The position numbers and the translations under genes were made by a program. From positions 1 to 42,852 of the IMG/VR virus record IMGVR_UViG_3300046804_003964: a stretch of DNA of 42,852 nt; one strand, given 5' to 3'. Numbering within the stretch: position 1 is the first letter of the stretch; every line of letters begins with the position of its first letter. This DNA comes from a virus. The notes beneath the pieces were generated by a model. The model made no database searches and was not told the DNA's origin. It was given only the letters and a program-made list of their open reading frames with translations. Below, in pieces: positions 1-42,852 of the stretch.

Positions 1-197
1 ACGACCCTATTCATCAACTAAAAGGACAAGGTACTTTAGGTACTCTTACTCCTGCAAGTGTAACAGCAGCGTATGATGCACACAAACGACAGCAAATAGC
101 TGATCAACATTTTCAACTCAGGGATGAAGCACACCGGCTGGGTATCCGTCCAGGAACCCCGGCTTGGTTTGCACTTAACCAATCTCGATCACGTTAA
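1..197 (+). CDS. C-terminal end of an unidentified phage protein (5' truncated)
   Basis: An open frame enters from the left edge (first full codon at base 3) and ends with TAA at 195-197. The visible 64 residues are polar and helical in character and end in LNQSRSR. It lies 8 bases before the terminase large-subunit start. In T4 that place is held by the small terminase gp16, so gp16 is a reasonable guess from position only; no motif supports it. The amino-terminal part lies outside the window. Confidence 0.6.
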   Translation, partial: DPIHQLKGQGTLGTLTPASVTAAYDAHKRQQIADQHFQLRDEAHRLGIRPGTPAWFALNQSRSR

Positions 198-200
198 ATA
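193..200 (+). promoter_or_regulatory. Candidate T4-type late promoter box (GTTAAATA)
   Basis: The octamer differs from the T4 late consensus TATAAATA at its first two bases. It overlaps the upstream stop codon and ends 5 bases before the ATG of the terminase gene, so transcription from it would begin at or very near the start codon. Single short boxes are weak evidence. The call rests on recurrence of the same core before several other late-type genes here. Confidence 0.4.
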
Positions 201-205
201 CTGCC

Positions 206-1771
206 ATGGCATTAGAAGGCGTATTGGTCAAGGCACCACACAAAAAACAGGTGTTCACTGAAGCTCAGTTGGATGAGTTTTTGAAATGTGCTGATCCTGT
301 AACGGGTCCAGAATACTTCATGGACAACTTTTTCAACATTCAGCACCCCACACGGGGCAAAATGCTATATCATCCCTATGACTATCAAAAACGTCTAATT
401 TACACCTATCACAATTATCGTTTTTCAATATCATTGATGCCTAGACAAACTGGCAAGTCAACATCAGCGGCAGGATATCTGTTGTGGTATGCTATGTTTG
501 TGCCAGACTCTACAATTCTTATTGCTGCGCACAAGTATACCGGTGCTCAGGAAATCATGCAACGTATTCGCTTTGCATATGAACTCTGCCCCGATCACAT
601 TCGTGCAGGTGCTACCAGCTATAACAAAGGATCCATTGATTTTGAAAATGGGTCGCGTATTGTATCGGCTACAACTACTGAAAATACCGGACGTGGTATG
701 AGTATTACTCTGTTATATGCTGACGAATTTGCGTTTGTGCGCCCAGGAATTGCCAAAGAATTTTGGACTTCTATCAGCCCCACACTGGCCACTGGTGGTA
801 AAGCAATTATTACAAGTACTCCTAATTCTGACGAAGATCAGTTTGCTTATATTTGGAAGCTGGCCAACAAGTGTGAAGATGAATATGGCAATCCCACAGA
901 AGTGGGCAGGAATGGATTCAAAGCATACAGGGCGCACTGGCGCGAGCATCCTGACAGAGATGAACAATGGGGTCGCGACATGGAATCTCAGCTGGGCCCT
1001 GATCGGTTCCGAAGAGAAATTGGTTGCGAATTTATTATCAATGATGAAACACTGATTGCTCCTACTAAACTGATAGATTTGGAGGGCATCGAACCTGTGC
1101 ACAAAACAGGACAGGTGCGTTGGTACAAAATACCTGAGTACGGCAAGTTTTACACTGTGGCGTTGGATCCAAGTTTAGGAACCGGGGGCGACCCAGCTGC
1201 CATACAAATCTTTGAAGCCAACTCTACAACTCAGGTAGGCGAGTGGAGACACAATCGCACAGACATTCCTACTCAAATACGCATACTTGCTGATATCATC
1301 AAATACATCAATGAGTTTGTCAAAGATAAAAATTCTATTTATTACAGTATAGAAAACAACACTATTGGAGAAGCAGCATTAATTTCAATTGCAGAATATG
1401 GCGAAGAAAAAATTGAAGGCTATTTTTTAAGCGACGGTACTATTACACAATCTACGTCCCGACGCTGGCGCAAAGGATTTAATACTACCAACAAGGCCAA
1501 AATTACGGCCTGCAACAAGCTTAAAGTATTGATAGAATCTGGGCGTATGAAGATATATAGCAAGCCCCTGATCAGCGAACTAAAAACCTTTGTGGCACAC
1601 GGAACCAGTTATGCTGCCAAACCCGGCGAAACAGATGATTTAGTTATGGCCACTTTGTTGTCTGTGCGTATGATGCAGCTGCTGCAAACTTATCACACAG
1701 AATTAGATTCTCAAATCAGAGATCATGGAGACGTTATAATTGAACCCATGCCCTTTATTGTAATGCGCTAA
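206..1771 (+). CDS. 17: Terminase large subunit (T4 gp17-like)
   Basis: This is the DNA-packaging motor ATPase and headful nuclease; it docks on the portal and pumps DNA into the prohead. The 521-residue product has a Walker A of the phage terminase type, PRQTGKST at 79-86 (T4 has SRQLGKTT). The Walker B is LLYADEFAFV around 169-178, and the ITSTPN coupling motif is near 205. The C-terminal RNase H-like nuclease half shows VALDPSLGTGGDP, YSIENN and a terminal TDDLVMA motif, all placing acidic residues as in gp17. It is somewhat shorter than T4 gp17 (about 610 residues). ATG at 206 gives a full family N-terminus. The next gene starts 10 bases after its stop. Confidence 0.97.
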   Translation: MALEGVLVKAPHKKQVFTEAQLDEFLKCADPVTGPEYFMDNFFNIQHPTRGKMLYHPYDYQKRLIYTYHNYRFSISLMPRQTGKSTSAAGYLLWYAMFVPDSTILIAAHKYTGAQEIMQRIRFAYELCPDHIRAGATSYNKGSIDFENGSRIVSATTTENTGRGMSITLLYADEFAFVRPGIAKEFWTSISPTLATGGKAIITSTPNSDEDQFAYIWKLANKCEDEYGNPTEVGRNGFKAYRAHWREHPDRDEQWGRDMESQLGPDRFRREIGCEFIINDETLIAPTKLIDLEGIEPVHKTGQVRWYKIPEYGKFYTVALDPSLGTGGDPAAIQIFEANSTTQVGEWRHNRTDIPTQIRILADIIKYINEFVKDKNSIYYSIENNTIGEAALISIAEYGEEKIEGYFLSDGTITQSTSRRWRKGFNTTNKAKITACNKLKVLIESGRMKIYSKPLISELKTFVAHGTSYAAKPGETDDLVMATLLSVRMMQLLQTYHTELDSQIRDHGDVIIEPMPFIVMR

Positions 1772-1774
1772 ATA
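1767..1774 (+). promoter_or_regulatory. Candidate late promoter box (GCTAAATA)
   Basis: The CTAAATA core lies at the end of the terminase gene and stops 7 bases before the ATG at 1782. The same GCTAAATA octamer recurs before gp32 (5571-5578) and before the gene at 42060 (42029-42036). That recurrence supports a phage late-sigma element. Confidence 0.45.
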
Positions 1775-1781
1775 TAATACT

Positions 1782-3314
1782 ATGTCGCAACATTCAACAA
1801 ACCAACAATTATATGATCTTTTGGTCACTAAAAACTTTGACCTAGAAGCCCTGGATAGTCAAACCGGGCGCACCCCAGTGGATGAAAAAGGACAGCCCGA
1901 TACCAGTAATGCCGACAAATTTGTTTTTGATTATGTGGCTGAATCCGGCAAAAATTATGGAACTGTAGTTATCTACATCACAAGCAAAGATCTAGTGCTG
2001 ATGTTTGGAGACAACGTGGGTAAAACCATGGAAGGCCAAGACAAAAGCGGTTGGTTTGATTTTATGTACCAGCTCAAACAATTGGCAACCAAGAACTTCT
2101 TGCATTTTCAACCTGAAAATATCAGCAAAGAAAAGTATGTGCGCCAAAGCCAGGCTACCATAACTGAATCGTGGCAAGGCAAAGGCAAAGTAAGCTGGAA
2201 CGGAAACCCCACAGAAGCAAGAATATTAATTAAACACAACAAGGCGTTGGAAGAAAGCGAAGCACGTTTTCGTTTTATTGAAAGCATTTATATTGAAACT
2301 GCTGATAGCGAACGTTTTAAAATGAAAACACGCAGTCTTACCGCTGCCAAGGCCATGTTGGAACACGTAAGACAGGGAGGTAATCCCTACGACTCACGTG
2401 GCCAACATATTAACGAAATTGTAGAAGAATTATCTGTATTGAGTCGATTTCGAAGAGCCAATGCAGGAAAAGTATTTGAAGGCGACACCAAAAATTTAAT
2501 TGAACAAACTGACGCTTATCGCAAAAACATGCACACAGTGTTAAAACATCTTGCAACACGTCGAGGCTATCAAAGTTATTTTGAATCTTGGTCGCCCGCA
2601 GATGTTAACAGCGGAAACCTAGTGGTCGAAGATCTCAAACAGTTGTTTGTAGAAAAAACGATAGATCATAGAATTGAAGAAGCATTACCGATACTGGCTC
2701 GCATTACACAGGAGGCTAGCGCAATGAAAGAAACACAAATTTTTGAATCATGGATCAACCGTCTTGTTGAAGGCACCTGGGCCTTGCCTGAAACACCTGA
2801 GCAAAAACAAACATTGATTGATTTGTTGAGCAAAGATTTTCCAGTAGGCGCCGATGCAGTCAATGCAACAGAACAACTTTATGATGTGTTAGGCGACGAT
2901 GAGCTGTTTGATCGATTGCATGAACTTGCTGATGCCAATGCCAATGCTGATGCTCGTAGTATAGTAATGGCTCGTATGCAAGAGCTATCAGACGATCCCG
3001 ACGTTGAAGCAGTGATAGGACAACTACAAACAACCAATCCTGCTGAACCAGTTCAGCCAGACACCAATGAATTAGAACAACAAGTCGACGGTGATGAACA
3101 ACTGCCGCAAAGCGTGGAAGAAGGCATGGCGGAAGGCAACAATCTAGCCACATTTGAAGAGGCCCAATGCAACCATACCATGGAAGGTGAATACTGCCCC
3201 GAACACGGTTTGGAAGAGTGCGGCATTTACGAATACACTGGCAACTGGACCAACTTTGGTTTAGAAGAAAGCGATCAACTTACTCAACTCAAGCGACTTG
3301 CGCTTGGTAAGTAA
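1782..3314 (+). CDS. Conserved phage protein with C-terminal Cys/His cluster, possibly virion-associated
   Basis: The function is not known. The 510-residue product has a mixed alpha/beta N-terminal half with a basic central stretch. A helical middle (about 230-400) contains LAQ- and AD-rich segments, including an Ala/Asp/Asn-rich run near 380-390. An acidic linker follows. The C-terminus carries C463-x-H465-x6-C472-x2-H475-x4-C480, which looks able to bind one zinc. The last residues, QLKRLALGK, recall ends seen in structural proteins of uncultured T4-like phages (from memory, not checked). It sits between the terminase and accessory genes, with a late-type box just upstream. A head or neck component is possible but unproven. 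Confidence 0.75.
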   Translation: MSQHSTNQQLYDLLVTKNFDLEALDSQTGRTPVDEKGQPDTSNADKFVFDYVAESGKNYGTVVIYITSKDLVLMFGDNVGKTMEGQDKSGWFDFMYQLKQLATKNFLHFQPENISKEKYVRQSQATITESWQGKGKVSWNGNPTEARILIKHNKALEESEARFRFIESIYIETADSERFKMKTRSLTAAKAMLEHVRQGGNPYDSRGQHINEIVEELSVLSRFRRANAGKVFEGDTKNLIEQTDAYRKNMHTVLKHLATRRGYQSYFESWSPADVNSGNLVVEDLKQLFVEKTIDHRIEEALPILARITQEASAMKETQIFESWINRLVEGTWALPETPEQKQTLIDLLSKDFPVGADAVNATEQLYDVLGDDELFDRLHELADANANADARSIVMARMQELSDDPDVEAVIGQLQTTNPAEPVQPDTNELEQQVDGDEQLPQSVEEGMAEGNNLATFEEAQCNHTMEGEYCPEHGLEECGIYEYTGNWTNFGLEESDQLTQLKRLALGK

Positions 3315-3317
3315 TGC

Positions 3318-4160
3318 GTGAACATTGACCGCATTGTAACAACTACCTTTCCCGGTTATTTTTTTTCTCAAATACTTTGTCTGCGTAGCATACAACAACA
3401 TGCCGCAGGTTTTCCTGTTGACATTATCATTGATGATTTTGATATCAGCCACTGGCCCGATTATCCAGATCAATGCCAACAATATATCAAGCAAACTTTC
3501 CCCCAGTTAGATTTCACTTTTCATCGATTTAGCGATTTTGATGGAATGCAACGTGTAAGCACCGGCGGTTGGTTTAGACAGCAATTGGTAAAATTATATT
3601 TAGATCAGTTTGTCACAGGCAATTGTTGGTTATTGGTGGACTCTGATGTTTTTTTCCTTGATACTCCCAAGTTAAACAATGTTAGTGCCACTGTAAGAAG
3701 CGATCCTACACCTGTGGACATTGGTAACAGAATGTACTGTCAGTATATGCTGGATTGTGATCAACCCTGGGTAATAGATCCCGATCAATATTGGTGTTTG
3801 AGCAGTGTTCCTTTTAGACAGTTGGATAGAACTTTGTTACAAACTCTTCGCAGTAGAATACAATCAATCCATTGTAAAAATACATTCGATTTACATATAG
3901 ATCTTTTTGAATCAGACAAATTAGTTGCCTATGATCCCGATGCTAACAAAATGGTCATGAGTGAATTTCAACTAATCGAAATATTTAGACACAGATACAG
4001 TAACCAACAACTACCCGTTGGACTACATACTGCAAGCAATTTTGAACACACATCTATCAAAGATTGGCAACAACCTCGTGAATGGTTTGAAAACAAAAAA
4101 ATAATTGTGATGGACAACCACTGGAATGCTGTGCAACAATTTGGAAAACATCATGTCTAA
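3318..4160 (+). CDS. Putative glycosyltransferase (DxD, GT-A-like)
   Basis: This is a probable nucleotide-sugar-dependent glycosyltransferase. The 280-residue product opens with a short beta strand (IVTTTFPGYF) typical of a GT-A nucleotide-binding start. It carries WLLVDSDVFFLD with the metal-binding D108-x-D110. A GGWFRQQLVKLYL helix precedes the DxD, an arrangement shared by DUF6492-like and GT8-like transferases. Later DP and HTASNFEHT segments could form the acceptor side. The start appears to be GTG at 3318; the ATG at 3314 gives only a few codons. The gene overlaps the following SGNH gene by 8 bases, so the two are probably co-translated. The acceptor is unknown. Confidence 0.75.
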   Translation: MNIDRIVTTTFPGYFFSQILCLRSIQQHAAGFPVDIIIDDFDISHWPDYPDQCQQYIKQTFPQLDFTFHRFSDFDGMQRVSTGGWFRQQLVKLYLDQFVTGNCWLLVDSDVFFLDTPKLNNVSATVRSDPTPVDIGNRMYCQYMLDCDQPWVIDPDQYWCLSSVPFRQLDRTLLQTLRSRIQSIHCKNTFDLHIDLFESDKLVAYDPDANKMVMSEFQLIEIFRHRYSNQQLPVGLHTASNFEHTSIKDWQQPREWFENKKIIVMDNHWNAVQQFGKHHV

Positions 4161-4914
4161 ACTTTATACATTTGGATGTAGTTTTACACAGTATTGGCGT
4201 TGGCCAACCTGGGCTGACGCATTGGGACAACAGTACGATCAATTTGAAAATTGGGGTCTGTGCGGTGCAGGCAACAGTTACATTCTTTGGAGTCTTGTTG
4301 AGTGCAATCAGCGCAACAACTTAGGACCCAGTGACGACATTTGGATAATGTGGACCAACACCAGTCGTGAGGATCGTTATGTACAGGATCGCTGGCTAGA
4401 AGGCGGCAACGTTTACTGGACAGCAGGCAGTGAACTGCCTTCAGAATATGTTAAGAAGTTTGCTTGCGAACGAGGATACTTGATCAGAGACCTGGCCAAC
4501 ATTGCAGCGGCCAAGCAATTGCTGGAGCACTGGGGGTGTCGTTATAAATTTTTAAGTATGGTACCATTTAGTCAAACCAATGAACAAACTGGGTTGGGCT
4601 ACAACCCCGACGACAATTCCAGCGAAGATCAGGACGTTAGAGCACTGTATCAATCAGTTTTAAGTTGCGTAGAGCCCAGCGTATTTGAAACTGTGTTCAA
4701 TAATCAATGGTTCAATCAAGGTGGCATACCCGATCAATACGATCCAAAACGCAGAGATTTTCATCCTACACCCCTGGAGCATGTTGAATACCTTGATCGA
4801 ATCGTGCCCGGAATAATCAATAACGATACAAGAAATTGGATGAGCAATTGGCAACAACAAGTGTTGAATAAATCATCAAATTGGCCAGAACCCAATCGAC
4901 CAAAAAGACTATAA
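4153..4914 (+). CDS. SGNH/GDSL-family hydrolase-like protein
   Basis: This is a probable esterase or deacetylase of the SGNH fold, which often acts on acylated glycans. The 253-residue product shows a block I variant FGCSFT (7-12, nucleophile S10) and a block III-like GAGNS (38-42). The C-terminal D202-F-H204-P-T-P-L-E-H carries the Asp/His pair of the catalytic triad. I chose ATG 4153 rather than the upstream in-frame 4126 because 4153 sits at the motif-bearing N-terminus and overlaps the previous stop in the usual way for this genome. It lies between a glycosyltransferase and a methyltransferase, which fits glycan editing. Two further SGNH-like genes occur at 32691 and 36454. Confidence 0.8.
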   Translation: MSKLYTFGCSFTQYWRWPTWADALGQQYDQFENWGLCGAGNSYILWSLVECNQRNNLGPSDDIWIMWTNTSREDRYVQDRWLEGGNVYWTAGSELPSEYVKKFACERGYLIRDLANIAAAKQLLEHWGCRYKFLSMVPFSQTNEQTGLGYNPDDNSSEDQDVRALYQSVLSCVEPSVFETVFNNQWFNQGGIPDQYDPKRRDFHPTPLEHVEYLDRIVPGIINNDTRNWMSNWQQQVLNKSSNWPEPNRPKRL

Positions 4915-5549
4915 TGGAATTTAAAACATCAGGACCCAACCAGTATCGTGTGCAGTACGACAGCTGGATGGACGGCGGCGGAACCTGGTTTGGTCAAGAA
5001 TACGCCGCTGTGCTCCAGCAAAGATACAATCAAAAATTTCAACGCTGCTATGAATGGTGCGCCGGACCAGCCTACATTGGGTTTGATTTATTAGATCACG
5101 GTATCTGTCAAAGCTTATGTGTTAGCGATATCTACGACTTGGCCATACAAAGAGTTAAAGAAACAGCAATTATTAACTCACTCAACAATGTGTCTGCATA
5201 CACCACCGACACCGTGATAGGACTTCCTGCACACGAAAAATTTGATTTAGTGGTAGGCAATCCGCCACATTTTCTCGAGTGCCCAGGCGATTCAAATTAT
5301 CAACGCATAGCTGTTGATACGGAATGGCATGCTCATCGAGAGTTTTTTGCCAACATTGGTAAACATTTGCTGCCCGATGCTGTGATTCTACTACAGGAAA
5401 ATCAAGCAGGGTCGTTGCGCAGAGAACAAGAGTTTGAATCAATGATTTTGGCATCGGGTCTGGAAATAACAGCAGTTTTCAACAGTCCCAAACACTACAC
5501 ACCCAACCATTATACTCAGATCTACTACATAGAGATCAGGCAAAAATAA
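4914..5549 (+). CDS. SAM-dependent methyltransferase, NPPH-type (MTS/HemK-like)
   Basis: A class I methyltransferase of the small-domain/N-methyltransferase group. Residues 46-60 (YEWCAGPAYIGFDLL) correspond to the glycine-rich SAM loop in a modified form. SDIYDLAIQ (71-79) is the acidic ribose-binding strand. DLVVGNPPHF (111-120) is motif IV, typical of enzymes that methylate N atoms in nucleic-acid bases or in protein Gln/Asn. The start is ATG 4914 in a TAATG overlap with the SGNH gene. The substrate cannot be read from sequence; modification of phage DNA, tRNA or a protein are all possible. Confidence 0.8.
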   Translation: MEFKTSGPNQYRVQYDSWMDGGGTWFGQEYAAVLQQRYNQKFQRCYEWCAGPAYIGFDLLDHGICQSLCVSDIYDLAIQRVKETAIINSLNNVSAYTTDTVIGLPAHEKFDLVVGNPPHFLECPGDSNYQRIAVDTEWHAHREFFANIGKHLLPDAVILLQENQAGSLRREQEFESMILASGLEITAVFNSPKHYTPNHYTQIYYIEIRQK

Positions 5550-5562
5550 ATTGCCTTTATCG

Positions 5563-5592
5563 TTGACTGAGCTAAATACTTTCGCATATACT
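5563..5592 (+). promoter_or_regulatory. Sigma70-like promoter for gp32, with a late box inside its spacer
   Basis: TTGACT (5563-5568) and TATACT (5587-5592) are 18 bases apart and match sigma70 elements well. GCTAAATA (5571-5578), the recurring late-type octamer, lies inside the spacer. The two could give early and late transcription of gp32, which is needed throughout infection. The predicted +1 near 5599 leaves a leader of about 70 bases. Confidence 0.55.
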
Positions 5593-5596
5593 TACA

Positions 5597-5660
5597 GCAT
5601 ATGCACAGGCAACATCTAAATTTAGATACAGGCATATACATAGGCAACATTTTTAAGGAG
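5597..5660 (+). promoter_or_regulatory. gp32 mRNA leader with palindromes and a direct repeat; strong Shine-Dalgarno
   Basis: The leader contains GCATATGC (5597-5604), a perfect 14-base palindrome ATCTAAATTTAGAT (5614-5627), and AGGCAACAT twice (5607-5615 and 5642-5650). AAGGAG (5655-5660) is placed 7 bases before the ATG. In T4, gp32 represses its own translation by binding a structured, then unstructured, leader. A similar autogenous operator here is an inference. Confidence 0.5.
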
Positions 5661-5667
5661 AACGACT

Positions 5668-6663
5668 ATGGCATCTTTAGCAGAAATTCGAGCACGTCTA
5701 CAGGCAGCTGAAAACAAACAAGGTGGTCAATCCACCGGCGGAGATCGATCAATTTATCCGCATTGGAATATGGAGGAAGGTCAATCGTGCACCATTCGAT
5801 TCCTCCCCGACAGTAACTCAAAGAACACATTTTTCTGGGTGGAACGTCAAATGATTCGCTTGCCATTTGCTGGCATCAAAGGCGAAATGGATTCAAAACA
5901 AGTTATGGTTCAAGTACCTTGCATTGAAATGTGGGAACCCAATGCTTGTCCAATCTTGGCAGAAGTTCGCACTTGGTTCAAGGACAAGAGTCTTGAAGAA
6001 ATGGGTCGCAAATACTGGAAGAAGCGTAGTTATATCATGCAAGGGTTTGTTCGCGAGAATCCCATTGCTGATGACACTACTCCAGACAACCCCATTCGCA
6101 AGTTTATTATTGGTCCTCAGTTGTTTGCAACTATCAAGGCAGTGTTGATGGATCCAGAAACCGAAGAACTACCCACCGACGCATTGCGTGGTTTGGACTT
6201 CCGTATCACTAAAACCAGCAAGGGTGGTTATGCTGATTACTCTACTTCAAAGTGGGCACGTAAAGAAAGCGCACTCACTGAAGCTGAACAGGCAGCAATT
6301 GAAACACACAACCTGTATGATCTAAGCACTTTCCTGCCAAAGCGACCAGGAGATGTTGAACTCCGAGTCATCAAAGAAATGTTTGAAGCAAGTGTAGATG
6401 GTCAGCCTTACGACGCTGAGCGGTGGGGTCAATACTTCCGTCCTGCTGGTGTTCAAGCACCTGCTGGTGCATCATCCACGCCTATAGCAGATGACGACGC
6501 TCCTGCGGCCAAACCTACACTCAAAGTGGTAACACCTGCACCCGCAAGTGACTTTGACGAGGATGAAACACCTGTGGCAACTGCTCCTGTGGCAAAACCT
6601 GCAGGCGGCAGTCAAAAGGCCGAAGATATTTTGGCCATGATTCGCGCACGTCAAGCCAAATAA
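5668..6663 (+). CDS. 32: Single-stranded DNA-binding protein (T4 gp32-like)
   Basis: It coats ssDNA during replication, recombination and repair and organises UvsX/UvsY and the replisome. The 331-residue product has an N-terminal basic helix (MASLAEIRARLQAAE), then the OB-fold core with the gp32 signatures IRFLPD, FFWVERQMI, VPCIEMW and KRSYIMQGFV. A Pro/Ala-rich linker with acidic residues follows. The zinc site seen in T4 (His plus three Cys) is reduced here: C85 and C94 remain, but the third Cys of CPxC is replaced (CPIL). The C-terminal ILAMIRARQAK is basic, unlike the acidic T4 tail. A strong ribosome site fixes the start. Likely highly expressed. Confidence 0.95.
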   Translation: MASLAEIRARLQAAENKQGGQSTGGDRSIYPHWNMEEGQSCTIRFLPDSNSKNTFFWVERQMIRLPFAGIKGEMDSKQVMVQVPCIEMWEPNACPILAEVRTWFKDKSLEEMGRKYWKKRSYIMQGFVRENPIADDTTPDNPIRKFIIGPQLFATIKAVLMDPETEELPTDALRGLDFRITKTSKGGYADYSTSKWARKESALTEAEQAAIETHNLYDLSTFLPKRPGDVELRVIKEMFEASVDGQPYDAERWGQYFRPAGVQAPAGASSTPIADDDAPAAKPTLKVVTPAPASDFDEDETPVATAPVAKPAGGSQKAEDILAMIRARQAK

Positions 6664-7289
6664 TGCGAACTGCTCTGGACACAGAGTTGTTTCCAGATCT
6701 TTGTGAAGTGGTAGCAATGCCACTTCACAATCAATGTGTTTATCTAATTCAGAAAAACGGAAACAGCAGTTTGAGACTTCAGCAAGCAAGAGATAATCTT
6801 GCTGTGTTTACCAATGACCAGATTCGGGCACTTGACCATGTGGATGTCTACATACGCAACCCCCGAGCCAGATATGTCAGTGGAGTTAACACATACCTGC
6901 AACATCTTCAACGCGATCACCCTGAATTAGACTTTTATACTGCATTATGGTTTGCCAAGAGATACAAGTTTTTAAACACACACTACTTGCCACAGTTTCA
7001 CTGGTTGGCAAATCTTTCTCGCTACCTACATAGTAACGCAAAAATACGTATTAGAGATTTTAGAGATTTTAATAAAATAACTGATATTAAATCTCGAGCA
7101 GAAATAGTGCCACCCACAACAGAATTCATCGATCAGTTACTAACTGATAATACCAATCTGGAACTATGGTTATATATAGATCAAATTTTGCTAGATTTGG
7201 CAGGACAAGAAATGACCTGGTTGGAATTGTTGGACTATTACCAACGCAATTATAAAAATATCATTGGACATGTATTGCCCAAGACTTGA
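6663..7289 (+). CDS. Sulfotransferase-like P-loop protein
   Basis: The N-terminal half has the two loops that bind the PAPS donor in cytosolic and Golgi-type sulfotransferases. VYLIQKNGNSSLR (27-38) resembles the 5'-phosphosulfate loop, with K31 and S35/S36. VDVYIRNPRARYVSGV (60-75) resembles the 3'-phosphate loop, with R65 and S73. The rest is helical (YLQHLQRDHPELDFYTALWF) as in the Sulfotransfer_2 family. The length of 208 residues is short for the family. The gene begins on the last base of the gp32 stop and overlaps the radical SAM gene by 20 bases. No PAPS-making genes are in the window, so host PAPS would be required. The acceptor is unknown. Confidence 0.65.
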   Translation: MRTALDTELFPDLCEVVAMPLHNQCVYLIQKNGNSSLRLQQARDNLAVFTNDQIRALDHVDVYIRNPRARYVSGVNTYLQHLQRDHPELDFYTALWFAKRYKFLNTHYLPQFHWLANLSRYLHSNAKIRIRDFRDFNKITDIKSRAEIVPPTTEFIDQLLTDNTNLELWLYIDQILLDLAGQEMTWLELLDYYQRNYKNIIGHVLPKT

Positions 7290-8205
7290 TCATTTTGTGA
7301 GATTCAATCCCAACGGAACTGTGAGTCGTTGTGGTCACATGGTCTCGCCTCCACAGTTTGCATCATTGGAAGCAATGGAATCAAGTGAATGGCTTGCTAG
7401 TATCAAAAGTACACATAGTCCAGTAGAATGCATACGTTGTCAACAGACTGAATCTTTTGACGGAACCAGTATCAGACTCAATGCTATTGCATTTGATCAA
7501 CAACAAACACAATCGGACTATTTGATTGTTGGTGGAGTGTTGGATAATATCTGCAATAGTGCATGTTTGAGTTGCAATGAACAATTAAGTACTAAGATCG
7601 GTAGTCTACGGAGCAAAACATATCCCATAATAGACAACAGCCATGCATTTTGGCAACTGCCATTGCACCGTGTTGTACATTTGGATATCAATGGTGGAGA
7701 GCCCAGTGCCAGTAAGAATTACAAACACATACTGGCAAATCTTCCCAACAACATTGTCAGTGTTAGACTCAATACCAATGGTTCAACTGTGTTGACAGAA
7801 TTAGAACCACTGGTTCAACGTGGCATACAAGTTACTGTCACAGTGAGTTTGGATGGAATTGGAGCTGTACACGATCGTGTGAGATGGCCAGTTCAATGGG
7901 ATCGATTTTACAAAAATCTAATGGTCTATCAGTCTATGAAATTACACGAACTAAATACCTGGACTACAGTCAGCGCATTGAATATAGGCGACTTTGAAAA
8001 TATAAAGAAATTTGTTGAAGAACACGACCTGTTGCATAGTTGGGCTTTATTACAACAACCTGATCCAATTAATGTAAGATACACAAACTCAATGACTCAA
8101 CCATACACTGGTACTTTCCCAGGACAAGTGGCTGTTGATAGGAATAATCAAATTGAGTTGAATAAATTTATACAAAATCAAAATCAATTGAGAGGAATCA
8201 CATGA
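7270..8205 (+). CDS. Radical SAM protein (twitch-type), copy 1
   Basis: The 311-residue product has the radical SAM [4Fe-4S] motif CNSACLSC (C95, C99, C102) and the GGEP motif (142-145). A VSLDG strand lies further on. Extra Cys pairs come before the core (C3, C21, C54, C57: CPRL, RCGH, CIRC) and may hold an auxiliary cluster. The N-terminal FNPNGTVSRC resembles the CxxPW/GxxxxC start of AslB-like and twitch proteins. The true start is ATG 7270; an upstream TTG at 7264 is less likely. It is followed directly by an oxygenase-like gene in an ATGA overlap. The substrate is unknown. Confidence 0.85.
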   Translation: MYCPRLDHFVRFNPNGTVSRCGHMVSPPQFASLEAMESSEWLASIKSTHSPVECIRCQQTESFDGTSIRLNAIAFDQQQTQSDYLIVGGVLDNICNSACLSCNEQLSTKIGSLRSKTYPIIDNSHAFWQLPLHRVVHLDINGGEPSASKNYKHILANLPNNIVSVRLNTNGSTVLTELEPLVQRGIQVTVTVSLDGIGAVHDRVRWPVQWDRFYKNLMVYQSMKLHELNTWTTVSALNIGDFENIKKFVEEHDLLHSWALLQQPDPINVRYTNSMTQPYTGTFPGQVAVDRNNQIELNKFIQNQNQLRGIT

Positions 8206-8819
8206 GCATGTATTTTCGTGTACTGGATTGTCCCAACTATGAAGAAATCAACAACGACCTACGCGATTATGTTGTCAAATACACAACACTACTAACACCG
8301 ACGGCGCAGGGATCCTATCAATATGCAAACTTTCCAGATAAGTATGGCAAAAATATCTCACACTTTGTGCAATCCAATCCCAAATTGATCAATTATTTAC
8401 GGTCTCTTGACATGGTTATAAGAGATGCATATTTTACATTGGCCTGGGAAACAAACGTGCTGGGCTATCCTGAGTCTAGTTGTCCTATACATTTAGATAA
8501 ACCGCCGGTGGGTTGGAAATTGAATTGGCCGATTTTCAACATGGAACGAACATGTGTGAGATTTTATCATCCAAATAATCCTGATGTAGATGTCAACACC
8601 TTGGTAACAAGAACAGGTGACCCTGACAGCAAAGATAGAGACAGATACATGCTGGCCTACAAAGATTTTTATGAAGTTGAAAGACACGACTTTGCTCGCA
8701 ATCAACCGATTATTATGTATGGACAGGTGGGACACGACATTGGATTTTATCCAGATCCTGTGTTTCCTAGAATTGGACTTCAGGCAATGTTTTTTAAAGA
8801 ACCAACGCATTTGTTATGA
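8202..8819 (+). CDS. Probable 2-oxoglutarate/Fe(II)-dependent oxygenase-like protein
   Basis: The 205-residue product carries a possible facial triad on a double-stranded beta helix: H97-x-D99 in CPIHLDKPP, and a distal H178 in GQVGHDIGF. R190 follows 12 residues later (PRIGLQAMFF), as in 2OG-binding hydroxylases. Between them are beta-rich segments (WKLNWPIFNMERTCVRFY) with the aromatic and basic pattern of these folds. The call is motif-based and could be wrong in detail. It overlaps the radical SAM gene before it and the SDR gene after it by 4 bases each. Such a tight trio suggests one pathway or modification reaction series. Confidence 0.6.
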   Translation: MSMYFRVLDCPNYEEINNDLRDYVVKYTTLLTPTAQGSYQYANFPDKYGKNISHFVQSNPKLINYLRSLDMVIRDAYFTLAWETNVLGYPESSCPIHLDKPPVGWKLNWPIFNMERTCVRFYHPNNPDVDVNTLVTRTGDPDSKDRDRYMLAYKDFYEVERHDFARNQPIIMYGQVGHDIGFYPDPVFPRIGLQAMFFKEPTHLL

Positions 8820-9361
8820 AAATAGCTATCACAGGTGGAACTGCTGGTATCGGCCTGGCCCTAGCCAATGCATATCAAAGTCGAGGACATGAAATCGTGG
8901 CACTAAGTCGACGCACAGGACATAATATACGTGTGACGCCAAAAGTTGCAGATGCAATACAACCCTGTGATATGTTTGTCAACAATGCACAAGCAGGATA
9001 TGCACAGACTGACTTGTTGTTTGAAATGGCCAAACGATGGCAGGGCACAAACAAACATATTGTAGTAATCAGTACTATGATGACACAAGATCCCATCAGC
9101 GTGTTGCCTGGTATTGACATGACCGAATACCGTGTGCAAAAAGTTGCACTTGAAGAAGCAGTGCAACAACTGCGACACCATCACTTAGGAATTCAAATCA
9201 CACTGGTTCGTCCCGGCGACATAGCCACCAGCAGTGACAAAACAGTACCGCCTTCGGCAGATGTGGAGTCCTGGGCCAGTGTGTTAGTAAGCACATTGGA
9301 GATGGCACAGGCAAACAATTTGGTCATACCAGATATCAGTTTGGGACCAGCATGGCAATGA
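8816..9361 (+). CDS. Short-chain dehydrogenase/reductase (SDR)
   Basis: An NAD(P)-dependent oxidoreductase with a Rossmann fold. TGGTAGIG (6-13) is the TGxxxGxG cofactor loop, and NNAQAG (56-61) is the SDR NNAG motif. S86 and Y105-x3-K109 form the catalytic Ser-Tyr-Lys set. VRPGDIAT near 155 is the conserved PG motif. At 181 residues it is shorter than classical SDRs (about 250), mainly lacking insertions and the C-terminal substrate part. Arg32/Arg33 after the second strand hints at NADP preference. It sits in ATGA overlap with the oxygenase-like gene. The substrate is unknown; a nucleotide sugar or a glycan intermediate would suit the context. Confidence 0.88.
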   Translation: MKIAITGGTAGIGLALANAYQSRGHEIVALSRRTGHNIRVTPKVADAIQPCDMFVNNAQAGYAQTDLLFEMAKRWQGTNKHIVVISTMMTQDPISVLPGIDMTEYRVQKVALEEAVQQLRHHHLGIQITLVRPGDIATSSDKTVPPSADVESWASVLVSTLEMAQANNLVIPDISLGPAWQ

Positions 9362-10509
9362 CACCTAGAGACATGCTAACCAATCCACGTTTTTGTCCCA
9401 TGCCTTGGACTGGTCTCATGTACAATTTTGATGGTGCAGTGAAAAACTGTATTCGCAGTGGTGGTGCGCTTGGTAACATCAAAAATCAAGGCATAGAATC
9501 AATTTTGACTGACAACAATCGCCCCAGGCAACAGCAAATCGTAGATCAACAACCTGTACCAACTTGTCACACTTGCTATGATTTGGAACGTGGAAAACGT
9601 GGTTTTGATCACATCAGTGATCGTGTTTTTTACATACGTGAGTTAAAAAAAACGCCGGTTGATACCTATCAAATTGGCCGTTTTGATCTACAGACCATTG
9701 ATGTACGTTGGACAAATTTGTGTAATTTTGCCTGCGTGTATTGTGGTCCAGAATTCAGCAGTCGCTGGAGTGAAGAATTAAAAGTACAGCACTCTGTGCC
9801 TGATCAACTGCAACTGACCAATTTTAGAAACTATATCTATGATCATGCTGATCAATTACAGCATGTATACCTAGCAGGCGGGGAGCCGCTGTTGATGAAG
9901 GAAAATTTAACATTATTGGAAAAACTAAATCCCGGTACCAATATCAGAATAAACACTAACCTAAGCAAAGTTGACACCCGAGTGTTTGAAGCCATTTGTC
10001 AATTTCCAAACGTGCATTGGACAATCAGTGTGGAGACCATGGCCGAAGAATTTGAATACATTCGATACGGAGGGTCCTGGCCAGACTTTTTGGAAAATCT
10101 AAAAACAATTAAAAAGTTAGGTCACCGGATATCCTTTAACATGTTGCATTTTTTATTGAACTACAACTCAGTATTTGATTGTGTGGACTTCTTAAAAGGT
10201 CAAGGATTCCATAACAATAGTTTTGTAATAGGTGCGCTGTTGACTCCAGAATATCTAAACATTAGACATTTACCACAAACTGTGTTAAACTCTGTAAAGA
10301 GAAAGTTGCAGGACAGGATTAACCAAAAGCCCAGTTACCTTCTTGAAGACAGTTATAGAAATATGCTACACTATATTGATATACCTTTTGAGAAAAACAT
10401 TAAACAATCAATTGATACACTATCTGAAATGGATCGGCGTAGGGGCATAGACAGCAGGGCAATTTTTAAAGATTTTTATAAGGACATTAATCATGGCAAA
10501 ACCATTTGA
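9352..10509 (+). CDS. Radical SAM protein (twitch-type), copy 2
   Basis: The 385-residue product begins with the FCPMPW segment and NCIRSG/LGN motif common to twitch and SPASM-related radical SAM proteins. A TCHTCYDLE Cys pair follows (C72, C75). The core motif is CNFACVYC (C124, C128, C131) and GGEP is at 176-179. TNLS and SVET strands complete the half-barrel. ATG 9352 is used; ATG 9358, in ATGA overlap with the SDR stop, is equally plausible and removes two residues. The 3' end overlaps uvsX by 17 bases, so this enzyme is expressed with the recombination genes. The substrate is unknown. Confidence 0.87.
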   Translation: MAMTPRDMLTNPRFCPMPWTGLMYNFDGAVKNCIRSGGALGNIKNQGIESILTDNNRPRQQQIVDQQPVPTCHTCYDLERGKRGFDHISDRVFYIRELKKTPVDTYQIGRFDLQTIDVRWTNLCNFACVYCGPEFSSRWSEELKVQHSVPDQLQLTNFRNYIYDHADQLQHVYLAGGEPLLMKENLTLLEKLNPGTNIRINTNLSKVDTRVFEAICQFPNVHWTISVETMAEEFEYIRYGGSWPDFLENLKTIKKLGHRISFNMLHFLLNYNSVFDCVDFLKGQGFHNNSFVIGALLTPEYLNIRHLPQTVLNSVKRKLQDRINQKPSYLLEDSYRNMLHYIDIPFEKNIKQSIDTLSEMDRRRGIDSRAIFKDFYKDINHGKTI

Positions 10510-11548
10510 CGTAAGCAAATTCCGCAAGGAAATTACCAAGAGCATCGACGGACTGTCAATCGGCTTTAACGATCCCACAGACTGGATCTCAACAGGCAAC
10601 TATGCACTAAACTATTTGATCTCAGGAGACTTTAATCGTGGAATTCCACTAGGCAAGGTCACTGTGTTTGCTGGTGAATCGGGTGCCGGTAAAAGCTATA
10701 TATGCTCAGGAAATATTATTAAGAATGCCCAAGAACAAGGCATCTTTGTTGTTCTTATTGATTCAGAAAACGCACTTGATGAAACTTGGTTGCATGCTCT
10801 AGGCGTGGATACCGCAGAATCAAAACTGTTGAAACTGAGCATGGCCATGATTGATGACGTGGCCAAAACTATCTCAACATTCATGAGTGACTATAAAGCT
10901 CTGCCCGATGGCGAACGACCCAAAGTTCTGTTTGTTATCGACTCTTTGGGAATGTTGCTGACACCCACGGACATCAACCAGTTTGATAGCGGTGATCTCA
11001 AAGGCGACTTGGGACGAAAACCCAAAGCACTCACAGCATTGGTTCGTAACTGTGTCAATATGTTTGGTAGTTACAACGTGGGCCTGGTATGTACCAATCA
11101 CACATACGCAAGTCAGGACATGTTTGATCCTGACGATAAGATCAGCGGCGGTCAAGGATTTATCTATGCATCAAGTATTGTGGTGGCCATGAAGAAACTC
11201 AAACTCAAAGAGGACGAAGATGGCAACAAAGTCACTGATGTCATGGGTATTCGTAGTGCCTGTAAAGTAATGAAAACACGCTATGCCAAACCCTTTGAAG
11301 GTGTTCAGGTCAAGATTCCTTACGAAACAGGCATGAATCCATACTCGGGTCTTGTAGATCTTGCTGAAAAGAAAGGCTTCCTTAAGAAAGACGGCAACCG
11401 ACTGGCTTATACCACGCTCGACGGCGAAATTATCAAGTTTTTCCGCAAAGGTTGGGAATCAAATGAAAACGGCTGTCTTGACGTTGTGATGGCAGAGTTT
11501 GGAAAACGCAAGGAAGAGGTAACTACTGTTGAGGAGGAGTCTGAATGA
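10493..11548 (+). CDS. uvsX: UvsX RecA-like recombinase
   Basis: It forms filaments on ssDNA and drives strand exchange for recombination-dependent replication. The 351-residue product has Walker A GESGAGKS (61-68) and a Walker B region VLFVIDSLGMLL around 145-156. The L2-like SGGQGFIYASSIVV segment is followed by the KTRYAKPFEGVQVKIPY motif of phage recombinases. It ends in an acidic tail. AAGGA at 10480 supports the ATG. It is followed by a small acidic protein in ATGA overlap, then radical SAM copy 3 and the UvsY-like mediator. Confidence 0.96.
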   Translation: MAKPFDVSKFRKEITKSIDGLSIGFNDPTDWISTGNYALNYLISGDFNRGIPLGKVTVFAGESGAGKSYICSGNIIKNAQEQGIFVVLIDSENALDETWLHALGVDTAESKLLKLSMAMIDDVAKTISTFMSDYKALPDGERPKVLFVIDSLGMLLTPTDINQFDSGDLKGDLGRKPKALTALVRNCVNMFGSYNVGLVCTNHTYASQDMFDPDDKISGGQGFIYASSIVVAMKKLKLKEDEDGNKVTDVMGIRSACKVMKTRYAKPFEGVQVKIPYETGMNPYSGLVDLAEKKGFLKKDGNRLAYTTLDGEIIKFFRKGWESNENGCLDVVMAEFGKRKEEVTTVEEESE

Positions 11549-11808
11549 GTGAAACTATTGCAAGTGAAATTTGGGGCGAGCTTAAACGTTACATAAACAC
11601 AGTGGATCGCAACGAAGCGGCAGAAACTGTGGTTCAAATTTTAATGGACAATGATAGTGATGTTGAAGATATTCGTGATGCTTTCAAAGGTGATAGCGAT
11701 ATCAAACGTGCGTTGATTTCGTATCTTGACAACGATCGAGATTACGAAGAAGAAGATGATGAAGAAGACGACGAAGAAGAGTACGAAGACGAAGACTGGG
11801 AAAATTAA
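11545..11808 (+). CDS. Small acidic protein downstream of uvsX
   Basis: An 87-residue protein of unknown function. Residues 1-65 look alpha-helical (GELKRYINTVDRNEAAETV, with repeated hydrophobic heptads). The last 22 residues are almost entirely Asp/Glu with a few Tyr. A strong GAGGAGG ribosome site within the uvsX end precedes the ATGA start. The acidic tail could mimic nucleic acid or dock on basic surfaces of UvsX or gp32; this is inference from charge and position. It should be expressed in proportion with UvsX. Confidence 0.8.
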   Translation: MSETIASEIWGELKRYINTVDRNEAAETVVQILMDNDSDVEDIRDAFKGDSDIKRALISYLDNDRDYEEEDDEEDDEEEYEDEDWEN

Positions 11809-13043
11809 TGTCCGACAAGTTTTTTCCTATTAGAACTGACACAGCGTGTCAGTTAAAATGGAACTGGAGTACTATCAGCTTTCGTGAAGGAACCACTTGT
11901 AGTTGTCATAGAGTCAATTCAGATATTATAACACCAGACACATTTTCATTATTTCACAATACTGCTAAAAAAATACTTGATCGAGAGTTAATGTTAGAAG
12001 GACATTGGCCAACTGGAGGCTGTGAATACTGTAAAAAAATAGAGCAAGCAGGCGGCACAAGTGATCGACAGGTACATTTACAAATACCTAATTTAGTTCC
12101 GGTTGAGCTTGAGCAGGATCCTATTGCAACCATAGTTAGTCCAAAAATATTAGAAATTTATTTCAATAACATTTGTAATTTGTCTTGCTTGTATTGTTGT
12201 GACAGATATAGTAGCAAGATTGAACAAGAAAATAAAAAATTTGGAAGATTCGAATCTGATGGAATCGTAATAGAGAACAAGTCTAAGAAGTCAGATGTGT
12301 TAGGATTGACCGAGGCGTTTTGGAATTGGTTCGGCATTAATTGTCACAAACTCAGTAGATTACATGTGTTGGGTGGCGAGCCGTTTTATCAAGATGATTT
12401 TTACAAGTGTTTAGATTTTTTTGAGTCTACACCATGTCCTGATCTTGAATTTAACATTGTTAGTAATTTAATGGTTTCTCAAGACAAATTTCAAACTGTC
12501 CTTGATAAACTAAAGAAATTAGTAAGGACCAAAAAACTTAAACGGTTTGATTTAACAGCCAGCATTGATAGCTTTGGTGCTGCGCAAGAGTATGTCAGAC
12601 ACGGATTGAATTTGTCACAGTGGCGTGAAAATTTTGAGTACGCCTCTGGTCAAAAATGGATTACATTAAATATTAATCAAACATTGACCGGCCTAATTAT
12701 AAAACAAGTTCCAAATTTGATAAAATATATCAATGAACACAGGCAACATAGACCTATAGGTCATTATTTTGGTTTGCCAGTTCTTACATATAATTTTCTA
12801 CACCCAGAAATTTTTGGACCCGGATATTTTGATAAAGAATTCATAGAAATTTTAGATCTTATGCCACCAGGATCTCAGAAAGACTATATGCAAGGCATTA
12901 AATCAATGTTAGCAACGTCAAGCAGAGATTCAAATGAAATTTACAAGTTAGGCAAGTTTTTAGATGAAATTGATCATAGAAGAAATTTGAATTGGCGTCA
13001 TGTATTTCCATGGCTAGTAGAGGAAATAGAAAATGTGGTATAG
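11808..13043 (+). CDS. Radical SAM protein (twitch-type), copy 3
   Basis: The 411-residue product carries the core CNLSCLYC (C123, C127, C130) and GGEP at 189-192. It also has N-terminal cysteines (C14, C31, C33) and a GCEYC pair (C72, C75) that may bind a second cluster. A LHVLGGEPFYQDDF strand-helix and TASIDS strand follow, and the C-terminus is an MGR-type HRRNLNWRHVFPW segment. The gene is visibly more AT-rich than uvsX and many neighbours, suggesting a different history. It starts in TAATG overlap with the acidic gene and overlaps the UvsY-like gene by 11 bases. Confidence 0.86.
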   Translation: MSDKFFPIRTDTACQLKWNWSTISFREGTTCSCHRVNSDIITPDTFSLFHNTAKKILDRELMLEGHWPTGGCEYCKKIEQAGGTSDRQVHLQIPNLVPVELEQDPIATIVSPKILEIYFNNICNLSCLYCCDRYSSKIEQENKKFGRFESDGIVIENKSKKSDVLGLTEAFWNWFGINCHKLSRLHVLGGEPFYQDDFYKCLDFFESTPCPDLEFNIVSNLMVSQDKFQTVLDKLKKLVRTKKLKRFDLTASIDSFGAAQEYVRHGLNLSQWRENFEYASGQKWITLNINQTLTGLIIKQVPNLIKYINEHRQHRPIGHYFGLPVLTYNFLHPEIFGPGYFDKEFIEILDLMPPGSQKDYMQGIKSMLATSSRDSNEIYKLGKFLDEIDHRRNLNWRHVFPWLVEEIENVV

Positions 13044-13485
13044 TAAAGTTACAGCATCCTTGGACACTATTCCGGACTTTATACAGTACTACGAGCAAGA
13101 ACTAGATGAAGCCAAAAAGGATTGTCGTATAGGTGGCATCGTAGAAAAAAATATCTCTACATTGCCGGGTATCACCGAGCATCGTTTTAATCAATTACAA
13201 GAAATCGAAGCAGTTCTCAACTATCTGAATATTCAACTAAGGAAAATTAGACGCAGACACTTTCAAAAATATCTCGAAGGATATGCTCGCGCACTGACCA
13301 GTCGCGATGCAGAAAAATATGTAGACGGTGAAGATGAAGTTATTGATTTTGAAACCATAATAAATGAAGTTGCACTACTACGTAACAAGTGGCTAGGAAT
13401 CCTCAAAGGACTAGATGCCAAACAGTGGCAAATGGGACACATAGTCAGATTGCGCACAGCAGGTATGGAAGATATCAGAATATAA
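13033..13485 (+). CDS. uvsY: UvsY-like recombination mediator
   Basis: UvsY displaces gp32 and loads UvsX on ssDNA. The 150-residue helical protein matches the size of T4 UvsY (137). It has a similar layout: basic central helix (NIQLRKIRRRHFQKYLEGYARAL), an acidic stretch, then a C-terminal WLGILKGLDAKQWQMGHIVRLRTAGM segment. That last segment resembles the WGILLDFCSGALDAIKSRGFAIKHIQDMR end of T4 UvsY as I recall it. Proximity to uvsX and gp32 supports the call. Confidence 0.75.
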   Translation: MWYSKVTASLDTIPDFIQYYEQELDEAKKDCRIGGIVEKNISTLPGITEHRFNQLQEIEAVLNYLNIQLRKIRRRHFQKYLEGYARALTSRDAEKYVDGEDEVIDFETIINEVALLRNKWLGILKGLDAKQWQMGHIVRLRTAGMEDIRI

Positions 13486-14243
13486 TGTTTTTTCATAATC
13501 AACAACAAAGTCATGAACACAGTTTAGAAACTCTAAACTGGTTATACGAACATGACGATTTCATGGCCAGTATTGATACCTTGATTGATTTGGGCTGTGG
13601 AGATGGCCTGGACATTGAATGGTGGGCAACCAGAACCACACGAGATGAAAATCCTGTGCCATTAAACATCAACTGCACCGGGGTAGATCTATTGCCAGAA
13701 TTATCTATTGCTCGTCAGTACAAAAATATTGTGTATCAAAAAAATAATTTTGAAGAACAAATTTATACTCCTAAAAGTAAAAAGTACGACGTACTATGGT
13801 GTCACGATAGTTTTCAATATGCAATAAACCCATTGGCCACATTGAAACTGTGGTGGAATATAGCTGCACCCGGTGCGATGCTTTGTTTGATATTGCCTCA
13901 GACAACCAACATTGAGCACCGTAAACTGAAATTTATTCAACCTCAAGGTTGTTACTACCATTACACAATTGTAAACTTGATTCATATGTTGGCGGTGTCG
14001 GGGTGGGACTGCGAATCGGGTTTCTTTAAAAAATCTCCCAATGACCCTTGGTTACATGCAGTGGTATATCGCAGTGATCGTGAACCTCAGGATCCAAAAA
14101 CAACATCTTGGTATCAACTTGCAGAACAAGGCTTGTTGCCCAAATCAGCTGCGATCAGTGTACTCAATCACGGATATGTGGTACAAAATGAGCTAGTGTT
14201 GCCATGGCTAGATAAAAATCTAACTTGGTTCGGCCAACATTGA
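13485..14243 (+). CDS. SAM-dependent methyltransferase (class I)
   Basis: The 252-residue product has motif I LIDLGCGDGLDIEWW near residues 31-45 and an acidic ribose strand CTGVDLLPE. The motif IV region is YDVLWCHDSFQYAINP, of the Methyltransf_11 type. The C-terminal half holds an alpha-beta extension ending in PWLDKNLTWFGQH. The start is ATG 13485 in TAATG overlap with uvsY; the longer in-frame extension to 13389 lies wholly inside uvsY and is rejected. The target is unknown. Confidence 0.85.
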   Translation: MFFHNQQQSHEHSLETLNWLYEHDDFMASIDTLIDLGCGDGLDIEWWATRTTRDENPVPLNINCTGVDLLPELSIARQYKNIVYQKNNFEEQIYTPKSKKYDVLWCHDSFQYAINPLATLKLWWNIAAPGAMLCLILPQTTNIEHRKLKFIQPQGCYYHYTIVNLIHMLAVSGWDCESGFFKKSPNDPWLHAVVYRSDREPQDPKTTSWYQLAEQGLLPKSAAISVLNHGYVVQNELVLPWLDKNLTWFGQH

Positions 14244-14246
14244 AAT

Positions 14247-15035
14247 ATGTGGCCAAAGTATGCGTATGCACACGACATGCCTGGAGAAAATGCCAAATGG
14301 TCACTGACTCCTTGGCGACTCAAGGGGATGAAAGAATTTGCAAGAGTAACAGACATACCCAGTGACTATGTGTTGATCAGCAGTCATCATCCGCCCTGGC
14401 GCGAACCTTTGCGCAGTTGGATTGCTGATGGTAGGCCTTATATTGAAATTGAATATGGATATTGGGGTCCTGATACGCCACGTAGACAAACTGCTAGAGT
14501 AACCTACAATAGCCATCATAACTTAAATATCCGTGCTGTTCCTTACAGTCGCACACATTTGTTTCCTGTACCTGAACACAAATCTTGGAGAACAACTTCA
14601 GGAGAATATGTTCTAGGTATACAACCTGTGGAATCTATATTGTTAGAGCGCACTGGCGAAACACTGGAACAATTTCGCCAGCGAATTAAAAATGACATAC
14701 AACCATATTGGTCAGGTCCTATTCAATGGCGCAAAAAAATTGGAGCTAAGACTGCAAGATTTGAAACATTTCAACAGCAGGCACTTGGCGCATATGCAGT
14801 TATAGGAGAACGCACTATGTCCTGCGTTGAAGCCTGTTTGTTGGGAGTTCCTGCCTACACCGTAGACAGATCGATGACCACACTGCTCATGGGCGGAGTC
14901 GAGAATCTGGCACGACCGCAATACCCAGATCGAACAGCATGGTGGGAACACATTTGTTGGAGCCAGTTTAATAGAAACGAGTTTGAAACAACCATACCTG
15001 CAGATTTAGTAGAACAGTATCAAATCCACCAATAA
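14247..15035 (+). CDS. Capsule_synth/GT-B-like paralog A
   Basis: First of six diverged relatives (14247, 16476, 17266, 18041, 19104, 21479). The 262-residue product shows IEIEYGYWGPD in the position of the family (Y/F)ID-GYFGN motif. The C-terminal part is ERTMSCVEACLLGVPAYTVD followed by WWEHICWSQFNRNEF, matching the S-x-x-x-E-A-x-x-x-G-x-P and SYSQF blocks of the others. These blocks resemble the donor-binding half of KpsS/KpsC-like capsule enzymes and other GT-B folds. The family HP motif is absent, so catalysis is uncertain. It begins 4 bases after the methyltransferase stop. Confidence 0.65.
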   Translation: MWPKYAYAHDMPGENAKWSLTPWRLKGMKEFARVTDIPSDYVLISSHHPPWREPLRSWIADGRPYIEIEYGYWGPDTPRRQTARVTYNSHHNLNIRAVPYSRTHLFPVPEHKSWRTTSGEYVLGIQPVESILLERTGETLEQFRQRIKNDIQPYWSGPIQWRKKIGAKTARFETFQQQALGAYAVIGERTMSCVEACLLGVPAYTVDRSMTTLLMGGVENLARPQYPDRTAWWEHICWSQFNRNEFETTIPADLVEQYQIHQ

Positions 15036-15038
15036 ATA
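15031..15038 (+). promoter_or_regulatory. Candidate late promoter box (AATAAATA)
   Basis: ATAAATA fits the T4-type late core and ends 5 bases before ATG 15044, the same spacing as at the terminase gene. The upstream gene's stop (15033-15035) overlaps it, so chance occurrence is possible. Confidence 0.35.
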
Positions 15039-15043
15039 TCGGC

Positions 15044-15802
15044 ATGAAAATCGTTATTGTTACTGGTGGATTTGATCCGTTGCATTCGGGTCACATTGCC
15101 TATTTCAAAGCAGCAAAAACTCTTGGAGATCGATTGGTTGTTGGTCTCAATTCTGATGAGTGGCTGGTTCGTAAAAAAGGCAGACCTTTTATGCCCTTGC
15201 AAGAAAGAATGGCCATTGTGGGCAATCTCGAGGTAGTTGACGAAGTTGTAATTTACAACGACGACGATGGTTCTAGTTGCGATGCTATTCAACTGGTCAA
15301 GGCACGCTACCCAGCTGCTGAAATTGTATTTGCCAACGGCGGCGACCGCACACAACACAACATCCCTGAGATGAGTGTAGAAGGTGTTGAATTTGTATTC
15401 GGGGTAGGCGGACAAGATAAAAAGAATTCTAGTAGTTGGATACTGGAAGATTGGAAAAAGCCCCGAACACAACGTAGCTGGGGTTATTATCGTGTGCTGC
15501 ACGAAGTTGGTTCACACACCAAGCTCAAGGAACTCACAGTCATGCCCAAAACATGTTTGAGTATGCAACGTCACGAGCAACGTGCAGAGTTTTGGTTTGT
15601 GGCCGAAGGCGAAGCTACGGTATATACTGTTGACAGCAAAAGCACTGACACAGAACTCAAATGTTCTATGACAATGCACGAAAACACTTGGATCTGTGCC
15701 AATGAGTGGCATCAACTGTGCAACGAATCTGACCAGCCTTTAAAACTTATCGAAATTCAATACGGTGACAACTGTATAGAAGAGGACATTGAACGCAGAT
15801 GA
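15044..15802 (+). CDS. Cytidylyltransferase-like domain fused to a mannose-6-phosphate-isomerase-type cupin
   Basis: Two domains can be seen in 252 residues. Residues 1-140 are an HxGH nucleotidyltransferase: GGFDPLHSGH (8-17) with H14 and H17, NSDEWLVRKKGRP, and the R-x-x-x-V-D-E-V-V strand. This is like RfaE-C or TagD, which make ADP- or CDP-activated sugars or glycerol. Residues 145-252 match the type II PMI cupin: RSWGYYRVLHE, LTVMPKTCLSMQRHEQRAEFWFVAEGEA, then WHQLCNESDQPLKLIEIQYG. Metal ligands are probably H177 and E182. The fusion could activate and isomerise a sugar for the neighbouring transferases. The following GT8-like gene overlaps by 4 bases. Confidence 0.88.
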   Translation: MKIVIVTGGFDPLHSGHIAYFKAAKTLGDRLVVGLNSDEWLVRKKGRPFMPLQERMAIVGNLEVVDEVVIYNDDDGSSCDAIQLVKARYPAAEIVFANGGDRTQHNIPEMSVEGVEFVFGVGGQDKKNSSSWILEDWKKPRTQRSWGYYRVLHEVGSHTKLKELTVMPKTCLSMQRHEQRAEFWFVAEGEATVYTVDSKSTDTELKCSMTMHENTWICANEWHQLCNESDQPLKLIEIQYGDNCIEEDIERR

Positions 15803-16479
15803 AACCTATTCCTGTGTTTGTTGGGTATGACCCCAGAGAAGCAGTGACTTATCATGTGTGTGCTAATTCTATAATTAGAAATGCATCGGCACCTGTGGCT
15901 ATTATACCATTGGCCTTGAATCTGTTTGAGGACTATATCGAAACTCACACCGATGGATCAAACCACTTTATCTATAGCCGTTTTTTGGTTCCACATCTAA
16001 TGGAATACACAGGACATGCTATATTCATTGACGGCGATATGATTGTGCGAGGAGACATTCTGGATCTTTGGAATTTGAGAGATGTTTACAAGGATGTACA
16101 GGTAGTCAAACACGATTATAAAACAAAGATGCCTGTGAAATATTTAGGAGCAAAGAATGAAGATTATCCAAGAAAAAATTGGAGTAGTGTTATTTTATGG
16201 AATTGTAACAGTTTCCCTAATCGCAAGCTTACTCCTGATTATATCCAGCGAAGTACCGGTGCTGAACTTCATCGTTTCACCTGGTTAGACGATGCTAGAA
16301 TTGGGGAACTACCACCTGAATGGAATTGGTTGCCCGATGAATACGGTGCAAATCCCAATGCCAAGCTGTTGCATTACACTCTGGGATCACCATGCTTTCA
16401 TGAATTTGCTACTACTCCTCAAGGAGATGAATGGCATCACGAACGCATGCTGACCGATTATTGTCAGCAAAGAACGTGA
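15799..16479 (+). CDS. Glycosyltransferase, GT8-like
   Basis: The 226-residue product follows GT8 architecture. PVFVGYDPREAVTYHVCANSI forms the N-terminal nucleotide site. The metal site is FIDGDMIVRGD (D78-x-D80). NWSSVILWNC matches the acceptor-side strand, and KLLHYTLGSPCF is the late His-containing motif that also coordinates metal. The start is in ATGA overlap with the cytidylyltransferase-cupin gene, so donor activation and transfer are probably co-translated. Donor and acceptor are unknown. Confidence 0.88.
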   Translation: MKPIPVFVGYDPREAVTYHVCANSIIRNASAPVAIIPLALNLFEDYIETHTDGSNHFIYSRFLVPHLMEYTGHAIFIDGDMIVRGDILDLWNLRDVYKDVQVVKHDYKTKMPVKYLGAKNEDYPRKNWSSVILWNCNSFPNRKLTPDYIQRSTGAELHRFTWLDDARIGELPPEWNWLPDEYGANPNAKLLHYTLGSPCFHEFATTPQGDEWHHERMLTDYCQQRT

Positions 16480-17273
16480 AAACTGTATTGTGCATTAATC
16501 GAAAAGGTCCCGATATGGAAATTCAGGACCGACAGGCAGCATTTGTAAATCGTTTCGCTGAAGGGTGCAACGGTAAACTACTGTCGGCAGCTGAAGCATT
16601 CGAATATCCCATTGAATATCCAATTTGTGTTCGCGGCATGAAATTCACTCGCTGGGTTAAATTGGCGGCTGCCCAAGGCAGAGAATACTATTACATTGAC
16701 AACGGATATTTTGGCAATCACGGCCGCAAAGTTTACTTTAGAATTATCAAGAACAATGTGCATGATGTGAGAAGTATTATTGATCGTCCAGCAGATAGAT
16801 TGGTACCTTGCGAGGTAAAGTTAAAAAACTTTACACCTGGGAGTAAAATTTTGTTGGCACCGCCCAGCGTCAAAAGTTTTACCATGTGGGACATAGATCA
16901 GGAACAGTGGATTGCAAAAACCATTGCTGAAATCAAAAAGCACACTGATCGCCCCATAGAAGTTAGACTAAAACGTCCAAGAAATGATCGCATGGCAGTG
17001 GACACAATAGAAGAAGCACTAGACAATGATGTTCATTGTTTGGTCACATACAATTCGGTGGCAGCATGCGAAGCTGTTATGTTAGGTAAGCCAGCTATTA
17101 CGCTAGGTCCTAATGCTGCTGGTGTGGTGTGCTCTAATACTCTTGCTGAAATAGAAAATCCACATATCCCAACCTATGACGAACGTGATGCCTGGTTGCG
17201 TCATTTGAGCTATAGTCAGTTTACATTTACAGAAATGAGTGATGGAACTGCATGGGGACTGCTCAATGAATGA
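16476..17273 (+). CDS. Capsule_synth/GT-B-like paralog B
   Basis: The 265-residue product has the clear family blocks: YYYIDNGYFGNHGRKVYFRIIKN; SKILLAPPSVKSF; an HTDRPIEVRLKRP strand; TYNSVAACEAVMLGKPAITLGP; and a terminal LRHLSYSQFTFTEM-GTAW. GTG at 16476 (GTGA overlap with the GT8-like stop) is the preferred start, because translation from the further-upstream frame runs inside the previous gene. Where capsule enzymes have HP after the strand, this protein has KRPRND. Its closest relatives in the window are the next two genes, consistent with tandem duplication. Confidence 0.72.
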   Translation: MKTVLCINRKGPDMEIQDRQAAFVNRFAEGCNGKLLSAAEAFEYPIEYPICVRGMKFTRWVKLAAAQGREYYYIDNGYFGNHGRKVYFRIIKNNVHDVRSIIDRPADRLVPCEVKLKNFTPGSKILLAPPSVKSFTMWDIDQEQWIAKTIAEIKKHTDRPIEVRLKRPRNDRMAVDTIEEALDNDVHCLVTYNSVAACEAVMLGKPAITLGPNAAGVVCSNTLAEIENPHIPTYDERDAWLRHLSYSQFTFTEMSDGTAWGLLNE

Positions 17274-18057
17274 TGTTCCTATTCTAGGGTACGCTAAGAA
17301 AGACAAGTGGGTCGGGCCTTTTATTGAATATCTTGATGGCAGGATGGCCACTATAGAAGAAATCTACGCCAATACAACTGTTCCCATGGTCTTTTCAGGG
17401 GTAAGCAAAAGTGCTGCTCTTACTCAAGCAAAAAAACACAATTTGCCTTGGTGGTATATAGATACCGGATATTTTGGAAATGCAAGAGATAAGATTTGGT
17501 TTAGAGTGACCAAAAACAGCCATCAAAATATCTATCCCGTTCGGCCACGAGATGACTTGAGATTAAAAAAGTTTAGACTTGACAGAACACAATACAAGAG
17601 AGGTCGTAAAATTTTAGTAGTGCCTCCTGATATCAAAGTATGTAGTTGTTATCAATTGCCCGATCCTGAGCAATGGGTCGCAGACACAGTGGACTTGATC
17701 AAACAACACACAGATCGACCCATTGAAATACGTTGTAGGCCTGCCAGCCGTCAAGTTCGCATGTTTAGTGATACCTTTGCTGCTACATTGCAAAACGATG
17801 TCAATGCTGTGGTTGTATGGACCAGCAATTGCGGAACCGAATCAGTGCAGCACGGAATACCTGTGGTTAGTCTGGGGCCTAGCTCTGTTATTCAAGTCAG
17901 CCAAGACATTGTACACATTGACAATTTGCAAGACTTGGATCAACAACGCTGCGAAGATTTATTGAGATGGCTGAGTTACAATCAGTTTACAATTGCTGAA
18001 ATGCGCAATGGCACGGCATGGAAAATACTACAAGAAAATTATGAAAGCAATAATTAA
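17266..18057 (+). CDS. Capsule_synth/GT-B-like paralog C
   Basis: The 263-residue product repeats the pattern of paralog B: WWYIDTGYFGNARDKIWFRVTKN, RKILVVPPDIKVC, QHTDRPIEIRCRPA, WTSNCGTESVQHGIPVVSLGP, and LRWLSYNQFTIAEMRNGTAWKIL. Its N-terminal stretch is unlike that of B. The ATG at 17266 overlaps the previous stop. The HP pair is replaced by RP-A. The strong similarity to B in the C-terminal third shows common origin; function remains inferred. Confidence 0.72.
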   Translation: MNDVPILGYAKKDKWVGPFIEYLDGRMATIEEIYANTTVPMVFSGVSKSAALTQAKKHNLPWWYIDTGYFGNARDKIWFRVTKNSHQNIYPVRPRDDLRLKKFRLDRTQYKRGRKILVVPPDIKVCSCYQLPDPEQWVADTVDLIKQHTDRPIEIRCRPASRQVRMFSDTFAATLQNDVNAVVVWTSNCGTESVQHGIPVVSLGPSSVIQVSQDIVHIDNLQDLDQQRCEDLLRWLSYNQFTIAEMRNGTAWKILQENYESNN

Positions 18058-19111
18058 TCAGGAAGAATTGCTAGAACCGCTGGCTAGACGAATACTGATT
18101 CAATATTATAAACACAAGCAAGTTGATTACAGTAATGTATATCAGTATTTGCAAAAACTATCAAAGCAATTTGTCAAAACTGGACTGCTGAATATTGATT
18201 TTGGTCATGTGAACAGTGAATTGTTTGCCAGTTTAACAAAACACACTGACTGGTTGGTCAGCGATTATAAATCAAAATATCGTCCCTTGACAAACTGGTT
18301 AGAGCACAGTAATTTGGATATAGACCCAAAAATTCTGTTGAATTGGTATTCACTGTCTAGCCATCGAGGATTTACCAAGACTCTTGCATCTACAATAACT
18401 GCAAATTTTGAATGTATAACATCAACCAATGATGATTTTTGTAGCGATGTGCTAATTAGAAATGTCATCCACAATGAAAGATCAATTGCACAACGCCTTT
18501 CAGCAGGCAGTGATTTCTGGTTCACGGACACAGGGTATACAAATTTTCTTGTACACAAAGGCAAACCGTGGCATAGACTGGTTCGCAATCATGTGCATAC
18601 AAATCTAAGTCATTTGAATTTTCCAGCCAACAGATTAGCTCTGTTGCCAAGCATGCCTGCGCCATGGAGAACCACAGGACATAAAGTGTTAGTGGTTGAG
18701 AGCAGTGACAATCATTATCAAATGTTTGGCACAGATAGAAACAGTTGGAGAGATTCCATCAGCAACGACTTGGCAAAGTACACCGACAAACCAGTTGAGT
18801 ACCGTAGCAAATCATTGAATAAAAAAACTCGAGATTCTGTTTACAATTTATTGATGTCATCAAACGATTATTATTGTGTTATATCTGATTCAAGTGCAGC
18901 AGCGGTAGAAGCAATCTGGGCCGGTGTTCCTGTAATTACTTTGAACAAACATATCACAGTACCTGTGGCTCGCACACAGATAGCAGATATTAACAATTTA
19001 TATCGCGGTCCAATTGGCGATTGGTTGTGTGCACTATCATACAGTCAGTTTACCAAAAAAGAAATGCTCGACGGAACAGCTTATAGGATCATAGAAAAAT
19101 ATCATGTATGA
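18041..19111 (+). CDS. Capsule_synth/GT-B-like paralog D with an N-terminal extension
   Basis: At 356 residues this is the longest member. The first 130 or so residues are a helical extension (NQEELLEPLARRILIQYYKHKQ) not seen in the other copies. The family blocks then follow: FWFTDTGYTNF, HKVLVVESSDNHYQMF, KYTDKPVEYRSKS, DSSAAAVEAIWAGVPVITLN, and LCALSYSQFTKKEMLDGTAYRII. ATG 18041 overlaps the previous stop by 17 bases. The HP pair is absent. The extension might bind a partner or the acceptor. Confidence 0.7.
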   Translation: MKAIINQEELLEPLARRILIQYYKHKQVDYSNVYQYLQKLSKQFVKTGLLNIDFGHVNSELFASLTKHTDWLVSDYKSKYRPLTNWLEHSNLDIDPKILLNWYSLSSHRGFTKTLASTITANFECITSTNDDFCSDVLIRNVIHNERSIAQRLSAGSDFWFTDTGYTNFLVHKGKPWHRLVRNHVHTNLSHLNFPANRLALLPSMPAPWRTTGHKVLVVESSDNHYQMFGTDRNSWRDSISNDLAKYTDKPVEYRSKSLNKKTRDSVYNLLMSSNDYYCVISDSSAAAVEAIWAGVPVITLNKHITVPVARTQIADINNLYRGPIGDWLCALSYSQFTKKEMLDGTAYRIIEKYHV

Positions 19112-20006
19112 TGTGGCAGTATATCTCAGTAGTTTGCCTCGTATAGCAGATCGCAACAGAAAAGTCCAAGTACTACAAGCATTTGCGCACGGAGCCAAAG
19201 CATCAGGTGCCAATACTATACTGCAAACTACATATCAAACTGTTCCAGCTAGGTTGGCAGTGATCTTGGGATGGGTTGGACAAACAATTGCCGGACCGCA
19301 CATTGATTTGCGCCGTCGTGTTATAGTCGAGCAACAACAAACAGGACAAAAGCTAATGAGTGTAGACGGAAGCTGTTTTAAGTTTGCTGATGTTAACAGC
19401 GTGTTTCTTAGATACAGTTTGGATGGAGTATACTATAACACCAACAATTATGCAAATCAAAATAGCAACAGTGACAAATGGGAATTGATCAAAACACAAC
19501 TTAATTTAGAACTCAGACCTTGGCGTCAAACTGGACAACATATTCTAGTGTGTGGTCAGAGAGACGGTGGCTGGGCCATGAAGGGCATAGATATGCCTGC
19601 ATGGACATTACAAACAGTGCAACAATTAAGGCTGCACACAGATAGGCCCATCATAGTTAGACCGCATCCCAAAAATCCTATCGATGCTCAACTTTTTAAC
19701 AAATATAAAAATGTTAAGCTCAGTAGCAATGCTTCATTGCAACAAGATTTAAACAATTGTTGGGCCAGTGTGTTCTTCAATAGTTCAAGTTGTGTGGCCA
19801 GTGTGTTGGCAGGTATACCAGTTTTTGCAGAAGATCCAGATTGTGTTGCCTGGGCGGTATCAAACAACGACCTGTCACACATTGAACATCCCAAGATGCC
19901 TTTGAGAGAACAATGGTTATGGGATTTGTCTGCGGCACATTGGAACGACAATGAAAGTCGTAGTGGCGATATTTACAAGAAATTTAGACCGTTTTTACCA
20001 ACCTAA
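19104..20006 (+). CDS. Capsule_synth/GT-B-like paralog E (HP motif retained)
   Basis: The 300-residue product shows HILVCGQRDGGWAMKG, LHTDRPIIVRPHPKNPIDAQLF with an intact HP, and FFNSSSCVASVLAGIPVFAEDPDCVAWAVS. The RPHP and S-S-x-x-x-x-x-L-A-G-I-P pair closely follow the Capsule_synth (KpsS-like) signature, making this the best guide to the family's identity. It overlaps the preceding gene by 8 bases. It converges with the minus-strand FkbM gene, sharing 12 bases at the 3' ends. Confidence 0.78.
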   Translation: MYDVAVYLSSLPRIADRNRKVQVLQAFAHGAKASGANTILQTTYQTVPARLAVILGWVGQTIAGPHIDLRRRVIVEQQQTGQKLMSVDGSCFKFADVNSVFLRYSLDGVYYNTNNYANQNSNSDKWELIKTQLNLELRPWRQTGQHILVCGQRDGGWAMKGIDMPAWTLQTVQQLRLHTDRPIIVRPHPKNPIDAQLFNKYKNVKLSSNASLQQDLNNCWASVFFNSSSCVASVLAGIPVFAEDPDCVAWAVSNNDLSHIEHPKMPLREQWLWDLSAAHWNDNESRSGDIYKKFRPFLPT

Positions 20007-20642
20007 TATAACATCATGGTTGACACGAGCCAATTGTTGAGCACCCCAAGACTTCAATAATTCAGCTGCCTGATACTGATTTTGTTCAGTTCTGCCAGTG
20101 TCTTTGTGCAGTTTTTGTTCTACTACAACCACAGGTTGAAATCGTTTGATTGTTTGTTCTGCGCCCAGCAAGATATTGTATTCGTAACCCTCGCAATCTA
20201 TTTTTACATAATCAAAACGATCTAAGTTCAGCGAGTCTAATCGATACATGGGAATAAGGCCTTGGCCACGACTGGATTCATCTACATGACTGTGGCCAGT
20301 ATTTTCTTCGGTGATGATCATATTGATCATAGTGTCTTCGGTGCCCAGGGCGCAGGCACGCAAATCTAAATTGTCAGCAACAACATTACGCATCAAGCAC
20401 TCGCGAAAATCCGGCACAGGTTCAAATGCAATCACACGTTGAAATACAGCACATAGGTCTCGGGTCCACAGCCCTACATTGGCACCAATGTCCAATGCTG
20501 TGCCTTTTTTTGTAAAATCAAAACTGCGCCGACGCACAGGTTCCTGATACACTGGGGCATGACCTTTTTCGACATTCTTGGCCAGCATTTCTGCAAAATG
20601 TGTGTCTTGGTCAGGAAACCACCATCCATGTGCCTGATACAT
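19995..20642 (-). CDS. FkbM-family methyltransferase
   Basis: The 215-residue product has the FkbM signatures: LDIGANVGLWTRDL (50-63, SAM loop), VIAFEPVPDFRECL (70-83), IDCEGYEYNILLGAEQTI, and VVVVEQKLH. FkbM enzymes methylate hydroxyl groups of sugars and small molecules and are common in glycan clusters. The start is ATG at 20642, in TAATG overlap with the glycosyltransferase upstream on the same strand. It is one of only three minus-strand genes in the window. Confidence 0.92.
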   Translation of the reverse strand: MYQAHGWWFPDQDTHFAEMLAKNVEKGHAPVYQEPVRRRSFDFTKKGTALDIGANVGLWTRDLCAVFQRVIAFEPVPDFRECLMRNVVADNLDLRACALGTEDTMINMIITEENTGHSHVDESSRGQGLIPMYRLDSLNLDRFDYVKIDCEGYEYNILLGAEQTIKRFQPVVVVEQKLHKDTGRTEQNQYQAAELLKSWGAQQLARVNHDVILGW

Positions 20643-21466
20643 TATTTTTTTCCTTTGTGTAGTACATTTTGCCAATAGGGATTATCAGCGTGTAATATCA
20701 CTTCCTTGGGCTTGGAGTGTCCTTGTTGTTTGCGATCTCCTTTGACATGATCCATAACAGCTCCAAGTGCACTGTTTATAAACGGATGCCCTGCAAGACC
20801 TTTGTCGTCGTAGCTAGGGTTGAGATTATGAAACTTACAACGCTGTTGAAACTGCTTTCGCAAAACGTCAAAAATATAACTGTCATGCCACTCACGCTGT
20901 TGAAAAATAGCATCAGTGTTGTACATGTTTACAAAATCTTTTATAAACTGCCTGCATTCAAGAGCATCGAGATTGTAGGCCACCCACCCACATTCGGAAT
21001 GATATTTTTCGCCTCTTCCTAGATAGCTTGCAAAACAACTAGGCGGACACACTGATCTTAGAAAATTCATTGTCACTGCGCTATGAGTAACAGTATCAGC
21101 ATCAATCCAAATCATCCACCCAGAATTTATCATATTGGCGGCCGCGGCTTTGGCATAAACTTTGTAGCAAAATCTCACAGCATCCCAACGAAATTGTTTT
21201 TTGGGATTGAACACGTCAGGTGGGCCGGCCTTTCCGTGTGCCATGGGATTGTTTTGGTGCCGTTTGATAAATGCCTGTAAATCAGAACTGGCCTCGAGTA
21301 AATCCACAACTTTGGTATTTGGTCTGGATATTTTGGGTGTGCAATTTTCGGCTAGCACAACAAGATCAACTTCTGCCGGCCAATATTTTTCAAATGTGTC
21401 TATCATACGCTGACCATATTGTTCTAGACCAGATGGGTGAAACGTGGTAATTACTGTGTATTTCAT
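20642..21466 (-). CDS. Glycosyltransferase (DxD, GT-A-like)
   Basis: The 274-residue product starts KYTVITTFHPSGLEQYGQRM, typical of this phage glycosyltransferase group. It has SGWMIWIDADTVTH with D122-x-D124. GRGEKYHSECGWVAYNL and HDSYIFDVLRK form the acceptor-side elements, and the protein ends in VILHADNPYWQN. It forms a two-gene unit with FkbM on the minus strand. It diverges from paralog F, whose likely start lies only 12 bases beyond this start codon, so promoters for the two must overlap coding sequence. Confidence 0.82.
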   Translation of the reverse strand: MKYTVITTFHPSGLEQYGQRMIDTFEKYWPAEVDLVVLAENCTPKISRPNTKVVDLLEASSDLQAFIKRHQNNPMAHGKAGPPDVFNPKKQFRWDAVRFCYKVYAKAAAANMINSGWMIWIDADTVTHSAVTMNFLRSVCPPSCFASYLGRGEKYHSECGWVAYNLDALECRQFIKDFVNMYNTDAIFQQREWHDSYIFDVLRKQFQQRCKFHNLNPSYDDKGLAGHPFINSALGAVMDHVKGDRKQQGHSKPKEVILHADNPYWQNVLHKGKK

Positions 21467-21478
21467 GCGAGATATTTA

Positions 21479-22279
21479 GTGACCAAAACAGTGACCTATT
21501 TTCCTTTGCAGTGTGCTTTGAATTCTAAACCAGTCATGGCAGCAGTGCTGTCTTCTCTTCAAAAGCAAGGATTTAAAACAGTACCCAATAGTAAGGACGC
21601 AGACATAGCAGTAATATGGAGTGTGCTTTGGTCCGGGCGTATGTTGCCTAACAAGGAAATTTATGAGTTGTATCAAAAAACTGGTCGTCCGGTTGTATGC
21701 ATCGACGTTGGCACATTGCTACGAGGAATAACTTGGAAAATAGCATTGAACAATATCAATGCACTAGGCTATTACGGGCACAAAAGCAATTTAGATTTCG
21801 AGCGACCACAAAAACTAGGCATCAGTTTGTCAAACAATTCCGTCAACCACGGGCGTATACTAGTAGCCGGCCAGCACAGACAAAGTTTGCAACTACAGGG
21901 TGTTGATCAAGAAACATGGTATCTACAACGCATACAGGAAGTTGCTCAAGGTCGACAAGTAGTTGTAAGGTCACACCCGCGCTGTGCACTGGACCGAAGC
22001 CGCTTTTCTAAAGACATTTTATGGGAGGTTCCTAAAAAACTGATTAATACATATGACAGTTTTGATATAAATTTGCAATTTGATGCGGTGATAAATTATA
22101 ACTCAGGCCCTGGAATACAAGCAGTTATATCTGGAGTTCCTGCAATTGTTGATCAATCCAGCTTGGCATATGGGATCACAGAACGGCATCAATGGTTGGT
22201 TGAAATATGCCATACAGAATATACCATAGAAGAAATTGAACAAGGATCATGGGTAAAAAGGATAGGGTTAGAGCACTAG
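21479..22279 (+). CDS. Capsule_synth/GT-B-like paralog F (HP motif retained)
   Basis: About 266 residues. Family features are VVCIDVGTLLRG (in place of YID-GYFG), GRILVAGQHRQSLQLQGVD, QVVVRSHPRCALDRSRF with an intact HP, and NYNSGPGIQAVISGVPAIVDQSSLAYGI, ending WLVEICHTEYTIEEIEQGSW. The start is uncertain: GTG 21479 or GTG 21491 is likely, while the extension to 21437 would overlap the divergent gene. It resembles paralog E more than B-D in the donor half. No clear ribosome site was found. Confidence 0.7.
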   Translation: MTKTVTYFPLQCALNSKPVMAAVLSSLQKQGFKTVPNSKDADIAVIWSVLWSGRMLPNKEIYELYQKTGRPVVCIDVGTLLRGITWKIALNNINALGYYGHKSNLDFERPQKLGISLSNNSVNHGRILVAGQHRQSLQLQGVDQETWYLQRIQEVAQGRQVVVRSHPRCALDRSRFSKDILWEVPKKLINTYDSFDINLQFDAVINYNSGPGIQAVISGVPAIVDQSSLAYGITERHQWLVEICHTEYTIEEIEQGSWVKRIGLEH

Positions 22280-23010
22280 CACAGTCCGCAGGCCGCCCGC
22301 CTGCTGGACCAATTGATTGTGCTTGTCTCATACACGGGTGTGTCTACAGCTGGGAATATGTTGATAGACTCTACAATATGTTGAAGCGACATTTAAGTCA
22401 GGATATAAAGTTTCATGTGTACACCGAGGCAGATCGTAAAGTGCCTGAGCACATGATAAAACATGAGCTTAAGGATCTTCACGTTTCGGGACCAAAAAAA
22501 GCTTGGTGGTATAAATTGCAGTTGTTTAATCACAAATATCATCAAGGACCCATGCTGTACTTTGATCTTGACACAGTGATCACAGACAACATTGATTGGA
22601 TAACACACCAAAATTTAGATTACTTCTGGGCTCCTAGAGATTTCAAACGATTATGGCGTCCCAGTCATACTGGAATTAATAGTTCAGTGATGTGGTGGGA
22701 TACTAGGAAATTTGAAGATGTTTGGCAAACGTTTCGTCAACAAGAATTCGCACTGCTGCAAAGACGTTATCCAGGAGACCAAGATTTTCTAAGTGACGTA
22801 GTTGATCAAACTCGTAGACGTTTTCTCAATGAGCAACTGATACGCAGTTGGAAATGGGAGTGCTTAGACGGCGGCTGGGATTTTCGACATCGAAAATATA
22901 AAGCACCTAAATCTGGTACAATGCTTAATGGTGCTAGTGTGTTGGTATTTCACGGACAACCAAACCCTGCAGACGTGCAAGATTCACTGATTATACAACA
23001 TTGGCAATAG
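22249..23010 (+). CDS. Glycosyltransferase (DxD, GT-A-like)
   Basis: The 253-residue product has CACLIHGCVYSWEYVDRLYNML at the N-terminal nucleotide site. The metal site is MLYFDLDTVITDN with D106-x-D108. GINSSVMWWD and YPGDQDFLSDV are typical of GT-A enzymes related to the LPS transferase and GT8 groups, and VLVFHGQPNP is the C-terminal His motif. AAGGA lies just before the ATG. It overlaps paralog F by 31 bases and closes the glycan block; a late promoter follows at once. Confidence 0.87.
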   Translation: MGKKDRVRALAQSAGRPPAGPIDCACLIHGCVYSWEYVDRLYNMLKRHLSQDIKFHVYTEADRKVPEHMIKHELKDLHVSGPKKAWWYKLQLFNHKYHQGPMLYFDLDTVITDNIDWITHQNLDYFWAPRDFKRLWRPSHTGINSSVMWWDTRKFEDVWQTFRQQEFALLQRRYPGDQDFLSDVVDQTRRRFLNEQLIRSWKWECLDGGWDFRHRKYKAPKSGTMLNGASVLVFHGQPNPADVQDSLIIQHWQ

Positions 23011-23019
23011 CACATTTCG

Positions 23020-23027
23020 TATAAATA
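23020..23027 (+). promoter_or_regulatory. T4-type late promoter (TATAAATA, exact consensus)
   Basis: An exact match to the T4 late consensus lies 19 bases before ATG 23047, in the short intergenic gap after the glycan block. A GGAG at 23036-23039 gives a ribosome site with a short leader. This is the best late promoter in the window. Confidence 0.75.
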
Positions 23028-23046
23028 ACAATGACGGAGATTATTC

Positions 23047-23535
23047 ATGACCACAAGAACATTTAAACAGATGGGAATTGCGTTTGGCAATCAACCTTTA
23101 GAAATAACAGCAAAAGTAGATAATGTTGTTGTTTATACAGGAACTGTTGTTACATCAAACGAGCCAGCACCAGAATTGCCCGATATTAACTATTCTGTTA
23201 CCAATGAACTTTTTTCTTGGACTGCTGATGTTAATTTTACCGGACCTCAAGTGATTGAAATTACAGTTGGTCAAAGTGCGGAATTACTTGTTGCCCAGCT
23301 GACAGCAAATTACAGCCCCGTACCAAATGTTGCTGCCGGTACTTATATTTCTTCTGGGCCAGATAACTATGTTACTTTTAACTGGCAACAGTTCGGTAAC
23401 ACTTATATCAATGGAACTTTGCAAAATGTAGAATCCATTAATCACAATGAATTGCCTGGTATGTGGTGGTGGAAATTAGCACCAGGAGCCGAATTCGTTG
23501 AAAATGTAACCATTGAAGCAGGGCTGGAATCTTAA
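23047..23535 (+). CDS. Beta-rich late protein, possibly virion-associated
   Basis: The 162-residue protein is rich in Thr, Val, Asn and aromatic residues, with alternating hydrophobic strands (NVVVYTGTVVTSNEP, QVIEITVGQSAELLVAQ). The C-terminal half has YVTFNWQQFGNTYINGTLQ and MWWWKLAP. The pattern suggests two beta-sandwich subdomains, as in phage decoration or fibre proteins. It has its own consensus late promoter and a terminator directly after it, so it is a single-gene late unit. The family was not recognised. Confidence 0.75.
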   Translation: MTTRTFKQMGIAFGNQPLEITAKVDNVVVYTGTVVTSNEPAPELPDINYSVTNELFSWTADVNFTGPQVIEITVGQSAELLVAQLTANYSPVPNVAAGTYISSGPDNYVTFNWQQFGNTYINGTLQNVESINHNELPGMWWWKLAPGAEFVENVTIEAGLES

Positions 23536-23564
23536 TACTATTGTATTAATGAATTACACACCTA

Positions 23565-23591
23565 AAACCCTGCTCAAAGCAGGGTTTTTTA
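23565..23591 (+). terminator. Rho-independent terminator
   Basis: A perfect 10-base stem, AAACCCTGCT with AGCAGGGTTT, encloses a CAA loop and is followed by a T run. It ends the late unit at 23047-23535 and separates it from the early promoter cluster. Confidence 0.93.
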
Positions 23592-23610
23592 TTAGTACTC
23601 AAGTACTACA

Positions 23611-23639
23611 TTGACCAAAAATTCTTATTTTGCTATAAT
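23611..23639 (+). promoter_or_regulatory. Sigma70 early promoter P1
   Basis: TTGACC (23611-23616), a 17-base spacer, and TATAAT (23634-23639) with an extended -10 TGC just before it. This is nearly ideal for host sigma70 polymerase. It is the first of three copies with almost the same -10 region. Confidence 0.92.
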
Positions 23640-23669
23640 ATAGCATAGAAACTAAGAAAGGAACTTTAA

Positions 23670-23891
23670 ATGACTCTGAAACTTAGAGCCGCATTACAGA
23701 CAGCAGGCATCCTCGCTGTGATTTGTACCGTATCAGTTGGTTTACAACTTTTGTTAGCAGGTTTAACCGCAGATGAAATTTCTAAAATTCTGTCAGTAGG
23801 AAGTATTACACTTTTGGTATATTGCATGTACCAACTGGTGCTGAACCGCTTGGAATACGAGCAAAAAGTCAAAGAAATTGCTGAAAAATAA
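23670..23891 (+). CDS. Small two-helix membrane protein
   Basis: A 73-residue protein with two predicted membrane segments: about 10-32 (TAGILAVICTVSVGLQLLLAG) and about 40-58 (ILSVGSITLLVYCMYQL). A charged, coiled C-terminus (NRLEYEQKVKEIAEK) follows. AAAGGAA sits before the ATG, and it is expressed from early promoter P1. It might act on the host envelope or superinfection exclusion; only the topology and early timing support this. The family was not recognised. Confidence 0.8.
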   Translation: MTLKLRAALQTAGILAVICTVSVGLQLLLAGLTADEISKILSVGSITLLVYCMYQLVLNRLEYEQKVKEIAEK

Positions 23892-23894
23892 CGG

Positions 23895-23923
23895 TTGACC
23901 AGAATTTGCCATTTTGCTATAAT
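23895..23923 (+). promoter_or_regulatory. Sigma70 early promoter P2
   Basis: TTGACC (23895-23900), 17-base spacer, TATAAT (23918-23923) with an extended -10 TGC. The ACGGTTGACC and TTTGCTATAATA parts are shared with P3, which has the same layout 240 bases on. Confidence 0.92.
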
Positions 23924-23953
23924 ATAGGCATAGTGAAACAAAAGGAGCCACTG

Positions 23954-24130
23954 ATGAACTTTGAACAAGCCCTTGATGTCGTAGAGCAGTACCAACAAGA
24001 TTGGGCCCTGCCCGGCCTGCTGGAAACTCTAGAGCAAATGCATGACAGCCGGGACCAGCTCACTGAGCGTGAGTGCCGTGCATATCGCGTGGTGTTCAAC
24101 AACATGGCCCGACTGTTTGCCCCTGCCTAA
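23954..24130 (+). CDS. Small early protein, unknown function
   Basis: A 58-residue, probably all-helical protein (FEQALDVVEQYQQDW, LLETLEQMHDSRDQL, RAYRVVFNNMARLF) with a slight acidic bias. AAAGGAG (23941-23947) fixes ATG 23954; an upstream in-frame extension to 23906 would run through promoter P2 and is rejected. It sits alone between P2 and P3, an arrangement typical of phage proteins that modify the host. The family was not recognised. Confidence 0.78.
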   Translation: MNFEQALDVVEQYQQDWALPGLLETLEQMHDSRDQLTERECRAYRVVFNNMARLFAPA

Positions 24131-24134
24131 ACGG

Positions 24135-24163
24135 TTGACCAATAAATCCCAATTTGCTATAAT
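24135..24163 (+). promoter_or_regulatory. Sigma70 early promoter P3
   Basis: TTGACC (24135-24140), 17-base spacer, TATAAT (24158-24163) with an extended -10 TGC. It begins 5 bases after the preceding stop and drives the AAA+ ATPase gene. Confidence 0.92.
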
Positions 24164-24194
24164 AACTTTTTAACGCACAAAACAGGAGCTAACA

Positions 24195-25217
24195 ATGAGT
24201 GCAATTCGAGTTCTGCGTGGTAACTATCGCGGTTTTCCAGTTATTGACACCCAGTTTGAACTGGTGTCTGGTTTTCAAACTGGGGCCAAAGGCAATTATG
24301 TAACTGTAAAAAATTCGGGAATTTTTCCTAAGTGTCCGGATACGATACGAATTCGTGTTGACAACATTTCTGACATCGAGTACACTACTGAGATGCAAGA
24401 AAATGTAGTTCGTATCGACAAGTCAGCAGGTATTGCAGAAACAGACGAGCAAGCCATGGATCGTATCCGTGAGCGTTTTGATATTTTGACTGAGATGAGC
24501 AAAGCCTGCGTGGGCGGCGACATCCGTGCTATGATTGTGAGCGGCCCTCCTGGTGTGGGCAAGAGCTTTGGCGTTGAACAAGAAATCGACAAGGCATGTA
24601 TGTTTGACAAGATTGCAGGCAAGCGATTGCGGGCCGAAGTCGTCAAAGGTTCGGCTACTCCGATCGGTTTGTATCAAACCCTGTACAAATACTCTGACCC
24701 CAACTGCGTGGTTGTGTTTGACGACTGTGACAGTATCTTGTTGGATGATGTTGCACTTAACCTGCTGAAAGGTGCCCTGGACTCAGGCAAGAAGCGTAAA
24801 ATTAGTTGGCTTGCCGACAGCCGTATTCTGCGTAGCGAAGGCATTCCTGACAGCTTCGAATTCAAAGGCAGTGTGATATTCATTACTAACTTGAAGTTTG
24901 ACAAAATGAAGTCGCAGAAACTGCGGGACCACTTGGATGCTCTGCAAAGTCGCTGTCACTATCTGGACCTGACCTTGGACACCATGCGTGACAAGATCCT
25001 GCGCATCCGTCAGATTGCCAAAGACGGTGTGCTGTTTGCAGACTACGACTTTGATCAAGCCGTGCAAGACGACATCATTGACTTCATGAACGAGAAGCAA
25101 AATCGTCTGCGTGAAATGAGCTTGCGTATGGCGCTGAAGATTGCGGACCTGCGCAAACTCAGCCCGCTGAACTGGAAGCGTCTTGCAGAAACCACTTGCA
25201 TGAAATCAGCAGATTAA
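24195..25217 (+). CDS. AAA+ ATPase
   Basis: The 340-residue product has Walker A GPPGVGKS (117-124) and Walker B VVVFDDCDS (172-180), with DD in place of the usual DE. Sensor 1 is IFITN (N232), and an R-x-x-R-x-R region lies near 270. About 105 residues before the P-loop form a separate beta-rich N-terminal domain, which may bind a partner. It is not a clamp loader gp44, which has GTGK and DEAD boxes. AGGAG before the ATG and promoter P3 indicate strong early expression. The gene is clearly richer in G+C than its neighbours. The target is unknown. Confidence 0.85.
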   Translation: MSAIRVLRGNYRGFPVIDTQFELVSGFQTGAKGNYVTVKNSGIFPKCPDTIRIRVDNISDIEYTTEMQENVVRIDKSAGIAETDEQAMDRIRERFDILTEMSKACVGGDIRAMIVSGPPGVGKSFGVEQEIDKACMFDKIAGKRLRAEVVKGSATPIGLYQTLYKYSDPNCVVVFDDCDSILLDDVALNLLKGALDSGKKRKISWLADSRILRSEGIPDSFEFKGSVIFITNLKFDKMKSQKLRDHLDALQSRCHYLDLTLDTMRDKILRIRQIAKDGVLFADYDFDQAVQDDIIDFMNEKQNRLREMSLRMALKIADLRKLSPLNWKRLAETTCMKSAD

Positions 25218-25320
25218 TTCCTGCTGTATGTAACGAGCAATGCCAATCAGTCTCGTTTCTTTAAAAGTTTGAAGTGAGTTTTGTTGAGGCGTTTTTAAAA
25301 CTGTTAATTGGAGTAATGTT

Positions 25321-25476
25321 GTGAACGCCTGGTTTTTCCTGAATATTTTTCTAGCATGGTTGTTTTTAAAATGGGCTCGTAATGATTTTGAAAACGATCG
25401 AAACGGATTAGGATGGATAAACATTGTAATCAGTGCATGGAATGCCGCAGCAGCCGCTGATGCAATCATCATATAA
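25321..25476 (+). CDS. Very small membrane-type protein
   Basis: A 51-codon frame from GTG 25321, with TTGGAG placed 7 bases before it. The N-terminal NAWFFLNIFLAWLFLKWA is a hydrophobic, Trp/Phe-rich membrane segment. A polar NDFENDRNGL loop then leads to a second moderately hydrophobic helix (WINIVISAWNAAAAADAIII). It is followed 9 bases later by another small gene. No family was recognised; the coding call rests on the ribosome site, composition and tight spacing. Confidence 0.6.
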   Translation: MNAWFFLNIFLAWLFLKWARNDFENDRNGLGWINIVISAWNAAAAADAIII

Positions 25477-25485
25477 GGAAATGTC

Positions 25486-25596
25486 ATGTATGAAATTTGG
25501 GATGGTGATTTGTTTTTGTTTAGTGTAGATGATCACGAAGAAGCCGACAGTTACAGTAAACAAGGTTTTCAAGTAGTAGCATTGGTTAGCTCCTGA
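25486..25596 (+). CDS. Very small acidic protein
   Basis: A 36-residue frame from ATG 25486 (MYEIWDGDLFLFSVDDHEEA...), preceded by AAGGAAA at 25475-25480. It has a beta-beta-helix-beta appearance (YEIWDGDLFLFSV, FQVVALVS). It ends in a TGA that is part of a 7-base-stem hairpin and is followed by a terminator, as the last gene of the early unit. No function can be assigned. Confidence 0.6.
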   Translation: MYEIWDGDLFLFSVDDHEEADSYSKQGFQVVALVSS

Positions 25597-25611
25597 ATCG
25601 CCCAGCGATTC
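25595..25611 (+). repeat. Perfect hairpin at the stop codon (GAATCGC-CCA-GCGATTC)
   Basis: A 7-base stem with a 3-base loop starts within the TGA of the preceding gene. It has no T run and lies 6 bases before the true terminator. It may protect the mRNA 3' end or bind a protein. Confidence 0.7.
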
Positions 25612-25617
25612 ATTTAC

Positions 25618-25643
25618 ACAGGCACTTCGGTGCCTGTTTTTTT
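25618..25643 (+). terminator. Rho-independent terminator with UUCG tetraloop
   Basis: ACAGGCAC and GTGCCTGT form an 8-base stem closed by a TTCG loop, a very stable class, followed by seven T residues. The T run merges into the -35 box of the next promoter. It ends the early unit begun at P1. Confidence 0.95.
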
Positions 25644-25670
25644 GACTTTTGTTTGGTGTAACTATATACT
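25642..25670 (+). promoter_or_regulatory. Sigma70 promoter with +1 at the next start codon
   Basis: TTGACT (25642-25647), 17-base spacer, TATACT (25665-25670). Six bases follow the -10 and the next base is the A of ATG 25677, the expected +1. There is no ribosome site in between, so the mRNA is predicted to be leaderless. Confidence 0.8.
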
Positions 25671-25676
25671 GTTACC

Positions 25677-26531
25677 ATGCTTGTTATTACGTTGGGACAA
25701 CAAGATCCCATTACACTTAAATTTCAAATACGTAAAACTCCCTTGGCTGAACTGTGGGTAGAACGCATGCGAGAGCGTCTGAAGTGGCCCATGGACCATC
25801 CTGATAGATTCTACGGATTTGGCACTCCCAAACAAGAACGCGATCGTGCTGTGGCCGACATTCGTCGTTGTATTGCAACAATAAATCTCTGGGAACCTAT
25901 TATACATCGAGAGTTTGAGCATACACAGGATTGTCTAAATTATTTGCACAATATTTTTGAACGTTATCATGGACTGTTAGATCAACAAAACAGTGATTAT
26001 TGGAACCGAGCACCCAATGAAGTACGTTGCGCACTGGCAGAATTAAACATAGCTGTGCATAGATGCGAAAGTGTTTCTACAGGAAACCGTCCAAGATTTG
26101 TTTGTACTTGGTTTGGTATGCCCAAACTGTATTGCCTTGATCCAGAATTGCAAAGTATGTTTGGCGATTGGCGAATCAATTTTGGTACCGTGTATTTAAA
26201 CTATTGCGAAATTGGCAAAACCGCCGAAGACCTTGCACACGACAACGATAAGTACATCGACAAAGATGCATTCCGACCGTTCAATCATTACAGTGCCGAT
26301 TTCAATGTTGCATTTTATGATCGAGATCTAACTGCCATATACGGACAGATACAAAATTATATTGATCAACATCAAGACTTTTTTCTTGCTCACGACATAA
26401 GAAGTGTGTATAATATAAAAGCACAGCCACTGAGATTTCCTGTTGCTGATTTGGTCCACAATGGTAACAGAGAAAAATTACTATTTGAAATAGCCCAACG
26501 TCAATGGGTGCAGCAAGTAACATTAGAATGA
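25677..26531 (+). CDS. Conserved phage protein upstream of uvsW, unknown function
   Basis: A 284-residue protein with no motif I recognise. It is rich in aromatic and charged residues: an N-terminal strand-rich segment (VITLGQQDPITLKFQI), a central helical part with LNYLHNIFERYHGLL, and a C-terminal HDIRSVYNIKAQPLRFPVADL. The predicted leaderless start is described at the promoter entry. It overlaps uvsW by 4 bases (ATGA), so it probably feeds ribosomes into uvsW. A role in replication or recombination is suggested only by that coupling. Confidence 0.75.
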   Translation: MLVITLGQQDPITLKFQIRKTPLAELWVERMRERLKWPMDHPDRFYGFGTPKQERDRAVADIRRCIATINLWEPIIHREFEHTQDCLNYLHNIFERYHGLLDQQNSDYWNRAPNEVRCALAELNIAVHRCESVSTGNRPRFVCTWFGMPKLYCLDPELQSMFGDWRINFGTVYLNYCEIGKTAEDLAHDNDKYIDKDAFRPFNHYSADFNVAFYDRDLTAIYGQIQNYIDQHQDFFLAHDIRSVYNIKAQPLRFPVADLVHNGNREKLLFEIAQRQWVQQVTLE

Positions 26532-27997
26532 AAACAGCAACCATCGTCATACGAGATGAAGTCAATATCAAGGTTGAAGGATTAGATCTTGATGCACGAC
26601 GCACACTTGTCAACAAATTTAAATATGACATTCCTTATGCAAGATATTTGCCTGCGGTGCGCCTAGGTCGCTGGGACGGCAAAGTAAGTTTCTTCCAGCT
26701 TGGAGGCAGTACTTACGTCAACTTGCTTCCTGAGATTGTTCCTGCACTAGAACAAATGAATTACGACATTGAACTTGATGATCAAAGAAATTATTCAGTA
26801 ACATTTGATTTTGATGTTGTAGAAGAAGATCGCTGGGCATATAAAACTTGGCCCAAAGGTCATCCAGCAGTGGGTCAGCCAGTTATGTTACGTGATTATC
26901 AAGTAGAACTGGTTAATAACTTTTTAAAAAATCCTCAATGCATACAAGAAGTGGCCACTGGTGCAGGCAAAACAATCATGACAGCTACAATGAGTGCCGC
27001 AGTGGAGCCTTATGGTAGATCAATTATTATTGTACCCAACAAAAGCCTTGTAGAACAAACTGAAGTAGACTATATCAATCTTGGGTTGAATGTAGGTGTT
27101 TTCTACGGAGATCGCAAAGAACTAGGTCGCACTCACACCATTTGCACGTGGCAGAGTCTAAACGTGTTATTAAAAAATACAAAATCGGGCGCGGCCGAAT
27201 TTACCATCACGGATTTTATTGAAGATGTTGTGTGTGTTATTGTTGATGAAGTGCACATGGCCAAAGCCGACGCACTCAAAACCTTGCTCACCAGTGTTAT
27301 GGCCAAAGTTCCGTTGCGCTGGGGACTTACTGGAACTATTCCCAAAGAAAAGTTTGAAAGTCAAGCACTGTTGGTAAGTCTTGGCCCTGTCATTGGCAAA
27401 CTTTCGGCAAATGAACTTCAGCAACAAGGCGTGTTGGCGCAGTGTCATGTTAATATTGTGCAACTTCAAGACCACGTTGAATACGCCAACTATCAAAGCG
27501 AATTGAAATATTTGCTGGAAGAATCTGGCAGACTAGATACTATTGCTGCATTGATCCAACGTGTAAATGAAACAGGCAATACACTGGTGTTAGTGGATAG
27601 GGTAGCAGCCGGACAAGCATTAGTTGAAAGATTAGGAGACCGTGCTGTATTTGTATCAGGCGCAACCAAAGGATCAGAAAGAAAGGAACACTATGATGAA
27701 GTGGCAGAATCCTCAGACAAAATCATTGTGGCAACTTACGGGGTTGCCGCTGTGGGTATTAACATACCCCGTATATTTAACCTCGTGCTGGTTGAACCAG
27801 GTAAATCGTTTGTTAGAGTCATACAATCAATTGGACGAGGAATTCGCAAAGCCGAAGACAAAGATCATGTTCAAATCTGGGACGTTACCTCAACCTGCAA
27901 GTTTGCCAAACGACACCTTACCAAGCGCAAGGCCTACTACCGAGAAGCGAACTACCCGTTCACGCAAGAAAAACTTGAATGGATGAAGGTAAAATAA
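26528..27997 (+). CDS. uvsW: UvsW-like superfamily 2 helicase
   Basis: UvsW unwinds branched DNA and R-loops and shifts T4 from origin- to recombination-dependent replication. The 489-residue product has the N-terminal UvsW domain (INVKVEGLDLDARRTLVNKFKYDIPYARYLPAVRLGRWDG-type sequence at 11-51). Then come LRDYQ (121-125), ATGAGKT (143-149), DEVH (240-243), the GLTGT motif III region, and the C-terminal VASYG(V/A)-type segment with SIGRGIRK motif VI. ATG 26528, in ATGA overlap, is taken as the start rather than in-frame 26504. It ends just before an inverted repeat and promoter. Confidence 0.95.
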   Translation: MKTATIVIRDEVNIKVEGLDLDARRTLVNKFKYDIPYARYLPAVRLGRWDGKVSFFQLGGSTYVNLLPEIVPALEQMNYDIELDDQRNYSVTFDFDVVEEDRWAYKTWPKGHPAVGQPVMLRDYQVELVNNFLKNPQCIQEVATGAGKTIMTATMSAAVEPYGRSIIIVPNKSLVEQTEVDYINLGLNVGVFYGDRKELGRTHTICTWQSLNVLLKNTKSGAAEFTITDFIEDVVCVIVDEVHMAKADALKTLLTSVMAKVPLRWGLTGTIPKEKFESQALLVSLGPVIGKLSANELQQQGVLAQCHVNIVQLQDHVEYANYQSELKYLLEESGRLDTIAALIQRVNETGNTLVLVDRVAAGQALVERLGDRAVFVSGATKGSERKEHYDEVAESSDKIIVATYGVAAVGINIPRIFNLVLVEPGKSFVRVIQSIGRGIRKAEDKDHVQIWDVTSTCKFAKRHLTKRKAYYREANYPFTQEKLEWMKVK

Positions 27998-28027
27998 CTT
28001 GACTTTTCAGTCAAGATTATGTATTAT
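27998..28027 (+). promoter_or_regulatory. Sigma70 promoter overlapped by an inverted repeat; +1 at next start codon
   Basis: TTGACT (27999-28004), 17-base spacer, TATTAT (28022-28027). CTTGACT-TTTC-AGTCAAG (27998-28015) is a perfect 7-base inverted repeat covering the -35, a likely operator or hairpin. Six bases after the -10 comes ATG 28034, so the transcript should again begin at the start codon. Confidence 0.75.
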
Positions 28028-28033
28028 AGTCAC

Positions 28034-28534
28034 ATGCGTATTCTTACATTAGACAATCAAACATTTGAGCTAGATCATTTACCTGAAGAAGTAGATGACA
28101 TGCGATTTGCCATACTGGACAATTCTACTCCCACAGATCCAGACTATCATTATATTCCACTGATATTTTTAGAGAGTTTTATAGCACCGGCACTGATACT
28201 GAGAATCGGTCAGAACCGTATACGTATGCCAATGGATTGGCAAGTGCTAATTGGTGAACCTGATCTTGGAGATTTAGAAATGTTGCCATTGACGTCGATC
28301 AATGATCGTGGTTTCAAAGTTTTTGAATTTAACCCACTCAGCAGTTTTAGACCTAGCTTTCCTGACATTGAAATTTTGGATGTGTATCAAGAAGTAACTT
28401 GGTACGCACCCAAACTTAAAAACGGGCAAATGCTGTGTGTGCCAATAACTGAAGGATCTAAACCCCAATGCGTTTATTTTGTCAAAGACGTTAGTCGAAA
28501 CTGCGAAATTGTGGACTATGACAAGGCCTGGTAA
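28034..28534 (+). CDS. Conserved T4-like phage protein, unknown function
   Basis: A 166-residue acidic protein beginning MRILTLDNQTFELDHLPEEVDD. I recall close relatives in cyanophages with the same FELDxLPEEVDD, LTSINDRGF and WYAPKLKNG pattern, but without a known role. The start is ATG 28034, because the earlier in-frame ATG 28019 lies upstream of the -10 box. It is followed in TAATG overlap by a cupin gene. Confidence 0.78.
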   Translation: MRILTLDNQTFELDHLPEEVDDMRFAILDNSTPTDPDYHYIPLIFLESFIAPALILRIGQNRIRMPMDWQVLIGEPDLGDLEMLPLTSINDRGFKVFEFNPLSSFRPSFPDIEILDVYQEVTWYAPKLKNGQMLCVPITEGSKPQCVYFVKDVSRNCEIVDYDKAW

Positions 28535-28869
28535 TGCAACTCAAATACTCAAATTTTAACATTGGCGGGGAAGTTGTCAAAGACAACGAAACCTACGTGC
28601 TCAAAGACAACAAAATATTAAAAAATCTTGTGTTGAGTTCAACAAAACTACATCGTGGCAAGGCCACTCGCGGACACAGCCATGCAGGACAGGAAGAAGT
28701 TTATTTTTTTGTACAAGGCACAGGAATGATGGTTGTGGGAGAAGAAAAGTTTAGAGTTTCCTCTGGAGATATTATTCTTATTCCTGACGGAGCATTTCAT
28801 CAGGTAATCAATGACGGCGAAATGCATCTCATATTCAACTGCGTGTTTGACGGCACAAGGAATCATTGA
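28534..28869 (+). CDS. Single-domain cupin protein
   Basis: The 111-residue product matches the small cupin barrel. Cupin motif 1 is H48-x-H50 with E55 and G62 (GHSHAGQEEVYFFVQG). Motif 2 is GDIILIPDGAFHQVIN with H89. The metal ligands are therefore complete. Such proteins act as sugar isomerases or epimerases, dioxygenases or binding proteins. It could supply a sugar-editing step to the glycan block, but it lies in the replication region, so this is only a possibility. Confidence 0.9.
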   Translation: MQLKYSNFNIGGEVVKDNETYVLKDNKILKNLVLSSTKLHRGKATRGHSHAGQEEVYFFVQGTGMMVVGEEKFRVSSGDIILIPDGAFHQVINDGEMHLIFNCVFDGTRNH

Positions 28870-29156
28870 TGGGCACTCTCAAACCAGGCGCCACTTACAT
28901 TTATGAGCGTGCAGAAGGCATTATCTACGCACGTGAATTTGGTGCTGATCCCAGCACACGCCAAGTGGTTGGATATGAGTCTGGCCAAGAGTATGATCCC
29001 ATCACAGGACACAAGATCGATAAAATACTTGGTATGGACAGCCGACGAGTAGCTGAACTGGTAGGAATGGCACAGGCCGCTGAAACCAATCCTGCTTTAC
29101 AAGAAGCCCTGGATCGTGCTATAATTATATATCAATTGACTAAACCCAATGAGTGA
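28869..29156 (+). CDS. Small conserved phage protein
   Basis: A 95-residue protein (MGTLKPGATYIYERAEGIIYAREF...). The N-terminal LKPGATYIYER and C-terminal NPALQEALDRAIIIYQLTK pattern is one I recall from other T4-like phages of aquatic origin, without known function. The start is ATG 28869 in TGATG overlap. It is predicted mainly helical at the C-terminus and overlaps the next gene by 8 bases. Confidence 0.8.
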   Translation: MGTLKPGATYIYERAEGIIYAREFGADPSTRQVVGYESGQEYDPITGHKIDKILGMDSRRVAELVGMAQAAETNPALQEALDRAIIIYQLTKPNE

Positions 29157-29592
29157 CCGCCTAAACATTGCCAACGAAATGAAGATGTTTGACCATAAGG
29201 TCAGATCATTCTATGACGACTTAACCAATGAGGAAAAGAAAAAGTTTTCGAATTACTTGATGATACGTTGGGGTAGCTCTGTGCAGGGAGGTAGAGAAAT
29301 GCAAGAGTTTTATGTTATTTCCGCCAATGAGCGCCTAAACAAACACTTTTTTGATCTAAGCCGTCACCCCAAGCTGCAATGGTTGCTGGCCACAACAGTG
29401 AGTCCGGGCATGGGCACACAGAGACATCAATGGATTGCTCCTAAGAAGAAAGAAGCAGGCGCTGGCAGTTTAAAAAAACAACTGGCTGAGCTGTTCCCTA
29501 ACTACAAAGATGACGAAATTGATGTGTTGGCCGCTGTTACCACAAAGAAAGAACTCGACGAATACATCCGACAACACGGCAGAGAAAAATGA
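29149..29592 (+). CDS. Conserved phage protein, unknown function
   Basis: A 147-residue basic helical protein: FYDDLTNEEKKKFSNYLMIRWGSS, HFFDLSRHPKLQWLLATTVSPG and KQLAELFPNYKDDEIDVLAAV. The HPKLQWLLATT segment is familiar from uncultured phages. It does not match T4 gp62 or gp59 well enough to name. It lies in a compact run of small genes between uvsW and the mini-DnaE gene, which suggests a replication accessory role. Confidence 0.75.
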   Translation: MSDRLNIANEMKMFDHKVRSFYDDLTNEEKKKFSNYLMIRWGSSVQGGREMQEFYVISANERLNKHFFDLSRHPKLQWLLATTVSPGMGTQRHQWIAPKKKEAGAGSLKKQLAELFPNYKDDEIDVLAAVTTKKELDEYIRQHGREK

Positions 29593-30263
29593 CATTTGTC
29601 TGTGAGTATTGTAAGAAAACATTTGCCAGAGAAAACAGTATTGAGGTTCACATGTGTGAGCCCAAGCGTCGTAGGCTAAACCGAGATGATCCAGGTGTTC
29701 GTATTGGGTTTCAAGCCTACATCAAGTTTTATGAACAAGCACAAGGGTCGGCCCGACTAAAAACCTATGAAGATTTTTGCGATTCAAGTTACTACTTGGC
29801 CTTTGTAAAGTTTGGACGTTATTGTGTTGGTGCCCGGACAGTCAATCCTGGTCAGTTTATGAATTGGTTATTGAAGAATCAAAAAAAGATTGATCGTTGG
29901 GCATCAGATCAACTGTATACAGAATATTTGATCTGGTATTTGACTGTGGAAGCAATAGATGATGCCTTGACCAGGGCAATGGAGTATGCTATAGACTGGG
30001 CTGAGAAAAACAACTATCCCAGTCAGGATTGTGTGCGCTATGGCAATGCCAATGCTACCTGCTATGCTATAACCACTGGCAGACTGAGCCCTTGGGTGAT
30101 TTACAACTCAGAATCTGGACAGAAGTTTTTAGCAGAAGCCAATGAAGAACAAATAGCAATGATTTGGTCTTATATCAATGTAGATGTGTGGAACAAAAAA
30201 TTTGCAGATTACCCAGCAGACCAAGAGTACGTGAAAGACATATTGAACAAAGCAGGATGGTAA
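29589..30263 (+). CDS. Zinc-finger-bearing conserved phage protein
   Basis: The 224-residue product starts with a C2HC finger, C5-x2-C8-x12-H21-x-C23 (VCEYCKKTFARENSIEVHMC), followed by the basic patch KRRRLNR. The rest is helical (YIKFYEQAQGSARLKTYEDF, WLLKNQKKIDRWASDQLYTEYLIWYL) and ends VKDILNKAGW. The finger plus basic patch suggests nucleic-acid or protein binding. It has an ATGA overlap with the previous gene. The family is familiar from aquatic phages but has no assigned role. Confidence 0.75.
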   Translation: MTFVCEYCKKTFARENSIEVHMCEPKRRRLNRDDPGVRIGFQAYIKFYEQAQGSARLKTYEDFCDSSYYLAFVKFGRYCVGARTVNPGQFMNWLLKNQKKIDRWASDQLYTEYLIWYLTVEAIDDALTRAMEYAIDWAEKNNYPSQDCVRYGNANATCYAITTGRLSPWVIYNSESGQKFLAEANEEQIAMIWSYINVDVWNKKFADYPADQEYVKDILNKAGW

Positions 30264-30264
30264 T

Positions 30265-30624
30265 ATGATTAAGACTATAAATGGCGGACCTGGAATCACT
30301 ATTCAAAACAATAGTTCGTGGCCTAGTTTTTACAATACTACAGCAGGCAACTCATTGGTTGGCCAAGTCAGATACAATGGCACAAATCAAAACATGGAAG
30401 TGTATGATGGTAACTCTTGGATGCTACTGACTTCGGGGTATCCAACAATTGCACTGGCACCAGAAGTGCAGGAAGTAGTAACTTGGGCTCAGACCAAGAT
30501 GACCGAAGAAGCACGTCTTCGAGAACTTGCGGTAAAGCATCCAAGTGTAGCAGATGCTTTAGAAGCAGTTGCTCACGCCAAAGAGCAAGTTAAAATTGTG
30601 GCCGCATTGGTAGATAACGCATGA
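30265..30624 (+). CDS. Small virion-like protein
   Basis: A 119-residue protein whose N-terminal 60 residues (GGPGITIQNN, GQVRYNGTNQNMEVYDGNSWMLL) match the short beta motifs of phage fibre and neck proteins (R-Y-N-x-x-x-x-x-x-E-V-Y-D-G-x-x-W). The rest is a helical tail (LRELAVKHPSVADALEAVAHAKEQVKIVAALV). It sits alone among replication genes and overlaps the mini-DnaE gene by 4 bases. Confidence 0.7.
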   Translation: MIKTINGGPGITIQNNSSWPSFYNTTAGNSLVGQVRYNGTNQNMEVYDGNSWMLLTSGYPTIALAPEVQEVVTWAQTKMTEEARLRELAVKHPSVADALEAVAHAKEQVKIVAALVDNA

Positions 30625-31199
30625 GTGCAGATATTGACCTTGACTTTGCTGACAGAGATAGTATACTGAAGTTGATTCAACACACACCTGCACGACAAAT
30701 CGTAGACGGCCGAGTTAGGCGTCATAATTCTGGCGTATATGTCACAGACATACCCTGGGATCCGGTGCATGAATGTGCCGCAATCGATTATCAAACTGCT
30801 GAAGATCGAGGATATTTCAAAATTGACTTCTTGAACATGCATGTTTATAAGTTGATTGAGAGTGCACAACACTACGAACAAATGTTAGCAAACACACCCC
30901 CGTGGCAACGTCTGTGGCAAGACCCCGAATGGGCACGACAGTTAGTGCACATTGGAAATTACACAGACTTACTGAAACAAATGAAGCCAAATTCACTTCA
31001 GCGTATGGCCGCATTTATTTCAATTATTCGTCCAGGTAAAGCACACTTGCAGAACAAAGACTGGACTACTGTGTTTGATACTGTGTGGGACGGCGATGAC
31101 AGTCGGGGCTATACTTTTAAAAAAGCACATGCAATCAGTTATGCGGCTCTGGTTGCTTTACATATGAATTTACTTAATCAAGTCGTCGAACAAGTGTAA
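30621..31199 (+). CDS. Miniature protein with DnaE (Pol III alpha) signatures
   Basis: A 192-residue protein that carries, in order, the conserved elements of bacterial replicative polymerase DnaE. DIDLDFADR (4-12) corresponds to the palm DxD. RRHNSGVYVTDIP (33-45) resembles the H-x-x-G-V-x-x-x-P segment. FKIDFLNMHVYKLI (66-79) matches the KFDFLGL motif of the third catalytic Asp. IIRPGK (135-140) matches the ALxRPG region, and YTFKKAHAISYAAL (164-177) matches FNKSHAxAYA. The three acidic positions D6, D8 and D69 are all present. PHP, tau-binding and most thumb and finger parts are missing. It may be a polymerase remnant or a co-opted scaffold. Confidence 0.7.
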   Translation: MSADIDLDFADRDSILKLIQHTPARQIVDGRVRRHNSGVYVTDIPWDPVHECAAIDYQTAEDRGYFKIDFLNMHVYKLIESAQHYEQMLANTPPWQRLWQDPEWARQLVHIGNYTDLLKQMKPNSLQRMAAFISIIRPGKAHLQNKDWTTVFDTVWDGDDSRGYTFKKAHAISYAALVALHMNLLNQVVEQV

Positions 31200-31551
31200 T
31201 TGACTTACGCTTTGACTTTTTACGGGCTATTTCGTTAAGACTGCAAACGGGTCCGTGTATTATTTCTAAATCTTTGTTGCTGAATGTTCTCAAATAAGGG
31301 CGAAAAATTTCCCAATCTTCTTTGAGAAAAATGTTTATTGGAATGCTACGATTGCTTTCCCACCACCATATGTTTGCTAGTTCTAAAAACTGGCGCTTGA
31401 GATCTTGGTTCTGTATACTGCCAAAATCGTAGATTGTAGTAATGGAATCGTCGTGATTTTGTACTATTCCAACATATTCATTGCTTGCGTAAATGCAAAG
31501 CGTTATGAAAGGATATTTTTCAGCCAATTTTTCGAAGATGTCACTACCCAT
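31174..31551 (-). CDS. Conserved phage protein on the minus strand
   Basis: A 125-residue protein of alpha/beta character (FITLCIYASNEYVGIVQNHD, TIYDFGSI, FLELANIWWWESNRSIPINIFLK). The strand order and WWWESNR-PI-I segment appear in small phage proteins I recall, without known role. It converges with the mini-DnaE gene and shares 26 bases at the 3' ends. On the other side it faces a late box for the virion gene at 31572. It is the only minus-strand gene outside the glycan block. Confidence 0.78.
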   Translation of the reverse strand: MGSDIFEKLAEKYPFITLCIYASNEYVGIVQNHDDSITTIYDFGSIQNQDLKRQFLELANIWWWESNRSIPINIFLKEDWEIFRPYLRTFSNKDLEIIHGPVCSLNEIARKKSKRKSITLVRRLD

Positions 31552-31556
31552 AAATA
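31549..31556 (+). promoter_or_regulatory. Candidate late promoter box (CATAAATA)
   Basis: Seven of eight bases match TATAAATA. It lies 15 bases before ATG 31572 with GGAG (31562-31565) between, so a short normal leader is expected. It overlaps the start of the divergent minus-strand gene. Confidence 0.6.
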
Positions 31557-31571
31557 TTGTTGGAGATTTCT

Positions 31572-32690
31572 ATGTATTCAACCACGGCGTATTTATATCA
31601 GCAGAAAACCAAAGTCTTATTGATTGACACCGGTGGTGACTACTTTACTATGAGGTATGATCCTGTGTACGCAAAAAAATTAACAATCAACAAGGGTGTA
31701 GACAATGTTATATTGTTTGAATTTATAAATCAAGATGAAAAACCCGTAAATGTTACGGGCAGCAACTTTGTGTTTAGACTTGTGGATCAAGAGGGACTAG
31801 AACTGGTAAATGAAACGGAAATGACTATATTAAACGCACAATATGGTCGCGCCAAGGTTACATTGCCTGCAAACGTTCTGGATTCAATAAGAGCACAGCC
31901 TGCTAGCTACAGTATTACTAGACGGTCGGGCAATCTAACTGAAGCTGTGTTTGTTGATGCTCAAGCCGGGGCAAGAGCAGATGTGGACATCATGGACAGT
32001 GTATACCCTGAGTTCTTTCCTAGCGCACCCTGCACTATTCCTACAATGCAATTATCTTCAATGACTGGATCAACCGGAGTAGGCAGTCCAGCAACTTATC
32101 CAGACTGGGCTTTGCAACCCGGGGTTCCTATTAACACATACAGTGCTCTTATGAACACTGAATATTACAGCAGTTTCATTGAACCTACTTCGGCAGTGAC
32201 CAGCATCCAACTAGATTTAATTGGTTACACTGGCACAATCAAAGTGCAAGGTGCAGAAAATTATCAAAGCCCGTGGTATAATGTAAGCGAAAGTGTGCAG
32301 TATCTAAACAAAACAGGCACAGTGCATCATCATGTGATTGGATATCATCCTATCTTGAGATTGGCATTTAATAACTCAGTTTTCACTACTGGACTAAATG
32401 GCCAAATTGGACAGCCGGCACAGGCAACTGCATTGGTGTCTGATGCCGGGGTAATTGTAGGTGCCAACATCACTTACAAAGGCATGGGATATCTAGCACC
32501 TCCACTAATTGAGTTTGTAGGCGACGGTGCTGGTGCTGTTGCTACGTCTGCTATAAATCCGGCAACAGGGGAACTGACTACTATTACTATTGTTGACGGT
32601 GGATCAGGTTACAGACCCATTCCGCCCACAAATCTTCAGGCACAACTTATAATTTCTACAGGAAGAGCGGAAAACATACTATATAGATAA
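31572..32690 (+). CDS. Baseplate/fibre-type virion protein
   Basis: The 372-residue product has an N-terminal beta-sandwich of the BppU type (LTINKGVDNVILFEFINQDEKPVNVTGSNFVFRLVD). A second domain with SYSITRRSG follows. Residues about 160-290 contain the discoidin-like ITSIQLDLIGYTGTIKVQGAENYQSPWYNV-type pattern. Near the end the GMGYLAPPLIEFVGDGAGAVATS and GGSGYRPIPP segments are the G-x-G-Y-x-x-P-P repeat found in T4-like fibre proteins. The start is ATG 31572, after GGAG; the in-frame TTG 31557 is rejected. It may be a neck, baseplate or fibre component. Confidence 0.78.
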   Translation: MYSTTAYLYQQKTKVLLIDTGGDYFTMRYDPVYAKKLTINKGVDNVILFEFINQDEKPVNVTGSNFVFRLVDQEGLELVNETEMTILNAQYGRAKVTLPANVLDSIRAQPASYSITRRSGNLTEAVFVDAQAGARADVDIMDSVYPEFFPSAPCTIPTMQLSSMTGSTGVGSPATYPDWALQPGVPINTYSALMNTEYYSSFIEPTSAVTSIQLDLIGYTGTIKVQGAENYQSPWYNVSESVQYLNKTGTVHHHVIGYHPILRLAFNNSVFTTGLNGQIGQPAQATALVSDAGVIVGANITYKGMGYLAPPLIEFVGDGAGAVATSAINPATGELTTITIVDGGSGYRPIPPTNLQAQLIISTGRAENILYR

Positions 32691-33422
32691 ATGAAGTTTC
32701 AAAAAATCGTAGCATTTGGAGATTCGTGGATCTATGGTGATGAATTAATGGATCCCGAGTACCTGGCCAAAAATCCCAATGCTCACTACAGCGATGATCA
32801 AAATTTTGCTTATAGACTAAAACACTGTTTTTTAGGACAGTTAGGCGAGCATTATGGAGTACTCACAGAAAATTTTGGCATTCCCGGCGGTAGTTTAATC
32901 AGCACAATGTGGACTTTTCAGTGGTGGTTGGATCACGAGCCAATTCCACTAGATCAGTGTTTGGTGTTAGTTGGACTTACTAACTCGGATCGTATAACTC
33001 ATTACAATCCTAACCATCGTCACTATTCAATTGATCCTCCGTGGAACAAATTTGTTCACAGCACTTGGGTAAATTTTGGCAGTTCGGTAGTACCAGATGA
33101 TTTTGCTACAATGATCAAATACCAGATTGCTCTAACCAACTGTCGCGCTCTCAATCAACTGAATTATCAACAAGCGGTGTTGTTCTTTGATGGCATTGCA
33201 GCTAGAAACAACCTCAACCTTATGCAATTCAATATCATGCCTGCTGAACGACCTATCGCCAATGCGCCAACTTTGCTTTGGCCAGACTTTGCCTGGACAA
33301 TTTGGTTCAGAGATCATCCAGGAAATCGCAATAGAGAACTAATTTGTGCAGACGGCCATCCCAACAAAATTGGACACAGTCTTATCCGAGATCGCTTGAT
33401 TGCTCACATTGATTTGTGTTAA
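32691..33422 (+). CDS. SGNH/GDSL hydrolase
   Basis: The 243-residue product has the complete SGNH set: block I FGDSWIYG (9-16) with S12, block II/III NFGIPGGS and VGLTNSDR, and block V DGHPNKIGH with Asp and His near the C-terminus. This class removes acyl groups from glycans or lipids. ATG follows directly on the virion gene's stop, so it could be translated with it and may work on receptor glycans during adsorption or release. Of the three SGNH-like genes here it is the most canonical. Confidence 0.88.
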   Translation: MKFQKIVAFGDSWIYGDELMDPEYLAKNPNAHYSDDQNFAYRLKHCFLGQLGEHYGVLTENFGIPGGSLISTMWTFQWWLDHEPIPLDQCLVLVGLTNSDRITHYNPNHRHYSIDPPWNKFVHSTWVNFGSSVVPDDFATMIKYQIALTNCRALNQLNYQQAVLFFDGIAARNNLNLMQFNIMPAERPIANAPTLLWPDFAWTIWFRDHPGNRNRELICADGHPNKIGHSLIRDRLIAHIDLC

Positions 33423-33425
33423 ACT
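33396..33425 (+). promoter_or_regulatory. Sigma70-like promoter with +1 at the primase start codon
   Basis: TTGATT (33396-33401), 18-base spacer, TAAACT (33420-33425) with an extended -10 TGT. The six bases AGCAAG follow and then ATG 33432, again at the predicted +1. The -10 is weaker than at the other leaderless candidates, and it lies in the end of the SGNH gene. Confidence 0.55.
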
Positions 33426-33431
33426 AGCAAG

Positions 33432-34403
33432 ATGCTAGATATCTTTGGTTACTTGCCTACAAAGCGTAAGCAAACGCCGTCGGGCTGGATCAGCTTTAAT
33501 TGTCCTTGCTGCAACGAAAAGCGCAGCCGCGGCGGACTCAAAACCAATGAACAAGGCTGGAGCTATCATTGCTTCAACTGTGGATACACTGCTAGCTTTG
33601 TGTTGGGCAGGACACTGGGATACAAAGCGACAACTTTGTTAGAACGTCTTGGTGTCCCTGAGCAAGAACTAAATGCACTAAATTTAGAAAGTCTGAGACA
33701 TCGTAACATACACGGCATATTAGATGATCGTATTAGAACTGCTAACACAGTCAGTGACATCAAATTTGAAGAGTTTGATGACTTTCCGCCGGCCAGCGAA
33801 TTGATTACACCAGATCTTCCACTGTACTGGAAATATCTGCGAGATAGATGTGTTCCTGAAGACTTTCCTGCAATGACCACAATTCGCACAGATGGCATTC
33901 ACTGGGTCAGGCCGCATGTGACAATACCTTTTGCCTACGATGGAAAAATTGTAGGCTGGTGTGCTAGATTTTTAGACAACAAAACACCCAAATACATCAA
34001 CCATACTCAGCCAGGCTATGTGTTTGGCACAGAATTACAGCGTGACAATTGGCAATATGCCATTGTAGTAGAAGGTATATTTGATGCACTGTGTATCGAT
34101 GGCTTGGCAGTGATGCACAATACAATAAGCGACACACAGGCAAGATTGATTCGCAATCTTGGCAAAGAAGTTATTGTGGTACCAGATCAAGACAAAGCAG
34201 GTTTAGAGCTTGTGGACCGAGCTGTGGAACTGGGTTGGTCGGTGAGCATACCTGATTGGTCTGAGGGTGTCAAAGATGTAAACGATGCTGTGGTAAAGTT
34301 TGGTAAACTAGCAACTCTGCTAACTATAATACAGTCCCGAGAAACCAGCCGAATTAAGATAGAACTAAGGAAGAAAAATCTTGCTAAAAGAATACAACGT
34401 TGA
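33432..34403 (+). CDS. 61: DNA primase (T4 gp61-like)
   Basis: It makes RNA primers for lagging-strand synthesis. The 323-residue product has an N-terminal zinc ribbon with C24/C27 (FNCPCCNEK) and C47/C50 (YHCFNCGY) and the CHC2-type GLKTNEQGW between. A middle domain contains IPFAYDGKIVGWCARF. The TOPRIM domain is IVVEGIFDALCIDGL, then VIVVPDQDKAGLELVDRAVELGW. The size is close to T4 gp61 (342). It is followed in 23-base overlap by the helicase, the reverse of the T4 41-61 order. Confidence 0.95.
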   Translation: MLDIFGYLPTKRKQTPSGWISFNCPCCNEKRSRGGLKTNEQGWSYHCFNCGYTASFVLGRTLGYKATTLLERLGVPEQELNALNLESLRHRNIHGILDDRIRTANTVSDIKFEEFDDFPPASELITPDLPLYWKYLRDRCVPEDFPAMTTIRTDGIHWVRPHVTIPFAYDGKIVGWCARFLDNKTPKYINHTQPGYVFGTELQRDNWQYAIVVEGIFDALCIDGLAVMHNTISDTQARLIRNLGKEVIVVPDQDKAGLELVDRAVELGWSVSIPDWSEGVKDVNDAVVKFGKLATLLTIIQSRETSRIKIELRKKNLAKRIQR

Positions 34404-35820
34404 AGTTCAACGACTGTTTTTAGAAATGATGTTGGAAGATGCACAGAGTTATGTGCGTGTTCAAAACATCTACAATCCACAAAACTTTGATAGAAGTCTG
34501 CGGCCAGTTGCAGAGTTTATCAAAGAACACAGTGACAAACACAAGACGTTGCCTGATCGCACACAGATCTCTGCGGCCACTGGTGTTAAACTCAATCCAG
34601 TACCCGAACTCAATGAAGGTCACTATGAGTGGTTTATGCAGGAGTTTGAAAGATTTACCAAGCGCCAGGAACTCGAACGAGCAATTCTCAAAGCCGCAGA
34701 CTTGCTGGAAAAAGGTGAATTTGAGCCAGTGGAAAAACTTATCAAAGATGCTGTGCAAATAAGTCTGACCAAGGATCTGGGCACAGACTTTTGGCAGGAT
34801 CCCGAAGGCATGTTTGCTCGATATTTTGACAACGGTGGTCAAGTTTCTACAGGTTGGCCACAATTGGATCGGTTGTTGTATGGTGGATTTAGTCGTGGCG
34901 AACTCAACATCTTTGCCGGAGGTTCAGGGTCAGGTAAAAGCTTGATAATGATGAACATTGCACTGAACTGGGTTCAACAAGGATTGCATGGTGTTTATGT
35001 TACATTGGAACTTTCAGAAGAACTCACTGGACTAAGGACAGCGGCTATGTTGACCAATATGAGCACCAAGGATATTCGTAGAGACAAAGAAACTGCGGCA
35101 CTCAAAGTCAAACTAGTGGGGAAAAAGGCCGGCAGTTATAGAGTCAAAGCAATGCCAGCACAAAGCAACATCAACGACATTCGAGCGTTTTTGAAAGAGT
35201 ATCAAATTCAAACAGGACACAGAGTTGACTTTATGATGGTTGACTATTTGGACTTGTTGATGCCTGTCAGTGCCAAAGTCAGCCCCAACGACTTGTTTGT
35301 CAAAGACAAGTATGTGAGTGAAGAACTGCGTAACTTGGCCAAGGAATTGGGCATCTTGCTTGTGACAGCGTCTCAGTTGAATCGATCAGCGGTTGAGGAG
35401 ATTGAATTTGATCACAGTCATATATCAGGTGGTATTTCAAAGATCAATACAGCGGACAATGTATTTGGTATCTTTACAAGTCGTTCAAAGAGAGAACAAG
35501 GTAAGTATCAGATTCAGTGTATGAAGTCGCGTAGTTCCACAGGTGTTGGACAAAAGATTGATCTTGAATACAACATTGAAACCATGCGTATCACAGACGC
35601 CGGTGAACAAGAAGAAGGCTTTAGTAAAAAACCCACTAGTTCATTTATGGAACAGATCAAAGCCAAATCAAACATAAAAAGTGAGAGCACCGACAAATTA
35701 CCCGGAGCAACTGATGCCTGGGAAAAATCAATGTCTACCGTTGATGATTCTGTTAAAATTACTGCCGACGTACAAAGTGCCAAACTTAAACAGCTACTAG
35801 GCCAAATCAGACAAATATGA
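34381..35820 (+). CDS. 41: Replicative DNA helicase (T4 gp41-like, DnaB family)
   Basis: A hexameric 5'-3' helicase. The 479-residue product has an N-terminal helical domain (YNPQNFDRSLRPVAEFIKEHSDKHKTLPD), a linker helix, and then the RecA core. The core has TGWPQLDRLLYGGFSRGEL, Walker A GGSGSGKS (180-187), VTLELSEE, Walker B FMMVDYLDLLMP, and the ASQLNRSAVE/HISGGISKI motif 4. TTG 34381 is chosen because TAAGGAAG precedes it by the usual distance and the N-terminus is complete; ATG 34426 is the alternative. It overlaps primase, so the primosome is co-expressed. Confidence 0.95.
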   Translation: MLKEYNVEVQRLFLEMMLEDAQSYVRVQNIYNPQNFDRSLRPVAEFIKEHSDKHKTLPDRTQISAATGVKLNPVPELNEGHYEWFMQEFERFTKRQELERAILKAADLLEKGEFEPVEKLIKDAVQISLTKDLGTDFWQDPEGMFARYFDNGGQVSTGWPQLDRLLYGGFSRGELNIFAGGSGSGKSLIMMNIALNWVQQGLHGVYVTLELSEELTGLRTAAMLTNMSTKDIRRDKETAALKVKLVGKKAGSYRVKAMPAQSNINDIRAFLKEYQIQTGHRVDFMMVDYLDLLMPVSAKVSPNDLFVKDKYVSEELRNLAKELGILLVTASQLNRSAVEEIEFDHSHISGGISKINTADNVFGIFTSRSKREQGKYQIQCMKSRSSTGVGQKIDLEYNIETMRITDAGEQEEGFSKKPTSSFMEQIKAKSNIKSESTDKLPGATDAWEKSMSTVDDSVKITADVQSAKLKQLLGQIRQI

Positions 35821-36467
35821 ATTTAATTTGTTTCCCACATTATACTTGCGGAGGACTGTTGTGTGATATTTTATCAGACAAAATGTCTGAAGTAGACACT
35901 GCTAGAAATGCAATAAACAGTTTTGAACACTCAATTGGTAAAATTGGTGACTCAGATTCTGTATTTGAAGACTTTGATTCGGAACTTTTTTTAAAAAAAA
36001 TAGAAAATTTAGATTTATCAGACAAATACTACATAGGCACACACTGCTGGCCTGGTAATTTGGACATTGGCAACAAATTTAATAAAATTATATGTATCAC
36101 TACAGCAACGTATCGTAGTCGTGTATACCGATGGGCAAGATCTTATTATAATCTCTATCAAAACAGTCCTCAATGGAATCTTACCGACATGCAGTTAGTC
36201 GACAAACAAAGAGAAACTGCAAAAAATTACATCAAGCCATTCAAACCGGTGACCGGTGCAATTAACTTGGAGTTCAGTGAGATAGTTGAAAACACTTTGT
36301 TTTTTAGACAAGTAGTGAGCGGGCATGATTACTTGCCCAATTTAGAAAGATGGAAAATATTAAACAAGTTTTTGTATGACAATGATTTTTGGACAAGTAT
36401 TCCTGTGCAACGATATCACGAAGCAGAGTATGAAACCGCACTAGGTCAACACTATGTTTACCGATAA
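35817..36467 (+). CDS. P-loop, sulfotransferase-like conserved phage protein
   Basis: The 216-residue product begins MNLICFPHYTCGGLLCDIL, which resembles the phosphate-binding first loop of sulfotransferase-fold proteins. Later ICITTATYRSRVYRWARSYYN has the R/S pattern of the 3'-phosphate loop. The C-terminal half has WKILNKFLYDNDFW. I recall FPHxTCGGLL proteins from other T4-like phages, without known activity. It is AT-rich compared with gp41. ATGA overlap follows the helicase. The call is tentative. Confidence 0.5.
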   Translation: MNLICFPHYTCGGLLCDILSDKMSEVDTARNAINSFEHSIGKIGDSDSVFEDFDSELFLKKIENLDLSDKYYIGTHCWPGNLDIGNKFNKIICITTATYRSRVYRWARSYYNLYQNSPQWNLTDMQLVDKQRETAKNYIKPFKPVTGAINLEFSEIVENTLFFRQVVSGHDYLPNLERWKILNKFLYDNDFWTSIPVQRYHEAEYETALGQHYVYR

Positions 36468-37158
36468 GATTTATTGTTTCGGTGACGGGTATGCTCATGG
36501 ACACATATGGCCCGAGTGGCCACAAATTTTGCAAGCGTTGTTGCCACAGTATGAAGTCAAACTTGTTTCGGGCATTGGGGCCGGCCCTGAATATCTCGTT
36601 ACAGAATTTTCTAAACTGTTGCCCGTCGATGGCATGGTTATTTTTCAGTGGCCTTGTGAGCATAGATTTGACAAAATCATACAAGATGGTCACTGGCTTG
36701 ATATAGCCAACAATGATCCTGTTTATCACTTTAATATTGTAAAAAATGAATCCCAAACCTGGTGGTTGAGCAGCGCCAGTAATGCACCAGAAATCAGAGA
36801 ATACCATCAAAAATTTATTCAGTCAGAACAGGCAAAAATTAGGCTGACAGTTTATCAAACATTGGTTAGAGAGATACTTGAAAAAACAAAAATCAAATAT
36901 ATCTTTACTTCAAATTTTGAACAAGATATTGCCAGTAAAAAAAATGCCCATATACGAGGCAATGAAATACAGCCCAGTCCATTAAGCCACTTTTATTTTT
37001 TAACTGAAAAAATAATGCCTGCCTTGGGGTTGACCAGCAACAATACAACAGCACTAGAACAACTATTACAAGCTCAAAAATGGATAGCATACGATCCCGA
37101 TCGCAGTGAAATTTGGAATAATATCAAACTTCAATTAGTAAACGCCGCCGATAAATAA
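36454..37158 (+). CDS. SGNH-like protein lacking the nucleophile
   Basis: The 234-residue product shows the SGNH outline: block I YCFGDGYAHG (7-16), block II-like GIGAGPEYL, and a late PSPLSHFYF block with His. The expected nucleophile Ser after GD is Gly12, and the block V Asp is also absent. It may be a non-catalytic binding relative of the enzyme encoded at 32691. It overlaps the previous gene by 14 bases. A late-type box lies at its end. Confidence 0.6.
   Translation: MFTDKIYCFGDGYAHGHIWPEWPQILQALLPQYEVKLVSGIGAGPEYLVTEFSKLLPVDGMVIFQWPCEHRFDKIIQDGHWLDIANNDPVYHFNIVKNESQTWWLSSASNAPEIREYHQKFIQSEQAKIRLTVYQTLVREILEKTKIKYIFTSNFEQDIASKKNAHIRGNEIQPSPLSHFYFLTEKIMPALGLTSNNTTALEQLLQAQKWIAYDPDRSEIWNNIKLQLVNAADK
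37150..37157 (+). promoter_or_regulatory. Candidate late promoter box (GATAAATA)
   Basis: Seven of eight bases match TATAAATA. It is 19 bases from ATG 37177, the same distance as the exact consensus at 23020, with AAAAAGG between. This is the probable entry point for the late genes to 40404. Confidence 0.65.
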
Positions 37159-37176
37159 TAAAAAGGCCCTGAAGTC

Positions 37177-37425
37177 ATGCAAAAGAAAACTCGCAGTTTG
37201 CTGGAAGAACTGGATTCAATGTACGTGGAACGCGACAAGCGACACGTTATTGAAAATCGTGCATCCAACGTCATCACCAGTGCAATTCGTCTGCTTGAAG
37301 AAATAGACGCAACCTATACACCGGAACAAGCAGAAAATTTGCACCGTAAATTGCTGAACGCCATTAAACTGCGTGATCCGGGCAAATTTACCAGAACAGT
37401 GAGACGCACCGATGCAAATTCATGA
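37177..37425 (+). CDS. Small conserved late protein
   Basis: An 82-residue, mainly helical protein (KTRSLLEELDSMYVERDKRHVIENRASNVITSAIRLLEEI, then TPEQAENLHRKLLNAIKLRDPGKF). I recall close relatives in T4-like cyanophages next to structural genes, without a role. It has a late box and ribosome site upstream. It overlaps the next gene by 14 bases. Confidence 0.82.
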   Translation: MQKKTRSLLEELDSMYVERDKRHVIENRASNVITSAIRLLEEIDATYTPEQAENLHRKLLNAIKLRDPGKFTRTVRRTDANS

Positions 37426-38455
37426 GCTAAACCGGCCCAGCAAACCACAGGTCAATGAAGTTGATCTAGTGGGTCCAAACAGTATATTGAATGTTGGAAA
37501 ACAGGTTTTAAAAAATCCTGCAGCAGTAACAAGTTCTAGTGCGCTTGGTGCAGCTCAACAAGCGGCCTCTCAGGCATCTGCAGCAGCCAGTGCAAAGAAA
37601 CTTGCAGCACAAGGTTACAATGTAAGTGCCAATAGGCCAGTACAGGTATCTATGCCGCAGGTACTTCAGGCAGTGCAGCAAAATCCTGCCATACAACAAC
37701 AGGTCAATAATCTCACAGCACAATGGCTAACACAGGCACCAACAGTGATCAATGCCGTTAGGATGGCCAATACTGCTAGGATGGCCAGTGCTGCCAATGC
37801 CAGACGGAACGTGCCAGAAGCAGTGGTTATTGGCAATCCTGAAGCAACTAGAGATCCTGCTGAAAGAAGATTATTAGATGTCTATTATCAACAACAGGCC
37901 GCCAAAGGCGAGGTAACTGGCACTGCTCCTGAGACCCCAGCCACTCCTGATGCTGATGACAGGTCAGCTGTGAACTCGCAACTTCAGGATATTGTTTCAG
38001 AATTTACACGTTGGTCTGATTCTAAATTAGCCACAGGTGGCATTACCATGGAAAATATACGCAGTAATCCACAATATAAAAAAATGCTAGAAGATCAATT
38101 GCTTGCAATTGCTATTCAAAGTCTTGCTGATCCAAAATCTCCAGCAGCTACACAGGCAATCAACGCATATTTTAACACAGCAATTGCAGCCATACAAACA
38201 GAAGTCAAGCTAAGACAAAGTGGTGCAAGTCAGGCTGCAATTGGCAATACTGCTGGTCAGGCGCAACCAGCTACTGATGACACAGAAGTTTTAAATTTGC
38301 TGCAACAACAAGGCATTTCTCTAACCAAAGCTCAGTTGCAAAAACTTGGCCAGTTAGTGGCATCGGCCAATAACAACAATTTTAATATACGCAACACTGG
38401 CAACCCAATAATGAATGCAATAGCAAGAATTGCAGGATTGAGAGTAACAACATGA
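37412..38455 (+). CDS. Low-complexity late protein, probable virion component
   Basis: The 347-residue product is very rich in Ala, Gln, Asn and Thr. The first 110 residues are an Ala/Gln tract (AAQQAASQASAAASAKKLAA), followed by a Pro/Asp segment near 175. A helical domain then contains IVSEFTRWSDSKLATGGITMENIRSNPQYKKML. The C-terminus reads LLQQQGISLTKAQLQKLGQLVA. The N-terminal MQIHEL resembles the ends of several phage structural proteins. Translation couples to the nucleotidyltransferase-KxDG protein by an ATGA overlap. Confidence 0.75.
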   Translation: MQIHELNRPSKPQVNEVDLVGPNSILNVGKQVLKNPAAVTSSSALGAAQQAASQASAAASAKKLAAQGYNVSANRPVQVSMPQVLQAVQQNPAIQQQVNNLTAQWLTQAPTVINAVRMANTARMASAANARRNVPEAVVIGNPEATRDPAERRLLDVYYQQQAAKGEVTGTAPETPATPDADDRSAVNSQLQDIVSEFTRWSDSKLATGGITMENIRSNPQYKKMLEDQLLAIAIQSLADPKSPAATQAINAYFNTAIAAIQTEVKLRQSGASQAAIGNTAGQAQPATDDTEVLNLLQQQGISLTKAQLQKLGQLVASANNNNFNIRNTGNPIMNAIARIAGLRVTT

Positions 38456-40404
38456 ATCTTTTAGAAGGCGGAAATGTATTCAAAGATGCCCAAGGCAAGC
38501 CGCTGACACAGCGTATTAACAAAGCTGACGTGCCAGCCACTGTGGCCTGGGTGGAAAAAGTCACTGGCCTAGACTTCACGTCTGACGTGGATCCTGAAAC
38601 CCAAACCCCACGACGTTGGCTGGGCTCAACGGGCAGAGCAGCCACATCAGGAGATTTAGATCTTGCGGTAGACATGAACGAAGTTAACAAAGAACAAATA
38701 GCAGCGCATTTGATTGATTTTGTTAATAGCCAAGACCTAAACCCTGCAGAGTTTGTGAAAAAAGGCGGTGAAGTTCACTTGCGAACACCAATCAAAGGCA
38801 ATCCCGCCAATGGATTTGTGCAAACAGATTTTATGTTTTTTCCTAATTTAGATTGGGGGATATTTTACTACGGTGGCGGTGAAGACAGTACTTACAAAGG
38901 TATGAACCGCAATGTGCTGATGAGCTCGATTGCCAAACAACTGGGACTCAAAGTGGGTGCCAATGGCATGATCAGCAGAGCAACCAATCAACTGGTACCC
39001 AATGGTCTTGATCCTGACTATGTTGCTCAAACGTTGCTGGGCCCAGGTGCCACAAGGAAAAATCTCAAAAACGTTGAAAGCATTTATGCTGCTTTAGCCA
39101 AAGATCAGCAAAGAGATGCCAAATTGGCCGACTTTAGAGAATATCTCAAGCGAGAAGGTATAAGCGAGCCTGTGCTGAGAGAAAACGATGTTGGATTCTT
39201 GGCTCGCTTGCGCGATCGCATTGTGAACCAAGGCATGTATGCTTTGATTGAAGCAGAACAAAAACAAAACTTAGCAGAAGCCAAAGAGCAGCGTATTCCT
39301 TATATTGAAGACAAAGTTTTTCAAAAGGGGCTGGCAGGTGCTCGTGAAGCATTAGACATTATCAAACAAACAGCCCAAGACACTAAAAAATATGCTTCTA
39401 TCAAATGGGACGGTAGTCCTGCTGTTATCTTTGGGCGAAACAACGATGGAGAGTTTGTGCTCACTGATAAGTCGGGCGCCACTGCCACTGGTTACAATGG
39501 CCTGGCCACAAGTCCTGCTATGATGGACCGAATTTTAGCACAACGTGATGCCAGTGCTGCAGCCAAAGGCAAAGCCAGTGATCGCACACAGTTGAGCAAA
39601 ATTTATCAGGATATTTGGCCTTACTTTGAAGCTGCTGTTCCCAAGAACTTCCGTGGCTACTTGAAAGGTGATTTGTTGTATTTCCCCGAACGGCCTTGGG
39701 TTGAAGATGCTGGTAATTTAGTATTTCAACCCAATATACATGGGGGATTACCATACCGTATCCCTGTGGCCAGTCCACTGGGACAAGAGATTGCCAACAG
39801 TAGAGTGGGTATTGCTGTGCATACCTACATGGAAGATCCACACGCTCCTGAACAGTTCATAGGTGATCCTGAGTCTAAGTTGAAAAAAGTTCCTGGATTG
39901 ATGATAACAGGTGCTACAGATAAGAATTTAGAAAACTTGAAACTTAACCGTGAAACTATGAGTGAGTTAAGCAGTTATGCTCGCGGTGAAAATGCACAGG
40001 CATTGCAAGGCTTGTTGAACCCTGCAGAACTACGTGCCGCACAGATCACAGACTTGCCTGCACTCATGGAAAAGTTTATTAACAGTCTCAAAGGCACTGA
40101 CTATTCCGGGGCAACACCACAAGCGTTTGGACAATGGTTACAAAATAATGTAACTCCGCGCAAATACAATAACATTGTGGAATATCTACAAAGTCCAAGA
40201 TCCAACATACTTGGTATGAGTGTTGCATTTGCTATTTGGAACAAACTGCATGAACTCAAACAAGATCTACAGCGTCAGTTAGATGTTCAGCGTCCCGGTC
40301 AAGAAGGCTGGGTGTTTGCTACTCCTACAGGCCGCGCCAAACTGGTCAGCAGAACTGCTGGCGGATTTGCAGACCCTGCTCGCAAAGCAGCCGCAATGAA
40401 GTGA
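38452..40404 (+). CDS. Large late protein: Pol-beta-type nucleotidyltransferase domain plus KxDG ligase-like domain
   Basis: A 650-residue protein with two nucleotidyl-transfer signatures. Residues 1-135 have the Pol-beta superfamily triad: GS at 58-59, SGDLDL with D68 and D70, and VQTDFMFF with D126. Residues 313-420 carry KYASIKWDGSPAVIFGR with K318-x-D320-G321, the AMP-accepting motif of DNA and RNA ligases. GYLKGDLLYFP (402-411) then resembles motif III. The C-terminal 200 residues are helical with a basic end. Similar proteins in T4-like phages are, to my memory, recorded as a DUF family. It could be an RNA or DNA repair enzyme packaged or acting late, or a structural relic; activity is unproven. 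Confidence 0.72.
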   Translation: MNLLEGGNVFKDAQGKPLTQRINKADVPATVAWVEKVTGLDFTSDVDPETQTPRRWLGSTGRAATSGDLDLAVDMNEVNKEQIAAHLIDFVNSQDLNPAEFVKKGGEVHLRTPIKGNPANGFVQTDFMFFPNLDWGIFYYGGGEDSTYKGMNRNVLMSSIAKQLGLKVGANGMISRATNQLVPNGLDPDYVAQTLLGPGATRKNLKNVESIYAALAKDQQRDAKLADFREYLKREGISEPVLRENDVGFLARLRDRIVNQGMYALIEAEQKQNLAEAKEQRIPYIEDKVFQKGLAGAREALDIIKQTAQDTKKYASIKWDGSPAVIFGRNNDGEFVLTDKSGATATGYNGLATSPAMMDRILAQRDASAAAKGKASDRTQLSKIYQDIWPYFEAAVPKNFRGYLKGDLLYFPERPWVEDAGNLVFQPNIHGGLPYRIPVASPLGQEIANSRVGIAVHTYMEDPHAPEQFIGDPESKLKKVPGLMITGATDKNLENLKLNRETMSELSSYARGENAQALQGLLNPAELRAAQITDLPALMEKFINSLKGTDYSGATPQAFGQWLQNNVTPRKYNNIVEYLQSPRSNILGMSVAFAIWNKLHELKQDLQRQLDVQRPGQEGWVFATPTGRAKLVSRTAGGFADPARKAAAMK

Positions 40405-40419
40405 TTTTTGTCGATCTGA

Positions 40420-40426
40420 CTAAATA
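40420..40426 (+). promoter_or_regulatory. Candidate late promoter box (CTAAATA)
   Basis: The CTAAATA core lies in the intergenic gap 39 bases before ATG 40466. An AGGAGA ribosome site is close to the start, leaving a normal leader. The gene it serves is a highly expressed type of small virion protein. Confidence 0.6.
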
Positions 40427-40465
40427 AAAGTAGGTCCACTGAGACCACTTATTAGGAGATTTAAA

Positions 40466-40855
40466 ATGGCATATTTTACCCGCGCAAATGGCGATGCACA
40501 ACCAGTATTTGCATTAGACGTTCAAAACGGCCCAGTCAGCCCTTCAGCTACCACAGCTGGAGTACCTGTTCAACCTCAAGGTCCAAAACTTGAGTTCTTC
40601 CGCTTCGTTGCTGCCAACACCATGGCCAGCCAACAAGGCGTTAACCAGTTTGTTTCTAATGCTATTCAAGCTATCCAGCAAACAACCACTGTTGCAATGT
40701 ATCAAGTTGATGCCACAGTATTAAGTGTTGCTGTTTATCCAGTTGGCGCATTTGCTAACACCACAGTTGCTTTGGCTGCTGCTAACGTTGCTGGTGTTGC
40801 TGGCACCAACCAGTTCAGTTCATGCACAAACGTTGGTTTCAAACTATCAACCTAA
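40466..40855 (+). CDS. Small virion protein
   Basis: A 129-residue protein beginning MAYFTRANGDAQPVFALDVQNG. The MAYFTR-x-NGDA start and Ala/Thr/Val-rich body (AANTMASQQGVNQFVSNAIQAIQQTTTVAMYQ, NTTVALAAANVAGVAGTN) are typical of small, abundant structural proteins I recall from T4-like phages. A good ribosome site is upstream and a terminator lies 22 bases after the stop, so it is a single-gene late unit. Confidence 0.85.
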   Translation: MAYFTRANGDAQPVFALDVQNGPVSPSATTAGVPVQPQGPKLEFFRFVAANTMASQQGVNQFVSNAIQAIQQTTTVAMYQVDATVLSVAVYPVGAFANTTVALAAANVAGVAGTNQFSSCTNVGFKLST

Positions 40856-40877
40856 TCAAATCTTATTTGATGCAAAC

Positions 40878-40905
40878 AACCCTGGAATTACTCCAGGGTT
40901 TTTTG
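40878..40905 (+). terminator. Rho-independent terminator
   Basis: AACCCTGGA and TCCAGGGTT form a perfect 9-base stem around an ATTAC loop, followed by a T run. It ends the unit of the small virion protein. Confidence 0.93.
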
Positions 40906-40909
40906 TTGA

Positions 40910-40917
40910 CTTAAATA
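40910..40917 (+). promoter_or_regulatory. Candidate late promoter box (CTTAAATA)
   Basis: The box sits right after the terminator and 9 bases before ATG 40927. It keeps the TAAATA core. There is no evident ribosome site in the remaining bases, so the mRNA would have an unusually short leader. Confidence 0.45.
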
Positions 40918-40926
40918 TCATGGTCT

Positions 40927-41355
40927 ATGCAAATACAATGTCGCACAATCTTTGATATCACTGAAACTAGAATAACTGGTCACTTTAAGCCTCAGAGAAT
41001 TCCGTTCTGTGACAGTGCAGGTAACAACATCGTAGATCAACAGACCTGGGACAAAGCAAGGAACCAACAAAGGAACTTTGAAACAATTCTGCAATTATTG
41101 CAGCTAAGAACTCAGATATTTGAAGTAACAGCTCCTAGTCAACACAATGGTTATTGGCAATTTGAATTTGTTGTGGAAGCTGATGGTGTTTATCAGCTTG
41201 ACTCAATGTTGTTTGGTACACTACAACAAGATTGTGATGGTGTTCCAATGATTACCGGTCTTGACGAAAAATTTGTAACCAAAACCGTGTTGACAGTAGA
41301 CGGTAGCCAACAGAACATTTGGTTTGAAAATATTGTGGTAAATAATCTATCATGA
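40927..41355 (+). CDS. Conserved late protein, probable virion component
   Basis: A 142-residue beta-rich protein (CRTIFDITETRITGHFKPQRIPF, YWQFEFVVEADGVYQLDSMLFG, TKTVLTVDGSQQNIWFENIVV). The IFDITETRITGHFK start is one I recall from T4-like phage proteins near the head genes, without known function. It overlaps the small coiled-coil membrane gene by 4 bases. Confidence 0.75.
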   Translation: MQIQCRTIFDITETRITGHFKPQRIPFCDSAGNNIVDQQTWDKARNQQRNFETILQLLQLRTQIFEVTAPSQHNGYWQFEFVVEADGVYQLDSMLFGTLQQDCDGVPMITGLDEKFVTKTVLTVDGSQQNIWFENIVVNNLS

Positions 41356-41615
41356 GCGATACCACTGATATTGAAAAAAAGAGTTTAGAAGCACATGTTG
41401 AGCTTTGTGCGCAACGCTATAAATTCTTAGAAGAAAAACTGGAAACCATGGAAGAAAAAATTGTTTCAGTAGCAAATACTGTGAATACAGTAAAAAACTG
41501 CATTGAAAAAATTTCTAACAAAAATAACGATAGACTCATTGCATGGGGAGTGGGCATCATTGGATTCTTGACAGCAACCATTGGTTATTTGCTAGTAAAC
41601 TACGTATTTAAATGA
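41352..41615 (+). CDS. Small coiled-coil membrane protein, possible holin-like (XhlA type)
   Basis: An 87-residue protein. Residues 8-55 form a coiled coil (SLEAHVELCAQRYKFLEEKLETMEEK...), followed by the charged NKNNDR. One C-terminal membrane segment follows (LIAWGVGIIGFLTATIGYLLVNYVF). This is the layout of XhlA-like proteins, which are linked to lysis, but similar small proteins of unknown role exist in phages. No endolysin is next to it. ATGA overlap on both sides. Confidence 0.7.
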   Translation: MSDTTDIEKKSLEAHVELCAQRYKFLEEKLETMEEKIVSVANTVNTVKNCIEKISNKNNDRLIAWGVGIIGFLTATIGYLLVNYVFK

Positions 41616-42118
41616 TTCGTGATCAAGATTTTGAACGCATGGTTCGTCACGAATTTCGTGATAGTTTACCCAGCTTGATATGGCAAAATCAAGACGGCGA
41701 TTATGAAGCGTTTGGACGCTACAGGATAGTACCACAAAACCCCGGTTACAAAGTCTATATCAATGAAGACATTCAAGGATTTTTTAATTCCACTAGAACA
41801 GCTATAAGTTGGTGTGTAGCTGACAAATATCATCAGTATAACCTGTCTAGAGACATACAGCGTTACGACAATATGCTAGCCAATATCAGCAATGATATCT
41901 TTGTTCGGGCAGGCATAGCTAGTAAGTCTCGAAATAATGAAATAAAAGAAAACATAGAAGCCAAACTCGAGCTCAAGATTTTACACAAAAAAGACCTAGA
42001 GTCTCGACTCAACAAATGTTTAAATTGGGCTAAATACCTACAGCAAAAAGGATTTGAAAATGAAACTGCAAGATCTGGCTACGCCACAACATTCAAGACA
42101 AACCGCGCAAGTATTTGA
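41612..42118 (+). CDS. Conserved phage protein, unknown function
   Basis: A 168-residue protein with a beta-rich first half (FERMVRHEFRDSLPSLIWQNQDGDYEAFGRYRIV) and a helical, charged second half (SRDIQRYDNMLANISNDIF, NIEAKLELKILHKKDLESRLNKCL). It contains the GCTAAATA late box within its 3' end and overlaps the next gene by 59 bases. No family was recognised with certainty. Confidence 0.75.
   Translation: MIRDQDFERMVRHEFRDSLPSLIWQNQDGDYEAFGRYRIVPQNPGYKVYINEDIQGFFNSTRTAISWCVADKYHQYNLSRDIQRYDNMLANISNDIFVRAGIASKSRNNEIKENIEAKLELKILHKKDLESRLNKCLNWAKYLQQKGFENETARSGYATTFKTNRASI
42029..42036 (+). promoter_or_regulatory. Candidate late promoter box (GCTAAATA)
   Basis: Identical to the boxes at 1767 and 5571. 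It lies inside the previous gene, 23 bases before ATG 42060. AAGGA (42048-42052) gives a ribosome site in the leader. Confidence 0.6.
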
Positions 42119-42755
42119 AAGTTATTTTGGACAAAGCGCAAGTTTTGATCGCCTGAGCCGCGAACAAACTCGCACCATGTTGAATCGAGTACGTGGTCTA
42201 ATCAAAGAGCATCGTCGTCAGCAAGATTTTCATCGTAGCGAGCAAAACCCTGCTTATCTTAAGTTAGTGGTAATGGAACAAGGGCTCGTGGCTAGAATGC
42301 GAGAAACTGAATTTCTCCGCGAAGCCAGCGAAGTACAGCAAGCTCAAGTAGTACTTGCCGCTCAAGACATGGTAGACAAGATGCAGAAAATGCTTGAGGA
42401 TGTCACCGCAATGCAATTCAAAGATCTTCCTGCATTGGTAGATTCAATCAAGAACGAAGTTGGTCAGCAACAAGCCAATCAATTCAATGCTGATGCAACT
42501 GCTTCCCTCAGTGGCCTGGTTCAAAATTTACAAGCCAGTAAACAACAAATGGATGCTGCGTTGGGAGTAGTAACAGGTCAGGCCCCTGCTGCCATGGACG
42601 CTGGTATGGGTGCCCAAGCTGGCGCAGCTGACTTAGGCGCTGCGGTTGACGATCTGGGTGCGGCCGGAGAAGAATTAGATTCAGCCGCGGCAGCTGCCGG
42701 CAACATAGAAGAGCCCGAAGGCGGAGCAGCAGATCTTGGCCGTGAGCGTAGATAA
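42060..42755 (+). CDS. Helical late protein, possible prohead core/scaffold
   Basis: A 231-residue, strongly helical protein: LNRVRGLIKEHRRQQDF, NPAYLKLVVMEQGLVARMRETEFLREASEVQQAQVVLAAQDMVDKMQKM. The tail is Ala/Gly/Asp-rich and low in complexity (GMGAQAGAADLGAAVDDLG), acidic and probably disordered. A late box and AAGGA precede ATG 42060; an upstream TTG gives two extra residues but is less likely. Helical content, charge and late timing suit a prohead core or scaffold component, but no T4 counterpart can be named. Confidence 0.65.
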   Translation: MKLQDLATPQHSRQTAQVFESYFGQSASFDRLSREQTRTMLNRVRGLIKEHRRQQDFHRSEQNPAYLKLVVMEQGLVARMRETEFLREASEVQQAQVVLAAQDMVDKMQKMLEDVTAMQFKDLPALVDSIKNEVGQQQANQFNADATASLSGLVQNLQASKQQMDAALGVVTGQAPAAMDAGMGAQAGAADLGAAVDDLGAAGEELDSAAAAAGNIEEPEGGAADLGRERR

Positions 42756-42852
42756 TGTTAATTCGCGAATTTGACGAAGGCAGCATCAATATCAAAAAGT
42801 TATCCGGATTGGTTGACTTTTTGGCAGGGCGTGCCCAAGATCAAAACGCTAA
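42755..42852 (+). CDS. N-terminal start of the next late gene (3' truncated)
   Basis: ATG 42755 overlaps the previous TAA (TAATG). The visible 32 residues read MLIREFDEGSINIKKLSGL, then VDFLAGRAQDQNA, with a helical basic pattern. The frame is open to the window edge. It is too short to assign. Confidence 0.7.
   Translation, partial: MLIREFDEGSINIKKLSGLVDFLAGRAQDQNA

Follow-up and report, generated by a model that had tools for sequence, protein, structure and literature searches.

Six phage genes form one ancient paralogous family

A stretch of 42,852 nucleotides from a large freshwater phage (IMG/VR virus record IMGVR_UViG_3300046804_003964, positions 1 to 42,852; "the window" is this whole stretch) contains six genes in which a first-pass annotation saw copies of one KpsS-like, GT-B family, raising the question of whether they are truly related and what chemistry such a set would bring to a phage. 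We surveyed the open reading frames of the window and found all six on the + strand at the starts claimed for them: P1 (14247..15035, 262 aa), P2 (16476..17273, 265 aa), P3 (17266..18057, 263 aa), P4 (18041..19111, 356 aa, with an N-terminal extension), P5 (19104..20006, 300 aa) and P6 (21479..22279, 266 aa). P2 and P6 begin with GTG, and longer in-frame start alternatives exist for both, among them an ATG at 16431 (+) for P2, with AAGGAG upstream. In an all-against-all BLAST including all window ORFs, the six paralogues matched one another above background (7e-45 for P2/P3, 2e-26 for P2/P4, 3e-12 for P1/P4, 4e-10 for P5/P6 and 4e-6 for P2/P6), while unrelated window ORFs gave ~0.03 or worse. 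Comparison of clade profiles returned 96.4–100% probability for all pairs except the weakest, P1/P6 (46.5%). By comparison, the family profile matched ten other gene families of these phages at no more than 1.3%. A family HMM recovered 189 relatives with zero borderline matches. The three approaches agree that the six genes are a single paralogous family, as had been proposed.

Searches of Pfam, PHROGs and NCBIfam gave nothing above family cut-off for P1–P6. For Pfam Capsule_synth (PF05159), P3 alone came close, scoring 18.7 bits over residues 166–205 against a gathering cut-off of 20, and 10 of 69 family members matched at E ≤ 1 (best, 5e-5). The full-family alignment holds no segment conserved enough to serve as a scan query; genome contigs were scanned with P2 and with the protein of L018, a distant relative from podovirus MW202713, and no bacterial relatives were found. 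The sole plasmid match, in Bradyrhizobium, proved to be a phage-plasmid that carries genes for portal and tail proteins. Megablast against phage records detected no near-identical phages, and a literature search found no phage KpsC- or GT99-like enzymes.

In the tree, each of P1–P6 lies in a separate orthologous clade common to other phage contigs (P1 orthologues occur at 46 IMG/VR loci). This rules out a recent duplication of the six copies and agrees with the earlier view that they differ too much for that. Two family members from phage Mosig fall outside all six clades. Median dN/dS values of the clades are about 0.08–0.17, revealing strong purifying selection on the six paralogues; these values and the residues invariant within individual clades sustain the idea that the phage lineage has kept and specialised its copies.

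Placement in the KpsC/WbbB/KrkA superfamily

AlphaFold models of P2 and P6 were built from mixed-paralogue alignments, and P1, P3, P4 and P5 were placed by sequence profile. Both models are confident (pLDDT 96.3 for P2 and 92.6 for P6), and the PDB structures that they resemble most are those of three β-Kdo transferases, KpsC (GT107), WbbB (GT99) and KrkA (GT140). For P6, the best Foldseek matches were WbbB (1.8e-8), KpsC (7e-7) and KrkA (1.8e-6), with VIA Z scores of 14.2 for KpsC, 12.1 for WbbB and 10.3 for KrkA, the next family standing at 7.6; one polysialyltransferase chain appears lower in the list (5wcn, Z 6.6). For P2, Foldseek ranked KpsC first (1.1e-4), then WbbB, and the VIA Z scores were 11.7 (KpsC), 11.0 (WbbB) and 9.7 (KrkA); the margin over other GT-B matches is small (11.7 to 9.5, against 9.1 for the next family). 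The family profile matched KpsC modules at 96.7% and 96.6% probability, against at most 1.0% for column-shuffled targets and at most 1.3% for other families; as single-clade profiles, P1 (2.5%) and P5 (7.6%) connect to KpsC via the family only. A PDB sequence search alone gave nothing significant (best relevant match WbbB, E 0.4–0.6), so that the fold assignment depends on the models and the profile comparisons. The modified GT-B fold common to KpsC, WbbB and KrkA is shown by the predicted structures of P2 and P6 and reaches the other four through the profile, which points to P1–P6 being a phage branch of this superfamily. These PDB matches and the 96.7% profile match to KpsC bear out the KpsS-like reading as far as the fold is concerned.

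Active-site residues

The roles of the QXXXD and HP motifs and of the general base are established in the known enzymes, among which the catalytic Asp of QXXXD is termed absolutely conserved (PMC9587256, PMC10148158, PMC12887879). The motifs listed in the first-pass annotation fall on this KpsC-type active site, namely on the general base (Glu66), the strand of the QXXXD loop, the Arg of (K/R)XHP and the nucleotide Ser/Glu. In the profile alignment, IDNGY lies over RLE66DGF of KpsC and the KpsC Asp column is left empty. In P2, Asp75 of YIDNGY (16698..16700, +) aligns with Glu66, which is the general base in KpsC (PMC10148158, PMC9587256); residues 129–134 (PPSVKS; 16860..16877, +) take the position of the QXXXD nucleophile loop with neither Gln nor Asp and include Lys133, invariant in the clade; Arg164 (16965..16967, +) retains the Arg of (K/R)XHP, K-R replacing HP; and Ser194 to Glu199 (17055..17072, +) would provide the phosphate and ribose contacts, judging from their correspondence to Ser271 and Glu276 of KrkA. 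P1 has the loop IQPVE, keeps the Arg with K in place of H, and reads T....E at the nucleotide site; the loop of P4 is E-S-S-D-N-H. P5 (loop QRDGG) keeps RPHP and has Ala for the ribose-contact Glu. P6 (loop QHRQS) keeps RSHP and has Gln for this Glu; its Gln132–Ser136 (21872..21886, +) occupy the QXXXD position, with Ser replacing the nucleophilic Asp. The motifs described for most of the six stand, with the exceptions of P1, whose base motif is IE-x-GYWG and not ID, and of P5 (IDGSCF) and P6 (IDVG), which are without GYFGN. Similarly, the S-x-x-x-E/Q block attributed to all six holds outside P1, with Thr for Ser, and P5, with Ala for Glu/Gln.

We tabulated these positions in 161 aligned orthologues of P1–P6. 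None (0/161) has QXXXD with its nucleophilic Asp; the complete QXXXD/RPHP set occurs in one distant relative, L018. All 161 carry an acid at the general-base position, mostly Asp rather than Glu, and Ser or Thr at the phosphate contact, and the cytosine-contact position in the CMP-binding motif (K/R)XHP is Arg in 100%, save in the P4 clade, where it is Arg/Lys. HP is present in 100% of the P5 and P6 clades and absent in P1–P4, where this Arg (Arg/Lys in P4) alone remains; the ribose-contact Glu is lost in P5 and P6. Loop residues are fixed clade by clade: Lys in 100% of P2 and P3, His in 95% of P4, Ser in 100% of P6 and Asp-Gly-Gly in 100% of P5. The KpsS-like reading thus stands for the fold and the nucleotide site and fails for the known chemistry, the Asp being gone in six clades and the His of HP in four. 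The proteins are predicted to be functional because the base, Arg and Ser/Thr are kept under low dN/dS.

A conserved glycan island

The six paralogues lie beside genes for a class I SAM methyltransferase (13389..14243, +), an RfaE/GCT-type nucleotidyltransferase fused to a mannose-6-phosphate-isomerase-type cupin (15044..15802, +), a GT8-like glycosyltransferase (15799..16479, +), an FkbM-family methyltransferase (19995..20675, −), a conserved protein without match in Pfam and NCBIfam searches (20642..21466, −) and a phage glycosyltransferase of phrog_1962 (22249..23010, +). Synteny is kept over 21 loci, which shows a conserved phage island of sugar-nucleotide, GT8 and methyltransferase genes beside the six paralogues. 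CMP-Kdo synthetase (PF02348) and NeuB (PF03102) were not found in eight phage records, mostly incomplete.

Proposed mechanism and alternatives

With a probability of roughly two in three, we propose that P1–P6 are long-diverged paralogues within a phage lineage of the KpsC/WbbB/KrkA superfamily, acting as transferases by a nucleophile-free route in the stepwise synthesis of a phage-directed glycan. Because all six have lost the sugar-holding residue of the known enzymes, these old, specialised copies probably constitute a branch of their own, as yet undescribed, which makes a sugar chain by different chemistry. Double-displacement Kdo transferases are an exception among retaining glycosyltransferases, and the missing QXXXD Asp means no Asp-adduct double displacement as in WbbB, KpsC and KrkA. 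In the simplest route left, the acceptor, activated by the kept Asp/Glu, would directly attack the nucleotide-sugar, a single displacement with inversion by analogy with HP-motif sialyltransferases. Each paralogue would catalyse one glycan step and may plausibly differ from the others in the sugar that it adds or the acceptor that it uses; the FkbM/SAM enzymes would then methylate the glycan. P5 and P6, with R-x-HP kept, would probably use CMP-sugars as donors, and P1–P4 may use another donor. The most complete version of this proposal, a nucleophile-free virus branch of the double-displacement Kdo transferases in which each phage has 5–6 paralogues that differ in their fixed active-site chemistry and assemble a phage-specified glycan stepwise with inversion, is tentative, and we hold it at less than even odds.

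Inversion is not forced, because the loop holds conserved polar residues that could act as nucleophiles instead (Lys in P2/P3, His in P4, Ser in P6). The paralogues would then be active retaining transferases using these residues, or Asp at Q+2 in P5, or else front-side SNi, on CMP-Kdo-like or other donors, a reading favoured by the near-invariance of the loop residues in each clade and by the Kdo-carboxylate-binding Gln retained in P5 and P6. Lys and His, however, are not known to act as covalent nucleophiles when GT-B enzymes transfer sugars. We consider this reading unlikely, also in view of KpsC itself, where replacing the Asp by Ala abolished both adduct and product, and Asn or Cys at this position left only ~3.5% or <1% conversion (PMC10148158). 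The losses described above (nucleophile in 6/6 clades, HP in 4/6, ribose-contact Glu in P5 and P6) would also fit pseudo-enzymes, some or all paralogues being non-catalytic and binding nucleotide-sugars or glycans so as to scaffold or regulate the GT8 and 22249 glycosyltransferases. This is improbable, since every clade retains the base acid, Arg and Ser/Thr, with a fixed active-site set under purifying selection, and retention of the base is not expected of a scaffold.

As for the acceptor, the context makes a virion protein or a host surface glycan more likely than DNA. The island is surrounded by replication genes (gp32, UvsX, an AAA protein and UvsW) and the T4 DNA glucosyltransferases, which act on hydroxymethylcytosine, are GT-B enzymes too, which would suit glycosylation of hypermodified phage DNA. 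We nevertheless give this little credence: relatives in other phages adjoin tail, portal or terminase genes, and a thymidylate-synthase-like hydroxymethylase (PF00303) was found neither in this record nor in six related contigs (49–133 kb) nor in Mosig, most of these records being fragments, while controls were detected. Remodelling of the LPS O-chain to shut out other phages, which is compatible with the enzyme reading, is a possibility, if a doubtful one. It has been proposed for pelagimyophages, whose GT8 and RfaE-like genes, also present here, are read in that way (PMC7029224), and the two family members of Mosig adjoin glycosyltransferases and methyltransferases; against it, the island genes that we inspected include no recognisable flippase, lipid-carrier transferase or membrane-bound Gtr.

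Comparison with known systems

About 190 essentially unannotated phage proteins are now placed with a KpsC-type fold, and a conserved glycan-building island is brought to light in aquatic T4-like phages. As the clades differ in fixed active-site residues and L018 keeps the full QXXXD/RPHP set, gain or loss of the nucleophile is directly testable. If the nucleophile-free inverting branch is real, it would show how a nucleophile-dependent fold arises from, or reverts to, a base-only mechanism.

The closest genomic parallels, the pelagimyophage glycosyltransferase/rfaE clusters and phage Mosig EXVC030M, also belong to T4-like aquatic phages and carry GT8, RfaE-like and other glycan genes; a six-paralogue array is not among the features described in the accessible part of the pelagimyophage account (PMC7029224), and the two Mosig members are annotated as hypothetical. 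Among enzymes, KpsC (GT107 retaining β-Kdo modules; 6MGB, 6MGC, 6MGD, 8FUW, 8FUX) shares the fold over nearly the whole protein (235 residues aligned for P6), the base motif D/E-x-G-Y/F, the Arg of (K/R)XHP and the nucleotide Ser, with the Glu in P1–P4. Unlike KpsC, which has two modules of ~320 residues each, the phage proteins are one short module of 262–300 aa (356 in P4), are without Asp160 of QXXXD and, in P1–P4, without HP, at ~10–14% identity. WbbB (GT99; 5FA1, 8CSB) matches the P6 and P2 models over their full length, and HMMER aligns its RPHP and NS..EA and, weakly, its base motif HIE158IG with IDVG; unlike WbbB, the phage family has no Asp232 equivalent, and 266 residues compare with ~390. 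KrkA (GT140; 9YFX) and KpsS/KpsS1 (GT118) share the superfamily fold, and KpsS has an FEEGY block too. Unlike KrkA, the phage family lacks an equivalent of QXXXD Asp193, and its base is at the WbbB/KpsC position, whereas that of KrkA is on another element (PMC12887879). Finally, the HP-motif sialyltransferases (GT29, 38, 42, 52 and 80) differ in that the fold search ranks KpsC, WbbB and KrkA first, but P5 and P6 fit their pattern of (K/R)XHP, a base and no nucleophile, and the mechanism proposed here would be of their type.

The six ORFs form one family with the fold of retaining beta-Kdo transferases

We found in the window all six ORFs claimed in the first-pass annotation (P1 to P6, at 14247, 16476, 17266, 18041, 19104 and 21479, respectively), and their BLAST links to each other exceed those to every other ORF of the window. 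The shared motifs described for them stand in outline, with small exceptions. Comparison of clade profiles joined all pairs at 96.4–100% probability except P1/P6 (46.5%), P1 being joined to P2–P5 at 96.7–98.7%. A profile built from P1–P6 alone retrieved 189 ORFs in related loci, with no match between E 1e-8 and 10, and iteration added no further members. The P2 start at 16476 used in the first-pass annotation is a GTG; an alternative ATG lies at 16431, with an AAGGAG box upstream and an overlap of ∼49 bases with the GT8 gene.

We modelled P2 and P6 with AlphaFold2 on family alignments (pLDDT 96.3 and 92.6, respectively). The best PDB matches of both models are the retaining beta-Kdo transferases: for P6, WbbB (GT99; E 1.8e-8), KpsC (GT107; 7e-7) and KrkA (GT140; 1.8e-6), with VIA Z scores of 14.2 for KpsC, 12.1 for WbbB and 10.3 for KrkA, the next family reaching 7.6; for P2, KpsC at E 1.1e-4, with Z scores of 11.7, 11.0 and 9.7 (KpsC, WbbB, KrkA) and 9.1 for the next family. 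In an independent profile–profile test, with six KpsC/KpsS modules from plasmid records as targets, the family profile gave matches of 96.7% (E 3.5e-10) and 96.6% across 174 and 187 columns, compared with at most 1.3% for ten unrelated families of the same phages and at most 1.0% for 20 column-shuffled targets. Single-clade profiles scored lower against KpsC (P6 93.5%, P3 72%, P2 65%, P4 52%, P5 7.6%, P1 2.5%); hence P1 and P5 connect to KpsC only via the family. Together, models and profile matches bear out most of the earlier proposal of a KpsS-like, GT-B fold.

None of the six clades keeps the catalytic aspartate

In the known enzymes, the Asp of QXXXD forms the covalent Kdo adduct and the Gln binds the Kdo carboxylate, CMP is held by (K/R)XHP and Ser/Glu, and the general base is Glu158 in WbbB and Glu66 in KpsC (PMC9587256, PMC10148158, PMC12887879). 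Profile alignment with KpsC placed the (Y/F)ID-x-GY block on RLE66DGF (Glu66 by the numbering of the Citrobacter KpsC in this test). The KxLVxPP strand fell on the one preceding QXXXD, the HTDRPIE(V/I)R strand on that carrying (K/R)XHP, and NS..EA on the Ser/Glu of the nucleotide site. The HMMER alignment of the first block with WbbB HIE158IG is weak, the fragment alone scoring below zero.

Among 161 full-length orthologues of P1–P6, the base acid (Asp/Glu), Arg (Arg/Lys in P4) and Ser/Thr are each present in 100%, and QXXXD in none (0/161). HP is present in 100% of P5 and P6 and missing from P1–P4; the ribose-contact Glu is retained in P1, P2, P4 and 83% of P3, whereas P5 has Ala and P6 has Gln at this position. 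Where the Asp loop would be, every clade has a fixed set of its own: QHxxS in P6, QRDGG in P5, PP(S/D)xK in P2 and half of P3 (Lys 100% in both clades), SxxH in P4 and QPVE in most of P1, the exact residue replacing the KpsC Asp being uncertain because this Asp aligns with a gap in P2 and P6.

One distant relative, from podovirus MW202713 (Manatee Spring; locus L018), carries the complete motif set (QVPQD, RPHP, S....E, LETGY), making it a candidate for a phage-encoded ulosonate transferase of the canonical retaining type. It is encoded at L018:4792-5610, where no gene is annotated.

The copies are maintained separately

In a maximum-likelihood tree of 77 family representatives (quick method, unrooted, long branches), each of P1–P6 groups with its orthologues on other contigs in a clade of its own (SH-aLRT 99–100 per clade). 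Long records hold six members (4/7) or five (3/7), and median dN/dS within clades is 0.08–0.17 (pairs with dS 0.1–1.2; a single pair for P3). Thus, the copies have been kept and selected separately, in line with the first-pass annotation, which took them as retained and specialised. The tree also contains a seventh paralogue clade, represented in some related loci (L075:3991-4797, L029:6562-7359, L078:6450-7355 and L011:12147-12962) and absent from the window.

Genomic context

The window (42.9 kb, GC 41.8%, an IMG/VR virus record) belongs to a T4-like phage, since it holds gp32-, UvsX-, UvsW-, primase- and DnaB-like genes. It probably represents part of a jumbo phage genome, because the closest UvsX proteins among annotated phages (65–68% identity to that at 10493-11548) belong to jumbo phages of 349–490 kb, e.g. 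Sinorhizobium phage Phosso, Agrobacterium phage Atu_ph07 and Cronobacter phage GAP32. Around uvsX (7264-13043) lie genes for three radical-SAM proteins, one of which has a match to SPASM; some relatives have these genes and others lack them. They adjoin a short SDR/epimerase-like ORF (8816-9361, 181 aa), whose Pfam matches span just the first 34–49 residues.

The glycan island lies between UvsX and an AAA protein/UvsW and is largely syntenic in 21 related loci: methyltransferase, P1, RfaE-type nucleotidyltransferase–cupin, GT8, P2, P3, P4, P5, FkbM (reverse), a conserved unknown (reverse), P6 and glycosyltransferase phrog_1962. In another lineage P3 is missing and the P4–P5 pair inverted. The gene at 15044-15802, kept in the island, fuses an RfaE/GCT-type nucleotidyltransferase, resembling marine cyanophage proteins, to a mannose-6-phosphate-isomerase-type cupin. 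Eight phage records, mainly fragments, yielded no homologue of CMP-Kdo synthetase, NeuB or dCMP hydroxymethylase.

In unrelated phages (Caulobacter phages, a Bradyrhizobium phage-plasmid and the podovirus), members adjoin glycosyltransferases, methyltransferases and tail, portal or terminase genes. Two more members lie beside similar genes in Pelagibacter phage Mosig; all of these are annotated as hypothetical or unannotated. Bradyrhizobium elkanii plasmid pUSDA31-2 (L082:1-15554), listed as a plasmid, is by its gene content a phage-plasmid, with portal, tail tube and tape-measure genes, a GT9, methyltransferases and one family member.

Proposed activity and relation to known enzymes

P1–P6 have lost the nucleophile but keep the base and the nucleotide site, and their active-site residues are strongly selected. 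They are therefore most economically read as active transferases working by single displacement, which would be inverting. Alternatively, they may rely on a substitute nucleophile or have a non-catalytic role. The acceptor may be a host surface glycan, by analogy with the case made for pelagimyophages (PMC7029224), virion proteins, to which the gene neighbourhood in other phages points, or DNA.

P1–P6 belong to a known kind of enzyme, as a variant and not as a separate kind; what distinguishes them from KpsC, WbbB and KrkA is that none of them retains the catalytic aspartate and that the residues taking its place differ by clade.

Follow-up and report, generated by a model that had tools for sequence, protein, structure and literature searches.

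What can a protein of 192 residues do with the active site of a bacterial replicase? The question is raised by a gene in a 42,852-nucleotide stretch of viral DNA (IMG/VR record IMGVR_UViG_3300046804_003964; hereafter the window), whose product was described at the outset as a miniature DnaE-like protein. The motifs quoted in that preliminary description are all present in the protein and stand in the order in which DnaE carries them. We propose, at a probability of roughly 0.7, that the gene (Table 1) encodes the C-terminal, metal-binding half of a split minimal DnaE-type polymerase, a predicted two-chain enzyme; we refer to this half as the C-half and to its partner (phrog_11127) as the N-half. 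The split family has been in print since 2021, and the protein of the window is one more member of it in which the key active-site residues are kept.

Table 1. The C-half gene, its landmarks and its neighbours (window coordinates; residue equivalents are those of E. coli DnaE)
Feature	Coordinates	Strand	Evidence or remark
UvsW-type helicase, left side of conserved replication block	26504..27997	+	phrog_16 DNA helicase, 9.6e-73; the name UvsW rests on position and on analogy with named relatives
119-aa ORF	30265..30624	+	PHROG matches all weak, none of known function
C-half gene (split DnaE-like Pol III alpha, phrog_11778)	30621..31199	+	192 aa plus stop, ATG start
Codons D4-I5-D6-L7-D8 (D401, D403, D405 equivalents)	30630..30644	+	Profile alignment; D4, D6, D8 invariant, 207/207
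Residues 17-34, where about 79 DnaE residues (thumb region) are missing	30669..30722	+	Profile alignment
Codons K67-I68-D69 (K553, D555 equivalents)	30819..30827	+	Profile alignment; K67, D69 invariant, 207/207
R137 to H170 (R639, H760 equivalents), about 88 finger residues missing between	31029..31130	+	Profile alignment
Convergent small gene, phrog_11637, function unknown	31174..31551	-	PHROG match
gp61-type DNA primase	33432..34403	+	phrog_47, 3.9e-41
gp41/DnaB-type replicative helicase	34381..35820	+	phrog_19, 1.5e-68

The C-half ORF opens within an ATGA overlap, in which the stop codon of the 119-aa ORF and its own start codon are shared. In a PHROG profile search (which covered 41 of the 79 window ORFs of at least 90 aa), residues 3-187 of the C-half protein matched phrog_11778 ('DNA polymerase') at 1.1e-53, and phrog_405, the full-length phage DnaE family, also matched the protein at 5e-7. 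In Pfam, the finger domain PF17657 fell below the cutoff for this protein (E 0.038; 13.8 bits vs 22) and was matched at E 0.01 or better by 11 of the 64 members of the C-half family alignment; the PHP, HhH/clamp-binding and OB domains gave no Pfam match in the C-half protein. A search of the PDB with the protein as a single sequence returned no match, and solved DnaE proteins matched the C-half profile alone weakly (E 0.045-0.24). Identity to ten named-phage proteins was 29-42% in a twelve-sequence alignment.

Codons of the locus that is identical to the window were compared with those of ten relatives. For the C-half, pN was 0.08-0.16 and pS 0.69-0.85, the latter near saturation, and dN/dS was 0.046-0.047 in the two computable pairs, the other eight being saturated; for the N-half, compared in four pairs, pN was 0.07-0.19 and the ratio 0.10-0.20 in the three pairs for which it could be computed. 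The C-half is under strong purifying selection. This selection, together with the residue invariance described below, led us to reject the idea that the gene is a truncated pseudogene. Chance similarity was rejected in view of the phrog_11778 match, the same invariance, and best fold matches that are all to Pol III alpha or PolC. The ORF is real and of DnaE ancestry, yet half an enzyme.

The residues that matter for catalysis were placed by using hhalign to align a profile of the 64 C-half family members with E. coli DnaE (NC_000913). In local mode the profile aligned to DnaE residues 398-782 (P 1.6e-4). (Note that global mode missed this register and put the profile at DnaE residues 1-80, which is plainly wrong.) Besides the equivalences in Table 1, the alignment pairs M1 with S398, K168 with K758, and Y174 with Y764. 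According to Timinskas et al. 2013 (PMC3919608), D401, D403 and D555 are the ligands of the catalytic magnesium and are absolutely conserved across the C family, and D405 is shared by every DnaE group, with Asn in its place in PolC. The preliminary description was correct that all three catalytic aspartates are kept, but it named them as D6, D8 and D69; because the profile alignment pairs D4, D6 and D69 with D401, D403 and D555, the trio is D4, D6 and D69, and D8 is the fourth, DnaE-specific Asp. (PolC resembles the C-half in its catalytic Asp trio and fold and differs at the D8/D405 position, where the same source gives Asn.) The short spacing between the second and third Asp was also borne out, with 63 residues from D6 to D69 as compared to 152 from D403 to D555. 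H760, a residue of the O helix that has been proposed as the steric gate of Pol III (PMC8485763), is present as H170.

Conservation at these positions is complete: D4, D6, D8, H35, G38, K67, D69, R137, P138, K140, H170 and Y174 are each found in 207 of the 207 distinct C-half domains drawn from 261 matching sequences, with the proviso that some of the 207 were found through motif patterns (in one search any of six, including the DIDLDFAD and FKIDFLNM stretches; in others the IRP and K..H...Y stretches only), so that the sampling partly selects for H170, Y174 and R137, and much less so for the Asp residues.

The size of the protein reflects two internal losses as well as missing ends. D6 and H35 are separated by 29 residues as compared to 108 for D403 and H511, and R137 and H170 by 33 residues as compared to 121 for R639 and H760; the lost finger residues include R709/R710. 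(The first gap is placed at the thumb on the basis of what we take to be the thumb boundaries in DnaE.) The full fingers with R709/R710, and the thumb, are thus not in the C-half protein, and the triphosphate-binding motif GRGS is absent from its chain. Since the chain starts after GRGS and runs only to the counterpart of DnaE residue 781, it does not include the PHP, HhH, clamp-binding and OB regions; in DnaE, the regions that bind the clamp, tau and the exonuclease presumably lie beyond that residue. With R709/R710 and the thumb region gone, DnaE-like polymerisation may therefore not be possible.

An AlphaFold2 model of the C-half protein (pLDDT 92.4, pTM 0.84) was compared with solved structures. 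The best 11 PDB matches returned by Foldseek were all Pol III alpha or PolC (counting as PolC, by its length and numbering, entry 9qpc, 'DNA polymerase with inhibitor'); the best E was 1.3e-3, and none of the PDB matches fell below E 0.001. With VIA-align, the top 12 rows were all Pol III or PolC (the best being 5lew, Z 9.0), and the next, unrelated row had Z 3.5. Residues 1-191 of the model superposed on residues 399-781 of E. coli alpha (2hnh, Z 8.2, rmsd 4.5, 185 aligned). The profile and fold searches both return Pol III alpha, so that the search-based refutation proposed at the outset came out in favour of DnaE.

Where, then, is the part of the palm that carries GRGS? A search of 13 relative records with PF07733 found, in 11 of them, another short gene at a separate genomic position, and the two records without such a gene are contigs of 133 kb and 99 kb. 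(Weak PF07733 matches in two of the 13 records, GAP32 at E 0.008 with two stops and a Vibrio phage at E 0.06, were considered as a third DnaE fragment and taken as noise.) The N-half proteins are 169-196 aa long, carry the GRGS motif, and have EF(L/F) followed by one to four residues at the C-terminus; all three that were scanned matched phrog_11127. At E <= 1e-8, C-half matches were found in 261 of 396 sequences and N-half matches in 123, and no fused ORF with both halves was found in the stop-to-stop ORFs of the 396, the window included. No N-half gene lies within the 42.9-kb window, which is a fragment. Thus, the suggestion that the protein is a minimal nucleotidyltransferase may hold for a two-protein enzyme only, and not for the lone chain, as the GRGS part is encoded separately in relatives; in the same way, the DnaE ancestry and the retained catalytic set were rightly recognized, but the interpretation built on them lacked the partner gene.

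The two proteins fit end to end on DnaE. The N-half corresponds to the upstream palm with GRGS and ends just before the DIDxDF strand, and the C-half begins at that strand. The N-half profile ends at E. coli DnaE residue 393 (E 2.6e-4), and among 104 distinct closed N-half ORFs, every one of which contains GRGS, the stop follows the last profile-matched residue directly in 96 and within four residues in all 104. An AlphaFold2 model of an N-half protein (the partner from locus L121; pLDDT 83.1, pTM 0.67) gave the same picture, as its residues 93-192 superposed on E. coli residues 278-393 (4jom, Z 10.7, rmsd 2.5, 94 aligned); every one of the 14 structure rows listed was Pol III or PolC. Since one half covers 278-393 and the other 399-781, the halves do not overlap and are separated by a gap of five residues. 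The phage chain is therefore broken in the palm before DIDxDF and, unlike cyanobacterial DnaE, its N-half has no intein-like extension. The break in cyanobacterial DnaE lies elsewhere.

The two genes also occur together. The C-half was found in 63 phage records (60 among the matches listed, plus RAS14 and two Alishewanella phages; a weak 64th, MT835885, covering 26% of the query at E 0.01, was dropped), and 62 of these 63 also have the N-half (59 of those listed, RAS14 and both Alishewanella phages). The sole exception, PP728206, is an unverified 109-kb Alcyoneusvirus record; RaK2 and K64-1, two phages of the same kind, have genomes of about 346 kb. Conversely, the C-half is present in all 60 of the N-half records listed, these being the best 60 of 110. 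(Note that the records viewed one by one were those listed and 40 of the 110 sampled at even steps; the weak tail of the sampled matches consisted mostly of Gordonia, Bacillus and other phages with DnaE or DNA polymerase annotations, plus Slickus01.) Among 14 IMG/VR contigs of more than 200 kb, all of which were picked because one half had already been found in them, the N-half is present in 14 and the C-half in 12; the two that have the N-half and no C-half are perhaps incomplete contigs.

PolB was found in 11 of 13, 3 of 3, and 11 of 13 of the relatives' records in three sets. Phages carrying the split enzyme range from 141 kb to 490 kb, and the Alishewanella phages Slicko01 and Slickus01, at 141 kb, have both halves and PolB; the split enzyme is therefore not confined to jumbo genomes. 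The C-half was also seen on five GTDB MAG contigs, one of them 335 kb, labelled as Natrialbaceae, Neomarinimicrobiota, Elusimicrobia, Cloacimonadota and Pacearchaeota, with the N-half too in the Neomarinimicrobiota and Pacearchaeota MAGs. These archaeal- and bacterial-labelled contigs are likely misbinned phage contigs.

Both genes lie among replication genes. In the window, the C-half is flanked by the UvsW-type helicase and by the gp61/gp41 primase-helicase pair. In relatives, annotated genes for a primase, a replicative helicase or both lie downstream of it, and in six of them a helicase is annotated on its upstream side as well; the stretch around the C-half in XacN1 contains no annotated primase or helicase, and the CM1 neighbourhood comes from an unannotated record. 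In PBECO4, GAP32, RaK2 and XacN1, the genes annotated close to the C-half include one for an epsilon or exonuclease subunit. In each of the six phages viewed, a clamp-loader or AAA-ATPase gene lies downstream of the N-half gene at a distance of about 0.7-2.6 kb. Only some 11 kb separates the halves in Slicko01, and this interval includes an RFC-type loader gene; the spacing in Slickus01 is likewise about 11 kb.

A split minimal Pol III alpha encoded beside PolB was described in group 2.2 jumbo phages by Iyer et al. 2021 (PMC7824862). Their account has the same division between an NTP-binding and a Mg2+/template-binding gene, genes that likewise lie far apart, PolB alongside, and the same C-terminal family. 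From that description and from shared phages such as Atu_ph07, rather than from an accession list, we infer that the proteins are PHROGs 11778 and 11127. We see no difference of kind between that system and ours, the partner gene of the window presumably lying outside the fragment. The statement that no known DnaE is this small accordingly holds for cellular DnaE, but not for phages, a small form of which was published in 2021 (PMC7824862). An N-half had also been noted before, as the paper on phage CBB lists CBB_328 as a truncated, 172-aa alpha-like protein (PMC5259590), and CBB_328 is the N-half. Our literature search found no biochemical or genetic experiments and no later work on the split enzyme, and the portion of a 2026 survey of bacterial polymerases that was available (PMC12926913) does not treat it. 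What is added here is the exact tiling of the halves, the residue invariance, retention of the steric gate, the linkage of the N-half gene to the clamp loader, and the non-jumbo carriers. Relative to E. coli DnaE, the split enzyme shares motif order, palm fold and the equivalents of D401, D403, D405, K553, D555, K758, H760 and Y764, and differs in being without PHP, the thumb region, most of the fingers, HhH/clamp-binding and OB, with its chain broken at 393/399.

Most likely, the two proteins work as a two-chain DnaE-type polymerase alongside PolB; we infer its assembly, activity and role. The N-half and C-half would bind each other non-covalently and so rebuild one nucleotidyltransferase palm, and the complex would extend a primer with dNTPs by two-metal-ion catalysis. 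It would act near the clamp-loader and helicase-primase machinery and beside the phage PolB, probably at gaps, ends or on one strand. Because the thumb region and most of the fingers are lost, low processivity is predicted unless the clamp or another partner holds the complex. A bolder reading, to which we give somewhat less than even odds, is that this DnaE core of about 290 residues is the smallest working C-family polymerase, obligately two-chain, thumb-less and deoxyribose-selecting, which the phage's gp44-type clamp loader or clamp, beside whose gene the N-half is found, would deliver to DNA for a task at the fork beyond the reach of PolB; it would then be no remnant but a separate second polymerase, retained in phages of 141-490 kb.

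The losses that predict low processivity could also mean that the halves form a nucleotidyltransferase other than a DNA polymerase, for instance one that extends RNA or DNA ends by a few nucleotides or modifies a protein. That R709/R710 are gone with the thumb region and most of the fingers, and that these phages already have PolB, would fit such an enzyme, but the proposed deoxyribose-selecting His (PMC8485763) is invariant (H170, 207/207) and both genes sit in replication neighbourhoods; we consider it unlikely, although it is the strongest of the competitors. The preliminary description had also raised an inhibitor or an inert scaffold, both of which are poorly supported given the invariance of the catalytic Asp residues, K67 and H170 (207/207) and the low pN. 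A non-catalytic scaffold or regulator of replication that keeps the fold, for instance to tether PolB, the clamp loader and the helicase, would agree with the small size and the reduced nucleic-acid-binding parts; we regard it as improbable, since it would not need the metal-binding Asp residues, K67, H170 and the GRGS of the partner, all of which are invariant. An inhibitor or decoy of host Pol III built from a DnaE fragment would explain the likeness to host DnaE, but it is very improbable for a protein that is carried with its partner by phages of very different hosts, has an active site invariant in 207 of 207, and ends at the 781 equivalent, short of where we presume the clamp-, tau- and exonuclease-binding parts to lie. 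Least probable of all is that protein splicing links the halves in the cell: cyanobacterial DnaE, which is likewise encoded by two genes and whose halves are joined via inteins, shows that a DnaE can be split (PMC3919608), but all 104 N-halves end within four residues of the conserved EF tail, leaving no room for the N-terminal intein part, and in 124 of the 207 distinct C-half ORFs even the most upstream start leaves at most four residues before DIDxD.

If the two-chain polymerase works, then a palm split inside its active site, without thumb or PHP and catalytically invariant, would mark the minimum for a C-family polymerase, and the question becomes why phages with a full PolB replicase retain a second, bacterial-type polymerase. 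Because the halves are short and easily expressed and phage-host pairs are available in laboratory strains, the 2021 proposal is directly testable.

Some further features of the surroundings were noted. A minus-strand ORF follows the C-half in all 11 of the annotated relatives viewed, directly in 10 and after one intervening ORF in XacN1 (these ORFs were compared by position and strand, not by homology). In the window, positions 29589-30263 (+) encode a phrog_11058 protein of a conserved family, with a weak N-terminal match to a C2H2 zinc finger, and positions 24195-25217 (+), near uvsW, encode an AAA ATPase (phrog_1250) that weakly resembles clamp-loader and DnaC-type loaders. Three separate radical-SAM proteins (starting at 7264, 9352 and 11808) are encoded around uvsX between 7264 and 13043, and beyond them lie heptose-adenylyltransferase-like and glycosyltransferase-like genes (15044, 22249). 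This radical-SAM/glycosyltransferase stretch is a cargo island inside the replication block.
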